Shown here: in pieces, positions 1-64,000 of the stretch
Position numbering within the stretch: the stretch's first letter is position 1
Layout: the number at the start of each line of letters is the position of its first letter
Assembly: GCA_000227505.4 (NCBI GenBank)
Contig: AGIF02000001.1
Coordinates: 1,322,035-1,386,034, forward strand
Length of the DNA: 64,000 bases
Origin: a gamma proteobacterium HIMB55
GTDB taxonomy: Bacteria > Pseudomonadota > Gammaproteobacteria > Pseudomonadales > Halieaceae
Direction: 5' to 3'
Notes under the pieces: generated by a model
What the model saw: the letters and a program-made list of their open reading frames with translations, nothing else
Told to the model about the DNA's origin: nothing
The model's database searches: none
Position numbers and translations under genes: made by a program

Positions 1-1
1 T

Positions 2-1558
2 GATGCTATCGGCAATAACACCGGTGAAACTGAAATCAAAACCTTTACGCAAGAAATCCGACTGACGGGCACCACAGGCAATATCGACTGGCTGTTAGGC
101 GGCTTCTACTTTGACGAGTCGATCGATTTTGAGAACAGCATTGAGTTCGGTGCTCAGTGGCGCAACTACATCAACATCCTTGTGGGCGGCGGCGATATCG
201 CAGCTGGAGCGGCCGCTACCGATGGCTTCGAGGCTTTGCTTGGCTTCGCACCGGGAACGTTTTTCGCAGATGGCGATGGTGTTGTTGAGACTGCGACGCA
301 GGACAATGAGTCCTACTCTTTCTTCGGCCAGATGACCTTCCCATTGTCGGATAAAACAGACTTTACGGTCGGTCTGAACTATCTCAACGATGACAAGAAC
401 GTCACGCTCGTCCAAGAGAACAACGATGTTTTCTCGAAGCTCGATATTCGCGGCGCTGACGGGATTACCGCCTTAACCAACCTTGCCTACACAGGTGGCT
501 TTGCCGGCCTTGGCATCCCTGCGATTTCGGCAATTCCGCCCGAAGCGGTTCCTGGCTACATTCAAACGGTAGCCGCAACGGTGGGCGCTATCGCACCAAC
601 TGATAACAACCCCTTTGTCGGTTTAGAGGCGCTGCAGTTCCTTCCTCAATTGTTGGGAGTCCCAAACCCCGCTGAGCCTGGAACCTCAAATGACAGCAAG
701 ACCACTTACACAGCGAGTCTATCGCATGCTTACAACGACAATCTAAACGTCTACCTGACCTACGGCACTGGCTTCAAAGGTACCTCTTGGAACCTTTCGA
801 GAGATTCGCGTCCGACGGCAGGTGAGCGAGACAGTCTCGCAGCATCAGGGTTCATGCTGCCGAACAATTTAACGCTAGGTACACGACTCGCCGGACCTGA
901 AGAGGCAACTACCATTGAACTGGGCGTTAAGTATGCGGCTGACTGGGGAACGCTTAACGCTGCAGTATTTGAGCAGAGCATCGAGGGCTTCCAGTCCAAT
1001 GCATTCTTAGGCACTGGCTTCGTCTTGACTAATGCCGGTAAGCAATCCACCAAGGGTATCGAAGTCGACTTGATGGTTCGTGCGACCGAGGCGCTGACCT
1101 TGGCTGTATCAGGCACCTTCCTAGACCCGATCTACGATGACTTCACCGGCGCACAGCTCAACGGGCAGCCGGCTGACTTTACGGGTCTGACTCCCGCGGG
1201 CATCCACAAGCGTAGCATCAGCGCCGTCGCAACCTACAACTTCACGCTCAACGGCATGAACGGCTTTGTACAGGCGGACTATCAGTACGACAGCGCTGTC
1301 GACATCAACGGGGGTGGTGATATCTCGCTAAATAACCTCGCCCTCGAGGAGCGCGGTTTCCGTCAACGCGAAGTAAGCATGGTTAACGCAAGCTTTGGCT
1401 TGACTCGCGGTGACTGGGATCTGCGCGTCTGGGGTCGTAACCTCACAAACGATCAGTGGTTGATTACTTGGTTCCCCGCGGTGGCGCAAACAGGAAGCCT
1501 TACCGGCTATCCCAACCAGCCAAGAACCTACGGAGCCTCATTAAGATACAGCTTCTAA
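2..1558 (+). CDS. TonB-dependent receptor, C-terminal part (5' end outside window)
   Basis: The frame is open from base 2 to a TAA at 1556-1558, giving about 518 residues of a protein that begins before the window. It has the alternating pattern of an outer-membrane beta-barrel, with short turns and long loops. Early strands include FTQEIRLTG and WLLGGFYFDES, and the protein ends in ASLRYSF, with the C-terminal aromatic residue expected for BAM-dependent barrel insertion. The plug domain and TonB box would lie upstream. The substrate cannot be judged from the barrel. The next gene, oxyR, is convergent, and a strong rightward terminator for this gene lies inside the oxyR 3' end. Confidence 0.9.
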   Translation, partial: DAIGNNTGETEIKTFTQEIRLTGTTGNIDWLLGGFYFDESIDFENSIEFGAQWRNYINILVGGGDIAAGAAATDGFEALLGFAPGTFFADGDGVVETATQDNESYSFFGQMTFPLSDKTDFTVGLNYLNDDKNVTLVQENNDVFSKLDIRGADGITALTNLAYTGGFAGLGIPAISAIPPEAVPGYIQTVAATVGAIAPTDNNPFVGLEALQFLPQLLGVPNPAEPGTSNDSKTTYTASLSHAYNDNLNVYLTYGTGFKGTSWNLSRDSRPTAGERDSLAASGFMLPNNLTLGTRLAGPEEATTIELGVKYAADWGTLNAAVFEQSIEGFQSNAFLGTGFVLTNAGKQSTKGIEVDLMVRATEALTLAVSGTFLDPIYDDFTGAQLNGQPADFTGLTPAGIHKRSISAVATYNFTLNGMNGFVQADYQYDSAVDINGGGDISLNNLALEERGFRQREVSMVNASFGLTRGDWDLRVWGRNLTNDQWLITWFPAVAQTGSLTGYPNQPRTYGASLRYSF

Positions 1559-1565
1559 TCAGTTA

Positions 1566-1590
1566 AGTGCCTAGATTTGATCTAGGCACT
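1566..1590. terminator. Perfect hairpin between convergent receptor and oxyR genes
   Basis: An 11-bp perfect stem (1566-1576 with 1580-1590) closes a 3-base loop 7 bases after the receptor stop codon. It overlaps the last codons of oxyR on the other strand. There is no T-run on either side, so it may act as an RNA-stability or bidirectional stalling hairpin rather than a classical terminator. Confidence 0.5.
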
Positions 1591-2476
1591 CCTGAATAAA
1601 CGCCCCGAGCAAGCCAAACTCGTGCTTCCGGGGCGTTTTTTTTCGCCACATCAAACCGATTTGGCGCCCCACATCAGGCTCATCAAACGGCCTGAGTACA
1701 AGATTGGTTCCCTCAGCAATGCCCGCATCCGTCGCCATTTTTGGCAGGAGCGTCGTGCCAATACCATTGGCAACCATCTGGACGATCGTGGTGAGGCTCG
1801 TTGCCTGATAAGGAACCGTCACGTCTTTCTCTCTTAGCTTGCACGCCTCGAGCGCGTGATCGCGCAGACAGTGCCCCTCTTCCAATAAAAGCATCTCAGC
1901 CCCTTGAAGATCTTTGGTTCTCAACTTGGTGGTCATCGCCAGTCGTGTATTCGGCATTGCAGCAAGATAAAAAGGATCCTCGAACAAACTAAGGGTATCG
2001 GTATGCTCCGCTGGAAACGGAAGCGCCAGAAGTAAGACGTCGAGATCACCGACCTGAAGTGCATCAACCAACGCCTGCGATAAGTCCTCGCGAACGAATA
2101 ACTTGCAGTCCGGGTGCTGCGCTCTTAACGACTTGAGCATGGTTGGTAAAATGAAGGGAGCAATCGTGGGAATAACACCCAGCCGGATAGTGCCTTGGAA
2201 TGGCTCTCGGGAAGCCTCGCAGAGCGAGACAACGTCGTCCACGTCAGTGAGAATCGCCTTCGCCCTCTCCACTACCTCCTGACCCACGGCGGTTAAAAGC
2301 ACCGCTCGATTATTACGCTCAACTAAGCTGATTGTTAAAACATCCTCGAGCTCAACGATCGACGCACTGAGCGTGCTCTGGCTAACGTGGCAGGCTTTCG
2401 CTGCGTTGCCGAAATGCTGATGCTGCGCAAGCGCGCATAAGTATTTCAGCTGCTTGAGTGTGGGTTGTCTGGACAT
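1571..2476 (-). CDS. oxyR: OxyR hydrogen-peroxide-sensing LysR-type regulator
   Basis: This is a 301-residue LysR-type protein. The N-terminal winged helix-turn-helix begins PTLKQLKYLCALAQ and contains the recognition segment HVSQSTLSASI. The substrate-binding-like domain carries GHCLRDHALEAC, with Cys203 and Cys212 nine residues apart. That is the spacing of the redox pair Cys199/Cys208 of E. coli OxyR, so peroxide sensing through a reversible disulfide is expected. It is divergent from rubrerythrin, and the 179-base gap contains an ATCG-N7-CGAT element with the N7 spacing of OxyR half-sites. Its 3' end overlaps a terminator that serves the convergent receptor gene. Confidence 0.93.
   Translation of the reverse strand: MSRQPTLKQLKYLCALAQHQHFGNAAKACHVSQSTLSASIVELEDVLTISLVERNNRAVLLTAVGQEVVERAKAILTDVDDVVSLCEASREPFQGTIRLGVIPTIAPFILPTMLKSLRAQHPDCKLFVREDLSQALVDALQVGDLDVLLLALPFPAEHTDTLSLFEDPFYLAAMPNTRLAMTTKLRTKDLQGAEMLLLEEGHCLRDHALEACKLREKDVTVPYQATSLTTIVQMVANGIGTTLLPKMATDAGIAEGTNLVLRPFDEPDVGRQIGLMWRKKTPRKHEFGLLGAFIQECLDQI
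1601..1643 (+). terminator. Intrinsic terminator of the receptor gene, inside antisense oxyR
   Basis: CGCCCCG at 1601-1607 pairs with CGGGGCG at 1629-1635. The stem is extended by a weaker inner pairing of GAGCA with TGCTT, and eight T residues follow at 1636-1643. Read rightward this is a textbook Rho-independent terminator for the receptor transcript. It lies wholly within the oxyR coding sequence on the opposite strand. Confidence 0.7.
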
Positions 2477-2526
2477 ATAAGCGTCTCGCCTTTTTAATCG
2501 GCATTGTCGTGCATTTGTCCCGTATA

Positions 2527-2546
2527 CGATCGGAAATTTCGATCGG
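2527..2546. promoter_or_regulatory. Candidate OxyR operator (ATCG-N7-CGAT)
   Basis: ATCG at 2529-2532 and CGAT at 2540-2543 are separated by seven bases. This dyad matches the half-site spacing of the OxyR consensus ATAG-N7-CTAT but not its exact bases. Only one pair of half-sites is clear. The position between divergent oxyR and the rubrerythrin gene supports the call. Confidence 0.45.
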
Positions 2547-2587
2547 TTTTGCCAGCTTTTTTTCGAACCATTTTGCCGGGATCTCGG

Positions 2588-2593
2588 TATAGT
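2588..2593 (+). promoter_or_regulatory. Candidate -10 element for rubrerythrin
   Basis: TATAGT lies 63 bases before the start codon. The -35 region 17 bases upstream (around 2565-2570) is poor, as expected for an activator-dependent promoter. The candidate OxyR dyad is centred roughly 50 bases upstream of this element. Confidence 0.4.
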
Positions 2594-2655
2594 AATCGTG
2601 CAGCCGGTGATTCGGCCGCGTCATGACGTAAACGATCAAACATGGAGTAAAAGCA

Positions 2656-3075
2656 ATGGAACTGAAAGGTAGTGCAACCGAACAGAACCTAAAAGACGCC
2701 TTTGCAGGTGAGTCGCAAGCTAACCGTCGCTACCTCTACTTCGCCTCAAAAGCGGACGTAGAAGGCTACAACGATGTTGCTGCGGTATTCCGCTCAACAG
2801 CAGAAGGTGAGACTGGCCACGCGCACGGCCACCTCGAGTACCTCGAAGCTGTAGGCGATCCCGCAACAGGCTTGCCTATGGGCGACACTGTTAAGAACCT
2901 AGAAGCATCAATCGCTGGTGAGACCCACGAGTACACTGATATGTACCCAGGCATGGCGAAGACTGCACGGGACGAAGGTTTCGACGAAATCGCAGACTGG
3001 TTCGAAACACTTGCGAAAGCGGAGCGTAGCCACGCAAACCGCTTCCAAAAAGCACTCGATAACCTCGACGCATAA
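2656..3075 (+). CDS. Rubrerythrin-type di-iron protein without rubredoxin domain
   Basis: This 139-residue protein consists only of the ferritin-like four-helix domain. It has repeated acidic metal-ligand motifs: [20 protein letters not shown] near the start, then [32 protein letters not shown] and [13 protein letters not shown]. Classical rubrerythrins (about 190 residues) add a C-terminal rubredoxin domain with two CxxC pairs, and that domain is absent here. The family reduces hydrogen peroxide in the cytoplasm, and here the electron donor must be another protein. GGAG is placed seven to nine bases before the ATG. It heads a cluster with an Fe-S protein and DUF3501, and is probably under OxyR control. 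Confidence 0.9.
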
Positions 3076-3097
3076 GTCGCGGCTATTCAATGCAAAC

Positions 3098-3121
3098 GGG
3101 GGGACGTCAGTCCCCTCTTTT
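3098..3121 (+). terminator. Hairpin with short T-run after rubrerythrin
   Basis: GGGGAC at 3100-3105 pairs with GTCCCC at 3110-3115 around a GTCA loop, followed by TCTTTT. It lies in the 76-base gap before the Fe-S gene, so it may let only part of the transcription continue and keep rubrerythrin as the most abundant product. Confidence 0.55.
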
Positions 3122-3151
3122 GGTTAACCCCAACTAATCAAGGATTGAGAG

Positions 3152-4480
3152 ATGCGTGAAGGTAGCGTTGAAGCACCAACTCGGCACCCCGTAGAGTGGA
3201 AAACAGAAGAATTCTGGGACCGAGACTCGCTTAATGAAGAACTCGCTCGGGTATACGACGTCTGTCACGGCTGCCGACGCTGTGTCAGTTTGTGCGATTC
3301 ATTCCCCACCCTCTTCGATCTTATCGACGAGTCAGAGACGCTTGAGGTGGACGGTGTCGCGCTCGATGATTACGACAAGGTAGTCGACCAATGCTACATG
3401 TGTGACCTTTGCTATCTAACAAAGTGTCCCTACGTACCACCACACGAATTTAATGTGGATTTCCCGCACCTGATGTTGCGTGCGAAAGCGCAGAACTTTA
3501 AGGACAAAGGCGCGAAGCTCCGCGACAAGGTCCTGACCTCAACTGATGCACTGATGAGTACCATTTCAACGATCCCACTCGTGGACGTTACGGCCAATGC
3601 GCTGAACAAGAACGGTACGTTTAGAAAGGCACTGGAAAGCACGTTTGATATTGCAGCGGAAGCACCGCTTCCGGAAATTCACAGGAATACGCTGATAAAG
3701 CGGGCGAAAAAGTTGGTTACTGACATCGAAGCAACACCTGTGGGTGCAACCACAGGTAAGCTTGCTCTGTACGCCACCTGCTACGGCAACTATTCGAGCC
3801 CAACCATTGGTGAAGACTTCATTAAAGTTTTCCAGCACAACGATATCAGTATCGATGTAATCCCAAAGGAGAAGTGCTGTGGCATGCCCAAACTTGAATT
3901 GGGCGACCTCGATGCAGTTGAAGCACTGAAAGAAGCCAATATACCGCTGCTTGCAGGACTCGTTGATCAGGGCTACGACCTAACCGCCCCTATCCCCTCG
4001 TGCGTGTTGATGTACAAGCAAGAGCTTCCGCTACTGTTCCCGGATGATCCCGATGTATTGAAGGTTAAGAATGCCTTCTACGACCCATTCGAGTACCTCT
4101 GGATGCGGCACAAAGGCGAAGCCCTAAAAACAGATTTCGCAGAGAGCCTCGGCAACATTGCCTACCAGGTTGCCTGCCACCAACGCGTGCAGAACATTGG
4201 ACTTAAAACCCGTGACATCTTGTCATTGGTTGAAGAAACGACCGTTGTCGCCCACGAACGGTGTTCCGGTCACGACGGAACGTATGCCGTGAAAAAGGAA
4301 ACGCGCGACAAGTCCGTTAAAATAGCGCGGCCGACAGTGCGCAAGGTGAACGATCAGAAGCCTGATCACTTTATTTCGGATTGCCCGATGGCTGGAGAAC
4401 ACATTGCCAATCTAGCAGATGGCGTCAGCAGCGCGGAGCACCCCATGACGCTATTGCGAATGGCTTACGGAATTAAATAA
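3152..4480 (+). CDS. GlpC/HdrD-like Fe-S oxidoreductase of the rubrerythrin cluster
   Basis: This 442-residue cytoplasmic protein has two N-terminal cluster-binding motifs. The first, Cys38-41-44-48, follows CX2CX2CX3C. The second, Cys81-84-87-92, has one extra residue before the last cysteine. Two heterodisulfide-reductase-type CCG regions follow: one around Cys242-Cys243 (EKCCGMPK) and a later, altered one with CHQR and ERCSGHDG. This is the architecture of GlpC and HdrD, which pass electrons between flavoproteins, Fe-S centres and quinones or thiols. Being between a rubrerythrin without its own rubredoxin domain and a DUF3501 protein suggests it supplies electrons to the peroxidase. That role is inferred. 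Confidence 0.85.
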   Translation: MREGSVEAPTRHPVEWKTEEFWDRDSLNEELARVYDVCHGCRRCVSLCDSFPTLFDLIDESETLEVDGVALDDYDKVVDQCYMCDLCYLTKCPYVPPHEFNVDFPHLMLRAKAQNFKDKGAKLRDKVLTSTDALMSTISTIPLVDVTANALNKNGTFRKALESTFDIAAEAPLPEIHRNTLIKRAKKLVTDIEATPVGATTGKLALYATCYGNYSSPTIGEDFIKVFQHNDISIDVIPKEKCCGMPKLELGDLDAVEALKEANIPLLAGLVDQGYDLTAPIPSCVLMYKQELPLLFPDDPDVLKVKNAFYDPFEYLWMRHKGEALKTDFAESLGNIAYQVACHQRVQNIGLKTRDILSLVEETTVVAHERCSGHDGTYAVKKETRDKSVKIARPTVRKVNDQKPDHFISDCPMAGEHIANLADGVSSAEHPMTLLRMAYGIK

Positions 4481-4495
4481 ACAAGGAGATTATTG

Positions 4496-5092
4496 ATGCC
4501 TCATTTGACACGCAGCGATCTCTGGTCGCTAGAACAGTACTCTGAACAGCGCGAAAGCTTCCGCGCTGAAGTGCTTGCGCACAAGAAAACGCGCCAGCTT
4601 GCCCTCGGGGAAAACGCCCGCATCTACTTTGAAGATGCGCTAACCATCCGCTACCAGGTTCAAGAAATGCTTCGTATCGAGAAGGTTTTTGAGGTTGCTG
4701 GTATCGAGGAAGAACTTGAAGCTTACAACCCGCTTATTCCCGATGGCACCAACTGGAAAGCGACGTTCATGATTGAATTCGGTGACCCAGCGGTGCGCGC
4801 TGAGCGACTCCGCGAGATGCGCGGCATTGAAAACTGTATCAACCTCGAAATCGAAGGCCATGGTGTAGCGCAGGTTATTGCTGATGAAGACCTTGAGCGG
4901 GAGACAGAAGAGAAGACATCTGCAGTGCACTTCATGCGCTTTGAGCTCTCAACAGATCAAATCGCAGCGCTCAAAGATGGCGCCAAGCTTTTTGCAAGTG
5001 TTGAGCACGCTGCCTACCCTATCCCTCGCTTTGAGGTTGCTCAGGCAACACGAGATGCATTGACCAAGGATCTCGTGCTCACCTCGCACTGA
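4496..5092 (+). CDS. DUF3501 family protein
   Basis: This protein of about 198 residues matches my recollection of DUF3501, a family usually found beside rubrerythrin and GlpC-like Fe-S genes. It begins MPHLTRSDLWSLEQYSEQR. The conserved core includes ARIYFEDALTIRYQVQEMLR and the region ending in GTNWKATFMIEFGD. No signal peptide, membrane segment or cofactor motif is visible. I chose ATG at 4496 over TTG at 4493 because AAGGAG at 4483-4488 is then seven bases away. It starts 15 bases after the Fe-S gene and is surely co-transcribed with it. Its biochemical role is unknown; an accessory part in peroxide reduction is likely from context. Confidence 0.85.
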   Translation: MPHLTRSDLWSLEQYSEQRESFRAEVLAHKKTRQLALGENARIYFEDALTIRYQVQEMLRIEKVFEVAGIEEELEAYNPLIPDGTNWKATFMIEFGDPAVRAERLREMRGIENCINLEIEGHGVAQVIADEDLERETEEKTSAVHFMRFELSTDQIAALKDGAKLFASVEHAAYPIPRFEVAQATRDALTKDLVLTSH

Positions 5093-5236
5093 GGCGAAAT
5101 TAATTAAGCCAGGGCTCCGCCAGGGGCCCTATCCTTCCCAAGCTTTGCCCTGTCAGTGGACGCCGCCAGAAATCGCTCCCTGACACCCATCCGACTGAAT
5201 AACCTACAGATTATCCGCGTCAAGGTTCCAACAATG

Positions 5237-6487
5237 TTAGTACCGTTTGATGCGCTGAAAATCTCTCAATGCTCGATATACCGCGAGCTCCTCTCTATCT
5301 GAACCATTAATTAACTCATCAGACACCATTTCACCCACGACAGGGCCAAGCGACACACCACTGTGCATAATGGCGATATAGCTGTTGGCGGCAGCTGGGC
5401 TGGGGCCTATAACCGGATGGCCATCGAGTGGAAGCGGCCGCCAGCCGATGACCACGTCCTCTACGCCAATGTCTTTAGGCAATGACGGTAAGAACTGTCG
5501 TGCCGTTGCCACGAGCCTGTTTGCGTGCTGTTGCGCTATTTCCCTCGATGGGAAACGCGTTGGGTAGCTGGCAAGTCGCTGTTTATGGGCTGTGTTGTCA
5601 GGGGCGCCATCTTGCTCTCCTAATACAATTCGACCGTCCAAGCGTTGGTGGATATGAACACCGGGCGCCACAAAAATGGTGTTTAGCATCATGGGCAAAG
5701 GTTCTGTTACCACGATGACTCCCGGCGTTGAGCGCTGTGGAATGTCGATTCCGGCCAGTAATCGGGTTGCATCAGGATCAGCCCCGGTCGCAATAACATA
5801 CTTATCGACTTTGATATCGCCGCATGTCGTTTGAAGCACTGACTGCCCATTGGCGGCAGTAGTGACTCCGTTAACACTGCAGTTTTCGAGCAACGTTAAA
5901 CCTAATTTTTCTGCCGCCTTTACCATCCGTTGCGAGGCAAATCTTGCATCAACTGCACCATCGCGAGGTGAGTACGCTATCCGCTCTGCCCCACCGAAGC
6001 TAGCAGCGGGTTCGAGACCCTTAGCCTCGGTCACGCCGATCATTCTCGCGGGCTCACCCCAGAGCTGCTGCTCCGCTATGTCGTCAGCAAGTCGACGCTG
6101 GCGGGACTCAGACGAAAACCACTCGAGGGAACCACCCCATCTAACGGGTACATTCAGCTCGCTCTGCAAACGATGCCAAGCTTTTATCCCAAGTTGGTTG
6201 AACGCATGATAATGCCGGGGCTGCTTCGCCCACGTTGCATTAATCCACGCAAAGGTGCCGTGACTCGTTGCACCGCCTACCGTAGACCGATCGATCAGCG
6301 TCACGCGCGCACTCTGCTTCGCCAGATTGTAGGCAATGCTCGACCCCACGATACCGGCACCGATGACCGCGATATGACGCCTATCGCCCTCTGCGCTCGC
6401 CCTGTTTGCGGCTGAAGACATCGCTATTGATGACAGCATTAAGCGGTTAAATGCGCGGCGATCAATACCCTGCTTTTCCTTTGACAC
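5237..6487 (-). CDS. Tat-exported FAD-dependent oxidoreductase (DadA/glycine-oxidase-like)
   Basis: This 416-residue protein has a twin-arginine signal at the N-terminus (DRRAFNRLMLSS, Arg10-Arg11), then an alanine/serine-rich stretch, then the FAD-binding Rossmann motif VIGAGIVGSS at about residues 41-50. It belongs to the DAO family of D-amino-acid dehydrogenases, sarcosine oxidases and glycine oxidases. The C-terminal part carries GWRPLPLDGHPVIGP, typical of the second FAD-contact region. Tat export would place a folded flavoenzyme in the periplasm. The start is GTG at 6487 with GAGG upstream. No partner gene is adjacent, so the substrate (probably an amine or amino acid) cannot be named. 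Confidence 0.8.
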   Translation of the reverse strand: MSKEKQGIDRRAFNRLMLSSIAMSSAANRASAEGDRRHIAVIGAGIVGSSIAYNLAKQSARVTLIDRSTVGGATSHGTFAWINATWAKQPRHYHAFNQLGIKAWHRLQSELNVPVRWGGSLEWFSSESRQRRLADDIAEQQLWGEPARMIGVTEAKGLEPAASFGGAERIAYSPRDGAVDARFASQRMVKAAEKLGLTLLENCSVNGVTTAANGQSVLQTTCGDIKVDKYVIATGADPDATRLLAGIDIPQRSTPGVIVVTEPLPMMLNTIFVAPGVHIHQRLDGRIVLGEQDGAPDNTAHKQRLASYPTRFPSREIAQQHANRLVATARQFLPSLPKDIGVEDVVIGWRPLPLDGHPVIGPSPAAANSYIAIMHSGVSLGPVVGEMVSDELINGSDREELAVYRALRDFQRIKRY

Positions 6488-6960
6488 GCTTTCGCCTCTT
6501 TACAATGACGCTACTCCAGATCGGTAGCGCTAATTCACCTTAAAAATGAGTGGTGTCCGTACTTCGTGGCGGCAATCCTTGCTCTAACGGGCAATGCCTG
6601 GCGGTCCTCATATCAATATCAAGTCTCGCTTTAGCCCTCAGCCCATGCTCACAGCGCTGTGGCCCCAGGCAGCAGTGCATCAAAGGCTGCCTGAGCTGAA
6701 AGCAACCTGAGTCCAGACCTCGACATAAAGATTTCTGCAACCGTCTATGCAACACCCAACTCGTGTCATGGTATGCGATACCGCTGCTGGTGGGGTAATC
6801 CGAAGGTAGTACACAGCGCTGCTATATTGCTATTACTTTGCTACTGCCTCGATTGTGCCCTCCTCCAGCTATTGTCGACTTCCCTGTTACTCTGGATTAG
6901 GTGGGAGACAACCGATAGTCTTCAGCCTCTCGGTTTAGTCTATTTTTAAGGCGCAGCGTA
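6488..6960. other. Non-coding stretch upstream of divergent FAD oxidoreductase and HAD genes
   Basis: These 473 bases separate two divergent genes. I see no convincing gene, hairpin terminator or repeat. The longest open frame (6540-6755, minus) has a cysteine- and arginine-rich composition and no recognisable domain. Promoters for both neighbours should lie here, but I cannot pick out strong boxes. Confidence 0.5.
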
Positions 6961-7782
6961 ATGACACTTGTAGTTTTTGATATGGACAGGACGCTGCTCA
7001 ACGCCCAGTCGCAGATTTCTGGATACACCCAAGAGACGCTGCGTCTCATGCGTCAAGCTGACATTGACTACACCATCGCCACAGGAAGAACCCTCCAAGC
7101 CGCTTTACAACCGCTTGATGACAACGGCTTCAACCGATCGATGGTGCTCAAAAACGGCGCCGTCATTTGGGAACCAAGTGAACGAAGCTACAGCCACCAT
7201 CACCTACTCACCCCCTCTGAAGTGAATGACGTGATTGGCATTTTCGTTCAAAGCCAACTGACCCCGTTCGTATTCTCCCTTGAACACGGAGAGCGACACG
7301 CCGTTTATCACGCGCCCCTAAGAGAAGGATATGAGATCAAGCTCGCGCACCTCTTCGAAAAGGAGCGTGAATTACCGCTCCAAAGCATTGAGGAAATGCC
7401 GCAGGACGCACACGTTATCAATGTCTCTGCTATGGGGTCTCAGGAAGCCGTGAATCGCGTTGTGGACTATGTTTCCCATCATCCCCACCTCGTAGCCTAC
7501 ACCGGGATCGCTCTGAAAGAGCAAGGCTTAGCGTGGCTAGACGTGCACCACAGCGAGGGATCGAAAGGCAATGGTGTTCGTCACGTTGCAGAAACCGTTG
7601 GCTACTCCGAAATAATCGCGTTCGGGGATGGCGACAACGACCTCAGCCTATTTGAAGTCGCGACAGAATCCTATGCGGTATCAAACGCAGACGATGAACT
7701 TAAAGAATTAGCCACCGAAGTCATCGGTCACCACGACGAGGACGGCGTCGCCAAATTCCTCAGAAAACGCTTTGACCTTTAA
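6961..7782 (+). CDS. HAD-superfamily phosphatase (Cof type)
   Basis: This 273-residue cytosolic protein has all four HAD motifs. VVFDMDRTLLN holds the nucleophile Asp7 and acid/base Asp9, ATGRTL is the motif II region, the lysine comes from EGSKGNG, and GDGDNDLSLF binds magnesium. A C2-type cap domain between motifs II and III and the overall length match the Cof subfamily of sugar-phosphate and nucleotide phosphatases. Substrate preference in this family cannot be read from sequence. The next gene, an alpha/beta hydrolase, starts 14 bases downstream on the same strand, so the two are probably one transcript. Confidence 0.88.
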   Translation: MTLVVFDMDRTLLNAQSQISGYTQETLRLMRQADIDYTIATGRTLQAALQPLDDNGFNRSMVLKNGAVIWEPSERSYSHHHLLTPSEVNDVIGIFVQSQLTPFVFSLEHGERHAVYHAPLREGYEIKLAHLFEKERELPLQSIEEMPQDAHVINVSAMGSQEAVNRVVDYVSHHPHLVAYTGIALKEQGLAWLDVHHSEGSKGNGVRHVAETVGYSEIIAFGDGDNDLSLFEVATESYAVSNADDELKELATEVIGHHDEDGVAKFLRKRFDL

Positions 7783-7796
7783 TCGCTCGATAGCCC

Positions 7797-8717
7797 ATGA
7801 AATTTATGCTGACCGCCTCTGCCTACGCTCTTGGAATCCTTGCGCTTTTGATCGCGCTCTTCGGTGTCGCAATGCCTGCTTTGGGGCTGAAAACAGGATC
7901 AGAAAGAGTCACCGTCACGCCCTCCGCGCCCAACATTTATGAACAGGTAGCCTTTGAAAGCGAGGGCTTGACGCTAGAGGGCTGGTGGTTCCCGGCAGAA
8001 AATCCTCGAGCAACGCTACTGTTTGTTCACGGCGCTGGATCGAGTCGCTATTCGCCGTTTTTCAATACGCTCGGTTTTTACGAAAATCTCCGGGCAAACG
8101 GCATCTCCGTGTTTACTTTCGATCAGCGTAATCACGGCAACTCGACCTTCACTGACGGCTATTTGCGGATGGGTGCTACGGAATATCGTGACGTTCAGGC
8201 AGCGAGCGACTGGCTGAGCAAAAATAAACCCAATGACACGCCGCTGATCGTCTGTGGGCTCTCTATGGGAGGCGCAACGGCTATTTACGCCATCGCTGAC
8301 GGCTTGGCCGCTGACGGGCTGTTGCTGTTTGACCCTATGCTCAACACGTCGGACGCACTGTCGCAGGGTGGCTATGTTGGCTACGGATTACCCCCTATCC
8401 TGTTCAAGCCTATGGCACTGCTTGCCCCCTACTTTTGGACTCTGCCCCATGGTCAAGGCGATGCGCTATCGGTAGGCGCCCAACTTGCGCTACCCCTGCA
8501 TATCGTTCAAAACAAAGACGACCCCATTACACGATCGCTGTGGAGCGAGCAGTTAGCGCAACAGAATCCTCATGCGGAGCTGAGTTTTGTCCCCTATATT
8601 CCGCCAGACCACCCCTGCCTGGTAGACAAGGGACGTTGGGGCACACACGCGTCTTCGTATCACTGCCACCCAGAGTGGACCATGAACGAAGTGGACCGGC
8701 TTCTCGAAAGGCTTTAA
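7797..8717 (+). CDS. Membrane-anchored alpha/beta-hydrolase
   Basis: This 306-residue protein has an N-terminal hydrophobic segment (about residues 5-29) that could be an uncleaved anchor or signal. The alpha/beta-hydrolase core has the oxyanion-region motif LLFVHGAGSSR, the FDQRNHGNS turn, and the nucleophile elbow GLSMGG with Ser156. The catalytic Asp is likely in IVQNKDDPI, and the His in the PPDHP region. Relatives are annotated as lysophospholipase- or serine-aminopeptidase-like hydrolases, but no substrate can be assigned. It follows the HAD phosphatase after 14 bases, suggesting co-transcription. Confidence 0.82.
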   Translation: MKFMLTASAYALGILALLIALFGVAMPALGLKTGSERVTVTPSAPNIYEQVAFESEGLTLEGWWFPAENPRATLLFVHGAGSSRYSPFFNTLGFYENLRANGISVFTFDQRNHGNSTFTDGYLRMGATEYRDVQAASDWLSKNKPNDTPLIVCGLSMGGATAIYAIADGLAADGLLLFDPMLNTSDALSQGGYVGYGLPPILFKPMALLAPYFWTLPHGQGDALSVGAQLALPLHIVQNKDDPITRSLWSEQLAQQNPHAELSFVPYIPPDHPCLVDKGRWGTHASSYHCHPEWTMNEVDRLLERL

Positions 8718-8829
8718 GCCCTCGGGCAGGCCGCTAGCTTTGCTGGACAGGCATTCGACGCAGTATTTGTCTTGTGAACCAAAGCTGAGCGTTTGACCTA
8801 TACTCAGTACCCACATCGGAGGAATGACT

Positions 8830-9372
8830 ATGAAACGCAAACTTCTCGCTTTCACCATCGGTATGACCGCTTCCGCAACCGCATTCTCGTGCCCAGAGTT
8901 CTTGAACACTGAAATGCGCAAGCTGAGCTCAAAGGAGACGGTCAACTTCTGTGAGAGCTACGCAGGAAAGCCAATGCTTATCGTGAATACCGCTAGTAAC
9001 TGCGGGTACACACCCCAGTTCACTGGGCTTGAGCAGCTCCACCAAGATTACAAAGATAAAGGTCTGGTAGTGGTGGGCTTCTCGTCAGATGATTTCTTCC
9101 AAGAAGAGAATGATGAAGCTGATGCTGCAACTGTCTGCTTTGAAAAGTACGACGTGTCTTTCCCTGTCATGGCGACCACTTCTGTCCGCGGCCGCAACGC
9201 TAACCCCGTATTTAAAGGACTGGGTGAAGCTAAGGGATACCCACGCTGGAACTTCAACAAATATGTTGTCTCAGGCGACGGTGAAGTCGTTGCTAAGTTC
9301 GGTTCAAGCGTTGGCCCCGATAGCGATGAGCTTCGCGGTCTGATCGACGAGGTGACTGTCGGCGGAGAGTGA
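8830..9372 (+). CDS. Periplasmic glutathione-peroxidase-family enzyme
   Basis: This is a 180-residue protein when started at the second ATG, which places GGAGG (8818-8822) seven bases upstream; the ATG at 8824 would be only one base away. A signal peptide (residues 1-20, MKRKLLAFTIGMTASATAFS) precedes the mature domain. The catalytic set of the family is visible: Cys58 in TASNCGYTP, Gln91 in DDFFQEE, and Trp140-Asn141 in PRWNFNKY. It is a cysteine rather than selenocysteine enzyme and most bacterial members use thioredoxin-type donors. Export suggests peroxide defence in the periplasm. A TATACT -10 element sits at 8799-8804. Confidence 0.9.
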   Translation: MKRKLLAFTIGMTASATAFSCPEFLNTEMRKLSSKETVNFCESYAGKPMLIVNTASNCGYTPQFTGLEQLHQDYKDKGLVVVGFSSDDFFQEENDEADAATVCFEKYDVSFPVMATTSVRGRNANPVFKGLGEAKGYPRWNFNKYVVSGDGEVVAKFGSSVGPDSDELRGLIDEVTVGGE

Positions 9373-9381
9373 TCCCCCGGG

Positions 9382-9675
9382 ATGCGCAAACAAAAAACGA
9401 TACTGCCCTGCGCTTGCTGTGGCCGGGTGGTATCGCTCACCTTTCACCATCTGATCCCACGAAAAATGCATCGCCGAAAGGGCTTCCGAAAAAGATTCTC
9501 GAAGGAAGAGCTCAACGTCGGTGTTCAAATATGTCGTAAATGCCACAAAGGAGTTCACGCTACCTACGACGAGATCACGCTAGCGACGAGGTTTGACACG
9601 CTCGAAAAGCTGTTGAATGACGACGCGCTGAAAGCACACTTTCACTGGGTATCAAAACAACGCGAATCACTCTAG
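9382..9675 (+). CDS. Small HNH-type zinc-finger protein
   Basis: This 97-residue basic protein has a CxxC at Cys10/Cys13, a His-His pair at 22-23 in TFHHLIPRK, a second CxxC at Cys51/Cys54 (CRKCHKGVH) and His59. This is the ligand and catalytic layout of small HNH nuclease-like proteins (YisB type). It starts 9 bases after the peroxidase stop and may be read through from it, though a ribosome-binding site is not obvious. Its last 9 bases overlap the end of the convergent kinase gene. Nuclease activity is a family guess; many such stand-alone proteins have no known role. Confidence 0.72.
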   Translation: MRKQKTILPCACCGRVVSLTFHHLIPRKMHRRKGFRKRFSKEELNVGVQICRKCHKGVHATYDEITLATRFDTLEKLLNDDALKAHFHWVSKQRESL

Positions 9676-10281
9676 CAACCACGCCGCTAACCGCGCCTGA
9701 GTCTCTGACTCGTCCGCTTCACCACTCAGTACCAAATCCGCCTTCGCTTTCCACGGAGCAATGAACTCATAAAACATGGGCGCCGCTCGGGTCACCCAAA
9801 AGTCTCGCACTGATGCCTCGGAACGCCCGCGCTTGGCGGCATCGCGCTCAATCCTTCGCTGCAAGCAAACCTCTAATGGCGTGTCGATAAATACCACCTG
9901 ATCGACGAGCGCTGCGGTCTCGGCATCTGCCAAGGCAAGCAGACCCTCGAGGATGACGATGCTGTTCGCTTCAATGCGCTGTGTCTTACTCGCCCGGTTG
10001 TGCACCGTAAAGTCATAAATCGGTGCATCAACGCTTTGACCACGCTTAAGGGCCTGAAGATCCTTGCGTAGCGCCTCGTACTCGATGGCATCGGGATGAT
10101 CAAAATTCACCCCATCGCGTTGTTCGTATGTGAGATGACTTAGATCACGGTAATAGTGATCAACCTGAACCACCGACAGTGATAACTGAGGATCAACTTT
10201 CAGTCGCTCTACGACGGTGCTTTTGCCACTGCCTGATGCACCGACAACGGCAACGATTTTTACCTTAGCCTGCGATCCCAT
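9667..10281 (-). CDS. Uridine kinase-like P-loop kinase
   Basis: This 204-residue cytosolic protein begins with a Walker A motif, GASGSGKST (residues 14-22), followed by VVQVDHYYRDLSHL. A typical Udk region with VNFDHPDAIEYE and PIYDFTVHNR follows, and then ILEGLLAL. These are hallmark segments of uridine/cytidine kinases and related phosphoribulokinase-family enzymes, which phosphorylate uridine to UMP in pyrimidine salvage. The protein is close to the usual Udk length of about 210 residues. The C-terminus overlaps the convergent HNH gene by 9 bases. Confidence 0.85.
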   Translation of the reverse strand: MGSQAKVKIVAVVGASGSGKSTVVERLKVDPQLSLSVVQVDHYYRDLSHLTYEQRDGVNFDHPDAIEYEALRKDLQALKRGQSVDAPIYDFTVHNRASKTQRIEANSIVILEGLLALADAETAALVDQVVFIDTPLEVCLQRRIERDAAKRGRSEASVRDFWVTRAAPMFYEFIAPWKAKADLVLSGEADESETQARLAAWLLE

Positions 10282-10314
10282 CAGCTATAGCGAGTAACTT
10301 AGTTCAGACTATCG

Positions 10315-12087
10315 CTAGAGTACTGAGGTCGTTCCAAATTCAGCCTCGAGTGCTTCACGAATCGACTTACGCAATGCACGTACGTCCACGGCAGCACACT
10401 CTCCACCATTCCACCGTCGGTATGCGCCGTAGGCAGGATCGGCAAGCGCCGTCGCAAGCTCCCACGCTAAGATACACCGCTCTTCGGCTGTCATCAGATC
10501 TGTATCGGCAACCTCAGCAAAGATAGCCTCCATGGACGCCGCATCAGCCCGCAGTTCATGAGCGCCGAGTGAATCGAGCACCATGTAGTGAGGGGCTCGG
10601 GAAACGTAAGGTGCCCAAGCATCACCTTTTACCGAACCAGGCTGACCGTCACGCGCAAAATTCCCCCAAGCCGTCATCATGATGTCTGTCATATCGCGGG
10701 CAGAATCCGTATCTGGATACATATACGAGCCAATGGGACCGTACATTGCCTTGCCTTGAACAAATGAGATCTCGCTCGCATGCGCTGCACCCAAAACCTC
10801 AGAGAACTTTATAAGGAAACTGTCTTCCTGGTCGTTCCAATCGTAGCGATAGGCGTAAAGTGATGCATACCCGGCGACTTCCAGTGATGCCAAAGGTCGG
10901 TCTACGCCCTGCGCCTTCCAGCCTTCTGAGCGTTGACGAACCCAGAATTTGTACATCTCCGGATTCTTCAAAGTGACCTTAGGCGGTAGCCATTTTGTCA
11001 GCGGGTAAGAAGCATCGACAAAGTATCGATTCAAGCCCATCCACAAGGTCACTTCTTCATTATTAGCCCCCGCCATAACCGGCACATCGGTCTTGGCGTA
11101 CTGCGGGTTGGCTAGCGCTGCGGCAAAGCCTTCGCTCGGAATGACTACTCCATCATTAATGATGCCCGGACTTCGATGATCGGATGGCATCCCAAAATAC
11201 GTCGAGATGATCGTGTTTGAATCGATCGCTCGTAACGCGTCAGCAGAAACAGTCTCAGGATCAAGACCGAGTTTGCCTGTGAATTCCCAACTCCCTCGAT
11301 CAATTTCGGGGAATTCTCTATCGCGATTATAGGCTTCGCGTGGACTCATCGAGCGCACATACCCCGACTGCGAAATAGCCTTGTGGAAGAGTCCGTCTGA
11401 CAAGGGTGATGCAAGCATGGTGAAAACATTGTGACCACCGGCACTCTCTCCAAAGATGGTAACGTTATCTTTATCGCCGCCAAATTGCGCAATATTGCGC
11501 TGCACCCAGCCAAGTGCGGCAATGATGTCAAGCGTGCCAAAGTTCGCAATGGCGCCAGGCCCCGTATCGAGTGCAGGATGGCTGAACCAGCCAAGCGGTC
11601 CTAATCGGTAATTGATCGTCACCACGACTACGTTCTGATTAGCCGCTAGTCGCGAAAAGTCATAATCGTTTTTGTGCCCGGCCGTATTACCACCGCCGTG
11701 GATCCAGAACATAACGGGCAAATTGCCATCAGCATCTGCGGGTGCTGTCACATCGAGGTACAGACAGTCTTCGGAGCCAATTGCAGACTCACCCTCTACC
11801 CCACTGACGAACCCAGCTTCCTGCGGGCAGATAATTGGATCAGCACTTCGTACTATTGGCGCATCCGTGACGGACGGGGCTTTTGGTGCGCGCCAACGCA
11901 GATCGCCCACCGGCGCCTGCGCATAAGGTATGTCATACCACTGGAGAATATTGTCCTCGGCCTGATAAGCCACAACAGATCCAGTGTCTGTAGATACTGG
12001 CTCACGACTCGACCGTGTCTGACTAGGCGACGCACAACCCGACACCAGTGCAACCAATAGTAAGAAAATCACAACACGCATATTCAT
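10315..12087 (-). CDS. Type-B carboxylesterase lipoprotein
   Basis: This 590-residue protein has a lipoprotein signal ending in the lipobox LVSGC (Cys18), so it is probably anchored in the outer membrane facing the periplasm. The carboxylesterase type-B fold shows in IPYAQAPVGDLRW near the N-terminus, the oxyanion GGG in WIHGGGN, and the nucleophile elbow FGESAGGHN with Ser215. The Asp/Glu and His of the triad should lie in the second half. The family cleaves ester bonds of many xenobiotic and natural esters. Its ribosome-binding and start region is part of a 15-base direct repeat (see repeats). It stands alone behind the terminator of the crotonase operon. Confidence 0.87.
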   Translation of the reverse strand: MNMRVVIFLLLVALVSGCASPSQTRSSREPVSTDTGSVVAYQAEDNILQWYDIPYAQAPVGDLRWRAPKAPSVTDAPIVRSADPIICPQEAGFVSGVEGESAIGSEDCLYLDVTAPADADGNLPVMFWIHGGGNTAGHKNDYDFSRLAANQNVVVVTINYRLGPLGWFSHPALDTGPGAIANFGTLDIIAALGWVQRNIAQFGGDKDNVTIFGESAGGHNVFTMLASPLSDGLFHKAISQSGYVRSMSPREAYNRDREFPEIDRGSWEFTGKLGLDPETVSADALRAIDSNTIISTYFGMPSDHRSPGIINDGVVIPSEGFAAALANPQYAKTDVPVMAGANNEEVTLWMGLNRYFVDASYPLTKWLPPKVTLKNPEMYKFWVRQRSEGWKAQGVDRPLASLEVAGYASLYAYRYDWNDQEDSFLIKFSEVLGAAHASEISFVQGKAMYGPIGSYMYPDTDSARDMTDIMMTAWGNFARDGQPGSVKGDAWAPYVSRAPHYMVLDSLGAHELRADAASMEAIFAEVADTDLMTAEERCILAWELATALADPAYGAYRRWNGGECAAVDVRALRKSIREALEAEFGTTSVL

Positions 12088-12135
12088 ACCCCAGATAAAG
12101 ATGACACTTTAAAGAAGCGTCATACCCCAGATAAA
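12085..12135 (-). repeat. 15-base direct repeat carrying a start-codon region twice
   Basis: CATACCCCAGATAAA occurs at 12085-12099 and again at 12121-12135. Read on the minus strand, each copy ends in GGGGTATG. The downstream copy contains the start codon of the carboxylesterase. The upstream copy would start a four-codon peptide (M-T-L-L) before a stop. The upstream copy also contributes part of the T-run of the preceding terminator. Confidence 0.7.
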
Positions 12136-12160
12136 AAAAGACCCGGCAGCGCCGGGTCTT
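12134..12160 (-). terminator. Terminator of the tpiA-thiolase-SDR-crotonase operon
   Basis: A perfect 10-bp stem (12138-12147 with 12151-12160, three-base loop) is followed on the minus strand by a run of seven T. It lies 15 bases after the crotonase stop codon. Confidence 0.85.
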
Positions 12161-12174
12161 CTCGACAGCTTAGC

Positions 12175-12942
12175 TTATCGACCTTTCCAGTTAGGCTTAC
12201 GCTTCTCAGCGAAGGCCGTAGCACCCTCGATCGCATCCTCACTCGAAAAGACAGGATTAACAATTTCCTGCTGCTTTTCGAATGTCTCGTCCTGCGACCA
12301 GTCAATTGACTCTTTAATAACTTGCTTACTGCGCTTGACCGCAAGTGGACCATTTTCAGCGATCTTCGCCGCCAATACTTTGGCCTGCGCCAACGCTTCA
12401 CCGGCAGGCGCAACTTGGTTAATGAGACCCAGGCTAAGTGCACGGTCCGCATCCATAAAGTCACCCGTAAGTGCCATTTCCATTGCCACTCGGCTCGGGA
12501 TCTGTCGTGGAAGACGCACGAGACCACCAGCGGCAGCAGCCAAACCGCGCTTCACTTCAGGAATGCCAAATTTGGAATTATCGGCTGCGACGATTAGGTC
12601 ACAGGTAATCGCGAGCTCACAGCCACCTGCTAATGCATAACCTTCAACAGCCGCGATTAGAGGCTTGTCCGTAGAGCGCTGGACCATACCCGCGAATCCA
12701 CGTCCTTCAACGTAGGGGGTTTCACCCGTAACGAAGGCTTTGAGATCCATGCCTGAGCAGAATGTGCCGCCTGCGCCCGTGAGAATAACCACGTGTGTAT
12801 TGTCGTCGGCATCAAGCTGATCAAGTGCCGCCGCGATACCTACCGCAACGTCTTTGTTGACCGCATTCTTTGCAGCGGGACGGTTAATTGTGATTGTCAT
12901 GACGCCATCGGCGACATCAGTTAATACAGCTGGTTCACTCAT
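12175..12942 (-). CDS. Enoyl-CoA hydratase (crotonase family)
   Basis: This 255-residue protein has the crotonase fold. The oxyanion-hole segments are FCSGMDLKAF and EGYALAGGCEL. Two acidic residues sit at the usual hydratase positions: Glu109 in GGCELA and Glu129 in GIPEVKRGL. It is therefore likely to hydrate a trans-2-enoyl-CoA. It is the last gene of a leftward run after an SDR dehydrogenase and a thiolase-like protein, together resembling a beta-oxidation set. A GGAG ribosome-binding site precedes the ATG. The acyl substrate is not readable from sequence. Confidence 0.87.
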   Translation of the reverse strand: MSEPAVLTDVADGVMTITINRPAAKNAVNKDVAVGIAAALDQLDADDNTHVVILTGAGGTFCSGMDLKAFVTGETPYVEGRGFAGMVQRSTDKPLIAAVEGYALAGGCELAITCDLIVAADNSKFGIPEVKRGLAAAAGGLVRLPRQIPSRVAMEMALTGDFMDADRALSLGLINQVAPAGEALAQAKVLAAKIAENGPLAVKRSKQVIKESIDWSQDETFEKQQEIVNPVFSSEDAIEGATAFAEKRKPNWKGR

Positions 12943-12972
12943 TATCGTTCTCCTTATCGTTGATACCTAACC

Positions 12973-13746
12973 TTAACGGGGTTGCATGCGAATGCCACCA
13001 TCCATACGGATAGTTTCGCCGTTAATGTAATCATTATCGATGATCGCTGCCGCTAACTTGCCAATTTCCTCTGGCTCACCCAGTCGCTGAGGGTAAAGGA
13101 CGGCTGCAGACAATGACTCGATTGAATCTGGTGGAAGGCCAGCAAACAGAGGCGTATTGATCATGCCAGGCGCAATCGTGTTTACACGGATACCCATTTT
13201 CGACAGGTCGCGCGCAATCGGCAGCGTCATGCCGACGATGCCACCTTTGGTAGCACTGTAGGCGGCCTGACCCATTTGACCTTCGAAAGCGGCTACTGAT
13301 GCAGTATTGATGATCACACCACGCCCCATATACTGATCCACGGGCTCGTTGTGCTGCATTCTGACGGCACACAAACGAATCACATTAAACGTACCCGTCA
13401 GGTTTACGGCGATGGTTTTATCCCACTGATCAAGAGGAAACGCACCGTTTTTACCGACGGTTCTCGATGCAGTTGCGATGCCTGCGCAGTTTACAACTGC
13501 ATAGATAGCGCCAAATTTCTCTACAGCGACATCGATACCTGCTTCAACCGAAGCCTCGTCCGCCACGTTTACTTGAGCAAAGGCGCATCGGTCTGCACCC
13601 ATCTCCTCAACCATCGCATTGCCTGCATCTGCGTTGAGATCAAAAATGACAACGTTACCGCCGTCCGCATAGATGCGACGCGCAACCGCTTGGCCAATAC
13701 CTGATGCACCACCGGTAACGACGGCTGCTCTTCCTGAAATATCCAT
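12973..13746 (-). CDS. Short-chain dehydrogenase (3-hydroxyacyl-CoA dehydrogenase type)
   Basis: This 257-residue SDR has the NAD-binding TGGASGIGQA (residues 11-20), NCAGI, and the catalytic Ser150, Tyr163 and Lys167 (YSATKGG). The acidic residue at the end of beta-2 (IFDLNAD) points to NAD rather than NADP. Overall it resembles the HSD17B10-type 3-hydroxy-2-methylacyl-CoA dehydrogenases that sit in fatty-acid and isoleucine degradation operons. Its place between a crotonase and a thiolase-like gene supports oxidation of a 3-hydroxyacyl-CoA. AGAGGA precedes the ATG. Confidence 0.87.
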   Translation of the reverse strand: MDISGRAAVVTGGASGIGQAVARRIYADGGNVVIFDLNADAGNAMVEEMGADRCAFAQVNVADEASVEAGIDVAVEKFGAIYAVVNCAGIATASRTVGKNGAFPLDQWDKTIAVNLTGTFNVIRLCAVRMQHNEPVDQYMGRGVIINTASVAAFEGQMGQAAYSATKGGIVGMTLPIARDLSKMGIRVNTIAPGMINTPLFAGLPPDSIESLSAAVLYPQRLGEPEEIGKLAAAIIDNDYINGETIRMDGGIRMQPR

Positions 13747-13772
13747 AAATTTCCTCTGTAACTAATGTTGTG

Positions 13773-15308
13773 TCAGGCAAGCCCAACAACTCGGTGCGTG
13801 TTTTCTGCCGCAGGTTCAATCAGCACCTTGGCACCAATGGGGTCGCCTTCAACGCAAAGATCGTTGAGCTCTCCCGATTCAAGTAGCGAAGCTGCGATAA
13901 CACGCTCTCCAGCTTCATTGATAGCAAGTGCAGCCAGCCAGCTTCCCTCTGGCAACTGCTTGATCACGAATGTCTCGATGACCGCGCTGCCGCTGAATTC
14001 TGAGGCAAGCGACCGACTATTTCCAGCACCTTCAAATCGCATCTCGTGCGCCCTCGGATCAGCGGCACCTGGTATCCGACTGTAAATACCTACGGCATGC
14101 TTTGACATGTGACCACCCAGAGCACCAACAAGTACATTTGCGTATTGCCCGTTCTGAACAGCTGTGACAGCAGACGCAATGCCATGCATGGAATAGTTGT
14201 TGCCCGGACCGCCGAAGAAAGGCAAACCTCCGGTTAAGCTTACCGGCCGCTCGTCTCCCAATTCGAGACCTAGCGCCTCCATGGCCTCGATCACAGCCAC
14301 AGGGAAACAGCTGTAAATATCAAACGCATCGATTTCGTCAGTACGCATACCTGCAGCACTGAGCGCGCTGGCATAGGTCCAACGTAATGCCGGCGATATT
14401 GACCAGTCCACTCGGTCGAGCAGATTCTGTTCTGTCGCCTCGGCAAAGCCTGTCAAGAAGACCGCTCGCTGATCGAGTCCAAGTTCACAGGCCTTACTGT
14501 ATTGCATAACAACAACGGCTGCCGATTGATTCACACCGTCTTTCGCTACCATCAATTTGAGATGCGGATCTCCGACAACGCGATTTCGGCCCGATATCGC
14601 CGCGATTTCCTGTGTCTCTGGCACATTCTCAAACATGGTGAATGGATTCACTCGAGCCGCATCTGCAAGAGGTGTAAGCACGTCACCGAGGTAGGCGAGA
14701 TAGTCGGCTCGGCTCATCCCTCTGGAAGCACGCTTTTTATGCTCCATCATGGGATAAATATCGATCGGCGCCACGACCTTATGTGCCGCAAGTGCCGGCA
14801 CAAACTGATCTTCAAGACCCATGCCATGATCTTCAGACGTTCCCTCGGGACTCTCCGACCAGTTGAGTGTCTCACCAGAGCGCTGATGCGCGCGCATGGT
14901 GGCAATAGCCTCTGCACCGCAAAGCACAATGATCTCAGCACGCCCGTTGGCAATTTCAGAGCACGCTGTTGCTACATACTGCTGAGGACTCTGCCCTCCG
15001 GCTGTTGCGTATATCGCTTTGGCGTCCTGCATACCGCACCGATTCGCAACCGATCGCGCAAACTGATCGCTGCAGCCAAAGGGCGCTAACAAGGGCTTGA
15101 TACGATCAGGCACCGAATCGACAAAGGTACGCATGACCATTAGCTGATCAACTTGAGACGCAAGATTGTTGATGCCCGTCCCATCGAGAGCGGTTCTTAC
15201 AGCTTCGGCGGCAAGGTCTGCGGGTGAAAGTCGGCGCCAACCCTCACCAAGACGATCTACAACCTGCCCAGCGGCGATAATTACGGGTGTTGTGTCAGTG
15301 ATCTGCAT
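13773..15308 (-). CDS. Thiolase-like protein with extra C-terminal domain (TLP1 type)
   Basis: This 511-residue protein is annotated in many genomes as acetyl-CoA acetyltransferase. The thiolase fold is clear: PVIIAAGQVVDRLGEG at the start and a GNNYSMHGIASAV histidine loop. The nucleophile region does not show the usual cysteine; the segment reads ATAGGQSPQQYV. About 100 residues at the C-terminus (from roughly SRSLASEFSG) form an extra domain of the kind described for thiolase-like protein type 1. Thiolytic activity is therefore uncertain; CoA-thioester binding is more secure. It lies 5 bases after tpiA and 26 bases before the SDR gene. Confidence 0.8.
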   Translation of the reverse strand: MQITDTTPVIIAAGQVVDRLGEGWRRLSPADLAAEAVRTALDGTGINNLASQVDQLMVMRTFVDSVPDRIKPLLAPFGCSDQFARSVANRCGMQDAKAIYATAGGQSPQQYVATACSEIANGRAEIIVLCGAEAIATMRAHQRSGETLNWSESPEGTSEDHGMGLEDQFVPALAAHKVVAPIDIYPMMEHKKRASRGMSRADYLAYLGDVLTPLADAARVNPFTMFENVPETQEIAAISGRNRVVGDPHLKLMVAKDGVNQSAAVVVMQYSKACELGLDQRAVFLTGFAEATEQNLLDRVDWSISPALRWTYASALSAAGMRTDEIDAFDIYSCFPVAVIEAMEALGLELGDERPVSLTGGLPFFGGPGNNYSMHGIASAVTAVQNGQYANVLVGALGGHMSKHAVGIYSRIPGAADPRAHEMRFEGAGNSRSLASEFSGSAVIETFVIKQLPEGSWLAALAINEAGERVIAASLLESGELNDLCVEGDPIGAKVLIEPAAENTHRVVGLA

Positions 15309-15313
15309 GTGCG

Positions 15314-16036
15314 CTACCCCCCAACAGATTGGCAGATACTAATAAAACTTGACGCCGACAGGGACGCGCCTCCAATAAGCAAGCCATCGACATTCTCGCA
15401 AGCCGTGAAATCGCGAGCGTTTGTCTCCTTTACGCTACCGCCATAAAGAACGGCGACAGGCTTATCAAAACGCTCACTCATAGCGGTTTTTATCGCTCGG
15501 TGCATTGCCTCAGCGATTTCAGAGGTTGCGGCCTCTCCAGAGCCAATGGCCCATATGGGTTCGTAGGCAATGACAGGTGCTGAGACCAGGCCCTCGACAC
15601 TGGCTAGCGCCTGTTTAGCGACAACCTGTTCTGCATCGTCACTGTCTCTCACATCTTTGGATTCGCCAACGCAGATGACGGGACAAATACCCACCGCTTC
15701 GAGCCTGCGGGCCTTCTCAGCCACTAAGGCGTTACTTTCATTCCAAGCAAGCCGCCGCTCAGAGTGCCCAACTAAAGCGTGGGAGCAGCCGAACTCACGG
15801 AGCATTTGAGCCGATATTTCACCGGTGTGTGCGCCCGCCTCATTAGCTGACACGTCTTGAGCGCAGAGGGCGGCACCTGCAATGCCTTCTATGTCAGAGA
15901 GAAATACCGCCGGTGGCGCGATGAGTGCTGTAACATCCCTGGGAATATGACCCAATTCCCATTCGGCAATAAATTTTCCGACAGATGCACGATCTATCGC
16001 CATCTTCCAATTGGCTATTACTAGCTTTGGTATCAT
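15314..16036 (-). CDS. tpiA: Triosephosphate isomerase
   Basis: This 240-residue enzyme interconverts dihydroxyacetone phosphate and glyceraldehyde-3-phosphate. All catalytic elements are present: Asn9 and Lys11 in IANWKM, His91 in VGHSERR, Glu159 in IAYEPIWAIGSG (with loop 6), and the phosphate-binding YGGSVK. Length is within the normal range of about 240-255. It is the first gene of the leftward run and is followed after 5 bases by the thiolase-like gene, rather than by secG as in many proteobacteria. Confidence 0.96.
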   Translation of the reverse strand: MIPKLVIANWKMAIDRASVGKFIAEWELGHIPRDVTALIAPPAVFLSDIEGIAGAALCAQDVSANEAGAHTGEISAQMLREFGCSHALVGHSERRLAWNESNALVAEKARRLEAVGICPVICVGESKDVRDSDDAEQVVAKQALASVEGLVSAPVIAYEPIWAIGSGEAATSEIAEAMHRAIKTAMSERFDKPVAVLYGGSVKETNARDFTACENVDGLLIGGASLSASSFISICQSVGG

Positions 16037-16122
16037 TCGCTTTTCGTTCTCTTTATTGCGACTGAAGTCGCTTGATCATCGTCGAGGTGTGAGTGAGCAC
16101 CACGCAGAGGTTATGTCTAAAC

Positions 16123-17388
16123 GTGAAATTTTCGACTTACGCGCAACATTACAGCAGTGAAAGCGGCATCGTCCAGCTCATGCAGGATCTCACGATTGCA
16201 CCACCTCCTGGTGGCCGACTCTACCCCATGGGAGGAGGCAATCCCGCGCATATTCCCGAAGTGGAGGATGCGTTGAGACACATTGCGATCGAGGTGATAG
16301 CCGACACTGGAAGATTCGCGCAAATGATCGGTGATTATGATGCGCCTCAGGGTCATGAACGCTTCAGAGCAGCGCTCGCCGAGCGTCTTTCAACAATGTT
16401 TCAGAAGCCCCTCTCGGCCGAAAATATTGCCATCACAAATGGTAGTCAAGCGAGCTTTGAAGTGCTGTTTAATGCATTTGCAGGCGCATTTTCGGACGGA
16501 AACTGGCGTCACATAGAACTACCTATTGCCCCAGAATATGTGGGTTACAACGACATGGGTCGCCAGCCGCGACCTATTCTCAGATCGACCCCAGCACGCA
16601 TCGATCTCCTCGCTGACCAGCAGTTCAAGTACGGTATTGATCTCGATCGCTTCCATATCAGTCCAGAAACAAGCGGGGCCGTTTGCCTATCAAGACCGAC
16701 CAACCCCTCAGGTAATGTCGTAACCGATGCAGAGTTAGATGACGTGGCAAAAAAATGTGCCATCGCAGGTGTGCCTCTCATTATCGATGGTGCTTACGGA
16801 CTGCCCTTCCCCGGCATGATCTACACTCCGGCTACGCCGTTTTGGGACGACAACACCATTCTCTGTCTCAGTCTCTCAAAGCTCGGGCTGCCCGGTGTCA
16901 GAACCGGTATTGTCGTAGCCGCGCCAGAGGTTACGGAGTTGATCAGAAATGCGAATGCTATCAACGGTCTCGCCCCAACACGCGTCGGTCCAGAGCTTGT
17001 GCTTCCTCTACTAGCGAACGAACAGTTAGACGTGCTTTGCGAGCAGATAATCAAACCACACTATCTTCGGAAACAGGCCTATGCATTAGATAGCTTCCGA
17101 GAAGCTTCAAAAGATCTACCCATTCGGGTGCACAAGCCCGATGGCGCTATGTTCCTATGGGTTTGGTTCGAAAATCTCCCAGGAGGAACTCAGAAGCTTT
17201 ATGAAGCGGCCGCCAGCGAGGGTATTGTCACTGTCGCCGGACATCACTTCTTTCAGGGCTTGGCTACTGACTGGCAACACGCGAATGAGTGTTTGAGGGT
17301 CAACTACGCAGGTGACCCGGCAATAGTGCAGGAAGGCATAGGGCGTCTCGTCGCGATTGCGAGACGCCTGTATGAAACCGGTAATTAA
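16123..17388 (+). CDS. avtA: Valine-pyruvate aminotransferase (AvtA type)
   Basis: This is a PLP-dependent fold-type I aminotransferase of about 421 residues. The N-terminus KFSTYAQHYSSESGIVQLMQ and the motif PMGGGNPAHIPEV match AvtA, which transfers amino groups between alanine, valine and 2-oxoacids. The Schiff-base lysine is in LSLSKLGLPGVRTG, and the carboxylate-binding Arg in CLRVNYAG. I prefer GTG at 16123, where homology to AvtA begins. A GTG at 16093 would add ten unlikely residues. Its stop overlaps that of the convergent sat gene by 4 bases. It is divergent from tpiA. Confidence 0.88.
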   Translation: MKFSTYAQHYSSESGIVQLMQDLTIAPPPGGRLYPMGGGNPAHIPEVEDALRHIAIEVIADTGRFAQMIGDYDAPQGHERFRAALAERLSTMFQKPLSAENIAITNGSQASFEVLFNAFAGAFSDGNWRHIELPIAPEYVGYNDMGRQPRPILRSTPARIDLLADQQFKYGIDLDRFHISPETSGAVCLSRPTNPSGNVVTDAELDDVAKKCAIAGVPLIIDGAYGLPFPGMIYTPATPFWDDNTILCLSLSKLGLPGVRTGIVVAAPEVTELIRNANAINGLAPTRVGPELVLPLLANEQLDVLCEQIIKPHYLRKQAYALDSFREASKDLPIRVHKPDGAMFLWVWFENLPGGTQKLYEAAASEGIVTVAGHHFFQGLATDWQHANECLRVNYAGDPAIVQEGIGRLVAIARRLYETGN

Positions 17389-18575
17389 GCGTCCAGCGCC
17401 TGGTAGTAGTCCATCAGGATCTGTGCGACTTCAGGCCGAGAGAACTCGGGCGGTGGCGCAATACCCTGCCCCAGCATTTCGCGCACCTTGGTACCAGACA
17501 GCAGGATGAAGTCTTCTTTATGGTGATCAGGGGCGTCTTTCATCATAACCACTCGATCCAGCTTTTTACTGTAAGCCGTATGGTCCGCGCGATAAATCTC
17601 GATTTCCAGCGCGCCGCATGGCACGCGCTCGTCAAAGATAGTCTGTGCGTCAAAGCCACCGTAGTAATCGCCAACACCCGCGTGGTCCCGACCAACAATA
17701 AGCTCGGTACAACCCGCATTCTGTCTGAATAGCGCGTGCAAAACCGCTTCACGTGGTCCTGCATAGAGCATGTCAAAGCCGTAGCCGGTTACCATCACTG
17801 TATTCTCAGGAAAATAGTGATCGACCATCGTTCGAATCGCGTTGTCACGAACGTCCGCAGGAATATCGCCCGCCTTTAGCTTGCCCAACAACATGTGAAT
17901 AAGAATGCCATCGGCATCGAGATCCTGCATCGCCATGCGGCATAGCTCTTCGTGTGCCCGGTGCATTGGGTTTCGGGTTTGGAAAGCCACGACGCGCTGC
18001 CAACCGCGAGAGGCGATTTCCTCGCGTATCTCCATGGCCGTTCTGAAGGTTTCAGGAAAGTCCGCTTTAAAGTATGAGTAGTTCAGCACTTCGATCGGGC
18101 CTGATAGCAGCATGCGTCCTTGATTGTTGAACGTTGCAACGCCTGGATGCGCAGGGTCTTCGGTGCCAAAGATCTCACGCGTCATCAGCGACATATCCTC
18201 GTCCGACAGCGAATCGATGCCTGTCACGTCCATGACCGCCAATACGGGGTTACCGTCAACGTTAGGATCTCTCAGCGCTATGCGATCACCCACCTTGCCG
18301 GCAAATTCGGCGACCATATTGAGTACAGGAACGGGCCAAAAGAGGCCTTCAGTCGTTTTAAGTTCGCTGGCAACACTCATCGCATCATCACGATTCATAT
18401 AACCGGCCAAAGGCGTGAAATAGCCTGCGCCCAACATCACTGCGTTAGCAGCGGCTGCCGATGAAACCGTTATGGAAGGGAGCGTCGAGGCCTCTTCCTC
18501 AAGCGCCAACTCACGCTGATCCGATACGATTCTGGGTGTCAGTGCCTCTGCACCGTGGGGTTTGATAAGGCTCAT
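17385..18575 (-). CDS. sat: Sulfate adenylyltransferase (single-chain ATP sulfurylase)
   Basis: This 396-residue enzyme makes adenylylsulfate from sulfate and ATP. It has the signature HXXH-type motif in FQTRNPMHRAHEELC, and IVGRDHAGVGD in the second half, with a PUA-like N-terminal domain before it. It is the homo-oligomeric Sat form, not the CysD/CysN GTPase form of enteric bacteria. Start ATG at 18575 is preferred over TTG at 18593 because GAGAG lies just upstream. cysC follows the same direction 181 bases upstream, consistent with sulfate activation to PAPS. Its end overlaps convergent avtA by 4 bases. Confidence 0.94.
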   Translation of the reverse strand: MSLIKPHGAEALTPRIVSDQRELALEEEASTLPSITVSSAAAANAVMLGAGYFTPLAGYMNRDDAMSVASELKTTEGLFWPVPVLNMVAEFAGKVGDRIALRDPNVDGNPVLAVMDVTGIDSLSDEDMSLMTREIFGTEDPAHPGVATFNNQGRMLLSGPIEVLNYSYFKADFPETFRTAMEIREEIASRGWQRVVAFQTRNPMHRAHEELCRMAMQDLDADGILIHMLLGKLKAGDIPADVRDNAIRTMVDHYFPENTVMVTGYGFDMLYAGPREAVLHALFRQNAGCTELIVGRDHAGVGDYYGGFDAQTIFDERVPCGALEIEIYRADHTAYSKKLDRVVMMKDAPDHHKEDFILLSGTKVREMLGQGIAPPPEFSRPEVAQILMDYYQALDA

Positions 18576-18756
18576 ACTACTCTCTGTACTCAATATTTGA
18601 TTGTCTTTAAGTTTACTTTCCGCGTTGTCAGACCATGGCGGGCTTCGGAGGTTGGAAGTGCATCACCCCCACATTTATCTAGGGTGATTTACTAAACAAC
18701 TGCCTCACCGCCTACCGGCTTCCAGTCCACCGACTTACAGCCATCGCGAAGCTCGG

Positions 18757-19374
18757 TTACTTGGCAATAAGACCTCGGTCACGAAGCTGCTCGATGATTT
18801 GCGAAACTTCTTGCTCAAGGGTCTGCTGATCGGTCTGCAAGTGGATTTCAGGCGCTGTTGGCGCCTCATAGGGGTCATCAATGCCCGTAAAGTTTTTAAT
18901 TTCACCGGCTCGTGCTTTTTTGTAGAGGCCTTTGGGATCACGTGACTCCGCTGCTTCCAAGCTACAGTCGACAAAAACCTCAATAAACGCCATTCCCGCT
19001 TCCTCGTGGATCTGACGAACCAACTCGCGATCACGCAGATAAGGTGAGATAAAGCTTGAGAGCACAAGCACTCCGGAATCGACAAATAGCTTGGAAATTT
19101 CGCCCACTCGACGAATATTCTCTGCCCGATCCTCTTCGCTAAAGCCGAGATTTTTGTTGATGCCAAAGCGGACGTTGTCTCCGTCCAGCCGATAGCAAAG
19201 CACACCCATATCATGAAGAACGCCTTCAAGCGCCACAGCTACTGTGCTCTTACCGGAGCCCGAGAGCCCGGTGAACCAAAGGGTGGCACCGCGATGCCCA
19301 AGTAAGGTCGCTCGTTCTTCGCGCGTCACCTCGCCCTCGTGCCAGTGAATATTGGTCGCTTTCTGCTCTGTCAT
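18757..19374 (-). CDS. cysC: Adenylylsulfate kinase
   Basis: This 205-residue kinase phosphorylates APS to PAPS. Its P-loop is GLSGSGKST (residues 36-44), followed by the APS-binding region YRLDGDNVRFGINK and by FIEVFVDCSLEAAESRDPKGLYKKAR, all hallmark CysC segments. A perfect GGAGG precedes the ATG. With sat downstream in the same orientation, it completes sulfate activation. A LysR regulator of the YeiE/CysB-like type is divergent 92 bases away, a natural candidate for its control. Confidence 0.95.
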   Translation of the reverse strand: MTEQKATNIHWHEGEVTREERATLLGHRGATLWFTGLSGSGKSTVAVALEGVLHDMGVLCYRLDGDNVRFGINKNLGFSEEDRAENIRRVGEISKLFVDSGVLVLSSFISPYLRDRELVRQIHEEAGMAFIEVFVDCSLEAAESRDPKGLYKKARAGEIKNFTGIDDPYEAPTAPEIHLQTDQQTLEQEVSQIIEQLRDRGLIAK

Positions 19375-19466
19375 GTCTACCTCCGATTCGATGACCGGAT
19401 ATTAGAGGATGGCGCTTACAAATAAAAACGGTTTAAATGAGTAAAATCTATCGATTAATTTGATTT

Positions 19467-20351
19467 ATGCAGTACACACTCAAACAACTGACCGTGTTCA
19501 AAGCTGTGGCAGGTCTCCAGTCCACCACGGCCGCCGCACAGACCTTGGCTTTGTCACAATCGGCAGTGAGCTCCGCGATTCAGCAACTCGAACTGCAAAT
19601 CGGACAGAAGCTTTTCGACCGCGTCGGAAGGCAGCTAGTCCTCAATCGAGTGGGTGTGTCTCTATTACCCGCTGTCGATGATTTTCTAGCACACGCGGCA
19701 CGACTTGACTCGCAGCTGAGAGGCGAGGCAATCGCTGGCAGGATTTGCTTGGGCGCAAGCTTCACTATAGCAAACCACATTGTGGTTGATGCGATGGTCG
19801 ACTTCCAACGTGCCCACCCAAGCGTCGAAATTGAGATAAGCAGTGACAACTCACCGGGCATCATCGATTCCGTGGTTGCAGGGAGTGTTGATTTCGGACT
19901 CATTGAATCGTCCGTGGATGACCCTCGTATAGCGGTAGAACGATGGCTCGATGATGAACTTGTTGTCTTTGCAAGCCCCGAGCATCCCCTAGCGCGCAAG
20001 GGCCGACCTTCAGTCGATGACTTGGAACAGTCTCAGTGGGTATTAAGGGAGCTGGGATCAGGTGCTCGAACCGTGTTCAACGACACGTTCAGGACGACGC
20101 TTCCGTCCATAGAAATAGCCATGGAGTTTCGTCACAACGAACCGATAAAACGCGCCGTTGCAAAAGGCGTTGGTATTGGTTGCTTGTCTGCTCGTGTGCT
20201 CGAGCGAGAATTGATGGACGGAACACTGGTGTCACTTAAGATCCCACGTGAGCGCAAAATGCCGCGCCATCTCGCGATGATCAAACGCAAGGACAGCGTG
20301 CTGTCTGCGCCTGCAAGGGCCTTTTGGCGACAATGTCTAGCTATGCGCTAG
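19467..20351 (+). CDS. LysR-type regulator (YeiE/CysB-like)
   Basis: This 294-residue protein has the N-terminal helix-turn-helix QYTLKQLTVFKAVAG with the recognition segment LALSQSAVSSAIQQLE, followed by a periplasmic-binding-like effector domain. The start and FDRVGRQLVLNRVG resemble the YeiE subgroup, whose E. coli member responds to sulfite. It is divergent from cysC-sat, so control of sulfate activation is plausible but unproved. The next gene, an FMN reductase, follows after 45 bases on the same strand. Confidence 0.85.
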   Translation: MQYTLKQLTVFKAVAGLQSTTAAAQTLALSQSAVSSAIQQLELQIGQKLFDRVGRQLVLNRVGVSLLPAVDDFLAHAARLDSQLRGEAIAGRICLGASFTIANHIVVDAMVDFQRAHPSVEIEISSDNSPGIIDSVVAGSVDFGLIESSVDDPRIAVERWLDDELVVFASPEHPLARKGRPSVDDLEQSQWVLRELGSGARTVFNDTFRTTLPSIEIAMEFRHNEPIKRAVAKGVGIGCLSARVLERELMDGTLVSLKIPRERKMPRHLAMIKRKDSVLSAPARAFWRQCLAMR

Positions 20352-20396
20352 GTGCCTCAGTATCATGCCCAGCTTTAGTGAAAACGGAACGCAAGC

Positions 20397-21005
20397 ATGC
20401 ACGTAGCCATCATCGTAGGAAGCCACAGAAGAGATTCCCAGAGCGCCAAGGTCGGGCGTTTTTTGCAGGAACAAATCGAGTCGCTAGGTGATCACAGCTG
20501 CTGGACCTGCGACCTTGGTAAGAACCCCTTGCCGATGTGGGATGAAGAAATTGGCTCTGACGCAGCACACTGGGCGCCATTAAATGAGGTTAACGACCAG
20601 CTAAAAGCCGCAGAGGCCATCATTGTCATTGCACCCGAGTGGCATGGCATGGTTCCCGCAGCGCTCAAGAATTTTTTCTTGGTTTGCAACGGAACCGTGT
20701 TAGCACATAAGCCTGCGCTGGCCGTTGGCGTATCTGTGGGTCCCGGGGGCACCTACCCCATCTCCGAATTGCGGCTTAGCAGCTATAAGAACAATCGTAT
20801 GTGCTACCTGCCTGAGCATCTCATTGTTCGAAATTGCATGATTGTTATGAACGAAGACACAACCGCAAATGATGAAGGCGAGCACAGCTATGTATCAGAG
20901 CGAAGTCTTTATTGCGTGAAGCAGCTTGCCGCCTACAGCGATGCACTAAAACAGGTGCGCGCATCAGGCGCCGCTGATTTGGAGCCCTACCCCAACGGCA
21001 TGTAA
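20397..21005 (+). CDS. NAD(P)H-dependent FMN reductase family protein
   Basis: This is a 202-residue flavodoxin-like protein. The phosphate-binding loop GSHRRDSQSAKV near the N-terminus and IVIAPEWHGMVPAALKNFF are standard for the NADPH-dependent FMN reductase family (SsuE/ChrR-like). These enzymes reduce FMN, quinones or metal ions in the cytosol. It follows the LysR gene on the same strand. A link with sulfonate use (SsuE) would fit the sulfur neighbours, but no ssuD-type gene is present, so I leave the substrate open. Confidence 0.8.
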   Translation: MHVAIIVGSHRRDSQSAKVGRFLQEQIESLGDHSCWTCDLGKNPLPMWDEEIGSDAAHWAPLNEVNDQLKAAEAIIVIAPEWHGMVPAALKNFFLVCNGTVLAHKPALAVGVSVGPGGTYPISELRLSSYKNNRMCYLPEHLIVRNCMIVMNEDTTANDEGEHSYVSERSLYCVKQLAAYSDALKQVRASGAADLEPYPNGM

Positions 21006-21148
21006 GCGGCATTTAGAGGTGTGTAAGTGGATCGGCAGCGCTAACCTGCAACGGTTCAAGCGATCAGCGTTGCGCTAAATTCGCTTGAGACTATCGCTGG
21101 TGTCGGCACCCCAATTCTTTTGCGGCACCCGCATAGCACCTTTGACTA

Positions 21149-21613
21149 CTAGCCCAGGCTCTTGTAGCCACCTCCAAAGAAAAGAAGGGGTTCACCATCT
21201 ACCGATGTGAACGCTTCAATCTCACCAACAATAATGTGGTGATCGCCACCGGCATGAATCGCATTCGTGCGACACGAGAAGGTAGCCAAGGCGCCTGAGA
21301 TCAGAGGTGTCCCCCGCTCGTCTCGTGTAAGGTCTGTTGCCTCAACTTGATGATCCATTGAGCGTGCATAACGGTTTGATAAAGCCTCTTGGGAGCGCTG
21401 AAGCACGGAAATACCGTAGCGATCACACTGCGTGAATTGATCAAAACAGTCTGAGGTGTTTTGGATACTCCACAACACGAGCGCGGGCGCAAGTGATACC
21501 GCAGCAAACGAATTGACCGTCATCCCAATAGGTCCCTCGCTTGACTCCGTCGTCAAGACACAGACACCAGTTGCAAACTGTCCCAGCGTGTTTCTAAGCT
21601 CTCGTGTATCCAA
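21149..21613 (-). CDS. Flavin reductase (HpaC/FMN-binding split-barrel type)
   Basis: This 154-residue protein opens with RELRNTLGQFATGVCVLTT and contains GMTVNSFAAVSLAPALVLW, both hallmarks of the flavin-reductase-like FMN-binding family. The HAGGDHHIIVGEIEAF segment carries the conserved histidine and the GE motif. Members reduce FMN or FAD with NAD(P)H and hand it to a monooxygenase or halogenase. The start codon is TTG at 21613, the only one that fits the family N-terminus. It is not beside the halogenase genes 15 kb away, but a cell with flavin-dependent halogenases needs such a reductase. Confidence 0.85.
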   Translation of the reverse strand: MDTRELRNTLGQFATGVCVLTTESSEGPIGMTVNSFAAVSLAPALVLWSIQNTSDCFDQFTQCDRYGISVLQRSQEALSNRYARSMDHQVEATDLTRDERGTPLISGALATFSCRTNAIHAGGDHHIIVGEIEAFTSVDGEPLLFFGGGYKSLG

Positions 21614-21842
21614 AGTACGCCCCTTATTTACAGCGTGAGATTATCATCGGAGAAGCGCAATTAAGGCGTCCTTTTAGGGTAACTAACCCATCGTCCAGAT
21701 GGCCTATAACCAACCAGTACGCAGTCGCGAGGGCGACGGCTCATTTCGAGTGCACGTTTGGGCGAAGACCATCACTAAAATCACGTTTGTGCATATAAAA
21801 AAGCGACAGAAAATCGGCACTGTGACAACTGTAGCCTGTAAG

Positions 21843-21857
21843 TTTACGCACCGTAAA
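21843..21857. promoter_or_regulatory. Dyad TTTACG-N3-CGTAAA, possible operator
   Basis: This is a perfect 6-3-6 inverted repeat about 40 bases upstream of the putative -35 of the isovaleryl-CoA dehydrogenase gene. The half-sites resemble those I recall for MerR-type regulators of leucine degradation (LiuR). No such regulator is encoded in this window. Confidence 0.35.
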
Positions 21858-21894
21858 TTTATCACCGCTTCAAAGATGTCGTGTAAGAGATAGA

Positions 21895-21922
21895 TTGACA
21901 GCAATAAATCTCGGCCTAAGCT
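21895..21922 (+). promoter_or_regulatory. Sigma-70 promoter of isovaleryl-CoA dehydrogenase
   Basis: TTGACA at 21895-21900 and TAAGCT at 21917-21922, spaced 16 bases, lie 53 bases before the start codon. The -35 is a perfect match and the -10 is moderate. Confidence 0.5.
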
Positions 21923-21974
21923 GAGGGCCGCACACATTGGGTACTTTTTCCCCTGCTATTAGGTAGTAATTGCC

Positions 21975-23144
21975 ATGACTAATCCCTTGAAAAGTCTAAA
22001 CCACGGATTGAGTGAGGAGCTGAACATGCTCCGCGACACGACGCGGCAGTTTGTTGAGAATGAACTGATGCCGATTGCAGACGAGGTGGATGCATCAAAT
22101 GACTTCCCGCATCACCTCTGGCAAAAAATGGGTGAGCTTGGCCTATTAGGAATCACTGTGGACGAGCGGTTTGGCGGATCAGCAATGGGCTATCTCGCGC
22201 ATATCATCGTACTTGAGGAAATCAGCCGCGCCTCCGCGAGTGTCGGCCTCTCCTACGGCGCGCACTCAAATCTCTGCGTAAACCAGCTACAGCGGAACGG
22301 CACGGAAAGCCAAAAAGAAAAATATTTACCCGACCTCTGCTCCGGGGCAAAAGTCGGTGCGCTCGCCATGAGCGAGCCCAGTGCTGGCTCCGATGTCGTT
22401 AGTATGAAACTTCGCGCTGAGCGACAAGGCGATCACTTCATCTTAAACGGCAACAAGATGTGGATTACCAACGGCCCCGACGCTGACACCTATATCATCT
22501 ATGCAAAAACAGAGCCTGAGGCGGGATCTCGCGGCATTACTGCCTTTATCGTCGAGCGCGGTTTTCCTGGTTTCTCGCAAGGAAAAAAACTCGATAAATT
22601 AGGTATGCGTGGCTCCAATACAGCAGAACTCATCTTTGAAGATTGCCCGGTGCCTGTCGAGAATGTACTTGGCGAAATCAATGCTGGGGTTGCAGTGCTC
22701 ATGTCAGGACTCGACTACGAGCGCGCAGTGCTCTCGGGCGGCCCCGTTGGGATTATGCAGGCGTGTCTCGATACGGTTGTACCCTACGTTCATGAACGAA
22801 AGCAGTTCGAGCAACCCATAGGCGAGTTTCAGCTCATCCAAGGAAAGCTTGCGGATATGTATGCCTCTACGGCTGCATGTCGTGCCTACCTTTACGAAGT
22901 CGGTCGTGCGCTTGATCGAGGTGAGGATAGCCGAAAAGACGCAGCTGCCGTCATCTTGTACACCGCGGAGGCCGCGACAAAAGCTGCGCTCGATGCGATA
23001 CAAATTTTGGGTGGCAATGGCTACACCATGGATTATCCCACGGGTCGTTTCTTACGGGATGCAAAGCTCTACGAGATTGGTGCAGGAACCTCTGAGGTAC
23101 GCCGCATGCTTATCGGTCGTGAAATATTTCAAGAGACGGCTTGA
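21975..23144 (+). CDS. ivd: Isovaleryl-CoA dehydrogenase
   Basis: This 389-residue acyl-CoA dehydrogenase has the family motifs [26 protein letters not shown] and, near the C-terminus, [13 protein letters not shown] followed by [15 protein letters not shown]. The catalytic glutamate is at the isovaleryl-CoA dehydrogenase position, in [16 protein letters not shown], rather than in the C-terminal loop of straight-chain enzymes. It would oxidise isovaleryl-CoA to 3-methylcrotonyl-CoA in leucine breakdown, passing electrons to ETF. The usual partners (methylcrotonyl-CoA carboxylase, hydratase, lyase) are not beside it. Confidence 0.9.
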
Positions 23145-23219
23145 ATAGTGGGCAAGGGTCCCTTTTTGATCCGTTAAAAAGCGCAACAACAACGAAGAGC
23201 AATGATACAACCCAGAGCG

Positions 23220-23225
23220 TATAAT
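23220..23225 (+). promoter_or_regulatory. TATAAT -10 element of the DAHP synthase gene
   Basis: A perfect TATAAT lies 41 bases before the GTG start. The -35 region is weak. No TrpR- or TyrR-type operator is obvious around it. Confidence 0.5.
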
Positions 23226-23266
23226 GCGCCGGTACGTAAAGCCAAACCCGCTAGCTAGGAGTATTT

Positions 23267-24313
23267 GTGTCCACCCAAGACGTGTCTACCATCGACGATG
23301 TTCGAATCGATGGCATCAACGACCTCGTTTCTCCAAATGAGATTATTACCAATTACCCTGTGCCTGCCGAAACCGCAGAACTCATCGAGGCGACACGGAG
23401 CCGCATTTCTAACATTATGCGCGGCGAAGACCCTCGCTTGCTCGTGGTCATTGGGCCCTGCTCGATACACGACGCGGATGCAGCATTGGAGTACGCACAG
23501 AAATTGATGCATGTCCGTAACCAATACGCCGATAAGCTTGAAGTGGTCATGCGCACCTATTTTGAAAAACCCCGCACTAGCCTTGGCTGGAAGGGTTACA
23601 TAAATGACCCATTCTTGAACGGCAGTTTCAAGATCAACGAAGGGCTGGCGCTAGCGCGCGAGCTGCTACTCACCATAAACAATATGGGCTTACCTACCGC
23701 TGGTGAGTTTTTAGATGCGATCACACCGCAGTACGTTGCCGATCTTATGTCCTGGGGTGCAATCGGCGCACGAACCACGGAAAGTCAGGTCCATCGCCAA
23801 CTCGCGTCAGGGCTCTCCTGCCCTGTCGGATTCAAAAATGGAACCGAGGGGAACGTCCAGATTGCGGTTGACGCTATCAGAGCGGCCGGCGCAAGCCATC
23901 ATTTTCTATCCGTAACAAAAACGGGAACAGCCGCTATTGTCAAAACGGCGGGCAATCCCGATTGTCACTTGATCCTGCGCGGCGGGCTGAAACCCAATTA
24001 TGATGCGGCTAGCGTCCGAGAAGCTGAGCTCTTACTGGAAAATGCGGGACTGACATCAGGCTTGATGGTGGATTGCAGCCACGCAAACAGTCAGAAGGAC
24101 CACGCAAAACAAATCGGCGTGTGTAAGAGCATTGTCGACCAACGACGCGAAGGGTCATCAGCAATCAAAGGCGTCATGATTGAAAGCCATCTCGTGGGTG
24201 GCAATCAACCTATCGCAGCACCCGACGAATTGGCATACGGGAAAAGTATTACCGATGCCTGTCTGGGATGGGCGGACAGCGAGATGCTTCTAGAGGCGCT
24301 TGCGAACGGTTGA
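23267..24313 (+). CDS. aroG: 3-deoxy-7-phosphoheptulonate synthase (class I)
   Basis: This 348-residue enzyme condenses phosphoenolpyruvate and erythrose-4-phosphate as the first step of aromatic amino-acid synthesis. Family motifs include LLVVIGPCSIHD, MRTYFEKPRTSLGWKGYIND, GARTTESQVHRQLASG and MVDCSHANSQKDH. It is the class I AroF/G/H type with the N-terminal feedback extension. Start is GTG at 23267 with AGGAG five bases upstream. The particular isozyme (Phe-, Tyr- or Trp-sensitive) cannot be told from sequence by eye. It stands alone. Confidence 0.93.
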   Translation: MSTQDVSTIDDVRIDGINDLVSPNEIITNYPVPAETAELIEATRSRISNIMRGEDPRLLVVIGPCSIHDADAALEYAQKLMHVRNQYADKLEVVMRTYFEKPRTSLGWKGYINDPFLNGSFKINEGLALARELLLTINNMGLPTAGEFLDAITPQYVADLMSWGAIGARTTESQVHRQLASGLSCPVGFKNGTEGNVQIAVDAIRAAGASHHFLSVTKTGTAAIVKTAGNPDCHLILRGGLKPNYDAASVREAELLLENAGLTSGLMVDCSHANSQKDHAKQIGVCKSIVDQRREGSSAIKGVMIESHLVGGNQPIAAPDELAYGKSITDACLGWADSEMLLEALANG

Positions 24314-24379
24314 GGAACTCACCCACATCTACAGCGCTAATTCGGACGCACGAAACGCTTCCTGCTCCCTAGCGAAAAA

Positions 24380-25045
24380 CTATGGAAACGCTGGCGCAGT
24401 GATAGGACCGTCAGGCTCGTCAGATTCAATGAGTTCGATAATCGGCTGATTAAATCCACGTTTTAGGCCTGCCAGCGACCGACGGTTCTTGCCCATCATG
24501 GGCGCGGCGACTTGGAGTCCCAGCTCCTCGAGTGTATCGAGAGTACCGATCGCATCGACGACCTCAAGTTCAAGAGCGCGATCTGCGGTCAAACGCTCGC
24601 CTGTCAGCAAGGCTGCCCGTATTGCAGTGGGACTTAACTTGCTACAAACGAGCTCGTTCATGCGCACCGTCAGCGTCATGTTGAGGTCGACCTCAGGAAG
24701 ACAGAAAAAACCTCTGTCATCTCTCATAACGCTGTAATCCGATGCCAAGACAATCATGGCGCCCAAACCAAACGCGTGGCCAGTGACAAGGGACACCACG
24801 GGGAACGGCGCGTCCAGAACACGCGCAAGAACACGCATGCACAGCTCGGTGAATTCCTTGTCACCGCTCGCCATCAAATATTCCAAGTCTAGCCCCTGAC
24901 TGAAGTTCTTTCCCTCACCGGACAGTAAGAGAATCTGGCACTCCTCGTCCGCGATAGCATTCGAAATTGCCTCATCAAACTGCCCGAGCGTCTCAGGGTT
25001 AAAGCGACCCTCTCCCACAAACTGGTGGCGGTGAATAGCAGGCAT
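24380..25045 (-). CDS. Enoyl-CoA hydratase/isomerase family protein
   Basis: This is a 221-residue crotonase-fold protein when started at the ATG at 25045 (MPAIHRHQ), where the domain begins. A longer frame to 25135 would overlap the divergent transaldolase promoter. Oxyanion segments are NFSQGLDLEYL and TGHAFGLGAMIVLASDY. The usual GCEL glutamate position reads GAMI, and CLPEVDLNM retains one acid. This pattern fits an isomerase or other non-hydratase member more than a classical hydratase. It has no same-strand partner. Confidence 0.75.
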   Translation of the reverse strand: MPAIHRHQFVGEGRFNPETLGQFDEAISNAIADEECQILLLSGEGKNFSQGLDLEYLMASGDKEFTELCMRVLARVLDAPFPVVSLVTGHAFGLGAMIVLASDYSVMRDDRGFFCLPEVDLNMTLTVRMNELVCSKLSPTAIRAALLTGERLTADRALELEVVDAIGTLDTLEELGLQVAAPMMGKNRRSLAGLKRGFNQPIIELIESDEPDGPITAPAFP

Positions 25046-25153
25046 AAAAACATTCTCTCGACTAAAATATCTCTGCGTAAATACTACAGGATGCACACCG
25101 CGTTGCGGTAAACTTTGCATAACAAAACGAATCAAAAACCACTGGGGGAATAC

Positions 25154-26059
25154 ATGACAAAACTGGAGCAGCTGGCTGTGATGAGTACCGTAGTCGCAGA
25201 CACGGGCGACATCGACGCGATCGCGAAACTTAAGCCAGTAGATGCAACAACCAACCCCTCACTACTGCTCAAAGCTGCAGGACTCAGCCGCTTTGAGGCG
25301 GACGTAACTGCGCTCAAGGGCAATGCAAACGCTGCGGATGAGTTCGCTGTTCGCGTCGGCTCACAAATCGTTGCGCTCGTGCCGGGTGTTATCAGTACTG
25401 AGGTCGATGCGAGACTGTCCTTCGATACTCAAGCGACGATTGCGAAAGCGGAAAAGCTGATCGAGCTCTATGACAACGCCGGTGTTTCGTCTGACAGAGT
25501 GCTCATCAAGATTGCTTCAACTTGGGAAGGTATCCAAGCGGCGGCTGAATTGGAAAAGCGTGGCATCCATTGCAACCTCACGTTGCTGTTTGGTTTTGAG
25601 CAGGCGCGAGCCTGTGCCGACGCTGGCGTTTTCCTCATTTCGCCCTTTGTTGGTCGAATTACCGATTGGTACAAGGCGAATACGGATATTGTCATTGACT
25701 CGCCTGCACAGGATCCCGGTGTTCAATCGGTTACCAAGATCTTCAATCACTACAAAACACACGGCTATAACACCGTGGTTATGGGGGCGAGTTTCCGTAA
25801 CACGGGACAAATTGAAGCGCTTGCAGGTTGCGACCGTTTAACCATCTCGCCCGATCTCCTTGATGAACTCGGTGCCAGCGACGGCGAACTGCCTGAAGCG
25901 CTCTCGAAAGCACAGGCTGCGACGCAAACCGGCCAGCCGATCTCAGAGAGTGATTTTAGGTTCGAGCATAATGAGAGCGCGATGGCTAGCGAGAAACTCG
26001 CTGACGGCATCAGACGATTTGTTGCGGATCAGGTAAAGTTGGAAGCAGCCCTTGCCTAA
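25154..26059 (+). CDS. tal: Transaldolase (TalB type)
   Basis: This 301-residue enzyme of the pentose-phosphate pathway moves a dihydroxyacetone unit between sugar phosphates through a Schiff base. The catalytic lysine is Lys119 in [12 protein letters not shown]. Other conserved segments are [13 protein letters not shown] near the start, [19 protein letters not shown] and [12 protein letters not shown]. It is slightly shorter than the E. coli enzyme (about 317). Start ATG at 25154 has a GGGGGA ribosome-binding site. A strong terminator follows. It also supplies erythrose-4-phosphate for the nearby DAHP synthase, though the two are not co-transcribed. Confidence 0.95.
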
Positions 26060-26116
26060 GTTCTAGGCGCAATCTCGTGGATGCGTTTCTTGAGAACTCA
26101 GAGGCAAGCATTCAAC

Positions 26117-26143
26117 AAAAAAGCGCCCGAGGGCGCTTTTTTA
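26117..26143 (+). terminator. Terminator after transaldolase
   Basis: AAAAGCGCC pairs with GGCGCTTTT around a CGAG loop near 26119-26140, followed by a T-run interrupted by one A. It lies about 60 bases after the stop codon. A-runs on the left make it usable in both directions. Confidence 0.8.
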
Positions 26144-26295
26144 TTACGTATCAATCGTTAAGGCATCGTCAGTGGCTATTAAGCTATCTGAGTTCTACCG
26201 TTGAACCGAGCGCTACTGGCTGATACTTGCGACAGATGCACCGACTATTCATGTGTCACGCATCGAGTGGCTCAAAAACCACCTTAAGGCTCAGA

Positions 26296-27078
26296 TTAAC
26301 CAAACTTCGCCTCGCGCTTCTCGAAAAATGCAGCCACTGCCTCGAGTTGATTGGGCTTGTAGATAATCTCCGTTTGCTCGACAGACTCAGCCATGAGCAA
26401 GTCCGCATCGGTCGCATCGCCCATCATGTTGGAGATACGTTTTGCACCTCGAATCGCATCTGGATTCTTGCTTGCGATAACGTGGGCGAGCTCCATAGCT
26501 CGCGCAAGCGGATCCTCATTCACCTCGGTCGCGAACCCATAAGTCTGTGCGTCCTCGCCTGAGAACATCTCGTTGGTGTAAACCAGACGGCGCAAAATGT
26601 CGTCACGCACATTACCGCGCCAGAGCGGGTAACCCGACATATCAGGCACTAAGCCCCAGCGCATTTCCATAACCGCACAACGCGTTTCAGGATGAATGAT
26701 CTTGATGTCAGAGCCTGCCATCAATTGAAGCCCACCGCCGAAACACACTCCGTGCACAGCAGCTATCACAGGCACCGGTAGCTGACGCCAACCCCACCCC
26801 ATCTGCTGCACCCAGTTTGCCTTGCCATGGGTTCGAGGAACGAGGTCAGAGGGTGCGTCATCGTTGAGTCCAAAACTTCCTAGGTCGAGACCTGCGCAAA
26901 ACGCATTGCCCTCGCCGCTCAGCACAATCACTCTGATGGAATCATCAGCAGCAAGTGCTTCAAGCGCAGCACTGAGGCCCTCGAACATCGCTGGATCAAG
27001 CGCGTTCATTTTATCGCCTCGGTTTAATCTTACGTGGCAGACACCGTCTGTAGTGCTCATCAATACGCGATCTGACAT
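26296..27078 (-). CDS. Crotonase-family enoyl-CoA hydratase
   Basis: This 260-residue protein has oxyanion-hole segments AFCAGLDLGSFG and VHGVCFGGGLQLMAGSD. The hydratase glutamate position in the second segment is occupied by Gln (GGGLQLM), while MRWGLVPDMSG lacks the usual PE. It therefore looks like the crotonase subgroup often annotated enoyl-CoA hydratase whose true reaction is unknown (isomerase or hydrolase are possible). AAGGAAAAA precedes the ATG. It is convergent with transaldolase and divergent from the aldehyde dehydrogenase. Confidence 0.8.
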   Translation of the reverse strand: MSDRVLMSTTDGVCHVRLNRGDKMNALDPAMFEGLSAALEALAADDSIRVIVLSGEGNAFCAGLDLGSFGLNDDAPSDLVPRTHGKANWVQQMGWGWRQLPVPVIAAVHGVCFGGGLQLMAGSDIKIIHPETRCAVMEMRWGLVPDMSGYPLWRGNVRDDILRRLVYTNEMFSGEDAQTYGFATEVNEDPLARAMELAHVIASKNPDAIRGAKRISNMMGDATDADLLMAESVEQTEIIYKPNQLEAVAAFFEKREAKFG

Positions 27079-27378
27079 TTGTTTTTCCTTTTTTATAGGT
27101 AGCTATGTCTACCGATTTATATGTTCAACACCTTCAATGTGGAATGGCCTTTTTGGCAAAGACTTGAGGCCCGCATACTGTTACGTGACCCTCACAGCGC
27201 ATAATAGCGACCGCTAGGAGTACCGGCAATTAGCGGTCATACACCGCAGTCATCGGGATGCACATTAAAAGCAGTAGAAACCGCCCACACATCGACGGCC
27301 CAAAAAGAAAAATTGGTATTTGCAAAGCCGCGATCACAGGGGTACTTTTCGGTCTCAACCAAAAATAACGAGGCCACC
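27079..27378. other. Divergent intergenic region, crotonase / aldehyde dehydrogenase
   Basis: This 300-base gap must hold both promoters. No convincing boxes, dyads or hairpins were found by eye. An in-frame upstream extension of the aldehyde dehydrogenase to 27313 is open but lacks a ribosome-binding site. Confidence 0.4.
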
Positions 27379-28848
27379 ATGAACTCGATCGCAGATATCA
27401 ATCCAACTATCGCCGCGTCTGTAGAGCAGGCAGAGGCCATTCGTGGCTCAATGCAGATGAAGCTCGATGAGATGCGCCAGGCATACCATAAAGCGCCCTA
27501 CCCGACCCTCGACGAGCGAAAGCACGATCTGAAACAGCTTAAGCGACTCATCGGAGACAACACCGAGGCAATTGCCAAGGCAATCTCTGAGGACTACGGG
27601 CACCGTTCAGAGCACGAGACCATGTTTGCGGAATTCATCGGTACCGGGGGCGGCATTGATGACATTCTCAAAAATTTAAAGAAGTGGATGAAAGATGAGA
27701 AGCGTCACATTGACTCCACGATGTTTCCCTTTGCGAGCAATACGGTAAAGCCTCAACCACTGGGCGTCGTGGGGCTTATTATTCCTTGGAACTTCCCCGT
27801 CTTTTTGTCGGTATCGCAGATCGCTACGGCGTTTGCTGCGGGTAACCGAGTCATGGTCAAAATGTCCGAAAACAGCCGTTCGCTGACGCGACTACTCCGT
27901 GAGCTCTCTCCAAAGTATTTACCCGAGGACAAGCTTGTATTCCTAGAGGAGACGGGCGGCGTTGGTATCGAGTTCTCCAAACTCGCATTCGACCTCATCA
28001 TCTTCACTGGATCAGGTGCGACGGGTAAAAAAGTGATGGCATCTGCTGCAGAGAACCTCACACCCGTGATCCTCGAGCTGGGTGGTAAGTCCCCCGCCAT
28101 TATCGATCCAAAATACGATCTCGCAAAAGCTGCCGAGCGCATCATGTTTGCCAAGCAGTTCAACGCAGGCCAAATTTGCGTCAATGTCGATTACGTGATG
28201 GTCCATAAGTCACAGGCCGATGAATTTATTCAGCACTGTAGTGACTGGCTAAAAGCGAACGTGCCAACGGTTAATTCAGATGACTATACGTCAATGATCG
28301 ACCAGCGTGCCTATGACCGCATGATGGCAACACTTGATGATGCGCGCGCTTATGGTGCCAAGATCATTAACCCCACCGGCGAAGAGCCTAACCCCGAGAC
28401 ACGCAAGGTCCCCGTGCAGTTTGTGGTAGATACTTCGCCTGAGATGATCATTCGCAACCGCGAAACCTTTGGTCCGCTACTGATGATTGTGACTTACGAG
28501 TCAGAAGACGACGTGATTGCACATGTCAACGCGGGAGACCGCCCACTGGCCATGTATCCGTTCACAAAAAACAAAAAACTCGCCGATCACTACATCACCC
28601 ACATTATGTCGGGAGGTGTGAGTATCAATGACGCGCTGCTTCACGTATCACAGCATGATCTACCCTTTGGTGGTGTCGGTGGCAGCGGTATGGGTCATTA
28701 CCACGGCAAGGAAGGCTTCATGTCTTGCTCGAAGATGCGCCCAGTGTTCCATCAGGCAAACTTCACCATCAATAAGTTCATGGGACCTCCCTACGTGGGC
28801 TTTAAAGACAAGATGTACCGAGCGCTCACCAAGAAAAATCTGAAGTAG
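27379..28848 (+). CDS. Coniferyl-aldehyde-type NAD(P) aldehyde dehydrogenase
   Basis: This 489-residue protein belongs to the aldehyde dehydrogenase superfamily. VGLIIPWNFPVFLS binds the cofactor and FTGSGATGKKVM is the Rossmann turn. The general base Glu lies in VILELGGKSPAII, and the nucleophile Cys in FNAGQICVNVDY. The overall pattern and the C-terminal GGVGGSGMGHYHGKEGF match the subgroup named coniferyl aldehyde dehydrogenase (CalB), which also includes fatty-aldehyde enzymes. ATG at 27379 has CGAGG upstream. A strong terminator follows. No lignin-monomer genes lie nearby, so the aldehyde is uncertain. Confidence 0.87.
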   Translation: MNSIADINPTIAASVEQAEAIRGSMQMKLDEMRQAYHKAPYPTLDERKHDLKQLKRLIGDNTEAIAKAISEDYGHRSEHETMFAEFIGTGGGIDDILKNLKKWMKDEKRHIDSTMFPFASNTVKPQPLGVVGLIIPWNFPVFLSVSQIATAFAAGNRVMVKMSENSRSLTRLLRELSPKYLPEDKLVFLEETGGVGIEFSKLAFDLIIFTGSGATGKKVMASAAENLTPVILELGGKSPAIIDPKYDLAKAAERIMFAKQFNAGQICVNVDYVMVHKSQADEFIQHCSDWLKANVPTVNSDDYTSMIDQRAYDRMMATLDDARAYGAKIINPTGEEPNPETRKVPVQFVVDTSPEMIIRNRETFGPLLMIVTYESEDDVIAHVNAGDRPLAMYPFTKNKKLADHYITHIMSGGVSINDALLHVSQHDLPFGGVGGSGMGHYHGKEGFMSCSKMRPVFHQANFTINKFMGPPYVGFKDKMYRALTKKNLK

Positions 28849-28864
28849 TGCAGAGCACTCTCAC

Positions 28865-28896
28865 AAAAAAAAGGCCCCTAATGGGGCCTTTTTTTG
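28865..28896 (+). terminator. Strong terminator after aldehyde dehydrogenase
   Basis: A GGCCCC / GGGGCC stem flanked by long A- and T-runs with a TAAT loop, usable in both directions. It lies 17 bases after the stop codon. Confidence 0.9.
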
Positions 28897-29043
28897 TGCA
28901 CCGCGTTCGACTCAAATTTTATGCGCTAGTCGAAGCTGCGAATGGCGTTTCGAGTGTTGAACTTCTCTAGCGATACACTGATCACTGCGGTCCTCTTACC
29001 AGAGTGTGCTGTTATCACAACGCTACGCTCGCAGAACCCTCAA

Positions 29044-30624
29044 TTACCAAAATGCCGCATAAATCAGTACTAGGATCAATCCGATCGCAATCGACGCGAC
29101 ATTAAACCCTTGCGTTGTGCCGAACTGAATATCGCCCAGCATGACGGGCTGCCCCTCCTCAGGTGCCTGTGTCAGGCGCGAGACAATAACGCCTAGCGCC
29201 ACGTTCAGCAAAAATACGAGCCAGATGCGCAAGACAAAAGGTAGATCCGGCATGCTCATCTTTAGCGCCAAACTGGCGACGACTGAGCCAATTAACACGG
29301 CGTAGGCACTCGCTTCATTGGCACGACGATCAAAGAAACCCAAAAGGAAAATAATCACCACCCCAGGCGCGATAAAGCCCGTGTACTCCTGAATCGTTTG
29401 AAAAGCGCTCTCCATACCCCCCAGAAACGGGCGTGCAAGAACCAGCGCGATGAGCATCGCTGCAAAGGCAACAACACGCCCTACGGTGACGTAATGTGCT
29501 TCGCCTCGATCTCCAGAGGTGTATTGCTTGTAAATATCCATCGTGAAGATAGTTGCAATCGAGTTCATCATTGATGCCAGCGACGAGACGATTGCCGCGA
29601 TCAGAGCGGCAAAAACCAGCCCGCGAAGCCCCTCGGGTGCCAATTTCATCAACTCGCCGTAGGTTCGATCTGATTTTTCATTCAGAACTTCTGCAGCAAG
29701 AGCACCATCTTGAGAAAGAACCAGTGCAGCAATGCCGGGAATGACCACAATGAGCGGAATGAGTAGCTTCAAAAAGGCCGCAAAAGCGAGGCCCTTCTGA
29801 GCTTCAGCGAGGCTCTCCGCACCGAGCGCTCTTTGAATGATGTATTGGTTAAACCCCCAATACGAAAAATGCAGGACCCAGAGCCCCCCTAACAAGGTCC
29901 AAATACCTGGAAGATCCCCGTAATTGGGATGTGACTCATCGAGAATCATTTCAAAATGGCCGGGAACCTCTTCACCCAGCCGGGCCAGCCCAGCTCCTGC
30001 GCCATTTCCTGATCCGACTGCATCCAGCGCAATCCAGGTGATAGCCAAACCGCCCAGGATAAGAATCACGACTTGGATAATGTCGGTCAGCGCTACCGCT
30101 TTCAAGCCACCATAAATCGAGTACATTACCGCGAAGATGGCGAGACCTATCATGGCAGTCATGACATCAAGCCCAGTAAGACTCTCGATTGCGAGGCCAC
30201 CCAACCATAGAACAGCGGTTAAATTCACAGCGGTATATAAGACAATCCAATAAAAGGACATCAAGGACTTAACACCCGTGCCGTAACGCGTCTGAAGGAA
30301 CTGCGGCATTGTGTAAATTTCGCGCTTTAAGAAGATGGGCAGGAAATACTTGGCCACAATAAGCAGCACAATCGCCGCCTGCCACTCGTAAGCTGCAATC
30401 GCCAGACCGACGACAAAGCCTTGCCCGGACTGACCAATAATTTGCTCGGCCGATATGTTAGCCGCGATCAAGGAAGCGCCAATCGCCCACCAAGGCAGCG
30501 TCCTACCTGCTAGGAAATAATCCTCTGTGGTTTTTGCCTGACCTGAGTCACGTGAAACCCACTGAGCGATGCCAAATAAACCGATGGCGTATACCGCCAG
30601 AATCACCAAATCAATGGTGCCCAT
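29044..30624 (-). CDS. Sodium/solute symporter (SSS family, sugar type)
   Basis: This 526-residue inner-membrane protein has about 14 hydrophobic segments. The N-terminal part DYFLAGRTLPWWAIGASLIA and NISAEQIIGQSGQGF match the SGLT-like branch of the solute:sodium symporters (vSGLT and relatives), which bring sugars in with sodium. It is 44 bases downstream of a GH3 beta-glucosidase gene in the same orientation, so the pair likely forms an operon: glucosidase releases glucose in the periplasm, symporter imports it. The ribosome-binding site is GGGG before the ATG. Confidence 0.88.
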   Translation of the reverse strand: MGTIDLVILAVYAIGLFGIAQWVSRDSGQAKTTEDYFLAGRTLPWWAIGASLIAANISAEQIIGQSGQGFVVGLAIAAYEWQAAIVLLIVAKYFLPIFLKREIYTMPQFLQTRYGTGVKSLMSFYWIVLYTAVNLTAVLWLGGLAIESLTGLDVMTAMIGLAIFAVMYSIYGGLKAVALTDIIQVVILILGGLAITWIALDAVGSGNGAGAGLARLGEEVPGHFEMILDESHPNYGDLPGIWTLLGGLWVLHFSYWGFNQYIIQRALGAESLAEAQKGLAFAAFLKLLIPLIVVIPGIAALVLSQDGALAAEVLNEKSDRTYGELMKLAPEGLRGLVFAALIAAIVSSLASMMNSIATIFTMDIYKQYTSGDRGEAHYVTVGRVVAFAAMLIALVLARPFLGGMESAFQTIQEYTGFIAPGVVIIFLLGFFDRRANEASAYAVLIGSVVASLALKMSMPDLPFVLRIWLVFLLNVALGVIVSRLTQAPEEGQPVMLGDIQFGTTQGFNVASIAIGLILVLIYAAFW

Positions 30625-30668
30625 ATGAACCCCTTTTATTATTTGTTCTCGACAGGCGGGTGAGAGCG

Positions 30669-33167
30669 CTAGTCGAGCAACATTGTGTCGTTAACAAGGT
30701 CTGCACAAGATGCGATCGATCGTATCTCAGGCATCGTTGTTAATTTGATCTCCGATATGTCCAGCGTTATATCACCCTCTGTTGCTAGCACAAAGGCTGT
30801 ATTTACCTGCGCCAAATTTAGACCCGCCTCTTGGAAGCAGGCGACGGGTACTGCGCGCTTGGTCCACTCACCCACAGGAGCGTCGAGTAATACTTTGGTG
30901 AATCGCACAGCACCCGAGCAGGGATATTTGCAGTCCATGCGTAACGATACAGGTGACGTAGGCGGACTCTGAATCCTGAAGTCGATTGATAACGCGCCTC
31001 CCGCGTCATTAAGCGCCGTCAGATCGGTGGGGTACTCAGACTGCATGTAAACCTGCGAAAGCCGCCCTTCAGCACCTGTGAAGGTCAAGCGTCGAGCATC
31101 CTCTTGGACTAAACGATCAATTGCCTCGATGGTCACACTACCGGTTGACGATTGGGAACTGCTGGATGTTGCCTCGACCGCCCAATCACTCGAGTCTCCC
31201 GAGAAGAGTTTCCAGGAACCGCGAGGCCCACCATTGAACACTTCTTGATCGAGACTGTTGTCCGCACCAATCAACACTTCGGATAGGTCACTCCAAGCAA
31301 ACGCATCGGTTACAGACAGCCCGTATCCAATTGGAAAAGCAAATGTATCAACGGGCAAGTCGCGATCGATAGCATTGACGTCTAGCGCTGGCCACGGCAT
31401 CGGTAACCTGCCTGTGAAATCGTGCTGGACGCCTCCGTCTGCGTCTTGCAGTAACACGTCCGCCACGCCCTGCCCTTCGCTACCCGGCAACCAAGAAACG
31501 ACAAACGCGTCACTCAAGTTCAGGATGTCGTTCACCCACATCGGACGGCCCGTAAGGAAAACCGCAACGACAGGAATGCCACGTTCTTTCAGAGCCTTCA
31601 TGCGTGACCGTTCAGCACGCTGGTCGTACCACGCCACCGAATACACATCACCCTGCATCTCAGCGTACGGTGTTTCACCGAAGACGAAGATCGCGGCGTC
31701 TACTTCTGCTGACTCATCAGTGGTGATGCTCCCGCCGGCCGCCTCAAGTTGCTGTTTGAGACCACCCAAAATAGATGTTGCTCCGGGGAAATCGGCGTTC
31801 GTATTACCCGTCCCTTGCCAGCTGATGGTCCACCCACCGCTCTGTTGTCCTATATCGTCGGCACCAGGACCGGTCACGAGGTAATGCTGATCGGCGGGAA
31901 GTGGTAGCAACCCCTGATTATTCTTCAAAAGAACCTGAGACTTCCTAACGGCTTCTCGGGCAATAGCTCTGTGGTCAGTGTGTCCAATTTGATCGCGATA
32001 CTCTGCGGCAAACTGAGAGGGCAAGCCACGCGTAAACAGACCTGCCTTGATCTTCATTACTAGGATTCGCGATACAGCCTCATCGATACGCGCTTCCGAA
32101 ATCTCACCCGCTGCGACCTGCTCTAGCATATTATTATAGAGCGACCTCCAATCAGCGGGCACCATCACCATATCGATGCCGGCATTGACTGCCTGGGCAC
32201 AGTTGTCGTTGGTGCATCCAAGAACCTCACCGACACCATTCCAATCGCTAACTACCATCCCTTCGAAACCCATATCCCCTCTGAGGAGATCAGTCAGAAT
32301 GGCTTTGCTACCGTGAATCTTGTCTCCATACCAACTATTAAAAGATGACATGACGCTCATGACATCTTTATCAATCGCTTCGACATAGCCCTGCCCGTGG
32401 ATGGCCACCAGTTCTTCTAGCGGTAAACTGGTTTCGCCGCGATCATCACCTCGCAACGTGCCACCGTCGCCGATGAAGTGCTTTGCGGTGGAGGCAATTC
32501 CCTCTGCTTGCATAGCATCCACGATAGGTGCAACAAAGCTTGCAGCGATTTGAGGATCCGAACTGAAGGATTCATACGTTCGACCCCAGCGCGCATCTTT
32601 TGCCACGGCCACTGTCGGCGCGAAGATCCAATCGATCCCCGTTGCTTTCACCTCACGAGCGGTGGCGCCGATGATTTGTGAGACCAATTTCGTATCGCGA
32701 GTGGCGCCGAGACCGATGTTGTGTGGGAATAGTGTCGCACCCATAACGTTGTTATGACCGTGAACGGCGTCCGTACCCCACACAATGGGGATTCCCGCAC
32801 CACCACTAGAGGTATCCATCGATGCTGTGTAATAAGCATCGGCAAGTGCTACCCAGTCTTCTACCGTGGCGTATTTATTCTCCTGTGGAAACGAGCCACC
32901 TCCGTTGAGCACACTTCCCAAACCGTAGACCCGAACATCCTCAGGGGTAACGTCGCGAATCTCTCCTTGAATCATTTGGCCGACTTTCTGCTCAATCGTC
33001 ATCTGCGCGGTTATGGCACTAGCGCATGACTTCGCTTCGTCCATCGAGAATGCTGTGGCGGCACAGCTCGAATCGACACTATTAGCAGTCGATGGCTTCT
33101 CAAGCTGGCATGCCGAGAGCAAAAGAATAAATGCGGAAGTAGAAATGGATAACCGTAAAAGTCGCAT
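30669..33167 (-). CDS. GH3 beta-glucosidase lipoprotein with C-terminal ExoP-like domain
   Basis: This 832-residue protein has a lipoprotein signal (lipobox LLSAC, Cys20), followed by a GH3 catalytic region that starts at TIEQKVGQMIQGEI. AVHGHNNVMGATLFPHNIG, AKHFIGDGGT and the nucleophile Asp in GMVVSDWNGVG are family hallmarks. The (alpha/beta)6 domain follows with SQVLLKNNQGLLPLP. The last 190 residues or so form a beta-sandwich with LRMDCKYPCSG, like the ExoP C-terminal galactose-binding module of marine exo-1,3/1,4-beta-glucanases. It likely trims beta-1,3/1,4-gluco-oligosaccharides. It is divergent from the TonB receptor and followed by the sugar symporter. Confidence 0.92.
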   Translation of the reverse strand: MRLLRLSISTSAFILLLSACQLEKPSTANSVDSSCAATAFSMDEAKSCASAITAQMTIEQKVGQMIQGEIRDVTPEDVRVYGLGSVLNGGGSFPQENKYATVEDWVALADAYYTASMDTSSGGAGIPIVWGTDAVHGHNNVMGATLFPHNIGLGATRDTKLVSQIIGATAREVKATGIDWIFAPTVAVAKDARWGRTYESFSSDPQIAASFVAPIVDAMQAEGIASTAKHFIGDGGTLRGDDRGETSLPLEELVAIHGQGYVEAIDKDVMSVMSSFNSWYGDKIHGSKAILTDLLRGDMGFEGMVVSDWNGVGEVLGCTNDNCAQAVNAGIDMVMVPADWRSLYNNMLEQVAAGEISEARIDEAVSRILVMKIKAGLFTRGLPSQFAAEYRDQIGHTDHRAIAREAVRKSQVLLKNNQGLLPLPADQHYLVTGPGADDIGQQSGGWTISWQGTGNTNADFPGATSILGGLKQQLEAAGGSITTDESAEVDAAIFVFGETPYAEMQGDVYSVAWYDQRAERSRMKALKERGIPVVAVFLTGRPMWVNDILNLSDAFVVSWLPGSEGQGVADVLLQDADGGVQHDFTGRLPMPWPALDVNAIDRDLPVDTFAFPIGYGLSVTDAFAWSDLSEVLIGADNSLDQEVFNGGPRGSWKLFSGDSSDWAVEATSSSSQSSTGSVTIEAIDRLVQEDARRLTFTGAEGRLSQVYMQSEYPTDLTALNDAGGALSIDFRIQSPPTSPVSLRMDCKYPCSGAVRFTKVLLDAPVGEWTKRAVPVACFQEAGLNLAQVNTAFVLATEGDITLDISEIKLTTMPEIRSIASCADLVNDTMLLD

Positions 33168-33584
33168 AGCCTGTCGTTAGTCCCTGATTATTGAGGCAAC
33201 ACAACGCCTCTGTAACAAACACCCTTACTGGCAGTGCAAGCTTGCAACATTCAGCGATTCAGATGGGCGTCGAACTCTGGTTTGCAATCTACTTCCTCCG
33301 CGCAATTATCTGCGACTCTTTTGCGACGGCAGGGTCATGAGAGAAGCCAAAATGGACGGGCGGTCACTGGCAATGACTCTTCCAGCTATCGCTAGCATGG
33401 TGGCCAATTTCTGAGCGGAAAAACCTTTGAGGACAAGGCCTTTCGACCACTCGATTAATCGCTTCCCATTTACCGCACCGATATCCCGACTTGTCTCAAG
33501 GTCACTGTCCTACCGCCAGCGCTCGTGGGATGTTACGGTCTGGAAAAAATTCAAACCAATAAACTAGTCGGGGTTACTCCAAAC
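33168..33584. other. Divergent control region of the glucan locus
   Basis: These 417 bases lie between the GH3-symporter operon and the TonB receptor-halogenase operon. They contain a perfect 12-base palindrome at 33235-33246 and GGGGTTACTC at 33570-33579 just before the receptor start. I see no clear -35/-10 pair. Regulation of both arms of the locus is likely to act here. Confidence 0.6.
33235..33246. promoter_or_regulatory. Palindrome TGCAAGCTTGCA, candidate operator
   Basis: This perfect 12-base palindrome has A-rich and T-rich arms around a central GC, 67 bases upstream of the GH3 start. The shape is reminiscent of LacI-family operators, but no LacI-type gene is in the window. Chance occurrence is possible. 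Confidence 0.35.
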
Positions 33585-36536
33585 ATGGATCGTCACTTGT
33601 TTGCTAAAAAACGCGTATCGCTTGCTGTATCGGTTGCTCTAGGAGCAATGGCTACATCACCTGCAATGGCACAGGACAGTGAAAGCGCAAATGACCAGAT
33701 GATGGAAGAAGTCGTCGTCACGGGTATTCGCTCAAGCCTTAAGCGTGCGATGGACACAAAACGCGACGCGACGGGTGTCGTTGACGCAATCACTGCGGAA
33801 GACATCGGTGACTTCCCTGACACCAACCTCGCAGAAGCGCTTCAGCGTATTACCGGCGTTGCAATTGACCGTGACCGCGGTGAAGGCGCGCGGGTAACGG
33901 TTCGTGGCTTCGGTGCTGACTTTAACCTCGTAACGCTTAACGGTCGCCAGATGCCAACGCACAGCGGCTATGGACGATCTTTTGATTTTGGCGATATTGC
34001 GTCAGAGAGCGTTTCTGGCGTTGAGGTCTATAAAACAGCGCAAGCTAGCGTACCGACTGGCGGTATCGGCGCGACCATCAACGTTTTGACAGCGAAGCCT
34101 CTTGATAACCCCGGCTTCTCTGCCTCACTCGCCGCACGTGGTGTTAAAGACCAGAGTTCATTTACCGGTGACGAGTGGACGCCCGAAGCAGCCTTCTTGC
34201 TCTCCAACACGTTCATGGACGACACCGTAGGTATTGCTATCACGGGTAGCTTCCAAGAGCGCCAGTCAGGTCAAGCGTCTGCCTCTAACGGCAACTGGCT
34301 CGAGCGAGACGGCGGTGCAATTCCTGATAACGGCCAGCAGATCAACGGCCCTGTCGCCGGCAATATTGTAGGCCTCCCTCAGCAGCAAACTTATTCGCTC
34401 GACGAGTGGGATCGTGAGCGTACAAACGCACAAGTCACGTTGCAGTGGAGCCCCATCGAAACGCTGACAGCTACTTTGGACTACACCTACGCAGAATTGG
34501 ATTTGCGCCACACTGGCAACAGCATGTCGGTTTGGTTCAGCCCCACAGGTCAATCAGGTAACTGGATTAACGAGGAAGGCGTTGTAAGCCCTCTCGTATA
34601 CACCGAAACGAATAACCAGCCCGACCTATCCATGGGCGCATTCGTCGACGCTTCGATTAACGAGCGTAAGTCGACCGGCTTCAATTTGAAGTGGGACCCA
34701 ACCGACCGACTCAGTCTAGAACTTGACTACCACGACTCTGAAGCAACGCGTAATCCAAACAGCGTTTACGGCAGCTCTGCTCAGGTTGCGATGTCAATCT
34801 TCGGTAGAGAGCTTACGTCGGTGAACTACACCAACGAACTCCCTATCCTCACACTTGGTATGGCGGAGCCCATCTCACCAGACGATCTGCAAATTTCAGG
34901 TTCGGTGTTCGGCAACAGCTGGGCCGACATGAACATCGAACAGACTCAGTTCGACGGTAGTTTCGAATTGACTGACACGTTGATGTTGGACTTCGGTCTT
35001 GCGCAGACGGAAGTAGAGAACTACACAGCAGGTTCTAACGTTCAGCGTAACACTTGGGGTCAGAACCAAACCTCAGCCTTTGGTAGTGTTGCCGACTTAG
35101 TCGTACCTGCAACTCTTGAAGGCGTCTATTCCGAGCTTTCAGGCGGCGATCAGGTAAACAACAACTTCTTCATGGCGAACATGGCAGAGCTCGCGCAGCG
35201 CGCCGAGTACCTGCAAAGTCTGCCTGAGGATGATCCAATGCACCTCGCAACGGCAAGCACGCTGGGTGACTGTGGAACTGGGTTCTGCGCGAGCACAACA
35301 CCTGATAGTCAGGACTTTTTCGAGGAAGATACAATTGCTGCGTACTTCCAGTTGAACTTCACCGGTGAAATCTTCAATCGACCACTCAATGTTCGTGCCG
35401 GTATTCGCTACGAAGAGACAGAGGTCACGTCGAGCACTTTGTCGCAGGCCTACGAGCGTGTTGAATGGCGGTCTACCAACGAGTTCGAGATCATCCGTGC
35501 CGACAGTGCTACGCCCTCTTCGCTCGAAGGTGATTATGACTTCACACTGCCCTCGATCGACGTTGATATCGAGCTGACGGACGACCTTGTCTTCCGTGCA
35601 TCCGCTAGCCAATCAATCGCGCGTGCGGGCTTTGGTTCACTGGTTGGCACGTTGAACCTCCCAACAATCACTCGCGTCGACCAGGGCATACCTGGCCAGG
35701 CGATTGCGTCAGTGGGTAACCCAGGGCTGCTCCCTTACGAGTCAGACAACTTTGATTTGTCGCTTGAATACTACTACGGCGATGCCAGCTACATTTCTGC
35801 GGGTTACTTTGACAAGAAGGTGCGCAACTGGATTGGCGGAAGTGTTTTAGAGGATGTCATTCTGAACGATCAGTTGGCGAGCCCAGGTCTCGGTCCTTTG
35901 TATGCTGATGCAGCCGCAGCGATTCAGGCAGAAACCGGCGTCTACCCCGGTAACGCCGATATCCGTGACTACATTTTTGCAAACTTTGCGGATCAGCCCG
36001 GTGTTGACGCAGAAAACCAGGTGATTACAGGCGTTGTTGGCCGTGACGATGCGGTACCTTTCATCGTTAATACGCTCTCGAACAGTGATCGCGAAGAAGG
36101 TATCGATGGCTGGGAGCTCGCGTGGCAGCACAACTTCTGGGATACAGGCCTTGGCTTTATCGCGAACCTAACCATCGCTGATGGTTCTGCGGTCTATGAT
36201 AACGAGCAGTTAGGTAGTCAGTTCGCACTGGTCGGATTGTCCGATACGCGTAACTTCATCCTGTTCTACGACAAGTATGGTATTCAGGCTCGAATCGCCT
36301 ACAACTGGCGTGATGGCTACTACACGGGTGGTGACATCAAGCCCGGCTATCAGACTGAGTACGAGCAATGGGACGGCAACATCACTTATGAAGTGACGGA
36401 CGGGCTCGTTGTGTTTGTCGAGGGCATCAACCTGACGAACGAGACATTCCGCTCGCACGGCCGCAGCCAGTACCAGACTTACGGTGTTGGCCAGATTGGT
36501 ACACGCTACAACGTTGGATTCCGCTACAACTACTAA
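33585..36536 (+). CDS. TonB-dependent receptor of the glucan locus
   Basis: This outer-membrane receptor of about 983 residues has a signal peptide (cleavage near AMA-Q at residue 29). A TonB-box-like segment MEEVVVTGIRSSL follows, then the plug domain with DAITAEDIGDFPDTNLAEAL and VRGFGADFNLVTLNGRQMP. The barrel ends in YNVGFRYNY. The plug pattern matches the TonB-Xanthomonas-Caulobacter type commonly found with glycoside hydrolases. ATG at 33585 fits the signal peptide; the upstream frame to 33525 does not. Location between GH3 and GH16 genes suggests uptake of beta-glucan oligosaccharides. A terminator separates it from the halogenase genes. Confidence 0.93.
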   Translation: MDRHLFAKKRVSLAVSVALGAMATSPAMAQDSESANDQMMEEVVVTGIRSSLKRAMDTKRDATGVVDAITAEDIGDFPDTNLAEALQRITGVAIDRDRGEGARVTVRGFGADFNLVTLNGRQMPTHSGYGRSFDFGDIASESVSGVEVYKTAQASVPTGGIGATINVLTAKPLDNPGFSASLAARGVKDQSSFTGDEWTPEAAFLLSNTFMDDTVGIAITGSFQERQSGQASASNGNWLERDGGAIPDNGQQINGPVAGNIVGLPQQQTYSLDEWDRERTNAQVTLQWSPIETLTATLDYTYAELDLRHTGNSMSVWFSPTGQSGNWINEEGVVSPLVYTETNNQPDLSMGAFVDASINERKSTGFNLKWDPTDRLSLELDYHDSEATRNPNSVYGSSAQVAMSIFGRELTSVNYTNELPILTLGMAEPISPDDLQISGSVFGNSWADMNIEQTQFDGSFELTDTLMLDFGLAQTEVENYTAGSNVQRNTWGQNQTSAFGSVADLVVPATLEGVYSELSGGDQVNNNFFMANMAELAQRAEYLQSLPEDDPMHLATASTLGDCGTGFCASTTPDSQDFFEEDTIAAYFQLNFTGEIFNRPLNVRAGIRYEETEVTSSTLSQAYERVEWRSTNEFEIIRADSATPSSLEGDYDFTLPSIDVDIELTDDLVFRASASQSIARAGFGSLVGTLNLPTITRVDQGIPGQAIASVGNPGLLPYESDNFDLSLEYYYGDASYISAGYFDKKVRNWIGGSVLEDVILNDQLASPGLGPLYADAAAAIQAETGVYPGNADIRDYIFANFADQPGVDAENQVITGVVGRDDAVPFIVNTLSNSDREEGIDGWELAWQHNFWDTGLGFIANLTIADGSAVYDNEQLGSQFALVGLSDTRNFILFYDKYGIQARIAYNWRDGYYTGGDIKPGYQTEYEQWDGNITYEVTDGLVVFVEGINLTNETFRSHGRSQYQTYGVGQIGTRYNVGFRYNY

Positions 36537-36560
36537 GCACGCGATCCCAGCGATCTCTTC

Positions 36561-36586
36561 AAAACCGCCCTACTGGGCGGTTTTTT
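36561..36586 (+). terminator. Terminator between TonB receptor and halogenase genes
   Basis: AAAACCGCCC pairs with GGGCGGTTTT (10 bp) around a TACT loop, followed by T6-G-T5. It should stop most receptor transcripts; leaky read-through or a weak downstream promoter would feed the halogenase cluster. Confidence 0.9.
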
Positions 36587-36643
36587 GTTTTTGTAGCAGT
36601 GACAAAGTTTTACACTCTCTCGAGGTTAAACAACGCAAACACC

Positions 36644-38212
36644 ATGGCTGATCAGCATATCCAAGACATCGTAATTGTGGGCGGCGGGACTGCCGGCTGG
36701 CTTACCGCGAACATCATTGCGGCTCGGTTCCGCCCCGAGCAGGGTTTAGGTGTTCGCGTTACCTTGGTCGAGTCCCCCAACGTCCCTACGATTGGTGTCG
36801 GTGAGGGAACGTGGCCGTCAATGCGAACAACGCTAAAGGATATCGGCATTTCAGAAGCCGATTTCATTCGCTCCTGTGACGCCTCATTCAAGCAAGGAAC
36901 GTGGTTCAAAGACTGGATCAGTAAGGGTGACCAGCCTTATTACCATCCTTTCTCTCTGCCAGAGGGGTTTGACACAGTGAACCTCGCAGAGCATTGGTTG
37001 GCTGGCGCAGCAGGGGAAATACCATTCGCTGAAGCTGTGACACCACAACATGCAGTGTGTGAGCTAGGCAAGGCACCGAAACAGATTGGCATCCCCAACT
37101 ACGCCTACACCGTTAACTACGGTTACCACCTCGACGCCGGTAAGTTTGCATCACTGCTCACGACAAATGCGACCAAAAAGCTGGGCGTTACGCACGTAAG
37201 CGCTGATGTGGTGTCCGTGACCAATGATCACGAAGGCTACATAACGAGCGTTATGACTGAACAAGCCGGCGAGATCCATGGCGATCTATTTATCGATTGC
37301 TCTGGCTTTCAAAGCCTATTGCTGGGTCAGCATTTCGGCGTAGAAAACGTTTCGATCGATCACTATTTGTTTAACAACGCGGCAGTCGCTCTTCAGGTGC
37401 CCTATGCGGAGGCAGATGCGCCTATTGCTACGACAACGCACTCCACCGCGCAGAAGAATGGGTGGATTTGGGATATCGGGCTTCAGCATCGACGCGGTAT
37501 CGGCCATGTCTTCTCAAAAGCATTCCAAACGCATGATCAAACCCTTCAGGTACTCGATGCATATCTCAAAGAAACGGGCCATATAGCAGGCCTAGACAAC
37601 CTAGCACCGCGCCTGCTCGAATTCGAGCCTGGTTACAAACGACATTTTTGGGTGAAGAATTGTCTCGGTATTGGACTGTCTGCGGGCTTTATAGAACCGC
37701 TTGAGGCTTCTGCCTTGGTCCTTGTCGAGCTGAGCGCAACCGCTCTGGCAAATCAGATGCCACGGCACCGTGGCGACATGGAAGTGATCTCAGGCCGGTT
37801 CAACCGCGAGTTTGCGAGCCGCTGGTCTCAAATCATCGACTTCTTAAAACTTCACTACGTGCTGTCAAAGCGCGACGATTCAGCGTATTGGCAGGAAAAT
37901 CGCGAGGTAGGCTCCATTCCTGATTCCCTCAAGGAAAACTTAGTCGTATGGGCAAATCGTCCGCCTTGGTATCATGACGACTTACGTCGCGACGAGATGT
38001 TTCCTGCTGCAAGCTATCAATACGTACTATACGGTATGGGCTTTGAGTCACAGCCGGCCTTCATGGCAACGCGATCCGGCGACCGACAACGTGAGGTTGC
38101 ACAGCGATTATTCGCTGAAACACAGAAGAAAGCGGGCAAATATGGGCAATTTTTGCCTCCAAATCGCTTCTTGATGAATCAATTGCGTGAACAAGACTTT
38201 GCGCGAATCTAG
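36644..38212 (+). CDS. Flavin-dependent tryptophan-halogenase-family protein, variant motifs
   Basis: This is a 522-residue protein when started at the ATG at 36644. FAD-binding GGGTAGW is at residues 13-19. The lysine equivalent to catalytic Lys79 of PrnA is Lys83 (SFKQGTWF), and the active-site glutamate lies in SAGFIEPLEAS. Two signature motifs deviate: GEATIP reads GEGTWP (residues 53-58), and WxWxIP reads WIWDIG (274-279). It may therefore have a different substrate or a non-halogenating flavin reaction. No signal peptide is seen, so it is cytosolic. SapC follows after 9 bases, in a tight run with cupin and a second halogenase. Confidence 0.88.
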   Translation: MADQHIQDIVIVGGGTAGWLTANIIAARFRPEQGLGVRVTLVESPNVPTIGVGEGTWPSMRTTLKDIGISEADFIRSCDASFKQGTWFKDWISKGDQPYYHPFSLPEGFDTVNLAEHWLAGAAGEIPFAEAVTPQHAVCELGKAPKQIGIPNYAYTVNYGYHLDAGKFASLLTTNATKKLGVTHVSADVVSVTNDHEGYITSVMTEQAGEIHGDLFIDCSGFQSLLLGQHFGVENVSIDHYLFNNAAVALQVPYAEADAPIATTTHSTAQKNGWIWDIGLQHRRGIGHVFSKAFQTHDQTLQVLDAYLKETGHIAGLDNLAPRLLEFEPGYKRHFWVKNCLGIGLSAGFIEPLEASALVLVELSATALANQMPRHRGDMEVISGRFNREFASRWSQIIDFLKLHYVLSKRDDSAYWQENREVGSIPDSLKENLVVWANRPPWYHDDLRRDEMFPAASYQYVLYGMGFESQPAFMATRSGDRQREVAQRLFAETQKKAGKYGQFLPPNRFLMNQLREQDFARI

Positions 38213-38221
38213 GTAAGTGCC

Positions 38222-38938
38222 GTGGGAAATATTCAGAAGTTAAACAACGTCGAGCACGCTCAACTTAAGATCAAGCAATCCCCTTGCGAAGCGGATCGCG
38301 TGATGTTCTCGCCCGTTTACACCAGTGAAATGCGTGCCTTACAAAGTAACTTTCCACTGATGTTTTACAAATCACCGAGCGATGGCAGCTTCACGCCGAT
38401 CGCGCTATTCGGCTTCGAGCAAGGCGAGAACCTCTTTCTCACCGACGAGCGTTGGACAAGTCAGTACATCCCGATGCTCATCCAGCGCGGTCCACTGATG
38501 ATCGCGACAGACGGGCAAACCGACACAGGTGAGACTGCACGCGTTATTGCCATTGATATGGAGCATCCCAACGTATCTCAGGACGAGGGTGAGCCCCTCT
38601 TCTTGGAGTTCGGCGGCAATACAGCCTATCTGGATCGACTTGCCACGATGCTCGAGGGCATCCACCAGGGTCACACACTGACTCCCCTGTTTGTTGAGGC
38701 GCTTAATGAGCACAATTTGATCACAGCGATCACGCTCAAGATCACGCTCAAAAATGGTCAGGATCATGCACTAGAGGGTTTTTACGCCATAGATGACGAG
38801 AAGCTGCAAACTCTCAATGAAGAGGCAGTGGCCGATCTTCACCGACGAGGCCACCTACTTCCCGCATTCATGATGGTTGCCTCGCAATCTCAGCTGAAGC
38901 GTTTGATCGAACTGAAAAACGCGACAGTCACGGCCTAG
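38222..38938 (+). CDS. SapC family protein
   Basis: This 238-residue protein has the SapC pattern: a conserved start region with FSPVYTSEMRALQSNFPLMF, then TPIALFGFEQGENLFL and LIQRGPLMIA. The family was named from the Campylobacter S-layer secretion locus, but in marine and plant-associated proteobacteria it travels with TonB receptors and tryptophan halogenases. No signal peptide or membrane segment is visible. Start is GTG at 38222, with AGGTAAG overlapping the halogenase stop region. Its molecular function is unknown; the fixed neighbourhood suggests a joint task with the flanking halogenases and cupin protein. Confidence 0.85.
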   Translation: MGNIQKLNNVEHAQLKIKQSPCEADRVMFSPVYTSEMRALQSNFPLMFYKSPSDGSFTPIALFGFEQGENLFLTDERWTSQYIPMLIQRGPLMIATDGQTDTGETARVIAIDMEHPNVSQDEGEPLFLEFGGNTAYLDRLATMLEGIHQGHTLTPLFVEALNEHNLITAITLKITLKNGQDHALEGFYAIDDEKLQTLNEEAVADLHRRGHLLPAFMMVASQSQLKRLIELKNATVTA

Positions 38939-38948
38939 GTGACTAACA

Positions 38949-39965
38949 TTGCTTGAGCGCGCTACTGCCATTAGAGAAGTTCAGCTGGAGCCTGGTATAG
39001 CACCGCCCTCTGAACTACTCCTGTCGGACGCACCATGGATTGCGCGTGGCTACGTATCGGACTGGCCATTGGTCAAAGCCTCACAGGACAGCGCTCAGAG
39101 CGCGCTCAGCTACTTAGCTGAGTTTTATCAGGGACGCCCTGTAAATGCTTTCCTAGCGGAACCCGAGTCAAATGGGCGCTTCTTCTACAACGACGAGGTG
39201 ACTGGCTTTAATTTCGTGCAAGTCAGCACGCAATTGTCTCAGGTTTTCGACAAGCTGCTCGCTTTTTCGCAGAGCGATCAAAAAGCACCCTCACTCTACG
39301 TGGGGAGCACACAAACAAGCGCTTGGTTGCCCGGCTTTAATGAAGCGAATGCCCTGCCTTTTGAACTCCCCAGTCCAATGACCAGTCTTTGGGTTGGAAA
39401 TGAATCCCGGGTTGCGGCGCACTTTGACTTCCCACGCAATATCGCCTGCTGCGTCATCGGGGAGCGACGCTTCACAGTATTCCCGCCCGAGCAGGTCGAG
39501 AATCTGTATGTGGGACCGTGGGACCTCACGCCTGCAGGCCAACCCATCAGCATGGTGGACTTCCATAATATTGATTACGGGAAATACCCCAAATTCAAAC
39601 AGGCGGAAAATCATGCGCAAACTGCGACTTTACAACCTGGAGACGTGATTTACCTACCCAATATGTGGTGGCACCAGGTGGAGGCGTTAAGCGCCGTCAA
39701 CGGGCTGGTCAACTTTTGGTGGCAGGAAACCCCTGGGGTCTACGGATCGCCCACTGAAGCCCTTAAACATGCATTTTTGAGCATACGTTCGTTACCATTG
39801 CACCAACGTCAGGCACTTAAAGCGATGTTTGATCACTATGTGTTTGCCGAAACCAACGAACACCTGGAGCACTTACCGGAAGCAAGTTGGGGACGGCTTG
39901 GAGAAGTTACAGACCCACTCGCACGACAACTTCGTGCAGAGCTCACTAATTCCTTGAAACGGTAG
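38949..39965 (+). CDS. Cupin_8/JmjC-like 2-oxoglutarate-Fe(II) oxygenase-type protein
   Basis: This 338-residue protein is of the cupin-like (JmjC, FIH-type) fold. The facial-triad segment is AAHFDFPRNIACCV (HxD), and the distal His is in PNMWWHQVEAL, in a typical GDVIYLPNMWWH strand. LVSDWPLV-like text at residues 25-40 (ARGYVSDWPLVKA) is standard at the N-terminus of this family. Such proteins hydroxylate proteins or small molecules using oxygen, Fe(II) and 2-oxoglutarate. It starts at TTG 38949, ten bases after sapC, and ends seven bases before halogenase 2, so all four are translated from one message. Confidence 0.85.
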   Translation: MLERATAIREVQLEPGIAPPSELLLSDAPWIARGYVSDWPLVKASQDSAQSALSYLAEFYQGRPVNAFLAEPESNGRFFYNDEVTGFNFVQVSTQLSQVFDKLLAFSQSDQKAPSLYVGSTQTSAWLPGFNEANALPFELPSPMTSLWVGNESRVAAHFDFPRNIACCVIGERRFTVFPPEQVENLYVGPWDLTPAGQPISMVDFHNIDYGKYPKFKQAENHAQTATLQPGDVIYLPNMWWHQVEALSAVNGLVNFWWQETPGVYGSPTEALKHAFLSIRSLPLHQRQALKAMFDHYVFAETNEHLEHLPEASWGRLGEVTDPLARQLRAELTNSLKR

Positions 39966-39972
39966 CCCACTG

Positions 39973-41463
39973 ATGAATCAGCGCACTGTAGAAAAAGTAG
40001 TTATTGCCGGTGGTGGTACTGCAGGCTGGATGGCGGCCGCTGCACTTTCACGACTGGTTGGCCGCAAAATCAGCGTAACCCTCGTGGAATCTGAGGAAAT
40101 TGGTACGGTGGGTGTTGGCGAAGCAACAATCCCTACGATCTTAACAATCAACCGTCTTCTACAAATTCCAGAACCTGATTTCATCAAACTAACGAGTGGC
40201 ACTTTCAAGTTAGGAATCCGATTCGAGAACTGGCAAAAGCAAGGCGAGGACTACATCCACTCCTTTGGCGATACAGGCAAAGGAAGCTGGGCTGCAGGGT
40301 TCCACCACTTCTGGCTTCGCGCAAAAGAGATGGGACTGGCTGAAGACTACGGCGAGTACTGTACTGAACTCAAAGCGGCTGAAGCCGAGCGCTTCGCCAT
40401 TACTAGCCAAAACAAGCTGAATTACGCCTACCACCTCGATGCGAGTAAGTACGGCATGTACCTCAGAAAGCTCGCCGAGTCCTCGGGAGCTACCCGAATA
40501 GAAGGCAAAATACAACGTGTTGAAACCTCATCTGAGGACGGATTCATTGAGGCACTGCACCTGGAGGATGGGCAGCGTATTGAAGGCGACCTATTTATCG
40601 ACTGCACAGGATTCAGAGCCTTATTGAGCGAGGGTGCACTTCAAACAGGGTTTGATGATTGGAGTCACTGGCTACCTGCCAATCGCGCTTGGGCTGTTCA
40701 AAGCGAATTGAATGAGCATCCTAAGCCTTATACCCGCGCGATAGCACATAAAGTGGGGTGGCAGTGGCGGATACCTTTGCAGCATCGTGCTGGTAACGGT
40801 CTTGTTTACAGCAATGACTTTATGGATGAGGAGACGGCCCGTGACCTACTTCTCGCCAATGTGCCAGATAAACCGCTCACCGACCCGCGCCCGATCAAGT
40901 TTGTGACGGGGCAGCGCAAGCAGTATTGGAATAAGAACTGCATTGCCATTGGCCTCTCAAGTGGTTTCATTGAGCCACTGGAATCGACGAGCATCCACTT
41001 TATACAGAACGGTATTATGTGGTTGCTTCTGATGTTCCCGGATACCTGTATCGAGCCCAGCACCGTCAACGAATACAACCGCACCATGCGCTCAGAAGCT
41101 GAGCATATTCGTGATTTTATCGTTCTCCACTACACCCTTAATCAACGTTATGGCGACCCATTCTGGGATCACTGTAGAAACATGGATCTGCCTGACTCGC
41201 TCAAACACCGCATGGAACTCTTTGAACGTTCGGCGCGCGTATTCAAACCCCAAGACGATGTGTTTGCAGAGAACTCATGGGTTCAAGTGATGATGGGGCA
41301 AGGGATGTATCCTGAGGGCTATCACAACATCGCTCAAGCGATGTCAGAGAGCCAGATGACTGCGTTTTTAAAGGGCATACAGCACGAAGTAGCCCAGACT
41401 GTGGCCAAGCTCCCAGAGCATGGCGCGTTCGTCAAAACGCTCGTCCAGCACGCGAAGGTTTAG
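39973..41463 (+). CDS. Flavin-dependent tryptophan halogenase, canonical motifs
   Basis: This 496-residue protein has all family signatures: FAD-binding GGGTAGW (residues 13-19), GEATIP (50-54 region), catalytic Lys79 in GTFKLGIRF, WQWRIP (263-268), and the active-site glutamate in SSGFIEPLEST. The chemistry known for this family is FADH2- and oxygen-dependent halogenation of tryptophan or an indole-bearing partner through a hypohalous acid/lysine chloramine. Reduced flavin must come from a separate reductase. No natural-product synthesis genes surround it, so its substrate is unlikely to be a classic antibiotic precursor. The stop overlaps the convergent repeat-protein gene by 4 bases. Confidence 0.9.
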   Translation: MNQRTVEKVVIAGGGTAGWMAAAALSRLVGRKISVTLVESEEIGTVGVGEATIPTILTINRLLQIPEPDFIKLTSGTFKLGIRFENWQKQGEDYIHSFGDTGKGSWAAGFHHFWLRAKEMGLAEDYGEYCTELKAAEAERFAITSQNKLNYAYHLDASKYGMYLRKLAESSGATRIEGKIQRVETSSEDGFIEALHLEDGQRIEGDLFIDCTGFRALLSEGALQTGFDDWSHWLPANRAWAVQSELNEHPKPYTRAIAHKVGWQWRIPLQHRAGNGLVYSNDFMDEETARDLLLANVPDKPLTDPRPIKFVTGQRKQYWNKNCIAIGLSSGFIEPLESTSIHFIQNGIMWLLLMFPDTCIEPSTVNEYNRTMRSEAEHIRDFIVLHYTLNQRYGDPFWDHCRNMDLPDSLKHRMELFERSARVFKPQDDVFAENSWVQVMMGQGMYPEGYHNIAQAMSESQMTAFLKGIQHEVAQTVAKLPEHGAFVKTLVQHAKV

Positions 41464-44400
41464 GGCTTCATCTCTTTTTGGAAAGGGACTAGGTCGTCTG
41501 GTGGGTTTGGCTGATAAGGTTTCACGGACTCAATTGCTGCCCAAATTAGCACTTTACTCAAAGGTCGAACCGGCTCATCGCCCGCATCGAGCGGATCCGA
41601 GCCTACGTCAATCTCCTCTGCGTCGGTGAACCCATCATTGTCATCGTCTTGATCCTGATTGTCTCCGAGACCATCCCTATCGGTATCTATTGTCTCCGAC
41701 GGATCTGAAGGGAATTGATCCGCCTCGTCGCCGACTCCATCGCCGTCAGTATCCATTGTCTCTGTTGGATCGTTTGGAAACTGATCGGCGTTGTCGCCTA
41801 CGCCGTCACCATCGGTATCGATCGTTTCAGCCCCATCATTGGGGAAAGCATCGCCATTATCGCCAACCCCATCGCCATCGCTGTCGGTGCTCTCGGAGGG
41901 ATCTAGAGGAAATGCGTCGGCATTGTCACCCGTGCCATCACCGTCGCTGTCACGTGATTCATTCGGGTCTAACGGAAACGCATCATCATTGTCACCCACA
42001 CCATCACCGTCCGAATCTCTGTCTTCTAGCGGGTCATCTGGGAATTCATCCGTGTTATCACCAACACCATCACCATCGGAGTCAAGTGTCTCGCTGGGAT
42101 CAAGAGGGAATGCATCTGCATTATCTCCAACACCATCACCATCGGAGTCGTAGGCCTCGCTGGCATCCCCGGGGAATTCATCGGTGTTATCCCCAACACC
42201 GTCTCCGTCTGTATCGGCTGTCTCATTGGGATCCTCAGGAAATGCATCAGCATTATCACCCACACCATCACCATCAGAATCCGCCGATTCCTCTGGGTCT
42301 AACGGATATAAATCGCCGTTATCACCGACCCCATCCCCATCAGTATCCTGGGTTTCATTGGCATCGAGTGGGAACGCGTCAGCATTGTCTCCAACTCCGT
42401 CGCCATCAGAATCAAAGGCTTCGGTAGGATCGTCCGGGTAGAGATCTGAGTTATCACCAACCCCATCGCCATCGGTGTCAGTGGTTTCACTAGCATCAAA
42501 GGGGAAAGCATCCGCATTGTCCCCAACGCCATCTCCATCCGAATCCGCTGACTCGCCGGGATTGGTTGGGTAAAGGTCAGAGTTATCACCCACGCCATCA
42601 CCGTCAGTGTCTTGAGACTCCGTCGCGTCTAGTGGGAAAGCATCCGAATTGTCTCCCACACCATCACCATCAGTGTCAGTGACCTCACTCGGATCCAGAG
42701 GGAACGCATCAGTATTATCACCAACACCGTCACCATCGCTATCAGCTGACTCACTGGGGTCGAGCGGGAATAGATCGTCAACATCGGGCACACCATCGTT
42801 GTCGTCGTCGAGATCCTCTGAAAAACCGGTATCCACGCAACCAGGGGTACACTCGTTGGGTAGTCCATCTTGATCGGTATCTTCGAGTACAGTGAGATCA
42901 AACTGGGCAATACGAGTCAAGCCGTGCCCATCATCCACCCACAAACTAAGATCTTCAAAAACACCCACATCCTCTGCGCTTGGTGCACCAGAGAGGCTGC
43001 GTTCGAGCGGATCAAAGCTCAACCATGCTGGTAAATTCGTTGCGGAGAAGGTAAGCGAGTAGAACTCTGAATCCAGTTCGAAGGTATAAGCATAAGGTAT
43101 GTTTTCAACGGCAACTGTCTGGGGTGAAGCACTCGGCAAGTACACATCTTTAATGACGTTAAAGCCAACGACCTCGCCAGAATTCAAGCCCGCGACATCA
43201 CTATTGGGTGAGCCTGCGACGAGGATGCGGGCATCTTCGGACAACCCGACAGACCACCCAAGGTAGTCCCCAGCATTGCCAGATATCGGCGATCCACTCC
43301 TGACCCATTGACTATTTTCGTATGAAAAAAAAGCAACCTCGCCAGATCGGTCTCCATTACTGCTACTGAGCTGCGCACCGATTGCGACGCGATATCCATC
43401 GCCCGATAGCGCGAGCGAGGAACCAAAATTATCACCTGCTTGTCGACCGTCTAAATCATTGCCCAGCTGACGCCAGACGAATCCGTCATATTCGTATACG
43501 CGGACATGACCCGCGCTCTCACCACCACCACTATTAGACCTTGCACCAATAGCTACGACGTCACCATTTGCAGATAAGGATATTGATCGACCCGATCGAT
43601 CAAGTAATGCCTCGCCGTTGAGATCTGCGCCCTTTTGAACCCACGCATTATCGATGAGCTGAAATACCTTCACTTGCCCGGCAAGGGTATTGGTACCGTC
43701 ATCACCAATCGCACCTACGGCCAACGTCGATCCCTCGGCCGAGAGTGCAACACTCCATCCTGCGTAGTCACCCGCACTATCTCCGTAGATAACAGGCAGC
43801 TCGGTTAAGGACTCACCCTCTACCAGATAGCTATAAACCGCGCCCGCACTGGGTCCTGCTTCATCGTTGTAGGGTGCCCCTATAGCAATGACACGGCCAT
43901 CGCGGGAAATCGTTACGCTTGCACCAAAGTCATCACCGAGGCTCGCCCCAGTCACCGCACTCACCAGTAACTGCCAACCTGTATCGTCGAGCGTATAAAC
44001 AGAAGCAGCGCCTGCTCGCCCTTCAGAGTTTGATGCCTTTGGTGAGCCAACAACCATAGTCGAACCCGTTGCATCGATATCGAGCGATGATCCAAAACGC
44101 TCGAACAGACTCACCCCGTAGAGGGGCTCACCATAGGGCTTCCACTGTTTATCAAGCCACCTGTAGGCGCGCACAGAACCTCGATCTGAGCCTTGAGAAC
44201 TATCCCTGGGAGACCCCACAATCATTGTTTTTCCGTCTGCAGCGAGGGCAACTGTGCTCCCGAATTGTGCATTCGCTGAACTACCGGGCACATTGCTACC
44301 TAGCAAACTAGGCGGTGATCGATAGTCATCGAAGACATAGATATTTACTGTTTTAACGCTGCCATCGATAGTCAGCCGAAACAGGTCATCGCCTAGAAAT

Positions 44401-44936
44401 AAAGGGTCGGGGATGTAGGTGAGATTCTGGCCCAGTAAAACGGTGTCGATGTTTACGACTACCCCTGAATCATCGCGCAATTGGCCACGCTGTGGCGACT
44501 GAGAAAGCGAGACCTCTCCCCGGGTAATTTCATCGCTCCACGGCAGATAAATGGGAATTTGCTCAGACTGGATATCACTCTCAGAGTACATCCCGCTCAC
44601 GAAGAGATCGGATGCAGGCGCGAGATGGCTGATGAAGAATAACGACAAGGCCAAGGTTTGACGTATCGCCCGGCACGCGAAGCGTGATATTGCACGCAAA
44701 CAAAAACGTTGAAAGGAAGCGTCTAAGGACCGATAGCTCTCGACAAATCGCAGCGGCATGGTCGCCCACAGACTCTCGTTACTGCGCTGTGCGGACCTCC
44801 CTCTCGTGTGCACTTCTGCCATACGTAAGTTTGCGGCAGATTCTCGACATTTATTAGTAAAAACCCCAGCATCGTGAAGAATCAGACGGCAATGTGACAG
44901 CATGCTATCAAAGGGCCAAAACCGCGTAGAAAACAC
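41460..44936 (-). CDS. Secreted seven-repeat beta-propeller / Ig-like / thrombospondin-3 repeat protein
   Basis: The open frame is up to 1158 residues long. A hydrophobic signal-like segment, RQTLALSLFFISHLAPAS, lies near residue 95, so the true start is probably a later Met (Met39 or Met60). Seven FG-GAP-like blades follow, each with an FGSSLALSGDG-type turn and an IGAP or VGSP strand, enough for a closed seven-bladed beta-propeller. Then comes an Ig-like putative-binding domain (ATNLPAWLSFDPLERSLSG). After that are 17 units of 22 residues with the DSDGDGVGDN calcium-binding core of thrombospondin type 3 repeats, plus a final shorter unit. No sorting signal or membrane anchor is seen at the C-terminus. 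It lies beside the GH16 gene in the same direction. Confidence 0.85.
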   Translation of the reverse strand: MFSTRFWPFDSMLSHCRLILHDAGVFTNKCRESAANLRMAEVHTRGRSAQRSNESLWATMPLRFVESYRSLDASFQRFCLRAISRFACRAIRQTLALSLFFISHLAPASDLFVSGMYSESDIQSEQIPIYLPWSDEITRGEVSLSQSPQRGQLRDDSGVVVNIDTVLLGQNLTYIPDPLFLGDDLFRLTIDGSVKTVNIYVFDDYRSPPSLLGSNVPGSSANAQFGSTVALAADGKTMIVGSPRDSSQGSDRGSVRAYRWLDKQWKPYGEPLYGVSLFERFGSSLDIDATGSTMVVGSPKASNSEGRAGAASVYTLDDTGWQLLVSAVTGASLGDDFGASVTISRDGRVIAIGAPYNDEAGPSAGAVYSYLVEGESLTELPVIYGDSAGDYAGWSVALSAEGSTLAVGAIGDDGTNTLAGQVKVFQLIDNAWVQKGADLNGEALLDRSGRSISLSANGDVVAIGARSNSGGGESAGHVRVYEYDGFVWRQLGNDLDGRQAGDNFGSSLALSGDGYRVAIGAQLSSSNGDRSGEVAFFSYENSQWVRSGSPISGNAGDYLGWSVGLSEDARILVAGSPNSDVAGLNSGEVVGFNVIKDVYLPSASPQTVAVENIPYAYTFELDSEFYSLTFSATNLPAWLSFDPLERSLSGAPSAEDVGVFEDLSLWVDDGHGLTRIAQFDLTVLEDTDQDGLPNECTPGCVDTGFSEDLDDDNDGVPDVDDLFPLDPSESADSDGDGVGDNTDAFPLDPSEVTDTDGDGVGDNSDAFPLDATESQDTDGDGVGDNSDLYPTNPGESADSDGDGVGDNADAFPFDASETTDTDGDGVGDNSDLYPDDPTEAFDSDGDGVGDNADAFPLDANETQDTDGDGVGDNGDLYPLDPEESADSDGDGVGDNADAFPEDPNETADTDGDGVGDNTDEFPGDASEAYDSDGDGVGDNADAFPLDPSETLDSDGDGVGDNTDEFPDDPLEDRDSDGDGVGDNDDAFPLDPNESRDSDGDGTGDNADAFPLDPSESTDSDGDGVGDNGDAFPNDGAETIDTDGDGVGDNADQFPNDPTETMDTDGDGVGDEADQFPSDPSETIDTDRDGLGDNQDQDDDNDGFTDAEEIDVGSDPLDAGDEPVRPLSKVLIWAAIESVKPYQPNPPDDLVPFQKEMKP
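41688..42809 (-). repeat. 17 tandem 66-base units encoding TSP3 calcium-binding repeats
   Basis: There are seventeen in-frame 22-codon units of the form D(S/T)DGDGVGDNxDxFPxDPxE. The unit at the 42809 end is degenerate (DDDNDGVPD), and the rest are close copies. Aspartate-rich DxDxDG loops bind calcium. The even unit length and near identity suggest expansion by slipped pairing or recombination, so copy number may vary between strains. Confidence 0.95.
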
Positions 44937-45071
44937 GCGTCAAAAGAAAATTCACAGGACAGTAAGACCAAGCGGTTAGCACAACTTCTCTACTGCGCCA
45001 CCCAATTCCTTCGTCTACCACTTCAAGCCAGTTTCGATGCAAAACATGACTAGACGTCATTCGGGCAAAAA

Positions 45072-45095
45072 AAAAGGGGCCGTCGGGCCCCTTTT
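45072..45095 (-). terminator. Terminator after GH16 gene
   Basis: A perfect 10-bp stem (45072-45081 with 45086-45095, four-base loop) is followed on the minus strand by a T-run of nine. It lies 20 bases after the GH16 stop. Confidence 0.92.
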
Positions 45096-45115
45096 CAATA
45101 CTAACGGTATACGTT

Positions 45116-48100
45116 TTAGTAAACCGTGATAACCACGTTGCTAACAGATACAGCGACATCTTGCGTATTGAGGTACATCAAGAACGAGGAGAACGTGTTG
45201 TCGCCTTGCTCTGGCACTTCAATCTCATATGTCATCGGATCTGCGCCCGCAACCGTGACGGCATCGGTGTCGTATGCAGGATCTACATCCGGGTATGGAT
45301 TGAACTCAAAACGGAACCGCAGCTCAGCTGCACCACCCGAGGCGACCGCACCTGTGAAGGAAATCTTGGCACCATTAGGGAAGCTCAGAGGATAGAGATC
45401 GGTGTTCATGTTAGCGAAACCACCCCACGCCTCTGCACCGCTCGGGAAGGTGAATACACCGTCCGCCTGTGTCGTGCCACCGAACGCCTCGGTGAACTCC
45501 GCAGGATCTAGCTCAGTACCTTCAACCACTGGCTCACCCTTCACGGTGACGACCACGTCGGTGATGTTGACACCAACGTCCTGCGTATTTAGGTACATCA
45601 GGAACGATGAGAACGTGTTCTCGCCTTGCGATGGGACTTCAATCGTATATTCCATCGCCTCAGTGCCCGATACATTCACCGCCTCAGTATCGTAGGCAGG
45701 ATCTACGTCAGGGTAAGGATTGAATTCAAAGCGGAATCGAACGTCTGCCGCACCACCCTCAGGAACAGATCCCATAAAGGAGATTGTCGCACCGTAAGGG
45801 AAGCTCAGTGGGTAGAGATCCGCATTCATGTTCGCGAAACCACCCCAAGCCTCAGCTCCCGTAGGGAAGGTAAACACCTCATCAACGACAGTCGTACCAC
45901 CAAATGCCTCAGTGAATGACGCTGGATCGAGAACCGTATCGTTGCTTGGCTCCTCACACTCAGGCGCGTTAGCCACAACACTCACATTACTGACCTGTAC
46001 GCCTACATCCATCGTGTTCAAGTACATAAGGAACGACGAGAAGGTATTCTCACCCTGCGAGGGGATCTCGATGGTGTATGAGGTCAACTCAGTGCCAGAA
46101 ACATTGATCGCAGCTGTATCGTACGCAGGATCTACATCTGGGTAAGGATTGAACTCGAAACGGAACCTTACGTCAGCACTTCCACCGAGCGGAACCGCTG
46201 CATTAAAGGTGATCGTTCCACCGTGTGGGAATGACATGGGGTACATATCGGTATTTTCATTCGCAAATCCACCCCAAGGCTCGGATCCTGTTGGGAATGA
46301 GTAGATACCGCCTTCTTCAATGACCGCACCACCGAATGAACCGGTAATTGCCGCCGTGCCGTAAGGCGTTGGCTGAGGGCATAGATCGCCTGCCGCACCT
46401 GGATCATTCTCGTAGCGAACGTCGCGGATTTCGAAGAAGATGCCGCCCTGATCACCTGCAGGCCACATAACAATCGCTGCACGCACTGCGGAAAGATCCA
46501 GCGGCTCACCGGGACGGGGGTCCGTATAGTTTGCTGCGTTAGTCGACGCCAGCAAAGCCGCTACAGGTATCTCAAAAGAAGTCCAAACGTCAGCCTCGAC
46601 ACCAGTGAGGTCGAGAGACAAGTCACCCGTACCGTCTGGGTACTCGTTCTCCACCTTGTAGTTCAAGCCGCCATCGATAGTCTCTTGAGGCAGCTTGAGC
46701 TCGAAGCGTAAGAAGCCCGCATCCTCATAGAGCGATAGATCCACGCCAGGCTGATCAGCCTGAACGAACCAAACACCAAACTCATCACTCGAGGCGAAAT
46801 TAACAAGGAGGCTGTCACCCGTGTTGCTCCAAGTGACTTGGTTCGTGCCCGACTCATAATACGAAACGAATCCAGAATCAGTAGAGCTACCACCAATGCC
46901 GAGAGAGGACCAGAAGCCACCCTCTAGACCGATTTCGTCAAGAACAACCAAAGTCGAACCATCACCGGCCTGACGTGGGCCACTGATGCCGCACTCGCGA
47001 CGGTAGGGATGACCACACTTCAGCGACACGTTGTCGACCTTGAGCGACGCAGCGGCTGTAGGCTCTATAACAATCAGGTTTACAACCTGCTGAAGGTTCA
47101 ACGGCTGCTCGCCGGGATTCTCGACCAGATCACGAAGCGGAATGCTGTATGAGAACCACTCATCTTTTGGCAGATCCGCAACGGATAGAGACACCTGACC
47201 CAAGGCAGGATAGCCACTGTCCATTTTGATCAAAATATCGCTAAGCGGCGCAGTACCGGCAGCTTCGATGTACATATCGAAACGCAGTTCACCGGCACCG
47301 TAGTAACCGAACAGCTCGAAGGGTTCGCCATCAGCAGCATTAATAACCGCATTGCCGGCACCCGATGTCATGATGTTAATAACCGATCCGTCGTCGACAA
47401 CCGACATCGCACCATCGTTGTCCCAACCAGCAGCAGCCACGAGTTGACGCTCACCAGTGGGCCATGAAAGTGTTGCAGCGCCATCTGCAAAGAGCATTGT
47501 CTCTTCGATGTAAGGCTCAGCCTCGTCAGGCGTCTCCAGACCACGGTCGGCGTTTGAGTTACAGCCTGTCCCGTCGGCAAGGCCGTACGAGCACTCGTAA
47601 ACGCGAATGTAGTCGACTTCCATCGTAGAGCCATCGACGTCGGCTGGATTCACAAAACCAGGACCGTTACCGCCAACTGCAAGGTTCACAATCAAGTGGA
47701 AGTCTTGGTTAAACGGAGCAGCAGGATCGCTTGCAGCGGTGAAACCTGTGTCGTTACCGGCGAAGAAGTAGCTGTAGTAAGACTCAGCTTCGACCGTGCG
47801 CAGATGTACGCCATCTACGTACCACCGAAGGTACTTACCAGACCACTCCAACGCGTAGGTGTGCCAATCTGAAGCATCATCAACCTCTGCAGGCGCAGTA
47901 ACAATTTGGTTCAGAGGCCACTGGAAACCGTGGTGTGCTGCTAAGAAAACGCCCTGGTTTTCGGTGCCCGCGTTTACGACTTCCATGATGTCGATCTCAC
48001 CCGATGCCGCCCATGTTCCGTAGGGTGAACTAGTAGGCATCATCCAGATCGCTGACCAAAGGCCTTGACCCGCAGCGGCCTTTGCACGCATTTCAACGCG

Positions 48101-48490
48101 GCCGTATGTGAAGTCGAACTTACCAATAGAGCGCATGCGAGAAGAGGTGTAAGGCATACCGCCCATGGGCTCTTCTTTAGCAGTGATCACGAGTGACCCA
48201 TCTGCTACCGCTGCGTTGTCTTCGAGATAGAACTGGCGCTCTCCGTTACCCCAGCCTGGCTCAGGTAAGCCATAGTCAGTGCCGTCGCCTGTCTGGAACG
48301 TCCAGTTAGCAGCGTCTACGCCACTACCATTGAACTCATCAGCCCAAACTAGCGTCCACTCTTCCTGCTCTTCCAAGTAGAACGGCTCAGTCTCTGGTGA
48401 CGAAGCACCTCCCCCACCACAGGCGTTCAGTAGTGCTGCCGCTAAGCCAATCCCGATCAGACGGCCATGACGATGCAAACGATCAAACAT
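45116..48490 (-). CDS. GH16 endo-beta-1,3-glucanase (laminarinase) lipoprotein, multi-module
   Basis: This is a 1124-residue protein when started at ATG 48490. The lipoprotein signal ends in LLNAC (Cys24), followed by a glycine-rich linker. The GH16 domain (about residues 45-300) has WADEFNGSG, WGNGERQFY and the catalytic GEIDIMEV, with Glu165 (nucleophile), Asp167 and Glu170 (acid/base). This is the laminarinase-type motif with the beta-bulge. Two ExoP-like beta-sandwich modules follow. Then come three tandem modules of about 130 residues sharing WGGFAN, RFRFEFNPYPDVDPAYDT and NTFSSFLMYLN. The added modules are probably carbohydrate-binding. It would cut laminarin-like glucan at the cell surface. 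Promoter elements were not identified. Confidence 0.93.
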   Translation of the reverse strand: MFDRLHRHGRLIGIGLAAALLNACGGGGASSPETEPFYLEEQEEWTLVWADEFNGSGVDAANWTFQTGDGTDYGLPEPGWGNGERQFYLEDNAAVADGSLVITAKEEPMGGMPYTSSRMRSIGKFDFTYGRVEMRAKAAAGQGLWSAIWMMPTSSPYGTWAASGEIDIMEVVNAGTENQGVFLAAHHGFQWPLNQIVTAPAEVDDASDWHTYALEWSGKYLRWYVDGVHLRTVEAESYYSYFFAGNDTGFTAASDPAAPFNQDFHLIVNLAVGGNGPGFVNPADVDGSTMEVDYIRVYECSYGLADGTGCNSNADRGLETPDEAEPYIEETMLFADGAATLSWPTGERQLVAAAGWDNDGAMSVVDDGSVINIMTSGAGNAVINAADGEPFELFGYYGAGELRFDMYIEAAGTAPLSDILIKMDSGYPALGQVSLSVADLPKDEWFSYSIPLRDLVENPGEQPLNLQQVVNLIVIEPTAAASLKVDNVSLKCGHPYRRECGISGPRQAGDGSTLVVLDEIGLEGGFWSSLGIGGSSTDSGFVSYYESGTNQVTWSNTGDSLLVNFASSDEFGVWFVQADQPGVDLSLYEDAGFLRFELKLPQETIDGGLNYKVENEYPDGTGDLSLDLTGVEADVWTSFEIPVAALLASTNAANYTDPRPGEPLDLSAVRAAIVMWPAGDQGGIFFEIRDVRYENDPGAAGDLCPQPTPYGTAAITGSFGGAVIEEGGIYSFPTGSEPWGGFANENTDMYPMSFPHGGTITFNAAVPLGGSADVRFRFEFNPYPDVDPAYDTAAINVSGTELTSYTIEIPSQGENTFSSFLMYLNTMDVGVQVSNVSVVANAPECEEPSNDTVLDPASFTEAFGGTTVVDEVFTFPTGAEAWGGFANMNADLYPLSFPYGATISFMGSVPEGGAADVRFRFEFNPYPDVDPAYDTEAVNVSGTEAMEYTIEVPSQGENTFSSFLMYLNTQDVGVNITDVVVTVKGEPVVEGTELDPAEFTEAFGGTTQADGVFTFPSGAEAWGGFANMNTDLYPLSFPNGAKISFTGAVASGGAAELRFRFEFNPYPDVDPAYDTDAVTVAGADPMTYEIEVPEQGDNTFSSFLMYLNTQDVAVSVSNVVITVY
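45119..46360 (-). repeat. Three tandem ~390-base modules in the GH16 gene
   Basis: There are three in-frame copies of a module of about 130 codons, at about 45119-45508, 45539-45928 and 45965-46360. The two C-terminal copies are very similar at protein level, and the first has diverged most. Shared cores are EAFGGTT (copies 2-3), WGGFAN, RFRFEFNPYPDVDPAY and FSSFLMYLN. Confidence 0.9.
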
Positions 48491-48622
48491 GAGTAACCCC
48501 AATTCATTGAATATTTAGTTAGTTTTAGCAGTCTGCTTTATCCCACAACGACGCGGAACGCTTAATACAAACGCGACGATAGGGACTTGGGGCGAGACAA
48601 GTGGGAAAGGGCTTGTTTAGCC

Positions 48623-49408
48623 TTATCCCATGAGGTCTTGGACGGCCGAACGATAGTTACGACTGACCTTCAAACTGACTTCGTCATCGAGGTGTAGAAG
48701 GCACTCTCCCTTTGGAATAGCATCCACTGATCGTACCTTGTGTAGATTCACGATCGTTGAGCGATGGATCCTTACAAATTGGGACGAAAGCTTCTTTTCC
48801 AGCTCTTTCATGGTAGAGCGCAGAATGTAGGTTTGGTTTCCCGCATGCACGCACATGTAGTCACCTGCAGCATCAATCCAGTCAATTGTTTCCAGCTCGA
48901 CAAGGTGTGTATGGGGGCCGTCCTTGATCGGGAGTCTTGCGGGTCGTTCTTGCACTTCTCCAGCGAGTAGTTCCGAACCGCCTTCTAGCCCTGCAATCGC
49001 TGCAACCGCCGCCTCTTTACCGCTCTGTAATGCGACCGAGAGCAATCGATCCTTTGCTCGCGATACCGCCTCCACGACGCGCTCCGACTCGAATGGCTTG
49101 AGAAGATAATCAACAGCGTTGGCTTCAAATGCCCGCACCGCATATTCGTCGTAAGCAGTTGCAAAAACGACGGCAGGCATCACGTCACTTTGGCAGCGCT
49201 TGACTACATCAAGGCCATTCAGACCGGGCATTTGGATATCGAGGAACATTAGATCCACGGCCTGATTTTGAAGCTCAGCGAGTGCCTCTCGCCCACTTCG
49301 GCAGCGAGCCACAATCTCAACACCATCTACATCGCATAAAAGTCGCTCCATGTACTCGAGAGCCAACGGCTCATCATCAACGACAAGCACTCTCAATTTG
49401 TCTGTCAT
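48623..49408 (-). CDS. LytTR-family response regulator
   Basis: This 261-residue protein has an N-terminal receiver domain with the acidic pair Asp11-Asp12, phospho-acceptor Asp57 in MFLDIQMPGLNG, and the Thr/Lys positions in FATAYDEYA and YLLKPF. A C-terminal LytTR DNA-binding domain follows (VELETIDWIDAAGDYMCVH and FVRIHRSTIVN). It starts inside the stop codon of the sensor kinase gene (4-base overlap), so the pair is translationally coupled. Lying between the GH16 gene and the rest of the locus in the same direction, it is the only obvious regulator of the glucan genes. Confidence 0.9.
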   Translation of the reverse strand: MTDKLRVLVVDDEPLALEYMERLLCDVDGVEIVARCRSGREALAELQNQAVDLMFLDIQMPGLNGLDVVKRCQSDVMPAVVFATAYDEYAVRAFEANAVDYLLKPFESERVVEAVSRAKDRLLSVALQSGKEAAVAAIAGLEGGSELLAGEVQERPARLPIKDGPHTHLVELETIDWIDAAGDYMCVHAGNQTYILRSTMKELEKKLSSQFVRIHRSTIVNLHKVRSVDAIPKGECLLHLDDEVSLKVSRNYRSAVQDLMG

Positions 49409-50559
49409 GGTCGTCGCCCCCTTGTCGGCAAGTGTAACGCAAGTTTCAATCCGCCTAGGCGAGATTGCCCCGCGTTGAAACTAAAAGCGTCTCCATACAG
49501 ATTTTCCAAACGCTCAGCTGTACTGCGTAACCCAAAGCCAGGCGACTCAAAAAGTTGATTTAACTGGGGCTGTTCTTCACCAGTCCCCGAGCCACTATCC
49601 TCAACAGTTATCACGAGCTCTGTGTCACGTAGCTTCGCCGTAATCAAGATGCGCCCACCCTCCTCTGCGCGACCAATGGCGTGTTTGATCGCATTCTCAA
49701 CCAGCGGTTGAAGGAGCAAGCTGGGAACCTGTTCAGCAAGGGCACGCGGGTCGATGTCCTGCTCTACAACCAACCGATCGGAGAATCGTACTTGCTCGAT
49801 ACGAAGATACAGATCTAGCGCCTCAATTTCGTCTCTTAGAGGCAAAGTCACGTTGCGGTCAGACTCGAGAGAGAATCGAAGGAAAGTCGACAACTCGCCA
49901 ATCATGCTCTGCGCGTCATCACTCCGACGCGCACTTACAAGCGAGGCTATGGAGTTGAGCGTGTTGAATAAAAAATGCGGATTGAGCTGATAACGGAGCA
50001 GTTTTAACTGTGCTTCTCGCGCAGCAGATTCAGCCGATACAAGCTTGAACGCCTCTTGTCGCCTACTTGCCTCAAGCACCAACGTAGACTCGCGTTCGTT
50101 TTGCAATAATTGCGCATACTTAACCAGGTGGTACAGCGACACCCAGGCCAAGAACACAAACAAAGACGGGAATAAGAACCCACCAAAGTCGTCCCAAAGA
50201 TCCGCTTCTCCGGCGATAACAATAAGCAGTTGGAGTCGCATTGCAGCCCACACCGTGGCCACGACCAAAATAAGCGCAATAGCGATCGTCACACGTGTTG
50301 TGGCGGCCCAATTCCATGTCGCTTTAAACGCTTGCCTTAGCGGGATACTCAGCAAAAACCCGAGAACAGACTGAAGAATATTGTGAGCAATGTAAGCGAA
50401 CTGCAGCTGGTCATAGGGCAATGACAAACTCACATAAGTCACCACCGACAAGCTTATCCAGCCGCCTGCGTTCAGCAGCCAAAACAGGCGGTCGGAATCC
50501 GATACCGTTTGCGAAAACAGCCGCGGTACGAGTCCTGTCGTCGACGTCGCTTGATTCAC
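49405..50559 (-). CDS. LytS/AlgZ-type sensor histidine kinase
   Basis: This 384-residue membrane protein has about four N-terminal transmembrane helices (residues 25-150) and no large periplasmic sensor domain. It then has the His_kinase domain with phospho-acceptor His in LRYQLNPHFLFNTLNS and an ATP-binding domain containing PLVENAIKHAIG, VEDSGSG and FGLRSTAERLENLYG. It pairs with the LytTR regulator downstream. The start is GTG at 50559. What it senses is unknown; with short loops it may sense membrane state or interact with a transporter. Confidence 0.88.
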   Translation of the reverse strand: MNQATSTTGLVPRLFSQTVSDSDRLFWLLNAGGWISLSVVTYVSLSLPYDQLQFAYIAHNILQSVLGFLLSIPLRQAFKATWNWAATTRVTIAIALILVVATVWAAMRLQLLIVIAGEADLWDDFGGFLFPSLFVFLAWVSLYHLVKYAQLLQNERESTLVLEASRRQEAFKLVSAESAAREAQLKLLRYQLNPHFLFNTLNSIASLVSARRSDDAQSMIGELSTFLRFSLESDRNVTLPLRDEIEALDLYLRIEQVRFSDRLVVEQDIDPRALAEQVPSLLLQPLVENAIKHAIGRAEEGGRILITAKLRDTELVITVEDSGSGTGEEQPQLNQLFESPGFGLRSTAERLENLYGDAFSFNAGQSRLGGLKLALHLPTRGRRP

Positions 50560-50588
50560 GACAAACTATTCCGGCAGCGTCTGCTCGA

Positions 50589-51884
50589 TCAGACCTTGAG
50601 CCCACCCGTATCAATGTCCACGAACTTGCCACCGCTGGCCACCAGCTCTGCGAGCAACGGGGATACTTTGATCGAATCATCGCTTGCGGCTAAATCACTC
50701 ATCACATCCAAGACCTTTTGGGCACCTAAGGTATCGGCGTAGTACATCAAACCACCCTTATCTAGTGGCCAGCCATAACCATTCAGCCAAACCACATCGA
50801 TATCGGAGGGTCGTTGAGCTTTATTCTCTTCGAGAATGGCAAGTGCTTCATTAATCATTGGAATCACGCACTGGTCGATGATTGCGGCATTCGACATCGA
50901 AGCATCATCAGCACCCGTAATATCTCGAATGATTCCAGCGGTCACATCGGACGGAATATTCTTTCGACTTTCGTCGTAATCATAGTAACCCGCGCCTGTC
51001 TTTTGGCCGCGGCGATCTAGTTCGCACAGTGCGTCACGAATTGGGTTAGTCGTAGTCGCACCCTTCTTCCAACCAATATCGAGCCCCGCGAGATCCGACA
51101 TTTGGAAGGGGCCCATTTTGAAGCCAAATTCATTGAAGGCAGCGTCGATATCCCAAGGCATGATGCCTTTGTAGACGAGTGCATTCGCCTGATACTGACG
51201 CGCGAACAAGATTCGGTTTCCAACAAAGCCAGGACACACGCCCACGAGTGCGGCGACCTTACCGATTGTTCTAGCAAGATCGACCGAGGTAGCAACAACA
51301 TCGTCAGCAGTCTTCTCTGCTCGTACGATTTCGAGCAAACGCATCACATTGGCAGGCGAGAAAAAGTGCAGACCGATAACGTCCTCTGGACGAGAGGTCA
51401 CTGAAGCGATCTCATCAATATTCAAAGCAGAGGTATTGGTCGCCAGGATAGCGCCGGGCTTCGCAATCTTATCAAGCTGGCTGAAGACCGACTTTTTAAT
51501 ATCCATGTCTTCAAATACCGCTTCAATGATCAGGTCACAACTCGACAGAGCCGACAAATCCAGGGACGGCGTGTAGCGACTCATGCAAATCTCCACTTCC
51601 TCCTGAGGGAAGCGACCACGATCAGCACTGCGTTGGTAATTTTTTTGTATGACGCCCAATCCCCTCTCAAGTGCTTCCTGCTTAGTTTCGACGATCGTCA
51701 CAGGAATGCCGGCGGAAGCAAAATTCATGGAAATACCACCGCCCATCGTACCCGCACCAATAATTCCAACACTCTCGATTTTTCGACGCGGCAGCGCATC
51801 TGATATTCCATCTACATTCCACGCAGCTTTGGCAGCTTGCTGGATATAGGTGGCAACTTGAGCATCAGAACTTGAATTTGTCAT
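50589..51884 (-). CDS. 3-hydroxyacyl-CoA dehydrogenase family protein
   Basis: This 431-residue enzyme has the NAD-binding [17 protein letters not shown] (residues 40-56), followed by the dehydrogenase body with [27 protein letters not shown] and [17 protein letters not shown], which carries the catalytic His. Two C-terminal 3HCDH domains follow, as in the C-terminal half of FadB/FadJ, but there is no hydratase domain. It would oxidise 3-hydroxyacyl-CoA. ATG at 51884 begins MTNSSSD; the longer frame to 51944 is not needed. It sits 29 bases upstream of the sensor kinase gene in the same direction, without an obvious terminator between them. Confidence 0.87.
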
Positions 51885-52013
51885 TGGTTGTGTCTCTCTT
51901 GTCTTATTGGTTTGTTTGATTTTTTTATTACGAAGCCCTGGCATTGTATCGCCTTATCAACCAGAGCGCAGACCCGCATGATAAACGCCCCAGCACACGT
52001 TAGGCGCCGTAGC

Positions 52014-52433
52014 TTATTCTGGGTAAAGCCCAGGATCTACATCAAATTGTGGCTCATCCTCCCTGATCTCTACCCACTGGTGTTTCTGTGACGTCCAACC
52101 ATGTCCCTTCGGGGACAGGTCATCGGTTTCGTCAAAAAGCCCTGAAAACACATAGGCAGTGTTGGGGGCTCTTTGAACCCTCACATAGCAGGGAGAGCCA
52201 CAACGTTCACAGAAGAAGCGTTCAACGACATTGCCACTCACCGTTCGATTGTCATCAAAGCGCCGCAAAGGACCCGACAGGGTAAGCTCTGCGAGCGGCA
52301 GCGCTAAAAATGCCGCGAATGGACCCCCGGTCTGAAGCTGACAGTTTTTGCAATGACAAATATCCAACCCGCATTGCCCAACAGATGTCTCGATTTTGAC
52401 CCCACCGCAAAGACACCGACCGCGCCTACTCAT
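52014..52433 (-). CDS. GFA-family zinc-binding protein
   Basis: This 139-residue protein has zinc-binding cysteines in RCLCGG (Cys7, Cys9) and CHCKNCQ (Cys26, Cys28, Cys31), and a later FFCERCGSPC. It matches the GFA/CENP-V fold, whose founding member was reported to speed glutathione-formaldehyde adduct formation. Most relatives have no proven role. A good AGGAG lies before the ATG. It is divergent from the second GH3 gene. Confidence 0.85.
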   Translation of the reverse strand: MSRRGRCLCGGVKIETSVGQCGLDICHCKNCQLQTGGPFAAFLALPLAELTLSGPLRRFDDNRTVSGNVVERFFCERCGSPCYVRVQRAPNTAYVFSGLFDETDDLSPKGHGWTSQKHQWVEIREDEPQFDVDPGLYPE

Positions 52434-52600
52434 AAAGATCTCCTGAGGATTTATGCCGCGCTAGGCTACCCGCTCAAATCGACACTTTGCAACGCTCCCT
52501 TGGCCCGCCTAATCTCGTCTGTATTGCGGCCAAGGTCGACATAGAGCAATCTCGTGCTTTAGCAATAATTACTCCCATCATAGAAAATGCACAGTGCCCT

Positions 52601-55297
52601 ATGAGCCTATCACTCCCCCTACTTTGCGCAGCGGTACTCACCGTCTGCTCACCCGGTGACGACCCGAATGCTGATAGAACGCCTCCCACAATATCGCTCA
52701 ATACTGCAGGTACGGTGACGCTATTCGAGGGCGACGAGTACGTTGAGGCAGGTGCCATTGCAATTGATGACAGAGACGGTGAGCTAACCGTTGTCATATC
52801 GGGTTCAGTCGGCTCTGAGCCCGGCACCTATACGATTACCTACACCGCCACGGACTCTGCAGGAAACACCACGCAAATTTCATTAGAAGTCATTGTCATT
52901 GATGGAGACTTCGACCTCTTCGCAGCCTCAACAGCTCGAATCGTTGCTGAAATGACGCTGGAGCAGAAAGTGGGGCAAATGATTCAGCCAGAGATTGCCT
53001 ACATCACGCTCGAGGAAATCAGCCAATACGGTATTGGAAGCGTGCTAAACGGAGGCGGAAGTCACCCATATGGTAATCGCGCGGCGACCCCCGAAGCGTG
53101 GCTGCAATTCGCGCGGGAGCTCCGAGAGGCATCACTAAAGCGGTCAAATAGTAGCCTGGGAATCCCTCTAATATGGGGAACTGATGCCGTGCACGGGCAC
53201 AACAATTTACGTGGCGCAACCATTTTCCCTCACAACATTGGTCTTGGGGCTATTAACGATCCGGATTTAATCGGAGAGATCGCTACCGCAACCGCCCGCG
53301 AAGTCGCCGCCACCGGTATCGACTGGACGTTTGCGCCTACACTTGCACAAGCCAAAGACTATCGATGGGGTCGGACTTACGAGAGTTACTCTGATGATCC
53401 TGCGATCGTCGAGGCCTACGGCCGTGTCATGGTCGAAAGAATCGAGGCTGAAGGCATAGCCGCCACGGCAAAACATTTTATCGGCGACGGCGGCACTCAA
53501 GCGGGAATAGACCAAGGTAATACGCTCGTATCCTCGAGTGCTCAGCTAATGGCAGAGCACGGCTCCGGCTACATCGGCGCCTTTGAAGCCGATGTAGATA
53601 CGGTCATGGCAACCTTCAATAGTATTAATGGCGAGAAGGTTCACGGCTCAAAATCGCTTCTGACCTCACTGCTCCGCGATGAGCTAAATTTCAACGGTAT
53701 GGTTATCTCTGACTGGAACGGAATCGGGCAAGTGTCGGGTTGCTCGAACGCGAGCTGCGCGCAAGCCATTAATGCCGGCATCGACATGATCATGGTACCC
53801 ACGGAGTGGCTAGCGTTTCGAAATAACCTGATTCAACAAGTACGACGTGGCGACGTTGATGAATCACGGATCGATCAAGCGGTCACCCGGATCATCGACC
53901 TTAAGCAGAAGCTAGGGCTGGTCTCGCGGACGTTTGATCCCTCGCGACAACCCATCAGTGTTGTAGGAAGTCCCGAGCACCGAGCCATTGCCCGAGAGGC
54001 GGTGCGGCGGTCGCAGGTGTTGCTGAAGAACAATAACGCGACACTGCCGCTAAATCCTAGTCAGAGGATCCTGCTCGTGGGGGCTGCCGCCGACAGTATC
54101 CCGCTGCAAGCCGGTGGCTGGTCTGTAACGTGGCAAGGCACGGGTACAACAAATGCTGACTTCCCCGGTGCAAGCACCATACGCGACGCCTTTACCGAGG
54201 TCGTTGAGTCAGCAGGTGGGACCCTGGAATATTCACCGGCAGGGAATTACTCCTCCGTTCCTGATGCAGTTGTAGTCGTCCTCTCGGAGCAGCCGTATGC
54301 CGAGGGTAATGGCGATCTACAGAATCTCGACTGGAGCGCCAGTAGTGTGTTGCAACAAGTGCAAACGCTCCGAGACGCAGGCGTGCCTATTACCACCCTT
54401 CTTATGAGCGGACGCCCGATGTTCGTGAATCCGGAGTTGAATCGCTCGGATGCGTTTGTAGCAAGTTGGCTACCCGGTACCGAGGCAAGCGGAATCGCGG
54501 ACGTGTTGTTTACAGACTCGCAGGGTAATGTCGCCTTCGATATGACCGGTAAGCTGAGCTTCAGTTGGCCGGGCGGTGCCATAAATCCGAGCAACGCGAG
54601 TTCACCCGTGGCTGCCAACCTATTCGAGCGCGGCTACGGCTTGAGTTACCAAGATACAACTGAGTTTCCGCAACTAACCGAGTCACTGACAAACAATCAG
54701 TCAGGCATCGTCGAAGACACAGGGTCCGGAGGGGGTAACACTGGCGGTGGCGGTGGCAGTGGGAGCGGCAACCCTGATGCAGATCCATTTTGGGTTTTTC
54801 AGGACGGCGGCTTCACAACAACGTTTGATCTTGGCACGCGGGCATTCGATTCGGCGATTAACTTTGAATTATGCGTTGACGACAACGGAGCCGCATGCCC
54901 CAGTATCAGTTGGTCCTATCTGACCGATACGGAACGCGGCACCGTGCTCGAGATTCTTCATGAGCCCGCCGCACCTTTCGCGGCACTGTTCACTGAGTCA
55001 AGCACAGGGATCGATCTCAGCGACTACCAATCGGGTAACTTCGTGTTAGACCTCAAACACATCGAGGGACCCAACGATTACCGCATGAAGCTCGATTGCT
55101 TCTATCCCTGTGAATCTGCGCATATCGATCTGAACGTTCAGCCCGGCAATGATTGGCAGACAGTAAAAGTCCCTGTCAGCGCCTTTACCTCTAGCGGTTT
55201 AGATATCACCAAGGTCAATACCGGTATTGTCATCTGGGCGCGAGATCACAATGGCACGCGGTTCCGAATCGATAACGTGCGATTCGAAGCCAATTAG
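52601..55297 (+). CDS. GH3 beta-glucosidase with N-terminal Ig-like and C-terminal ExoP-like domains
   Basis: This is an 898-residue protein when started at ATG 52601 (MSLSLPLLCAAVLTVCSPG), a short signal with a possible but atypical lipobox cysteine. An Ig-like HYR/DUF5011 domain follows (TPPTISLNTAGT to ISLEVIVIDG). The GH3 region has TLEQKVGQMIQPEI, AVHGHNNLRGATIFPHNIG, AKHFIGDGGT and the nucleophile Asp in GMVISDWNGIG. After the second GH3 domain comes a Gly/Ser linker (about 54730-54775), then an ExoP-like beta-sandwich with YRMKLDCFYPCES. It is a paralogue of the GH3 at 30.7-33.2 kb, which lacks the Ig-like domain and linker. It stands alone on its strand. Confidence 0.9.
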   Translation: MSLSLPLLCAAVLTVCSPGDDPNADRTPPTISLNTAGTVTLFEGDEYVEAGAIAIDDRDGELTVVISGSVGSEPGTYTITYTATDSAGNTTQISLEVIVIDGDFDLFAASTARIVAEMTLEQKVGQMIQPEIAYITLEEISQYGIGSVLNGGGSHPYGNRAATPEAWLQFARELREASLKRSNSSLGIPLIWGTDAVHGHNNLRGATIFPHNIGLGAINDPDLIGEIATATAREVAATGIDWTFAPTLAQAKDYRWGRTYESYSDDPAIVEAYGRVMVERIEAEGIAATAKHFIGDGGTQAGIDQGNTLVSSSAQLMAEHGSGYIGAFEADVDTVMATFNSINGEKVHGSKSLLTSLLRDELNFNGMVISDWNGIGQVSGCSNASCAQAINAGIDMIMVPTEWLAFRNNLIQQVRRGDVDESRIDQAVTRIIDLKQKLGLVSRTFDPSRQPISVVGSPEHRAIAREAVRRSQVLLKNNNATLPLNPSQRILLVGAAADSIPLQAGGWSVTWQGTGTTNADFPGASTIRDAFTEVVESAGGTLEYSPAGNYSSVPDAVVVVLSEQPYAEGNGDLQNLDWSASSVLQQVQTLRDAGVPITTLLMSGRPMFVNPELNRSDAFVASWLPGTEASGIADVLFTDSQGNVAFDMTGKLSFSWPGGAINPSNASSPVAANLFERGYGLSYQDTTEFPQLTESLTNNQSGIVEDTGSGGGNTGGGGGSGSGNPDADPFWVFQDGGFTTTFDLGTRAFDSAINFELCVDDNGAACPSISWSYLTDTERGTVLEILHEPAAPFAALFTESSTGIDLSDYQSGNFVLDLKHIEGPNDYRMKLDCFYPCESAHIDLNVQPGNDWQTVKVPVSAFTSSGLDITKVNTGIVIWARDHNGTRFRIDNVRFEAN

Positions 55298-55434
55298 GAA
55301 TAGATCTTGGGAATTTGCGGCATATAGCCTTGGGCTACCACGCCATGCAACTTAGCGCCTGGCGCGATGCCTCAGGTATTTAGCCTGAGCCACAGGGTGT
55401 CGGGCGAACCGCGAGGCGCGGTACCACTCAATGC

Positions 55435-56895
55435 CTAAGACAACCCACCCATCAAGACGTATTTGATCTCAAGGTAATCCTCGATTCCGTACTTCGAGCC
55501 CTCACGGCCTGAACCAGACTCTTTGACCCCACCAAATGGTGCCATCTCGTTCGAGATAATGCCTTCATTGACGCCAACGATGCCGTAATCCAATGCCTCA
55601 CTAACGCGCCAAACCCGGCCAATATCGCGGGTGTAGAAGTAGCTCGCCAATCCAAATTCCGTATCGTTCGCGAGTTGAATGGCCTCTTCCTCGGTCTCAA
55701 AAACCGTCACGGGCGCGACCGGACCAAAGATCTCGTTGCGGAAAACTGCCATATCGGGCGTGACACCGGTCAGGACGGTTGGCGAATAGAAATTGCCGCC
55801 TAACTCGCTAGGCGCACCGCCGCAAGCAACTGTAGCTCCTGCCTCCACCGTTGATTGCACCAGTGCGTCGACGTCCTGAACCGCTCTTGCATTCACCAAA
55901 GGTCCGAGGTCAACGCCATCTGCCATACCGTTACCGAGGCTTAAGGCTTTAGTTGCGGCAACCAACTTCTGTGTGAACGCCTCAGCAACACCTGACTGAA
56001 CCAAAATCCGATTTGAACACACGCAGGTCTGCCCACTATTGCGGTACTTCGAAATCAATGCCCCCTGCACGGCGGCGTCGAGATCAGCATCATCAAAGAC
56101 AATAAAAGGCGCGTTACCACCGAGCTCCATCGACGTCTTTTTGAGTGTCGGAACACACTGTGCCTCGAGTAACTTCCCTACTTCGGTCGATCCGGTGAAG
56201 GACAACTTGCGCACAATGGGATTGCTGGTCAGCTCATTTCCAATAGCCGATGAGCTCCCCACGACAACATTCAACACGCCGTCAGGAATGCCCGCGCGCT
56301 TGGCGAGCTCTGCCAGCGCCAGTGCCGATAAAGGCGTTTCACTCGCAGGCTTAATGACGATTGAGCACCCAGCTGCAAGCGCAGGCGCAGCCTTTCGCGT
56401 GATCATTGCATTGGGGAAATTCCATGGTGTGATCGCGGCACAGACACCGACAGGCTGTTTAATGCAAACAATGCGCTTATCCGGTGATGGACCAGGAATC
56501 ACATCACCATCTATGCGTTTTGCCTGCTCCGCGAACCACTCAATGTAGGAGGCTCCGTACGCAACCTCGCCGCGACTTTCAGCGATAACCTTGCCCTGCT
56601 CGAGCGTCATAATCCGAGCGAGATCTTCTTGGTTGGCCATGATGATATTGAACCAATCACGTAAGATATTAGCGCGCGCTTTTGCGGGCAGCTCCCGCCA
56701 ATTTTTCATCGCCTCCGACGCAGCCTGAACCGCTGCCGCTGTCTCGGTTGCGCCGACTTTGGCAACGCTCGCGATAATCTCACCGGTCGCCGGGTTAGTG
56801 ATATCGAGCATTGCCCCATCACTGGCATCAACCCATTGTCCGTTAATAAACGCCTGCGTTTGCAAGAGCCCTGGATCTGAAAGCTGTTCTTTCAC
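55435..56895 (-). CDS. gabD: Succinate-semialdehyde dehydrogenase (GabD type)
   Basis: This 486-residue aldehyde dehydrogenase has the GabD-type N-terminus (QAFINGQWVDASDG) and ITPWNFPNAMITRKAAPALAA-type cofactor and substrate segments. The catalytic Glu is in MELGGNAPFIVFDDAD and the nucleophile Cys in SGQTCVCSNR; the CxC pair is characteristic of GabD and can be redox-active. It would oxidise succinate semialdehyde to succinate with NADP. The start is GTG at 56895. A CoA-transferase gene lies 50 bases upstream in the same direction. No GABA aminotransferase is adjacent. Confidence 0.9.
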   Translation of the reverse strand: MKEQLSDPGLLQTQAFINGQWVDASDGAMLDITNPATGEIIASVAKVGATETAAAVQAASEAMKNWRELPAKARANILRDWFNIIMANQEDLARIMTLEQGKVIAESRGEVAYGASYIEWFAEQAKRIDGDVIPGPSPDKRIVCIKQPVGVCAAITPWNFPNAMITRKAAPALAAGCSIVIKPASETPLSALALAELAKRAGIPDGVLNVVVGSSSAIGNELTSNPIVRKLSFTGSTEVGKLLEAQCVPTLKKTSMELGGNAPFIVFDDADLDAAVQGALISKYRNSGQTCVCSNRILVQSGVAEAFTQKLVAATKALSLGNGMADGVDLGPLVNARAVQDVDALVQSTVEAGATVACGGAPSELGGNFYSPTVLTGVTPDMAVFRNEIFGPVAPVTVFETEEEAIQLANDTEFGLASYFYTRDIGRVWRVSEALDYGIVGVNEGIISNEMAPFGGVKESGSGREGSKYGIEDYLEIKYVLMGGLS

Positions 56896-56945
56896 GTGAA
56901 TACCCCTCCCCCGGGATAAAGCGACCTATTGGTCAGCGCATTTTC

Positions 56946-58079
56946 TTAGCCGGCAAGCTTTGCAAGTGTCGCATCATCGAGCCCCAAGGACCCCAACACT
57001 TCAGCGGTATTTGCGCCGGGCACGGGAACGACACCCGCAGAGCCCGGTGTTCCACTCAGCTTGGGTGCGGGACTTGGCTGTGCAATACCGTCGCGCGTGA
57101 AGAATGTCTCGCGCGCCACGTTATGAGGGTGCTCTAGCGCTTCTGAGAAGTTCAGCACTGGCGCAAAACAAACGTCAGTTCCTTCAAACTGATCACACCA
57201 TTCCTGACGCGTCTTAGCCGCGAAGATCTCCCGGAACTTTTCCTTACCTGCCTGCCACTGATCTTTATCCCATTGGTTTGCGAATATGGGATCATCTGTT
57301 AACTCCAGGCCCTGAATCAACAGAGCATAAAACTGGGGCTCGAGCGCGCACACCGTGACGTACTCACCGTCTGAACACTGATAAGTGTCGTGCCAAGGAG
57401 AGCCAAAGTCCGCCCAGCCGGAACCGGGTTCATCCGTCATCTGCCCGGAGTTGTGCATGCCCCACAAAAGGGTGGAGATATAGGCTGCACCGTCAGTAAT
57501 CGCCGCGTCGACAACCTGGCCTTCGCCTGTACTTTTCGCGTGGATAATTGCACTCAGAATACCGAAAACCAGCATCATGGTACCGCCACCCAAATCACCA
57601 ATCAGTGTCAGCGGCGCGGTGGGCCGGTGCTCGTGGCTACCGCCCGCCCAAAGCGCGCCGGTTAAGGCGATATAATTAGGGTCATGACCCGCCGCATGGG
57701 AGAGCGGTCCCGTTTGACCCCAGCCGGTCATTCGACCGTAAACAAGCTTGGGATTGCGTTGGCAACATACCTCGGGACCGAGCCCCAGTCGCTCCATGAC
57801 ACCGGGACGAAAGCCCTCGATAAGCACATCTGCGTCATCGATAATCTTTAAAAGCGCACCCACCGCATCAGGATCTTTAAGGTTCAGCGCTACCGACTTC
57901 TTACCTCGATTAAAAATGGTGTACTTGGCAAAAGCCGCCGCAGCTTCGGGGTCTGGAACTGGACGATCAATGACGGTGACCTCGGCTCCCATATCAGCGA
58001 GCATCATGCCCGCACAGGGTCCGGGACCAATGCCCGCGATTTCTACAACCTTGATTCCGTTTAGTGCACCTGCTGTCAT
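56946..58079 (-). CDS. CaiB/BaiF CoA-transferase family protein (alpha-methylacyl-CoA racemase-like)
   Basis: This 377-residue protein has the class III CoA-transferase pattern: GIKVVEIAGIGPGPCAGMML with DMGAEVTVIDRP at the N-terminus, then VALNLKDPDAV, DVLIEGFRPGVMERLGLG and MTGWGQTGPL. The catalytic Asp region and the GHDPNYIALTGAL segment closely resemble alpha-methylacyl-CoA racemase, which epimerises 2-methylacyl-CoAs so that beta-oxidation can proceed. Transferase activity cannot be excluded. It probably precedes gabD in one transcript (50-base gap). Confidence 0.85.
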   Translation of the reverse strand: MTAGALNGIKVVEIAGIGPGPCAGMMLADMGAEVTVIDRPVPDPEAAAAFAKYTIFNRGKKSVALNLKDPDAVGALLKIIDDADVLIEGFRPGVMERLGLGPEVCCQRNPKLVYGRMTGWGQTGPLSHAAGHDPNYIALTGALWAGGSHEHRPTAPLTLIGDLGGGTMMLVFGILSAIIHAKSTGEGQVVDAAITDGAAYISTLLWGMHNSGQMTDEPGSGWADFGSPWHDTYQCSDGEYVTVCALEPQFYALLIQGLELTDDPIFANQWDKDQWQAGKEKFREIFAAKTRQEWCDQFEGTDVCFAPVLNFSEALEHPHNVARETFFTRDGIAQPSPAPKLSGTPGSAGVVPVPGANTAEVLGSLGLDDATLAKLAG

Positions 58080-58322
58080 GGTCTTCCCCCTAATTCGAAG
58101 GCAGAGATGCTCGCACCTACGGTGTTGCGATGCAATCTGTGTCGTCCCTCTCGTCGCTAGAGTGGCTGGAGATATGGCTCGGAAGCCTCACCCATTACCT
58201 GCTGCCGCATCATCATCCCGTTCGTCTGGACAAGTCGGTATTCCGCGGTATGTTAGGGATGGTTCTGGGTAAAGATCCAATGACCTTACCTAAGCGCAAT
58301 AAACAATAAAAAAGGAACGATA

Positions 58323-59279
58323 ATGCGAAGCACACTAGTTACATCCCTTAAGACGCTCGCGTGCACTGCGGCGCTTCTATCAGCTGCAACGGCATCTGCT
58401 GAGAGCTGCACTCATGGCGCATGGGGCGCTGATGACCAAATCGGCGCGGCAAACCGCGTAAACCCCGCGAGGACGGCCGCAGCAGCGAAACTCGTCAAAA
58501 AGGGTGAGAGCCATCCACTAGGCATTGTAATTGAGCCAGGTATGCCGGCCTATCCCCCTCGCTACACCCAACTACAAGTCGTTCAACCCAACCAGCAGTT
58601 CAATGCGGATCTCGGTGTGGGCTGGGAGGCAAGCTCGAACGACGATGTCTTGCAAATGTGGCTTGGCACTGGGCCGCAGCTAGATGGCTTAGGGCACATG
58701 GGTGAAGCCGGTGAGTTTTATAACTGCAACCAAGGAAAGGATTTCTCGGTCATTACCGGACTGACGAAGTTAGATATCAGCGGTATTCCACCGATTGTTG
58801 GTCGTGGCGTCATGATCGACATCGCCAAGCAAATGGGTGTGGATCATCTAAGCGCAGGCCAGCCCATTACATCAGAAGACATTAAAGCGGCGATGAAGGC
58901 TCAGAACGTGAGCGTTAACGAGGGCGATATAGTCCTGCTTCACACGGGTTATACCGACGCGAAACTGAAGTCCGAGCCCCAGCTATGGGCCGGCAGTATT
59001 CCCGGGATTACGAATGAAGCAGCCGTCTTCCTCGCTGGATTAAAGCCAACCGCGGTGGGCGCGGACACATGGGGGCTCGGCGCCGTGCCACCACGCCCGG
59101 GCGACAAGATTTTCTACGATCACGTCGTGCTACTAAAACAAAATGGGATCTACATCCTCGAAACCATGAACACAGGGCGCCTAGCTGCCGAGAGTGTTCA
59201 CGAGTTTATGTTTGTGTTGGGCCAAGCGCGCCTCAAGGGCGCGGTTCAAATGATCATCAACCCCGTGGCCATGTGGTAG
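58323..59279 (+). CDS. Exported cyclase-family protein (kynurenine-formamidase-like fold)
   Basis: This 318-residue protein has a signal peptide (about residues 1-27, ending TASAES). The mature part has GADDQIGAANRVNP, a common start in this cyclase family (PF04199). The metal-binding HxGTHxDxP motif is replaced by DGLGHMGEAG, with a single His in that segment, while ILLHTGY-like DIVLLHTGYTDA is kept. Relatives include metal-dependent hydrolases acting on amides or lactones. Export to the periplasm is uncommon for kynurenine formamidase itself. AGGAACG precedes the ATG. A strong terminator follows. Confidence 0.8.
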   Translation: MRSTLVTSLKTLACTAALLSAATASAESCTHGAWGADDQIGAANRVNPARTAAAAKLVKKGESHPLGIVIEPGMPAYPPRYTQLQVVQPNQQFNADLGVGWEASSNDDVLQMWLGTGPQLDGLGHMGEAGEFYNCNQGKDFSVITGLTKLDISGIPPIVGRGVMIDIAKQMGVDHLSAGQPITSEDIKAAMKAQNVSVNEGDIVLLHTGYTDAKLKSEPQLWAGSIPGITNEAAVFLAGLKPTAVGADTWGLGAVPPRPGDKIFYDHVVLLKQNGIYILETMNTGRLAAESVHEFMFVLGQARLKGAVQMIINPVAMW

Positions 59280-59303
59280 CTGTCTGCAACGGTGCTCAAC
59301 ACA

Positions 59304-59333
59304 CAAAAAAGGCAGCCTCGGCTGCCTTTTTTC
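59304..59333. terminator. Bidirectional terminator between convergent cyclase and acyl-CoA dehydrogenase genes
   Basis: A GGCAGC / GCTGCC stem with CTCG loop, flanked by A6 on the left and T6 on the right, serves both the rightward cyclase gene and the leftward dehydrogenase gene. Confidence 0.9.
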
Positions 59334-59350
59334 ATTTTTTGTCGGAAGAT

Positions 59351-60502
59351 TCAATCAGAGAGCAGATCACGCCCAATGATGAGCTTCATCACTTCACTTG
59401 TGCCACCGTAGATACGCTGAATTCGGGCATCGGCGTACGCACGCGTCACCGGGTACTCCCACATATAGCCATAACCGCCATGTAACTGGACACACTGGTC
59501 CGTGACGCGGCCCTGTAGCTCAGTCGCGAGCAACTTGGCCTTGGAGGCATCGACCGTTGTCAGCTCTTTTTTCAGCAAAAGCTCTGCACACCGGTCAATG
59601 AAGATACGCATTGCCGTGACTTCTGCCTCGAGCTGTGCCAACACAAATTGCGTGTTCTGGAAATCAGCAATAGCCTTTCCAAACGCCTTTCGCTCCTTCA
59701 CATACTTTACCGTCTGCTCCATCACCGATTCACAACCGGCCACCGCGGACACGGCAATGCTCAAACGCTCCTGTGGTAGCTCACGCATGAGGTAGATAAA
59801 GCCCATACCCTCCTCACCCAGCAGATTTTCCTTGGGGACCTTCACGTCATTGAAGAAAAGTTCTGACGTGTCCTGCGCTTTCTGACCTAACTTATCGAGG
59901 TTACGCCCACGCTCAAATCCCGGCATGTCACGCTCGACAATCAATATACTGAATGCTTTAGCACCGGCTTTTGGGTCGGGATCAGTTCTGCAAACCACCA
60001 ACACGATGTCGGCTTGCTGCCCGCAGGTTATGAAGGTTTTGGAGCCGTTGAGGAGATAGTGGTCTCCCATATCGACTGCCGAGGTCTTGATGCCCTGCAA
60101 ATCTGAACCCGTGCCTGGCTCAGTCATTGCAATCGCAACGATGCAGTCACCAGAAATGCATCGGGGAAGATATTTCTGTTTCTGAGCCTCGTTTGCCACG
60201 TTAGTGAGGTAAGGCGTTGTTACATCGTTGTGCAGCGAGAAACCAATACCCGTCAGGCCCAAGCGACAGACTTCTTCAGCGACCACCATGTTGTAGCGGA
60301 AGTCTGCGCCAACACCGCCGTACTCTTCGGAGGCCCCGGGACACAGCATTCCTTGCTCGCCAGCCTTGTACCAAAAGTTACGATCGATCTGGCCGTCTTT
60401 CTCCCATTGCACATGCTGCTCGTAGGCTTCGTCCATGAGGAACTTGCGAACCATATCCCTAAAAACATCGTGCTCTGAATCAAAAATGTGACGTGGAATC
60501 AT
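59351..60502 (-). CDS. Acyl-CoA dehydrogenase
   Basis: This 383-residue flavoenzyme has the family motifs VAIAMTEPGTGSDLQGIKT, TFITCGQQAD and, near the end, QLHGGYGYMWEYPVTRAYADARI followed by GGTSEVMKLIIGRD. The catalytic-base position in the C-terminal loop reads YGGTSEVM, so, as in several subfamilies, the base is not obvious by eye. It oxidises an acyl-CoA to the 2-enoyl-CoA with electrons going to ETF. It is not clustered with other beta-oxidation genes. An inverted repeat lies about 125-150 bases upstream. Confidence 0.88.
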   Translation of the reverse strand: MIPRHIFDSEHDVFRDMVRKFLMDEAYEQHVQWEKDGQIDRNFWYKAGEQGMLCPGASEEYGGVGADFRYNMVVAEEVCRLGLTGIGFSLHNDVTTPYLTNVANEAQKQKYLPRCISGDCIVAIAMTEPGTGSDLQGIKTSAVDMGDHYLLNGSKTFITCGQQADIVLVVCRTDPDPKAGAKAFSILIVERDMPGFERGRNLDKLGQKAQDTSELFFNDVKVPKENLLGEEGMGFIYLMRELPQERLSIAVSAVAGCESVMEQTVKYVKERKAFGKAIADFQNTQFVLAQLEAEVTAMRIFIDRCAELLLKKELTTVDASKAKLLATELQGRVTDQCVQLHGGYGYMWEYPVTRAYADARIQRIYGGTSEVMKLIIGRDLLSD

Positions 60503-60627
60503 GCCTTAACCCCTTATCGTTTTATTTGCTTGGCGCTCTTTCCTGCCCCCCAAAAGGCACTGTATCCGAGCGGCTACGAGTCTAGCGATATCAGCGACTG
60601 TCCACCACTAGACTGCGAGCTAATATG

Positions 60628-60651
60628 CTCAAAACTTAATCGTATTTTGAG
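60628..60651. promoter_or_regulatory. Inverted repeat CTCAAAA-N10-TTTTGAG
   Basis: A perfect 7-10-7 inverted repeat lies in the 275-base gap between the acyl-CoA dehydrogenase start and the pssA end. The size and AT-rich arms fit a TetR-type (for example fatty-acid-sensing) operator. No regulator gene adjoins. Confidence 0.35.
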
Positions 60652-60777
60652 AGTAATGGCATGCTGATCGTGATTGATTCCCACAGAGAGATCGAGTCGC
60701 GCCACTGCGTAGCCCTACGCTTAATGATCAAAGACTAGTCGGATGAGAAGACTATTCGACCCGGCAAACGAAGTTGG

Positions 60778-61521
60778 CTAGGTCCGTGGGTGTTTACGAG
60801 CGTAAAAAGGAAGCGCCACAAGATAGGTCAGACTTAGCATTGTCAGCGTTTCCCAAGGGTAGATGAGAAGGCTTGCAATCAACAGCGTGAAAATCGGAAC
60901 CACCAAGAAACCGTAGTTTTGGGAGATCTTAAGGGACTTTAAGGACAAGGTCGGTACCTGCGAGACAGCGAGGAACCCGCAGCCAATGAGATACATCGAG
61001 ATCAGTGCGGGAGACTGACTAACAAAGTCAAACTCGAGCAAATAAAGATAGACGGGCATTAAGGTAAGCAACGCCAAAACGGGTGCAGGAACCCCCTCAA
61101 ACGTTTGCGCTGTCTCTGACTCTTCGCTCGCGTTAAAACGCGCTAGGCGATAGGCACAACATGCAGCTACCAACATGATCGCAACCCATGTGAAGTCCAC
61201 TCTTGTCGACTGATTAAACAGCGCAAGGTGGAGTATCAGTCCGGGCGCAATGCCAAAGTTAAAGAAATCAGCCAAGGAATCGAGTTCCTTACCGATACGC
61301 GAGGTGGAATTAAGTGCTCTTGCCAGCCTACCGTCCAAGCCGTCCATCACCATAGCAACCACCAACGCAATCACAGCGAGGTCGATGCGAGCGTCCAGAG
61401 CAAAACGAACCGCAGTAAGCCCTACACAGACCGCCCCCAAGGTCATCATATTGGGGATGAGGTTAGCTAAACGATCGCGCCCTCGCACAGGGCTTCCGTT
61501 AGGCTGGAGCTCCGAGGTCAC
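60778..61521 (-). CDS. pssA: CDP-diacylglycerol-serine O-phosphatidyltransferase
   Basis: This 247-residue inner-membrane enzyme makes phosphatidylserine. The CDP-alcohol phosphotransferase signature DGxxDGxxAR(x)8Gx3Dx3D is complete, from [10 protein letters not shown] to ELDSLADF. About six hydrophobic helices follow. The start is taken as GTG at 61521, forming a GTGA overlap with the psd stop codon; a longer frame to 61602 would lie inside psd. This is the membrane (Bacillus/yeast-like) type of PssA, not the phospholipase-D-like enzyme of E. coli. With psd it forms the phosphatidylethanolamine pathway in one operon. Confidence 0.92.
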
Positions 61522-62219
61522 TTTGAAACGCCAACCTGCGCCGACGACTCGTCTAGTCTCGCCAGTACCGTCTCGCCGGCAACCATGGTTTGTCCCAAGC
61601 AAACCGCTGGCGCAACATTCTCAGGAAGATAGATGTCGAGTCGGCTTCCAAATCGAATAAGACCAAACCGATCACCCGCTGCGAGGGTGTCACCCTCCTC
61701 GACGAAGCACACAATGCGACGAGCCACGAGACCCGCGATCTGGGTAATACCGATAGCAGTTCCATCCTCACGTGTGATGGTGATTGAGTTGCGCTCGTTG
61801 TGTTCCGAGGCTTTATCGAGCGATGCGTTCAAGAACTTGCCATGGTGGTAAGTCACATTCGTTACGGTACCGTCAATGCAGGCACGATTAACGTGGCAGT
61901 TGAAGACGTTCATAAAGACTGAGACGCGTGTTAGCGGCTGATCGCCTAAGCCCATCTCAGTGGGTGGCGTGACCTCCTGTATGAGCGACACAACGCCATC
62001 TGCAGGGCAGATAACCAGGTTGTCACCCTGAGGCACAACGCGAACCGGATTGCGGAAGAAATAGTAGCACCAGACAGTTAGTCCCACACCGATCCAAAAC
62101 AGCGCCTCTGAGAACAATCCCAGGACTAACGCAATGGCGCCAAAAATAGCGACGAACTTTCGTCCCTCTGGGTGCATCGGAACGACCACCGCATCCATCA
62201 TATTCATACTTTGCCCCAT
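61518..62219 (-). CDS. psd: Phosphatidylserine decarboxylase, short type
   Basis: This 233-residue pro-enzyme converts phosphatidylserine to phosphatidylethanolamine. Two hydrophobic stretches lie near residues 20-50. [21 protein letters not shown] and [20 protein letters not shown] are characteristic. Self-cleavage to form the pyruvoyl group should occur at the Ser of IRFGSRLD near the C-terminus. It is the short (archaeal/alphaproteobacterial-type) form rather than the longer enteric form. Several Met codons near the start are possible; Met5 (62207) has GGGGC at a good distance. It overlaps pssA by 4 bases. Confidence 0.93.
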
Positions 62220-62263
62220 ACCGCGATTGCGGTATCTACTACTAAGTCAGTTTATGGGGCGCA

Positions 62264-62291
62264 AGTATAAGAGGTCTGAACCGACTGTCGA
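62264..62291 (-). promoter_or_regulatory. Sigma-70 promoter of the psd-pssA operon
   Basis: On the minus strand TCGACA (62291-62286) and TATACT (62269-62264) are spaced 16 bases and lie 45 bases before the psd start. Confidence 0.55.
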
Positions 62292-62500
62292 GTTTACTTT
62301 TTCATAAAGCAGACGGTGCCTAAGCGAAATTTCACGCCCCGACTGTTACGAAAAACTTGAGAGGCAAGTATTTTGCCCCCCCCTAGTATCACCTAATCGC
62401 AGCACCCTAGAGGCCCAAGCGTTTTCCATCAGCCGACAGGCTTGGCGGCCCCTACAGACATGGCCCAGGCCGGGTGCCTCGACTCAACTCTGTTTTCTCT

Positions 62501-63421
62501 CTAGTTCGAGGATCGAAGTTCGAAAGGTAAGCCAACCAGCTTGTTTAAGGAGTACGGGCGATATCGCTCCAAAAGCGATATGAGTATTGCTGCAGATTCC
62601 TCATCGAAAAAGCCGGAGTAGTTGGCAGGACGAAAGTGCATTTGGAAGGCGCGGACTGCTAGCTGAGATTGCTCATCCTCAATGCCCGTTACCGAAACTT
62701 TGTAGCCGTATGCCAACAGTAAGGCTTGTTGTTGCTCGGTAGTTAAGGGGTAATGACTCATCAAGCCAACAAGCTCTGTCACGCGACTTTCATCAAACCA
62801 GGCGCCAATCCCTGCATCGAAGAGTTGTTTCCAAGGGAATAATGGCCCCGGGTCAACCTTACGGGTGGGTGCAATATCAGCATGACCTACAATCGCTTCA
62901 GGGCGAATATCCGGGTGCTGCTCGAGTGTTTGGTTGAGCAATCGCACCAACATATCAATCTGCTCGCTTCCAAACGGCTTAAACGTACAGGCAGTTGCAA
63001 ACTCGGCGCTGTTCCCCAGAGTTGCAATGTCCTTCTCACAACCGGATTGGTTGACGATCTCAATACCAATCGACTGATCGTTGAGACCTGTTTTACCCAC
63101 CCAATAGGATCTTCCTGCATGCCAGGCCCTGTCCGACGTTGACACCAGCTCGTAAACACGAAGGGTGTCACCAGAGTAAGTTAGGTCACCAAGTTCTGGG
63201 ATGAGGTAATGCGCGCTGACGCGCCGCTCCGTCTCCCCCGTTAATATCGCCAAAGAGCGCTCGAAATGCTCCGAGGTGAAATGAATGACTAGATGATTAA
63301 CACGTGAGTTGAAATTGCTAGAGGGCGTCGAGACGATCGGTACACTAGTGCAAGCTGTAATGAGCAAGCAGCTAAGCATTGTCAGTAACGGGCTCTTTGT
63401 CTGAGGAACCGTCCCTTTCAC
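62501..63421 (-). CDS. N-acetylmuramoyl-L-alanine amidase lipoprotein (AmiD-like)
   Basis: This is a protein of about 306 residues when started at GTG 63421, which gives a proper lipoprotein signal (VKGTVPQTKSPLLTM, then the lipobox ITAC). The frame is open upstream to an ATG at 63472, but that start lacks a ribosome-binding site and a signal pattern. The amidase_2 domain shows VIHFTSEHF with the first zinc His, SAHYLI, GIEIVNQSG and the later zinc-binding VGHADIAPTRKVDPG. A C-terminal peptidoglycan-binding domain follows (LAVRAFQMHFRP). It would cut the amide bond between MurNAc and the peptide in wall recycling at the outer membrane. Confidence 0.88.
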   Translation of the reverse strand: MKGTVPQTKSPLLTMLSCLLITACTSVPIVSTPSSNFNSRVNHLVIHFTSEHFERSLAILTGETERRVSAHYLIPELGDLTYSGDTLRVYELVSTSDRAWHAGRSYWVGKTGLNDQSIGIEIVNQSGCEKDIATLGNSAEFATACTFKPFGSEQIDMLVRLLNQTLEQHPDIRPEAIVGHADIAPTRKVDPGPLFPWKQLFDAGIGAWFDESRVTELVGLMSHYPLTTEQQQALLLAYGYKVSVTGIEDEQSQLAVRAFQMHFRPANYSGFFDEESAAILISLLERYRPYSLNKLVGLPFELRSSN

Positions 63422-63776
63422 AAACCCAAGCACAAGGCCAAACGGCTCAAATATCGTGTTAGAAACTGCCATAATGCTTCATTAATGATTCACCTACACC
63501 GCTTAGTGATCAGTGTAAGTTCTTCGACTCCGTCTTGATCGACACAAAACTGCATGGCTTTACCCAGTCGCTTGACTCACATTACCAAACACATCTAGCC
63601 AACTCAGAATTAGCCTACATTGCGTGAGGTGTGATTCACAGCAGTTTGCCGTAGCTCGCCTCTAACGACTAAAACCAAACCGAGTCGCGTGCTGACACCA
63701 AACCGCATGCGATCATATTGACAGTATTTATGCCACAACATACCGTCATCAGGTGTCTCAAAAACCTGTGATTGCT
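63422..63776. other. Divergent intergenic region, amidase / DUF2855 gene
   Basis: This region includes the uncertain N-terminal extension of the amidase frame. I see no clear promoter boxes, hairpins or repeats. Confidence 0.4.
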
Positions 63777-64000
63777 ATGACTCATAACCCCTACACGCTG
63801 TCCTTAAATATCGACGATTTTCGTCAGCATGAAGTTGCAGGGCCGCTTAACAATGCGACCAACGAACTCAACGAGGGGGAGGTCTTGTTTCGCGTCGACA
63901 AACTCGCGCTGACAGCAAACTCGATCAGCTACGGTTTCGCAGGCAAGTCCGGCTTGATTCGATACCTCGACATCTACCCAGCGGAAGAGGGCTCCGCAAA
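63777..64000 (+). CDS. DUF2855 family protein, N-terminal part (runs off right edge)
   Basis: The frame opens at ATG 63777 and stays open to the window end (about 74 codons). The text GEVLFRVDKLALTANSISYG followed by YLDIYPAEEG matches, as I recall the family, the N-terminal part of DUF2855 proteins, which look like the substrate-side start of medium-chain dehydrogenase/reductases (a groES-like fold). A GTG at 63768 in the same frame is an alternative start. Function unknown. Confidence 0.65.
   Translation, partial: MTHNPYTLSLNIDDFRQHEVAGPLNNATNELNEGEVLFRVDKLALTANSISYGFAGKSGLIRYLDIYPAEEGSA

Follow-up and report, generated by a model that had tools for sequence, protein, structure and literature searches.

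What do two flavin-dependent halogenases modify when their genes, together with those for a SapC protein and a JmjC-like cupin, form a tight cassette behind a TonB-dependent receptor in a beta-glucan utilization locus? Carbohydrate utilization loci with TonB-dependent receptors are known as CUT loci or PULs, and to our knowledge many proteins annotated as "tryptophan halogenase" have no known substrate. Our search of the open-licence literature, a scope outside which most subscription papers fall, found no paper on a receptor-cassette unit of this kind. Here, we analyzed the locus in a 64,000-nucleotide stretch of DNA (the window) from the gamma proteobacterium HIMB55, a Luminiphilus-like member of the Halieaceae.

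Organization of the locus

The features of the locus are collected in Table 1. An earlier note on this DNA had described four tightly packed genes directly behind a TonB receptor and between GH3 and GH16 genes. The open reading frames and the gaps of 9, 10 and 7 nt inside the cassette are exactly as it claimed, the order being receptor, HalA, SapC, Cupin_8 and HalB; the placement also holds, with both GH genes on the opposite strand, and 107 nt separate the end of the receptor gene from the start of the cassette. A TIGR01782 receptor, two GH3 genes and one GH16 gene identify this as a receptor-linked carbohydrate locus, which also contains a symporter gene. Genome-wide, the single SapC, the single Cupin_8 and the two strong PF04820 matches are all located in the cassette. 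As judged by eye, the receptor has a signal-peptide-like N-terminus, and a signal peptide is absent from all four cassette proteins. Receptor queries were started at codon 3 (33591), the ATG itself being at 33585.

Table 1. Positions of the cassette, receptor and context features within the window
Feature	Position	Strand	Evidence and remarks
GH3 exo-beta-glucosidase-like gene (context)	30669-33167	-	PF00933, PF01915, Exop_C
TonB-dependent receptor	33585-36536	+	TIGR01782, 606 bits; Plug and barrel Pfam domains; ATG at 33585
Receptor segment WFSPTGQSGNW (Trp317, Trp327 counted from ATG 33585)	34533-34565	+	Translation and receptor alignments; candidate target
Terminator-like hairpin with T-run, between receptor and cassette	36561-36584	+	10 pairs, 6 GC
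HalA	36644-38212	+	PF04820, 402 bits; flavin-dependent halogenase, 2PYX/9LTB/9LU2 type; WxWDIG motif
SapC (PF07277)	38222-38938	+	GTG start; 215 bits, cut-off 28.9
Cupin_8 / JmjC-like 2OG-Fe(II) oxygenase	38949-39965	+	TTG start; PF13621, 228 bits; FIH/JMJD5/TYW5 fold
HalB	39973-41463	+	PF04820, 629 bits; flavin-dependent halogenase, Xcc4156/BrvH type; WQWRIP motif
FG-GAP/TSP3-repeat gene, between HalB and GH16	41460-44936	-	Profile scan of window proteins
GH16 glucanase-like gene (context)	45116-48502	-	PF00722

The claim that natural-product synthesis genes are lacking was borne out: neither NRPS/PKS nor other backbone biosynthesis genes were detected among the 18 window proteins scanned, and no backbone biosynthesis genes were present among the 25 of 84 flank families listed (103 flanks). 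No conserved precursor-peptide ORF was found among 1413 intergenic small ORFs (18-110 aa) near cassette loci. The largest small-ORF cluster comprised 9 loci, all from close Halieaceae relatives, and represents conserved upstream DNA open in several frames; the precursor gene that stands beside the enzymes in a RiPP halogenase cluster is not seen here.

Hairpins similar to that between receptor and cassette follow 88 of 119 cassette-bearing receptors and 36 of the 73 that have no cassette, receptors with identical first 60 nt having been removed; the shuffled control for the cassette receptors gave 8/595. Within one set of eight genomes, seven of which were picked for having halogenases, they stand behind 23/36 cassette receptors vs 36/71 cassette-less receptors, which is not a significant difference (p 0.22). 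The whole window contains 9 terminator-like sites (8.8 expected) and 3 promoter-like sites (6.0 expected). Since half of the cassette-less receptors are followed by such a hairpin too, the claim of an attenuated operon with the hairpin as a special design was dropped.

Conservation of the receptor-cassette unit

The neighborhood survey of Trp_halogenase, SapC and Cupin_8 that the earlier note had proposed revealed co-occurrence and synteny beyond chance. In a phylum sample of 299 genomes, SapC was present in 111, a halogenase in 55 and both in 50. The suggestion that these families accompany TonB receptors was supported, with co-occurrence far beyond chance and the receptor as the constant partner: in Luminiphilus, the receptor was found in 30 of 57 genomes, every one of which also encodes a halogenase. 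Among 80 named loci, retrieved through their cupin, 59 have the exact five-gene order, which recurs in Shewanella, Colwellia, Alteromonas, SAR92 and others; cultured marine hosts of the unit include Shewanella kaireitica DSM 17170 (locus L150) and Alteromonas sediminis U0105 (locus L191). Distances between receptors and between cassette proteins are correlated (Mantel r 0.50-0.72, shuffled maximum 0.17, with relatedness left in). In the 140-genome family, PF04820 was matched in 74 genomes; 53 remained once the 21 whose matches were all weak (E no better than 1.9e-19) had been excluded. A quick tree of the wider receptor family implies about 10 or more changes in halogenase pairing, and different halogenase subsets are paired with separate clades of that family. 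The four genes and the receptor are a real, conserved unit, and the cassette is inherited together with a single clade of the TIGR01782 receptors. The unit recurs in many marine bacteria and therefore looks like a dedicated chemical-modification system.

The beta-glucan setting stood in part. Among 35 Luminiphilus genomes with GH3, 31 have the halogenase and 4 lack it, as do 3 of 31 genomes with GH16; GH16 and GH3 are common flanks of the cassette in other loci, yet the flanking genes vary. The link to glucans thus recurs but is not universal. Across the 103 flanks, there is no constant transporter or biosynthetic family, and the two commonest families occur in 12 each. DUF6445, which has a 2OG-oxygenase-like HxD...H...R pattern, adjoins the cassette in 12 of 103 flanks. 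A single SapC-cupin gene fusion was encountered, in locus L142; both of its pieces are truncated, and it was rejected as a probable assembly fault.

Halogenases, cupin and SapC

HalA and HalB both exceed the curated PF04820 cut-off of 21 bits. In the PDB, HalA was matched to 2pyx (540 bits) and HalB to 6y1w (609 bits), 6frl (446 bits) and, more distantly, MibH (5uao, 178 bits). The glycine-rich flavin motif and the residues Lys83 and Glu354 (HalA numbering) are invariant in 24 aligned proteins, and we take this Lys and Glu to be catalytic. The WxWxIP motif is matched by WQWRIP in HalB, whereas WIWDIG of HalA differs at the last residue. At the position that we assume to be the halide site, the alignment has EAS in HalA vs EST in HalB.

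The cupin retains the iron triad HxD...H: H158, D160 and H242 do not vary across 69 aligned rows. Its predicted model (pLDDT 92) was matched by Foldseek to FIH with E 3e-20, and its fold neighbors FIH, JMJD5, JMJD7 and TYW5 modify residues in proteins or tRNA; the predicted fold thus points to macromolecule hydroxylation. By eye, cupin Arg173 seems to replace Lys214 of FIH, which we take to be the aligned site.

The AlphaFold model of SapC is confident (pLDDT 94.5), and Foldseek gave no match to its fold in the PDB (best E 0.18). Of the 7 SapC loci without a halogenase that were retrieved from the family, 3 place SapC next to other receptors, in the company of genes for AspH-like proteins, 2OG oxygenases, TPR-sulfotransferases and methyltransferases. 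Outside that set of loci, the SapC gene of L071 neighbors a type I secretion ABC transporter with HlyD, two methyltransferases and a glycosyltransferase. Among the best 20 SapC loci of the phylum sample, 17 have no adjoining halogenase, and no receptor was recognised within ~1.5 kb of these 17, for which 41 of 48 neighbors were profile-scanned.

The receptor as a candidate target

The earlier note had proposed looking for mass shifts on the receptor and the glucanases. No receptor residue tracks the halogenases or HalA significantly, and nothing singles out the glucanases. Of 115 receptors listed, 109 were kept (5 not retrieved and 1 filtered out). Fisher tests distinguished 36 columns between halogenase-paired and unpaired receptors; on 10 independent contrasts none of the 36 was significant (lowest median p 0.25). 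The lead column, RGF vs RGL in the plug (30/46 vs 6/71), was rejected as a residue signature, the 10 contrasts giving 2.7 for and 0.1 against. Tryptophan content was 1.37 vs 1.26% in paired and unpaired receptors.

The segment WFSPTGQSGNW is a putative extracellular loop, judging by the short-turn/long-loop pattern. Of the residue types tried, Trp327 gave the second-ranked column, with 45/51 HalA-plus vs 3/12 "minus" receptors; one of these 12 (L268) has HalA in another position. With L268 reassigned (61 vs 12 receptors), no column was significant for HalA presence on 5 contrasts, and Trp327 was not among the 25 columns listed. The first loop Trp is often kept in receptors without a halogenase; position 317 is Tyr in three Luminiphilus receptors that lack HalA, which may reflect one event. 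It is very doubtful that the cassette halogenates Trp317 and Trp327 in an extracellular glucan-binding loop before export, with a neighboring residue hydroxylated and SapC as the holding factor, as a member of a wider SapC-linked set that swaps halogenation, sulfation and hydroxylation between receptors. If true, the receptor would carry halotryptophan as a regular modification.

Proposed function and alternatives

We tentatively propose that the four genes serve as a modification cassette dedicated to the receptor, acting in the cytoplasm on aromatic residues of a receptor-tied protein or peptide, the candidate target. SapC would hold the exported protein or peptide in the cytoplasm, HalA and HalB would add halogen, probably bromine, to its peptide-bound aromatic residues, with Trp the foremost candidate, and a residue nearby would be hydroxylated by the cupin. 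Ligand binding would be altered in the product, be it the receptor itself or a partner at the surface. This reading is supported by the receptor-halogenase linkage (30/30), the five-gene order (59/80), the Mantel correlations, the cupin fold, the peptide substrate proposed for HalB relatives, the position of SapC beside modification genes, DUF6445 and the lack of a conserved precursor ORF. Against it stand the absence of a significant receptor column, the first loop Trp kept without a halogenase, the occurrence of SapC away from receptors and a hairpin no commoner than elsewhere; modification of an outer-membrane protein by cytoplasmic enzymes before export would also be unusual. The earlier proposal of a protein or peptide modification linked to the receptor is supported in part, by co-occurrence, by the cupin fold and by the lack of precursor or backbone genes, but not by any residue in the receptor.

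A somewhat less likely alternative is that HalA, HalB and the cupin tailor a small molecule: an indolic or phenolic metabolite, halogenated by the first two and hydroxylated by the third, would either enter the cell through the receptor or be secreted as a signal during receptor use. The enzymes look cytoplasmic, an imported ligand would fit the linkage to an uptake receptor, and BrvH brominates free indole; however, this activity is low and indole is doubted as the natural role by the authors, according to the accessible text of PMC5945002. The flanks, with no constant transporter or biosynthetic family, also argue against a small molecule, which would leave SapC and the macromolecule-type hydroxylase unexplained. 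That the two flavin enzymes are not halogenases in vivo, taking part instead in the quality control of glycans or receptors through monooxygenase or redox activity, is suggested by the departure of HalA from WxWxIP and by its EAS in place of EST, but appears unlikely given the invariant Lys and Glu that we take to be catalytic. In addition, HalB conforms to WxWxIP, and halogenase activity is established for its relatives BrvH and Xcc4156 (PMC7336383, PMC5945002, in the accessible text).

We consider it equally unlikely that the cassette merely rides with carbohydrate-uptake loci and performs an unrelated job such as chemical defence. The hairpin, as ordinary as behind other receptors, parts the receptor from the cassette, and the flanking genes vary; the halogenase nevertheless accompanies every Luminiphilus receptor, while GH3 and GH16 each occur in some genomes without it, and receptor clades pair with different halogenase subsets.

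Comparison with known systems

The receptor-dedicated cassette shares features with several known systems. HalB is close in sequence to BrvH and Xcc4156 (446 and 609 bits) and has the same motifs, but is encoded within a unit of receptor, SapC and cupin that contains another, divergent halogenase. In the accessible text of PMC7336383 and PMC5945002, BrvH and Xcc4156 show no activity on free tryptophan and have an open active site, a peptide substrate is proposed by the authors and the natural substrates are given as unknown; a word search of this text for "TonB" found none. The halide site of flavin-dependent halogenases is characterised in PMC5945002, which, in the text accessible, also covers the MibH-type peptide halogenases of RiPP tailoring. 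The cassette would likewise halogenate peptide-bound Trp, but differs in having no conserved precursor ORF nearby and in the low score of HalB against MibH. The cupin shares the fold and the HxD...H triad with the JmjC hydroxylases FIH and JMJD5, but is bacterial and only 19-23% identical to them.

New here are the FIH/JMJD5-like cupin fold, a SapC without a PDB match, SapC beside other receptors with other modification genes and the lack of a conserved precursor ORF. One large halogenase group is linked to one particular partner, the TIGR01782 receptor, and to the defined co-factors SapC, an FIH-like cupin and at times DUF6445, and cultured hosts suited to a search for the substrate by mass spectrometry are identified. 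Should the target prove to be a protein, ocean bacteria that take up algal glucans would have a new kind of regular post-translational modification. As in CUT loci and PULs, the receptor adjoins GH3 and GH16 genes and a symporter, but here its constant partner is a modification cassette, not the glycosidases.

Locus layout and expression of the cassette

The HIMB55 genome comprises a single contig of 2.74 Mb. The cassette genes, encoding two flavin-dependent halogenases (HalA and HalB), SapC and Cupin_8, are separated by 9, 10 and 7 nt and follow a TonB-dependent receptor of the TIGR01782 family. Both SapC and Cupin_8 have one match genome-wide, within the cassette, and PF04820 has three: the two full-length cassette proteins and a weak match (26 bits) elsewhere. 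Among the matches listed in a cupin profile search, those from named genomes that come closest to its cupin belong to Halieaceae and Luminiphilus. GH3 and GH16 genes flank the receptor-cassette unit on the opposite strand, and a symporter gene adjoins GH3. The stop of the FG-GAP/TSP3-repeat gene overlaps that of HalB by 4 nt; its protein cluster has members in just 2 of 41 Halieaceae loci, the window included, that were picked for having SapC or a halogenase. The LytTR regulator and histidine kinase, whose clusters each occur in 15 of these 41 loci, are a possible glucan sensor.

The 107-nt gap between the receptor and HalA holds a 10-pair hairpin followed by T-rich sequence. Of 119 cassette loci, 88 have a terminator-like hairpin after the receptor, versus 8 of 595 shuffles; the control leaves these hairpins no special significance, since cassette-less receptors have them too (36 of 73; within the same eight genomes, 23 of 36 with a cassette versus 36 of 71 without, p 0.22). 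Thus, the cassette sits behind an ordinary receptor terminator, and its expression must depend on read-through or on its own promoter.

Coordinates of features in the window and in compared loci
Feature	Locus	Coordinates	Strand	Position
TonB-dependent receptor, TIGR01782	window	33585-36536		directly before cassette
Receptor segment WFSPTGQSGNW	window	34533-34565		within receptor
HalA	window	36644-38212		first cassette gene
SapC	window	38222-38938		second cassette gene
Cupin_8	window	38949-39965		third cassette gene
HalB	window	39973-41463		last cassette gene
FG-GAP, Ig-like, thrombospondin type-3 (TSP3) repeat protein, 1158 aa	window	41460-44936	minus	between HalB and GH16
LytTR response regulator and histidine kinase pair	window	48623-50559	minus	next to GH16
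DUF6445	L150	12636-13346		behind HalB
DUF6445	L163	12596-13309		behind HalB
Second SapC context, no halogenase	L081	1151-13782		
Second SapC context, no halogenase	L075	2-11395		
Second SapC context, no halogenase	L070	9145-20000		
SapC in type I secretion locus	L071	6772-15955		

Distribution of the unit and its pairing with receptors

The receptor-cassette unit is genuine and widely distributed, and it is dedicated to a receptor clade. The cupin profile search of named genomes gave at least 577 relatives; in the best 80, where the cupin is present by construction, SapC occurs in 74 loci, any halogenase in 76, all four families in 69, and the exact order receptor-HalA-SapC-cupin-HalB in 59. 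Carriers of the full set include Shewanella, Colwellia, Alteromonas, Glaciecola, Paraglaciecola, SAR92, Porticoccaceae, Teredinibacter, Woeseiaceae and Massilia, and Microbulbifer carries the unit without HalA. HalA is also missing from three Luminiphilus loci (L088, L091, L092) and from the second of two tandem units in Teredinibacter waterburyi (L206).

The earlier note's suggestion that these families travel together is borne out, a lack of co-occurrence being ruled out. Ignoring relatedness, 140 Halieaceae genomes include 49 with SapC and 53 with a strong halogenase, a class that leaves out 21 genomes whose PF04820 matches are all weak (both, 42; SapC alone, 7; halogenase alone, 11; neither, 80), and 299 genomes of the phylum include 111 with SapC, 55 with a halogenase (E 1e-50) and 50 with both, relatedness again ignored. 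Among 57 genomes of the genus Luminiphilus, all 30 with the receptor (E 1e-100 or better) have a halogenase, versus 31 of 35 with GH3 and 28 of 31 with GH16 (queried with a 333-residue piece), which makes the receptor, more than the glycosidases, the constant partner; five genomes have a halogenase and no receptor match. This receptor cluster is present in 30 of the 41 Halieaceae loci, all 30 with a halogenase. Distances of receptor and cassette proteins in 60 dereplicated loci correlate: Mantel r ranges from 0.50 (HalA) to 0.72 (HalB), with no shuffle above 0.17. Joint inheritance would be expected to give such a correlation.

Of 115 TIGR01782 receptors listed in eight genomes, 109 were examined: a halogenase lies directly behind 36, none behind 71, a cupin only behind one, and one is at a contig edge. 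The arrangements include HalB alone (8), two HalB (6), HalA-SapC (5), SapC-cupin-HalB (4) and the full set (4). A FastTree phylogeny of 119 receptors requires 13 changes of the halogenase label, of which starred branches force at least 11, versus 37 in shuffles. Pairing with a halogenase therefore recurs in several receptor clades, one of which is marked by the four-gene set.

Contexts of SapC

Seven halogenase-free SapC loci were fetched in Halieaceae. Three (L070, L075, L081) combine TonB receptors with genes for a TPR-2OG-oxygenase, a TPR-sulfotransferase, a methyltransferase and an aspartyl/asparaginyl-hydroxylase-like protein, the L070 genes and some of L075 being assigned by clustering only; L079 appears to be this same region truncated at a contig end. 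In the others SapC lies beside a two-partner-secretion gene (L080), in a type I secretion locus that also encodes methyltransferases, a glycosyltransferase, an ABC exporter and HlyD (L071), or beside rubrerythrin and an FAD enzyme (L103). Among the 20 best SapC loci of the phylum sample, 17 are without an adjoining halogenase, and the 41 of their neighbours that were scanned are mixed (UDP-GlcNAc epimerase, 3; SecA-like, 2; formyltransferase, 2; flagellin, 1; ShlB, 1). SapC is thus not confined to receptors; it is repeatedly found among receptor or secretion genes together with enzymes of the kind that modifies them.

Possible targets of the cassette

The best-supported reading, which we put forward tentatively, is that the cassette modifies a receptor-linked protein or peptide, as the earlier note had proposed. 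Its main rival, tailoring of a small molecule, is somewhat less probable. Neither the 18 window proteins scanned nor the flank families listed include a backbone biosynthesis gene, and a search of openly licensed literature yielded no known product for the unit, the other finding that the earlier note had set against its own reading. A search for a conserved precursor ORF near the unit found none.

For modification of the receptor itself, the two tryptophans of the segment WFSPTGQSGNW, probably an extracellular loop, offer a first candidate target and no more. Most full-set receptors retain the second, and most SapC-cupin-HalB receptors have Phe in its place; the first is Tyr in three HalA-less Luminiphilus receptors and is common also in receptors that lack a halogenase. 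No receptor column significantly tracks HalA (five contrasts) or halogenase presence (ten contrasts).

Comparison with characterized enzymes

No PDB entry matches the predicted SapC structure (pLDDT 94.5; best E 0.18), whose fold therefore seems unassigned. The predicted cupin structure (pLDDT 92) finds matches in FIH (E 3e-20), JMJD5, JMJD7 and TYW5, enzymes whose substrates are proteins or tRNA, and the cupin's H158, D160 and H242 do not vary across 69 aligned rows. A DUF6445 gene, whose HxD...H...R pattern resembles that of 2OG-Fe(II) oxygenases, follows HalB in several loci (12 of 103 flanks).

Both halogenases keep the flavin motif, Lys83 and Glu354 (HalA numbering), which show no variation across 24 aligned proteins. 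HalA, with the motif WxWDIG, is nearest to 2PYX (540 bits), 9LTB (470) and 9LU2 (433), and HalB, with WxWxIP, to Xcc4156 (6Y1W, 609 bits), then 9LUQ and BrvH. According to published reports, free tryptophan is not a substrate of Xcc4156 or BrvH; their site is open, a peptide has been suggested as substrate, and BrvH prefers bromide (PMC7336383; PMC5945002).
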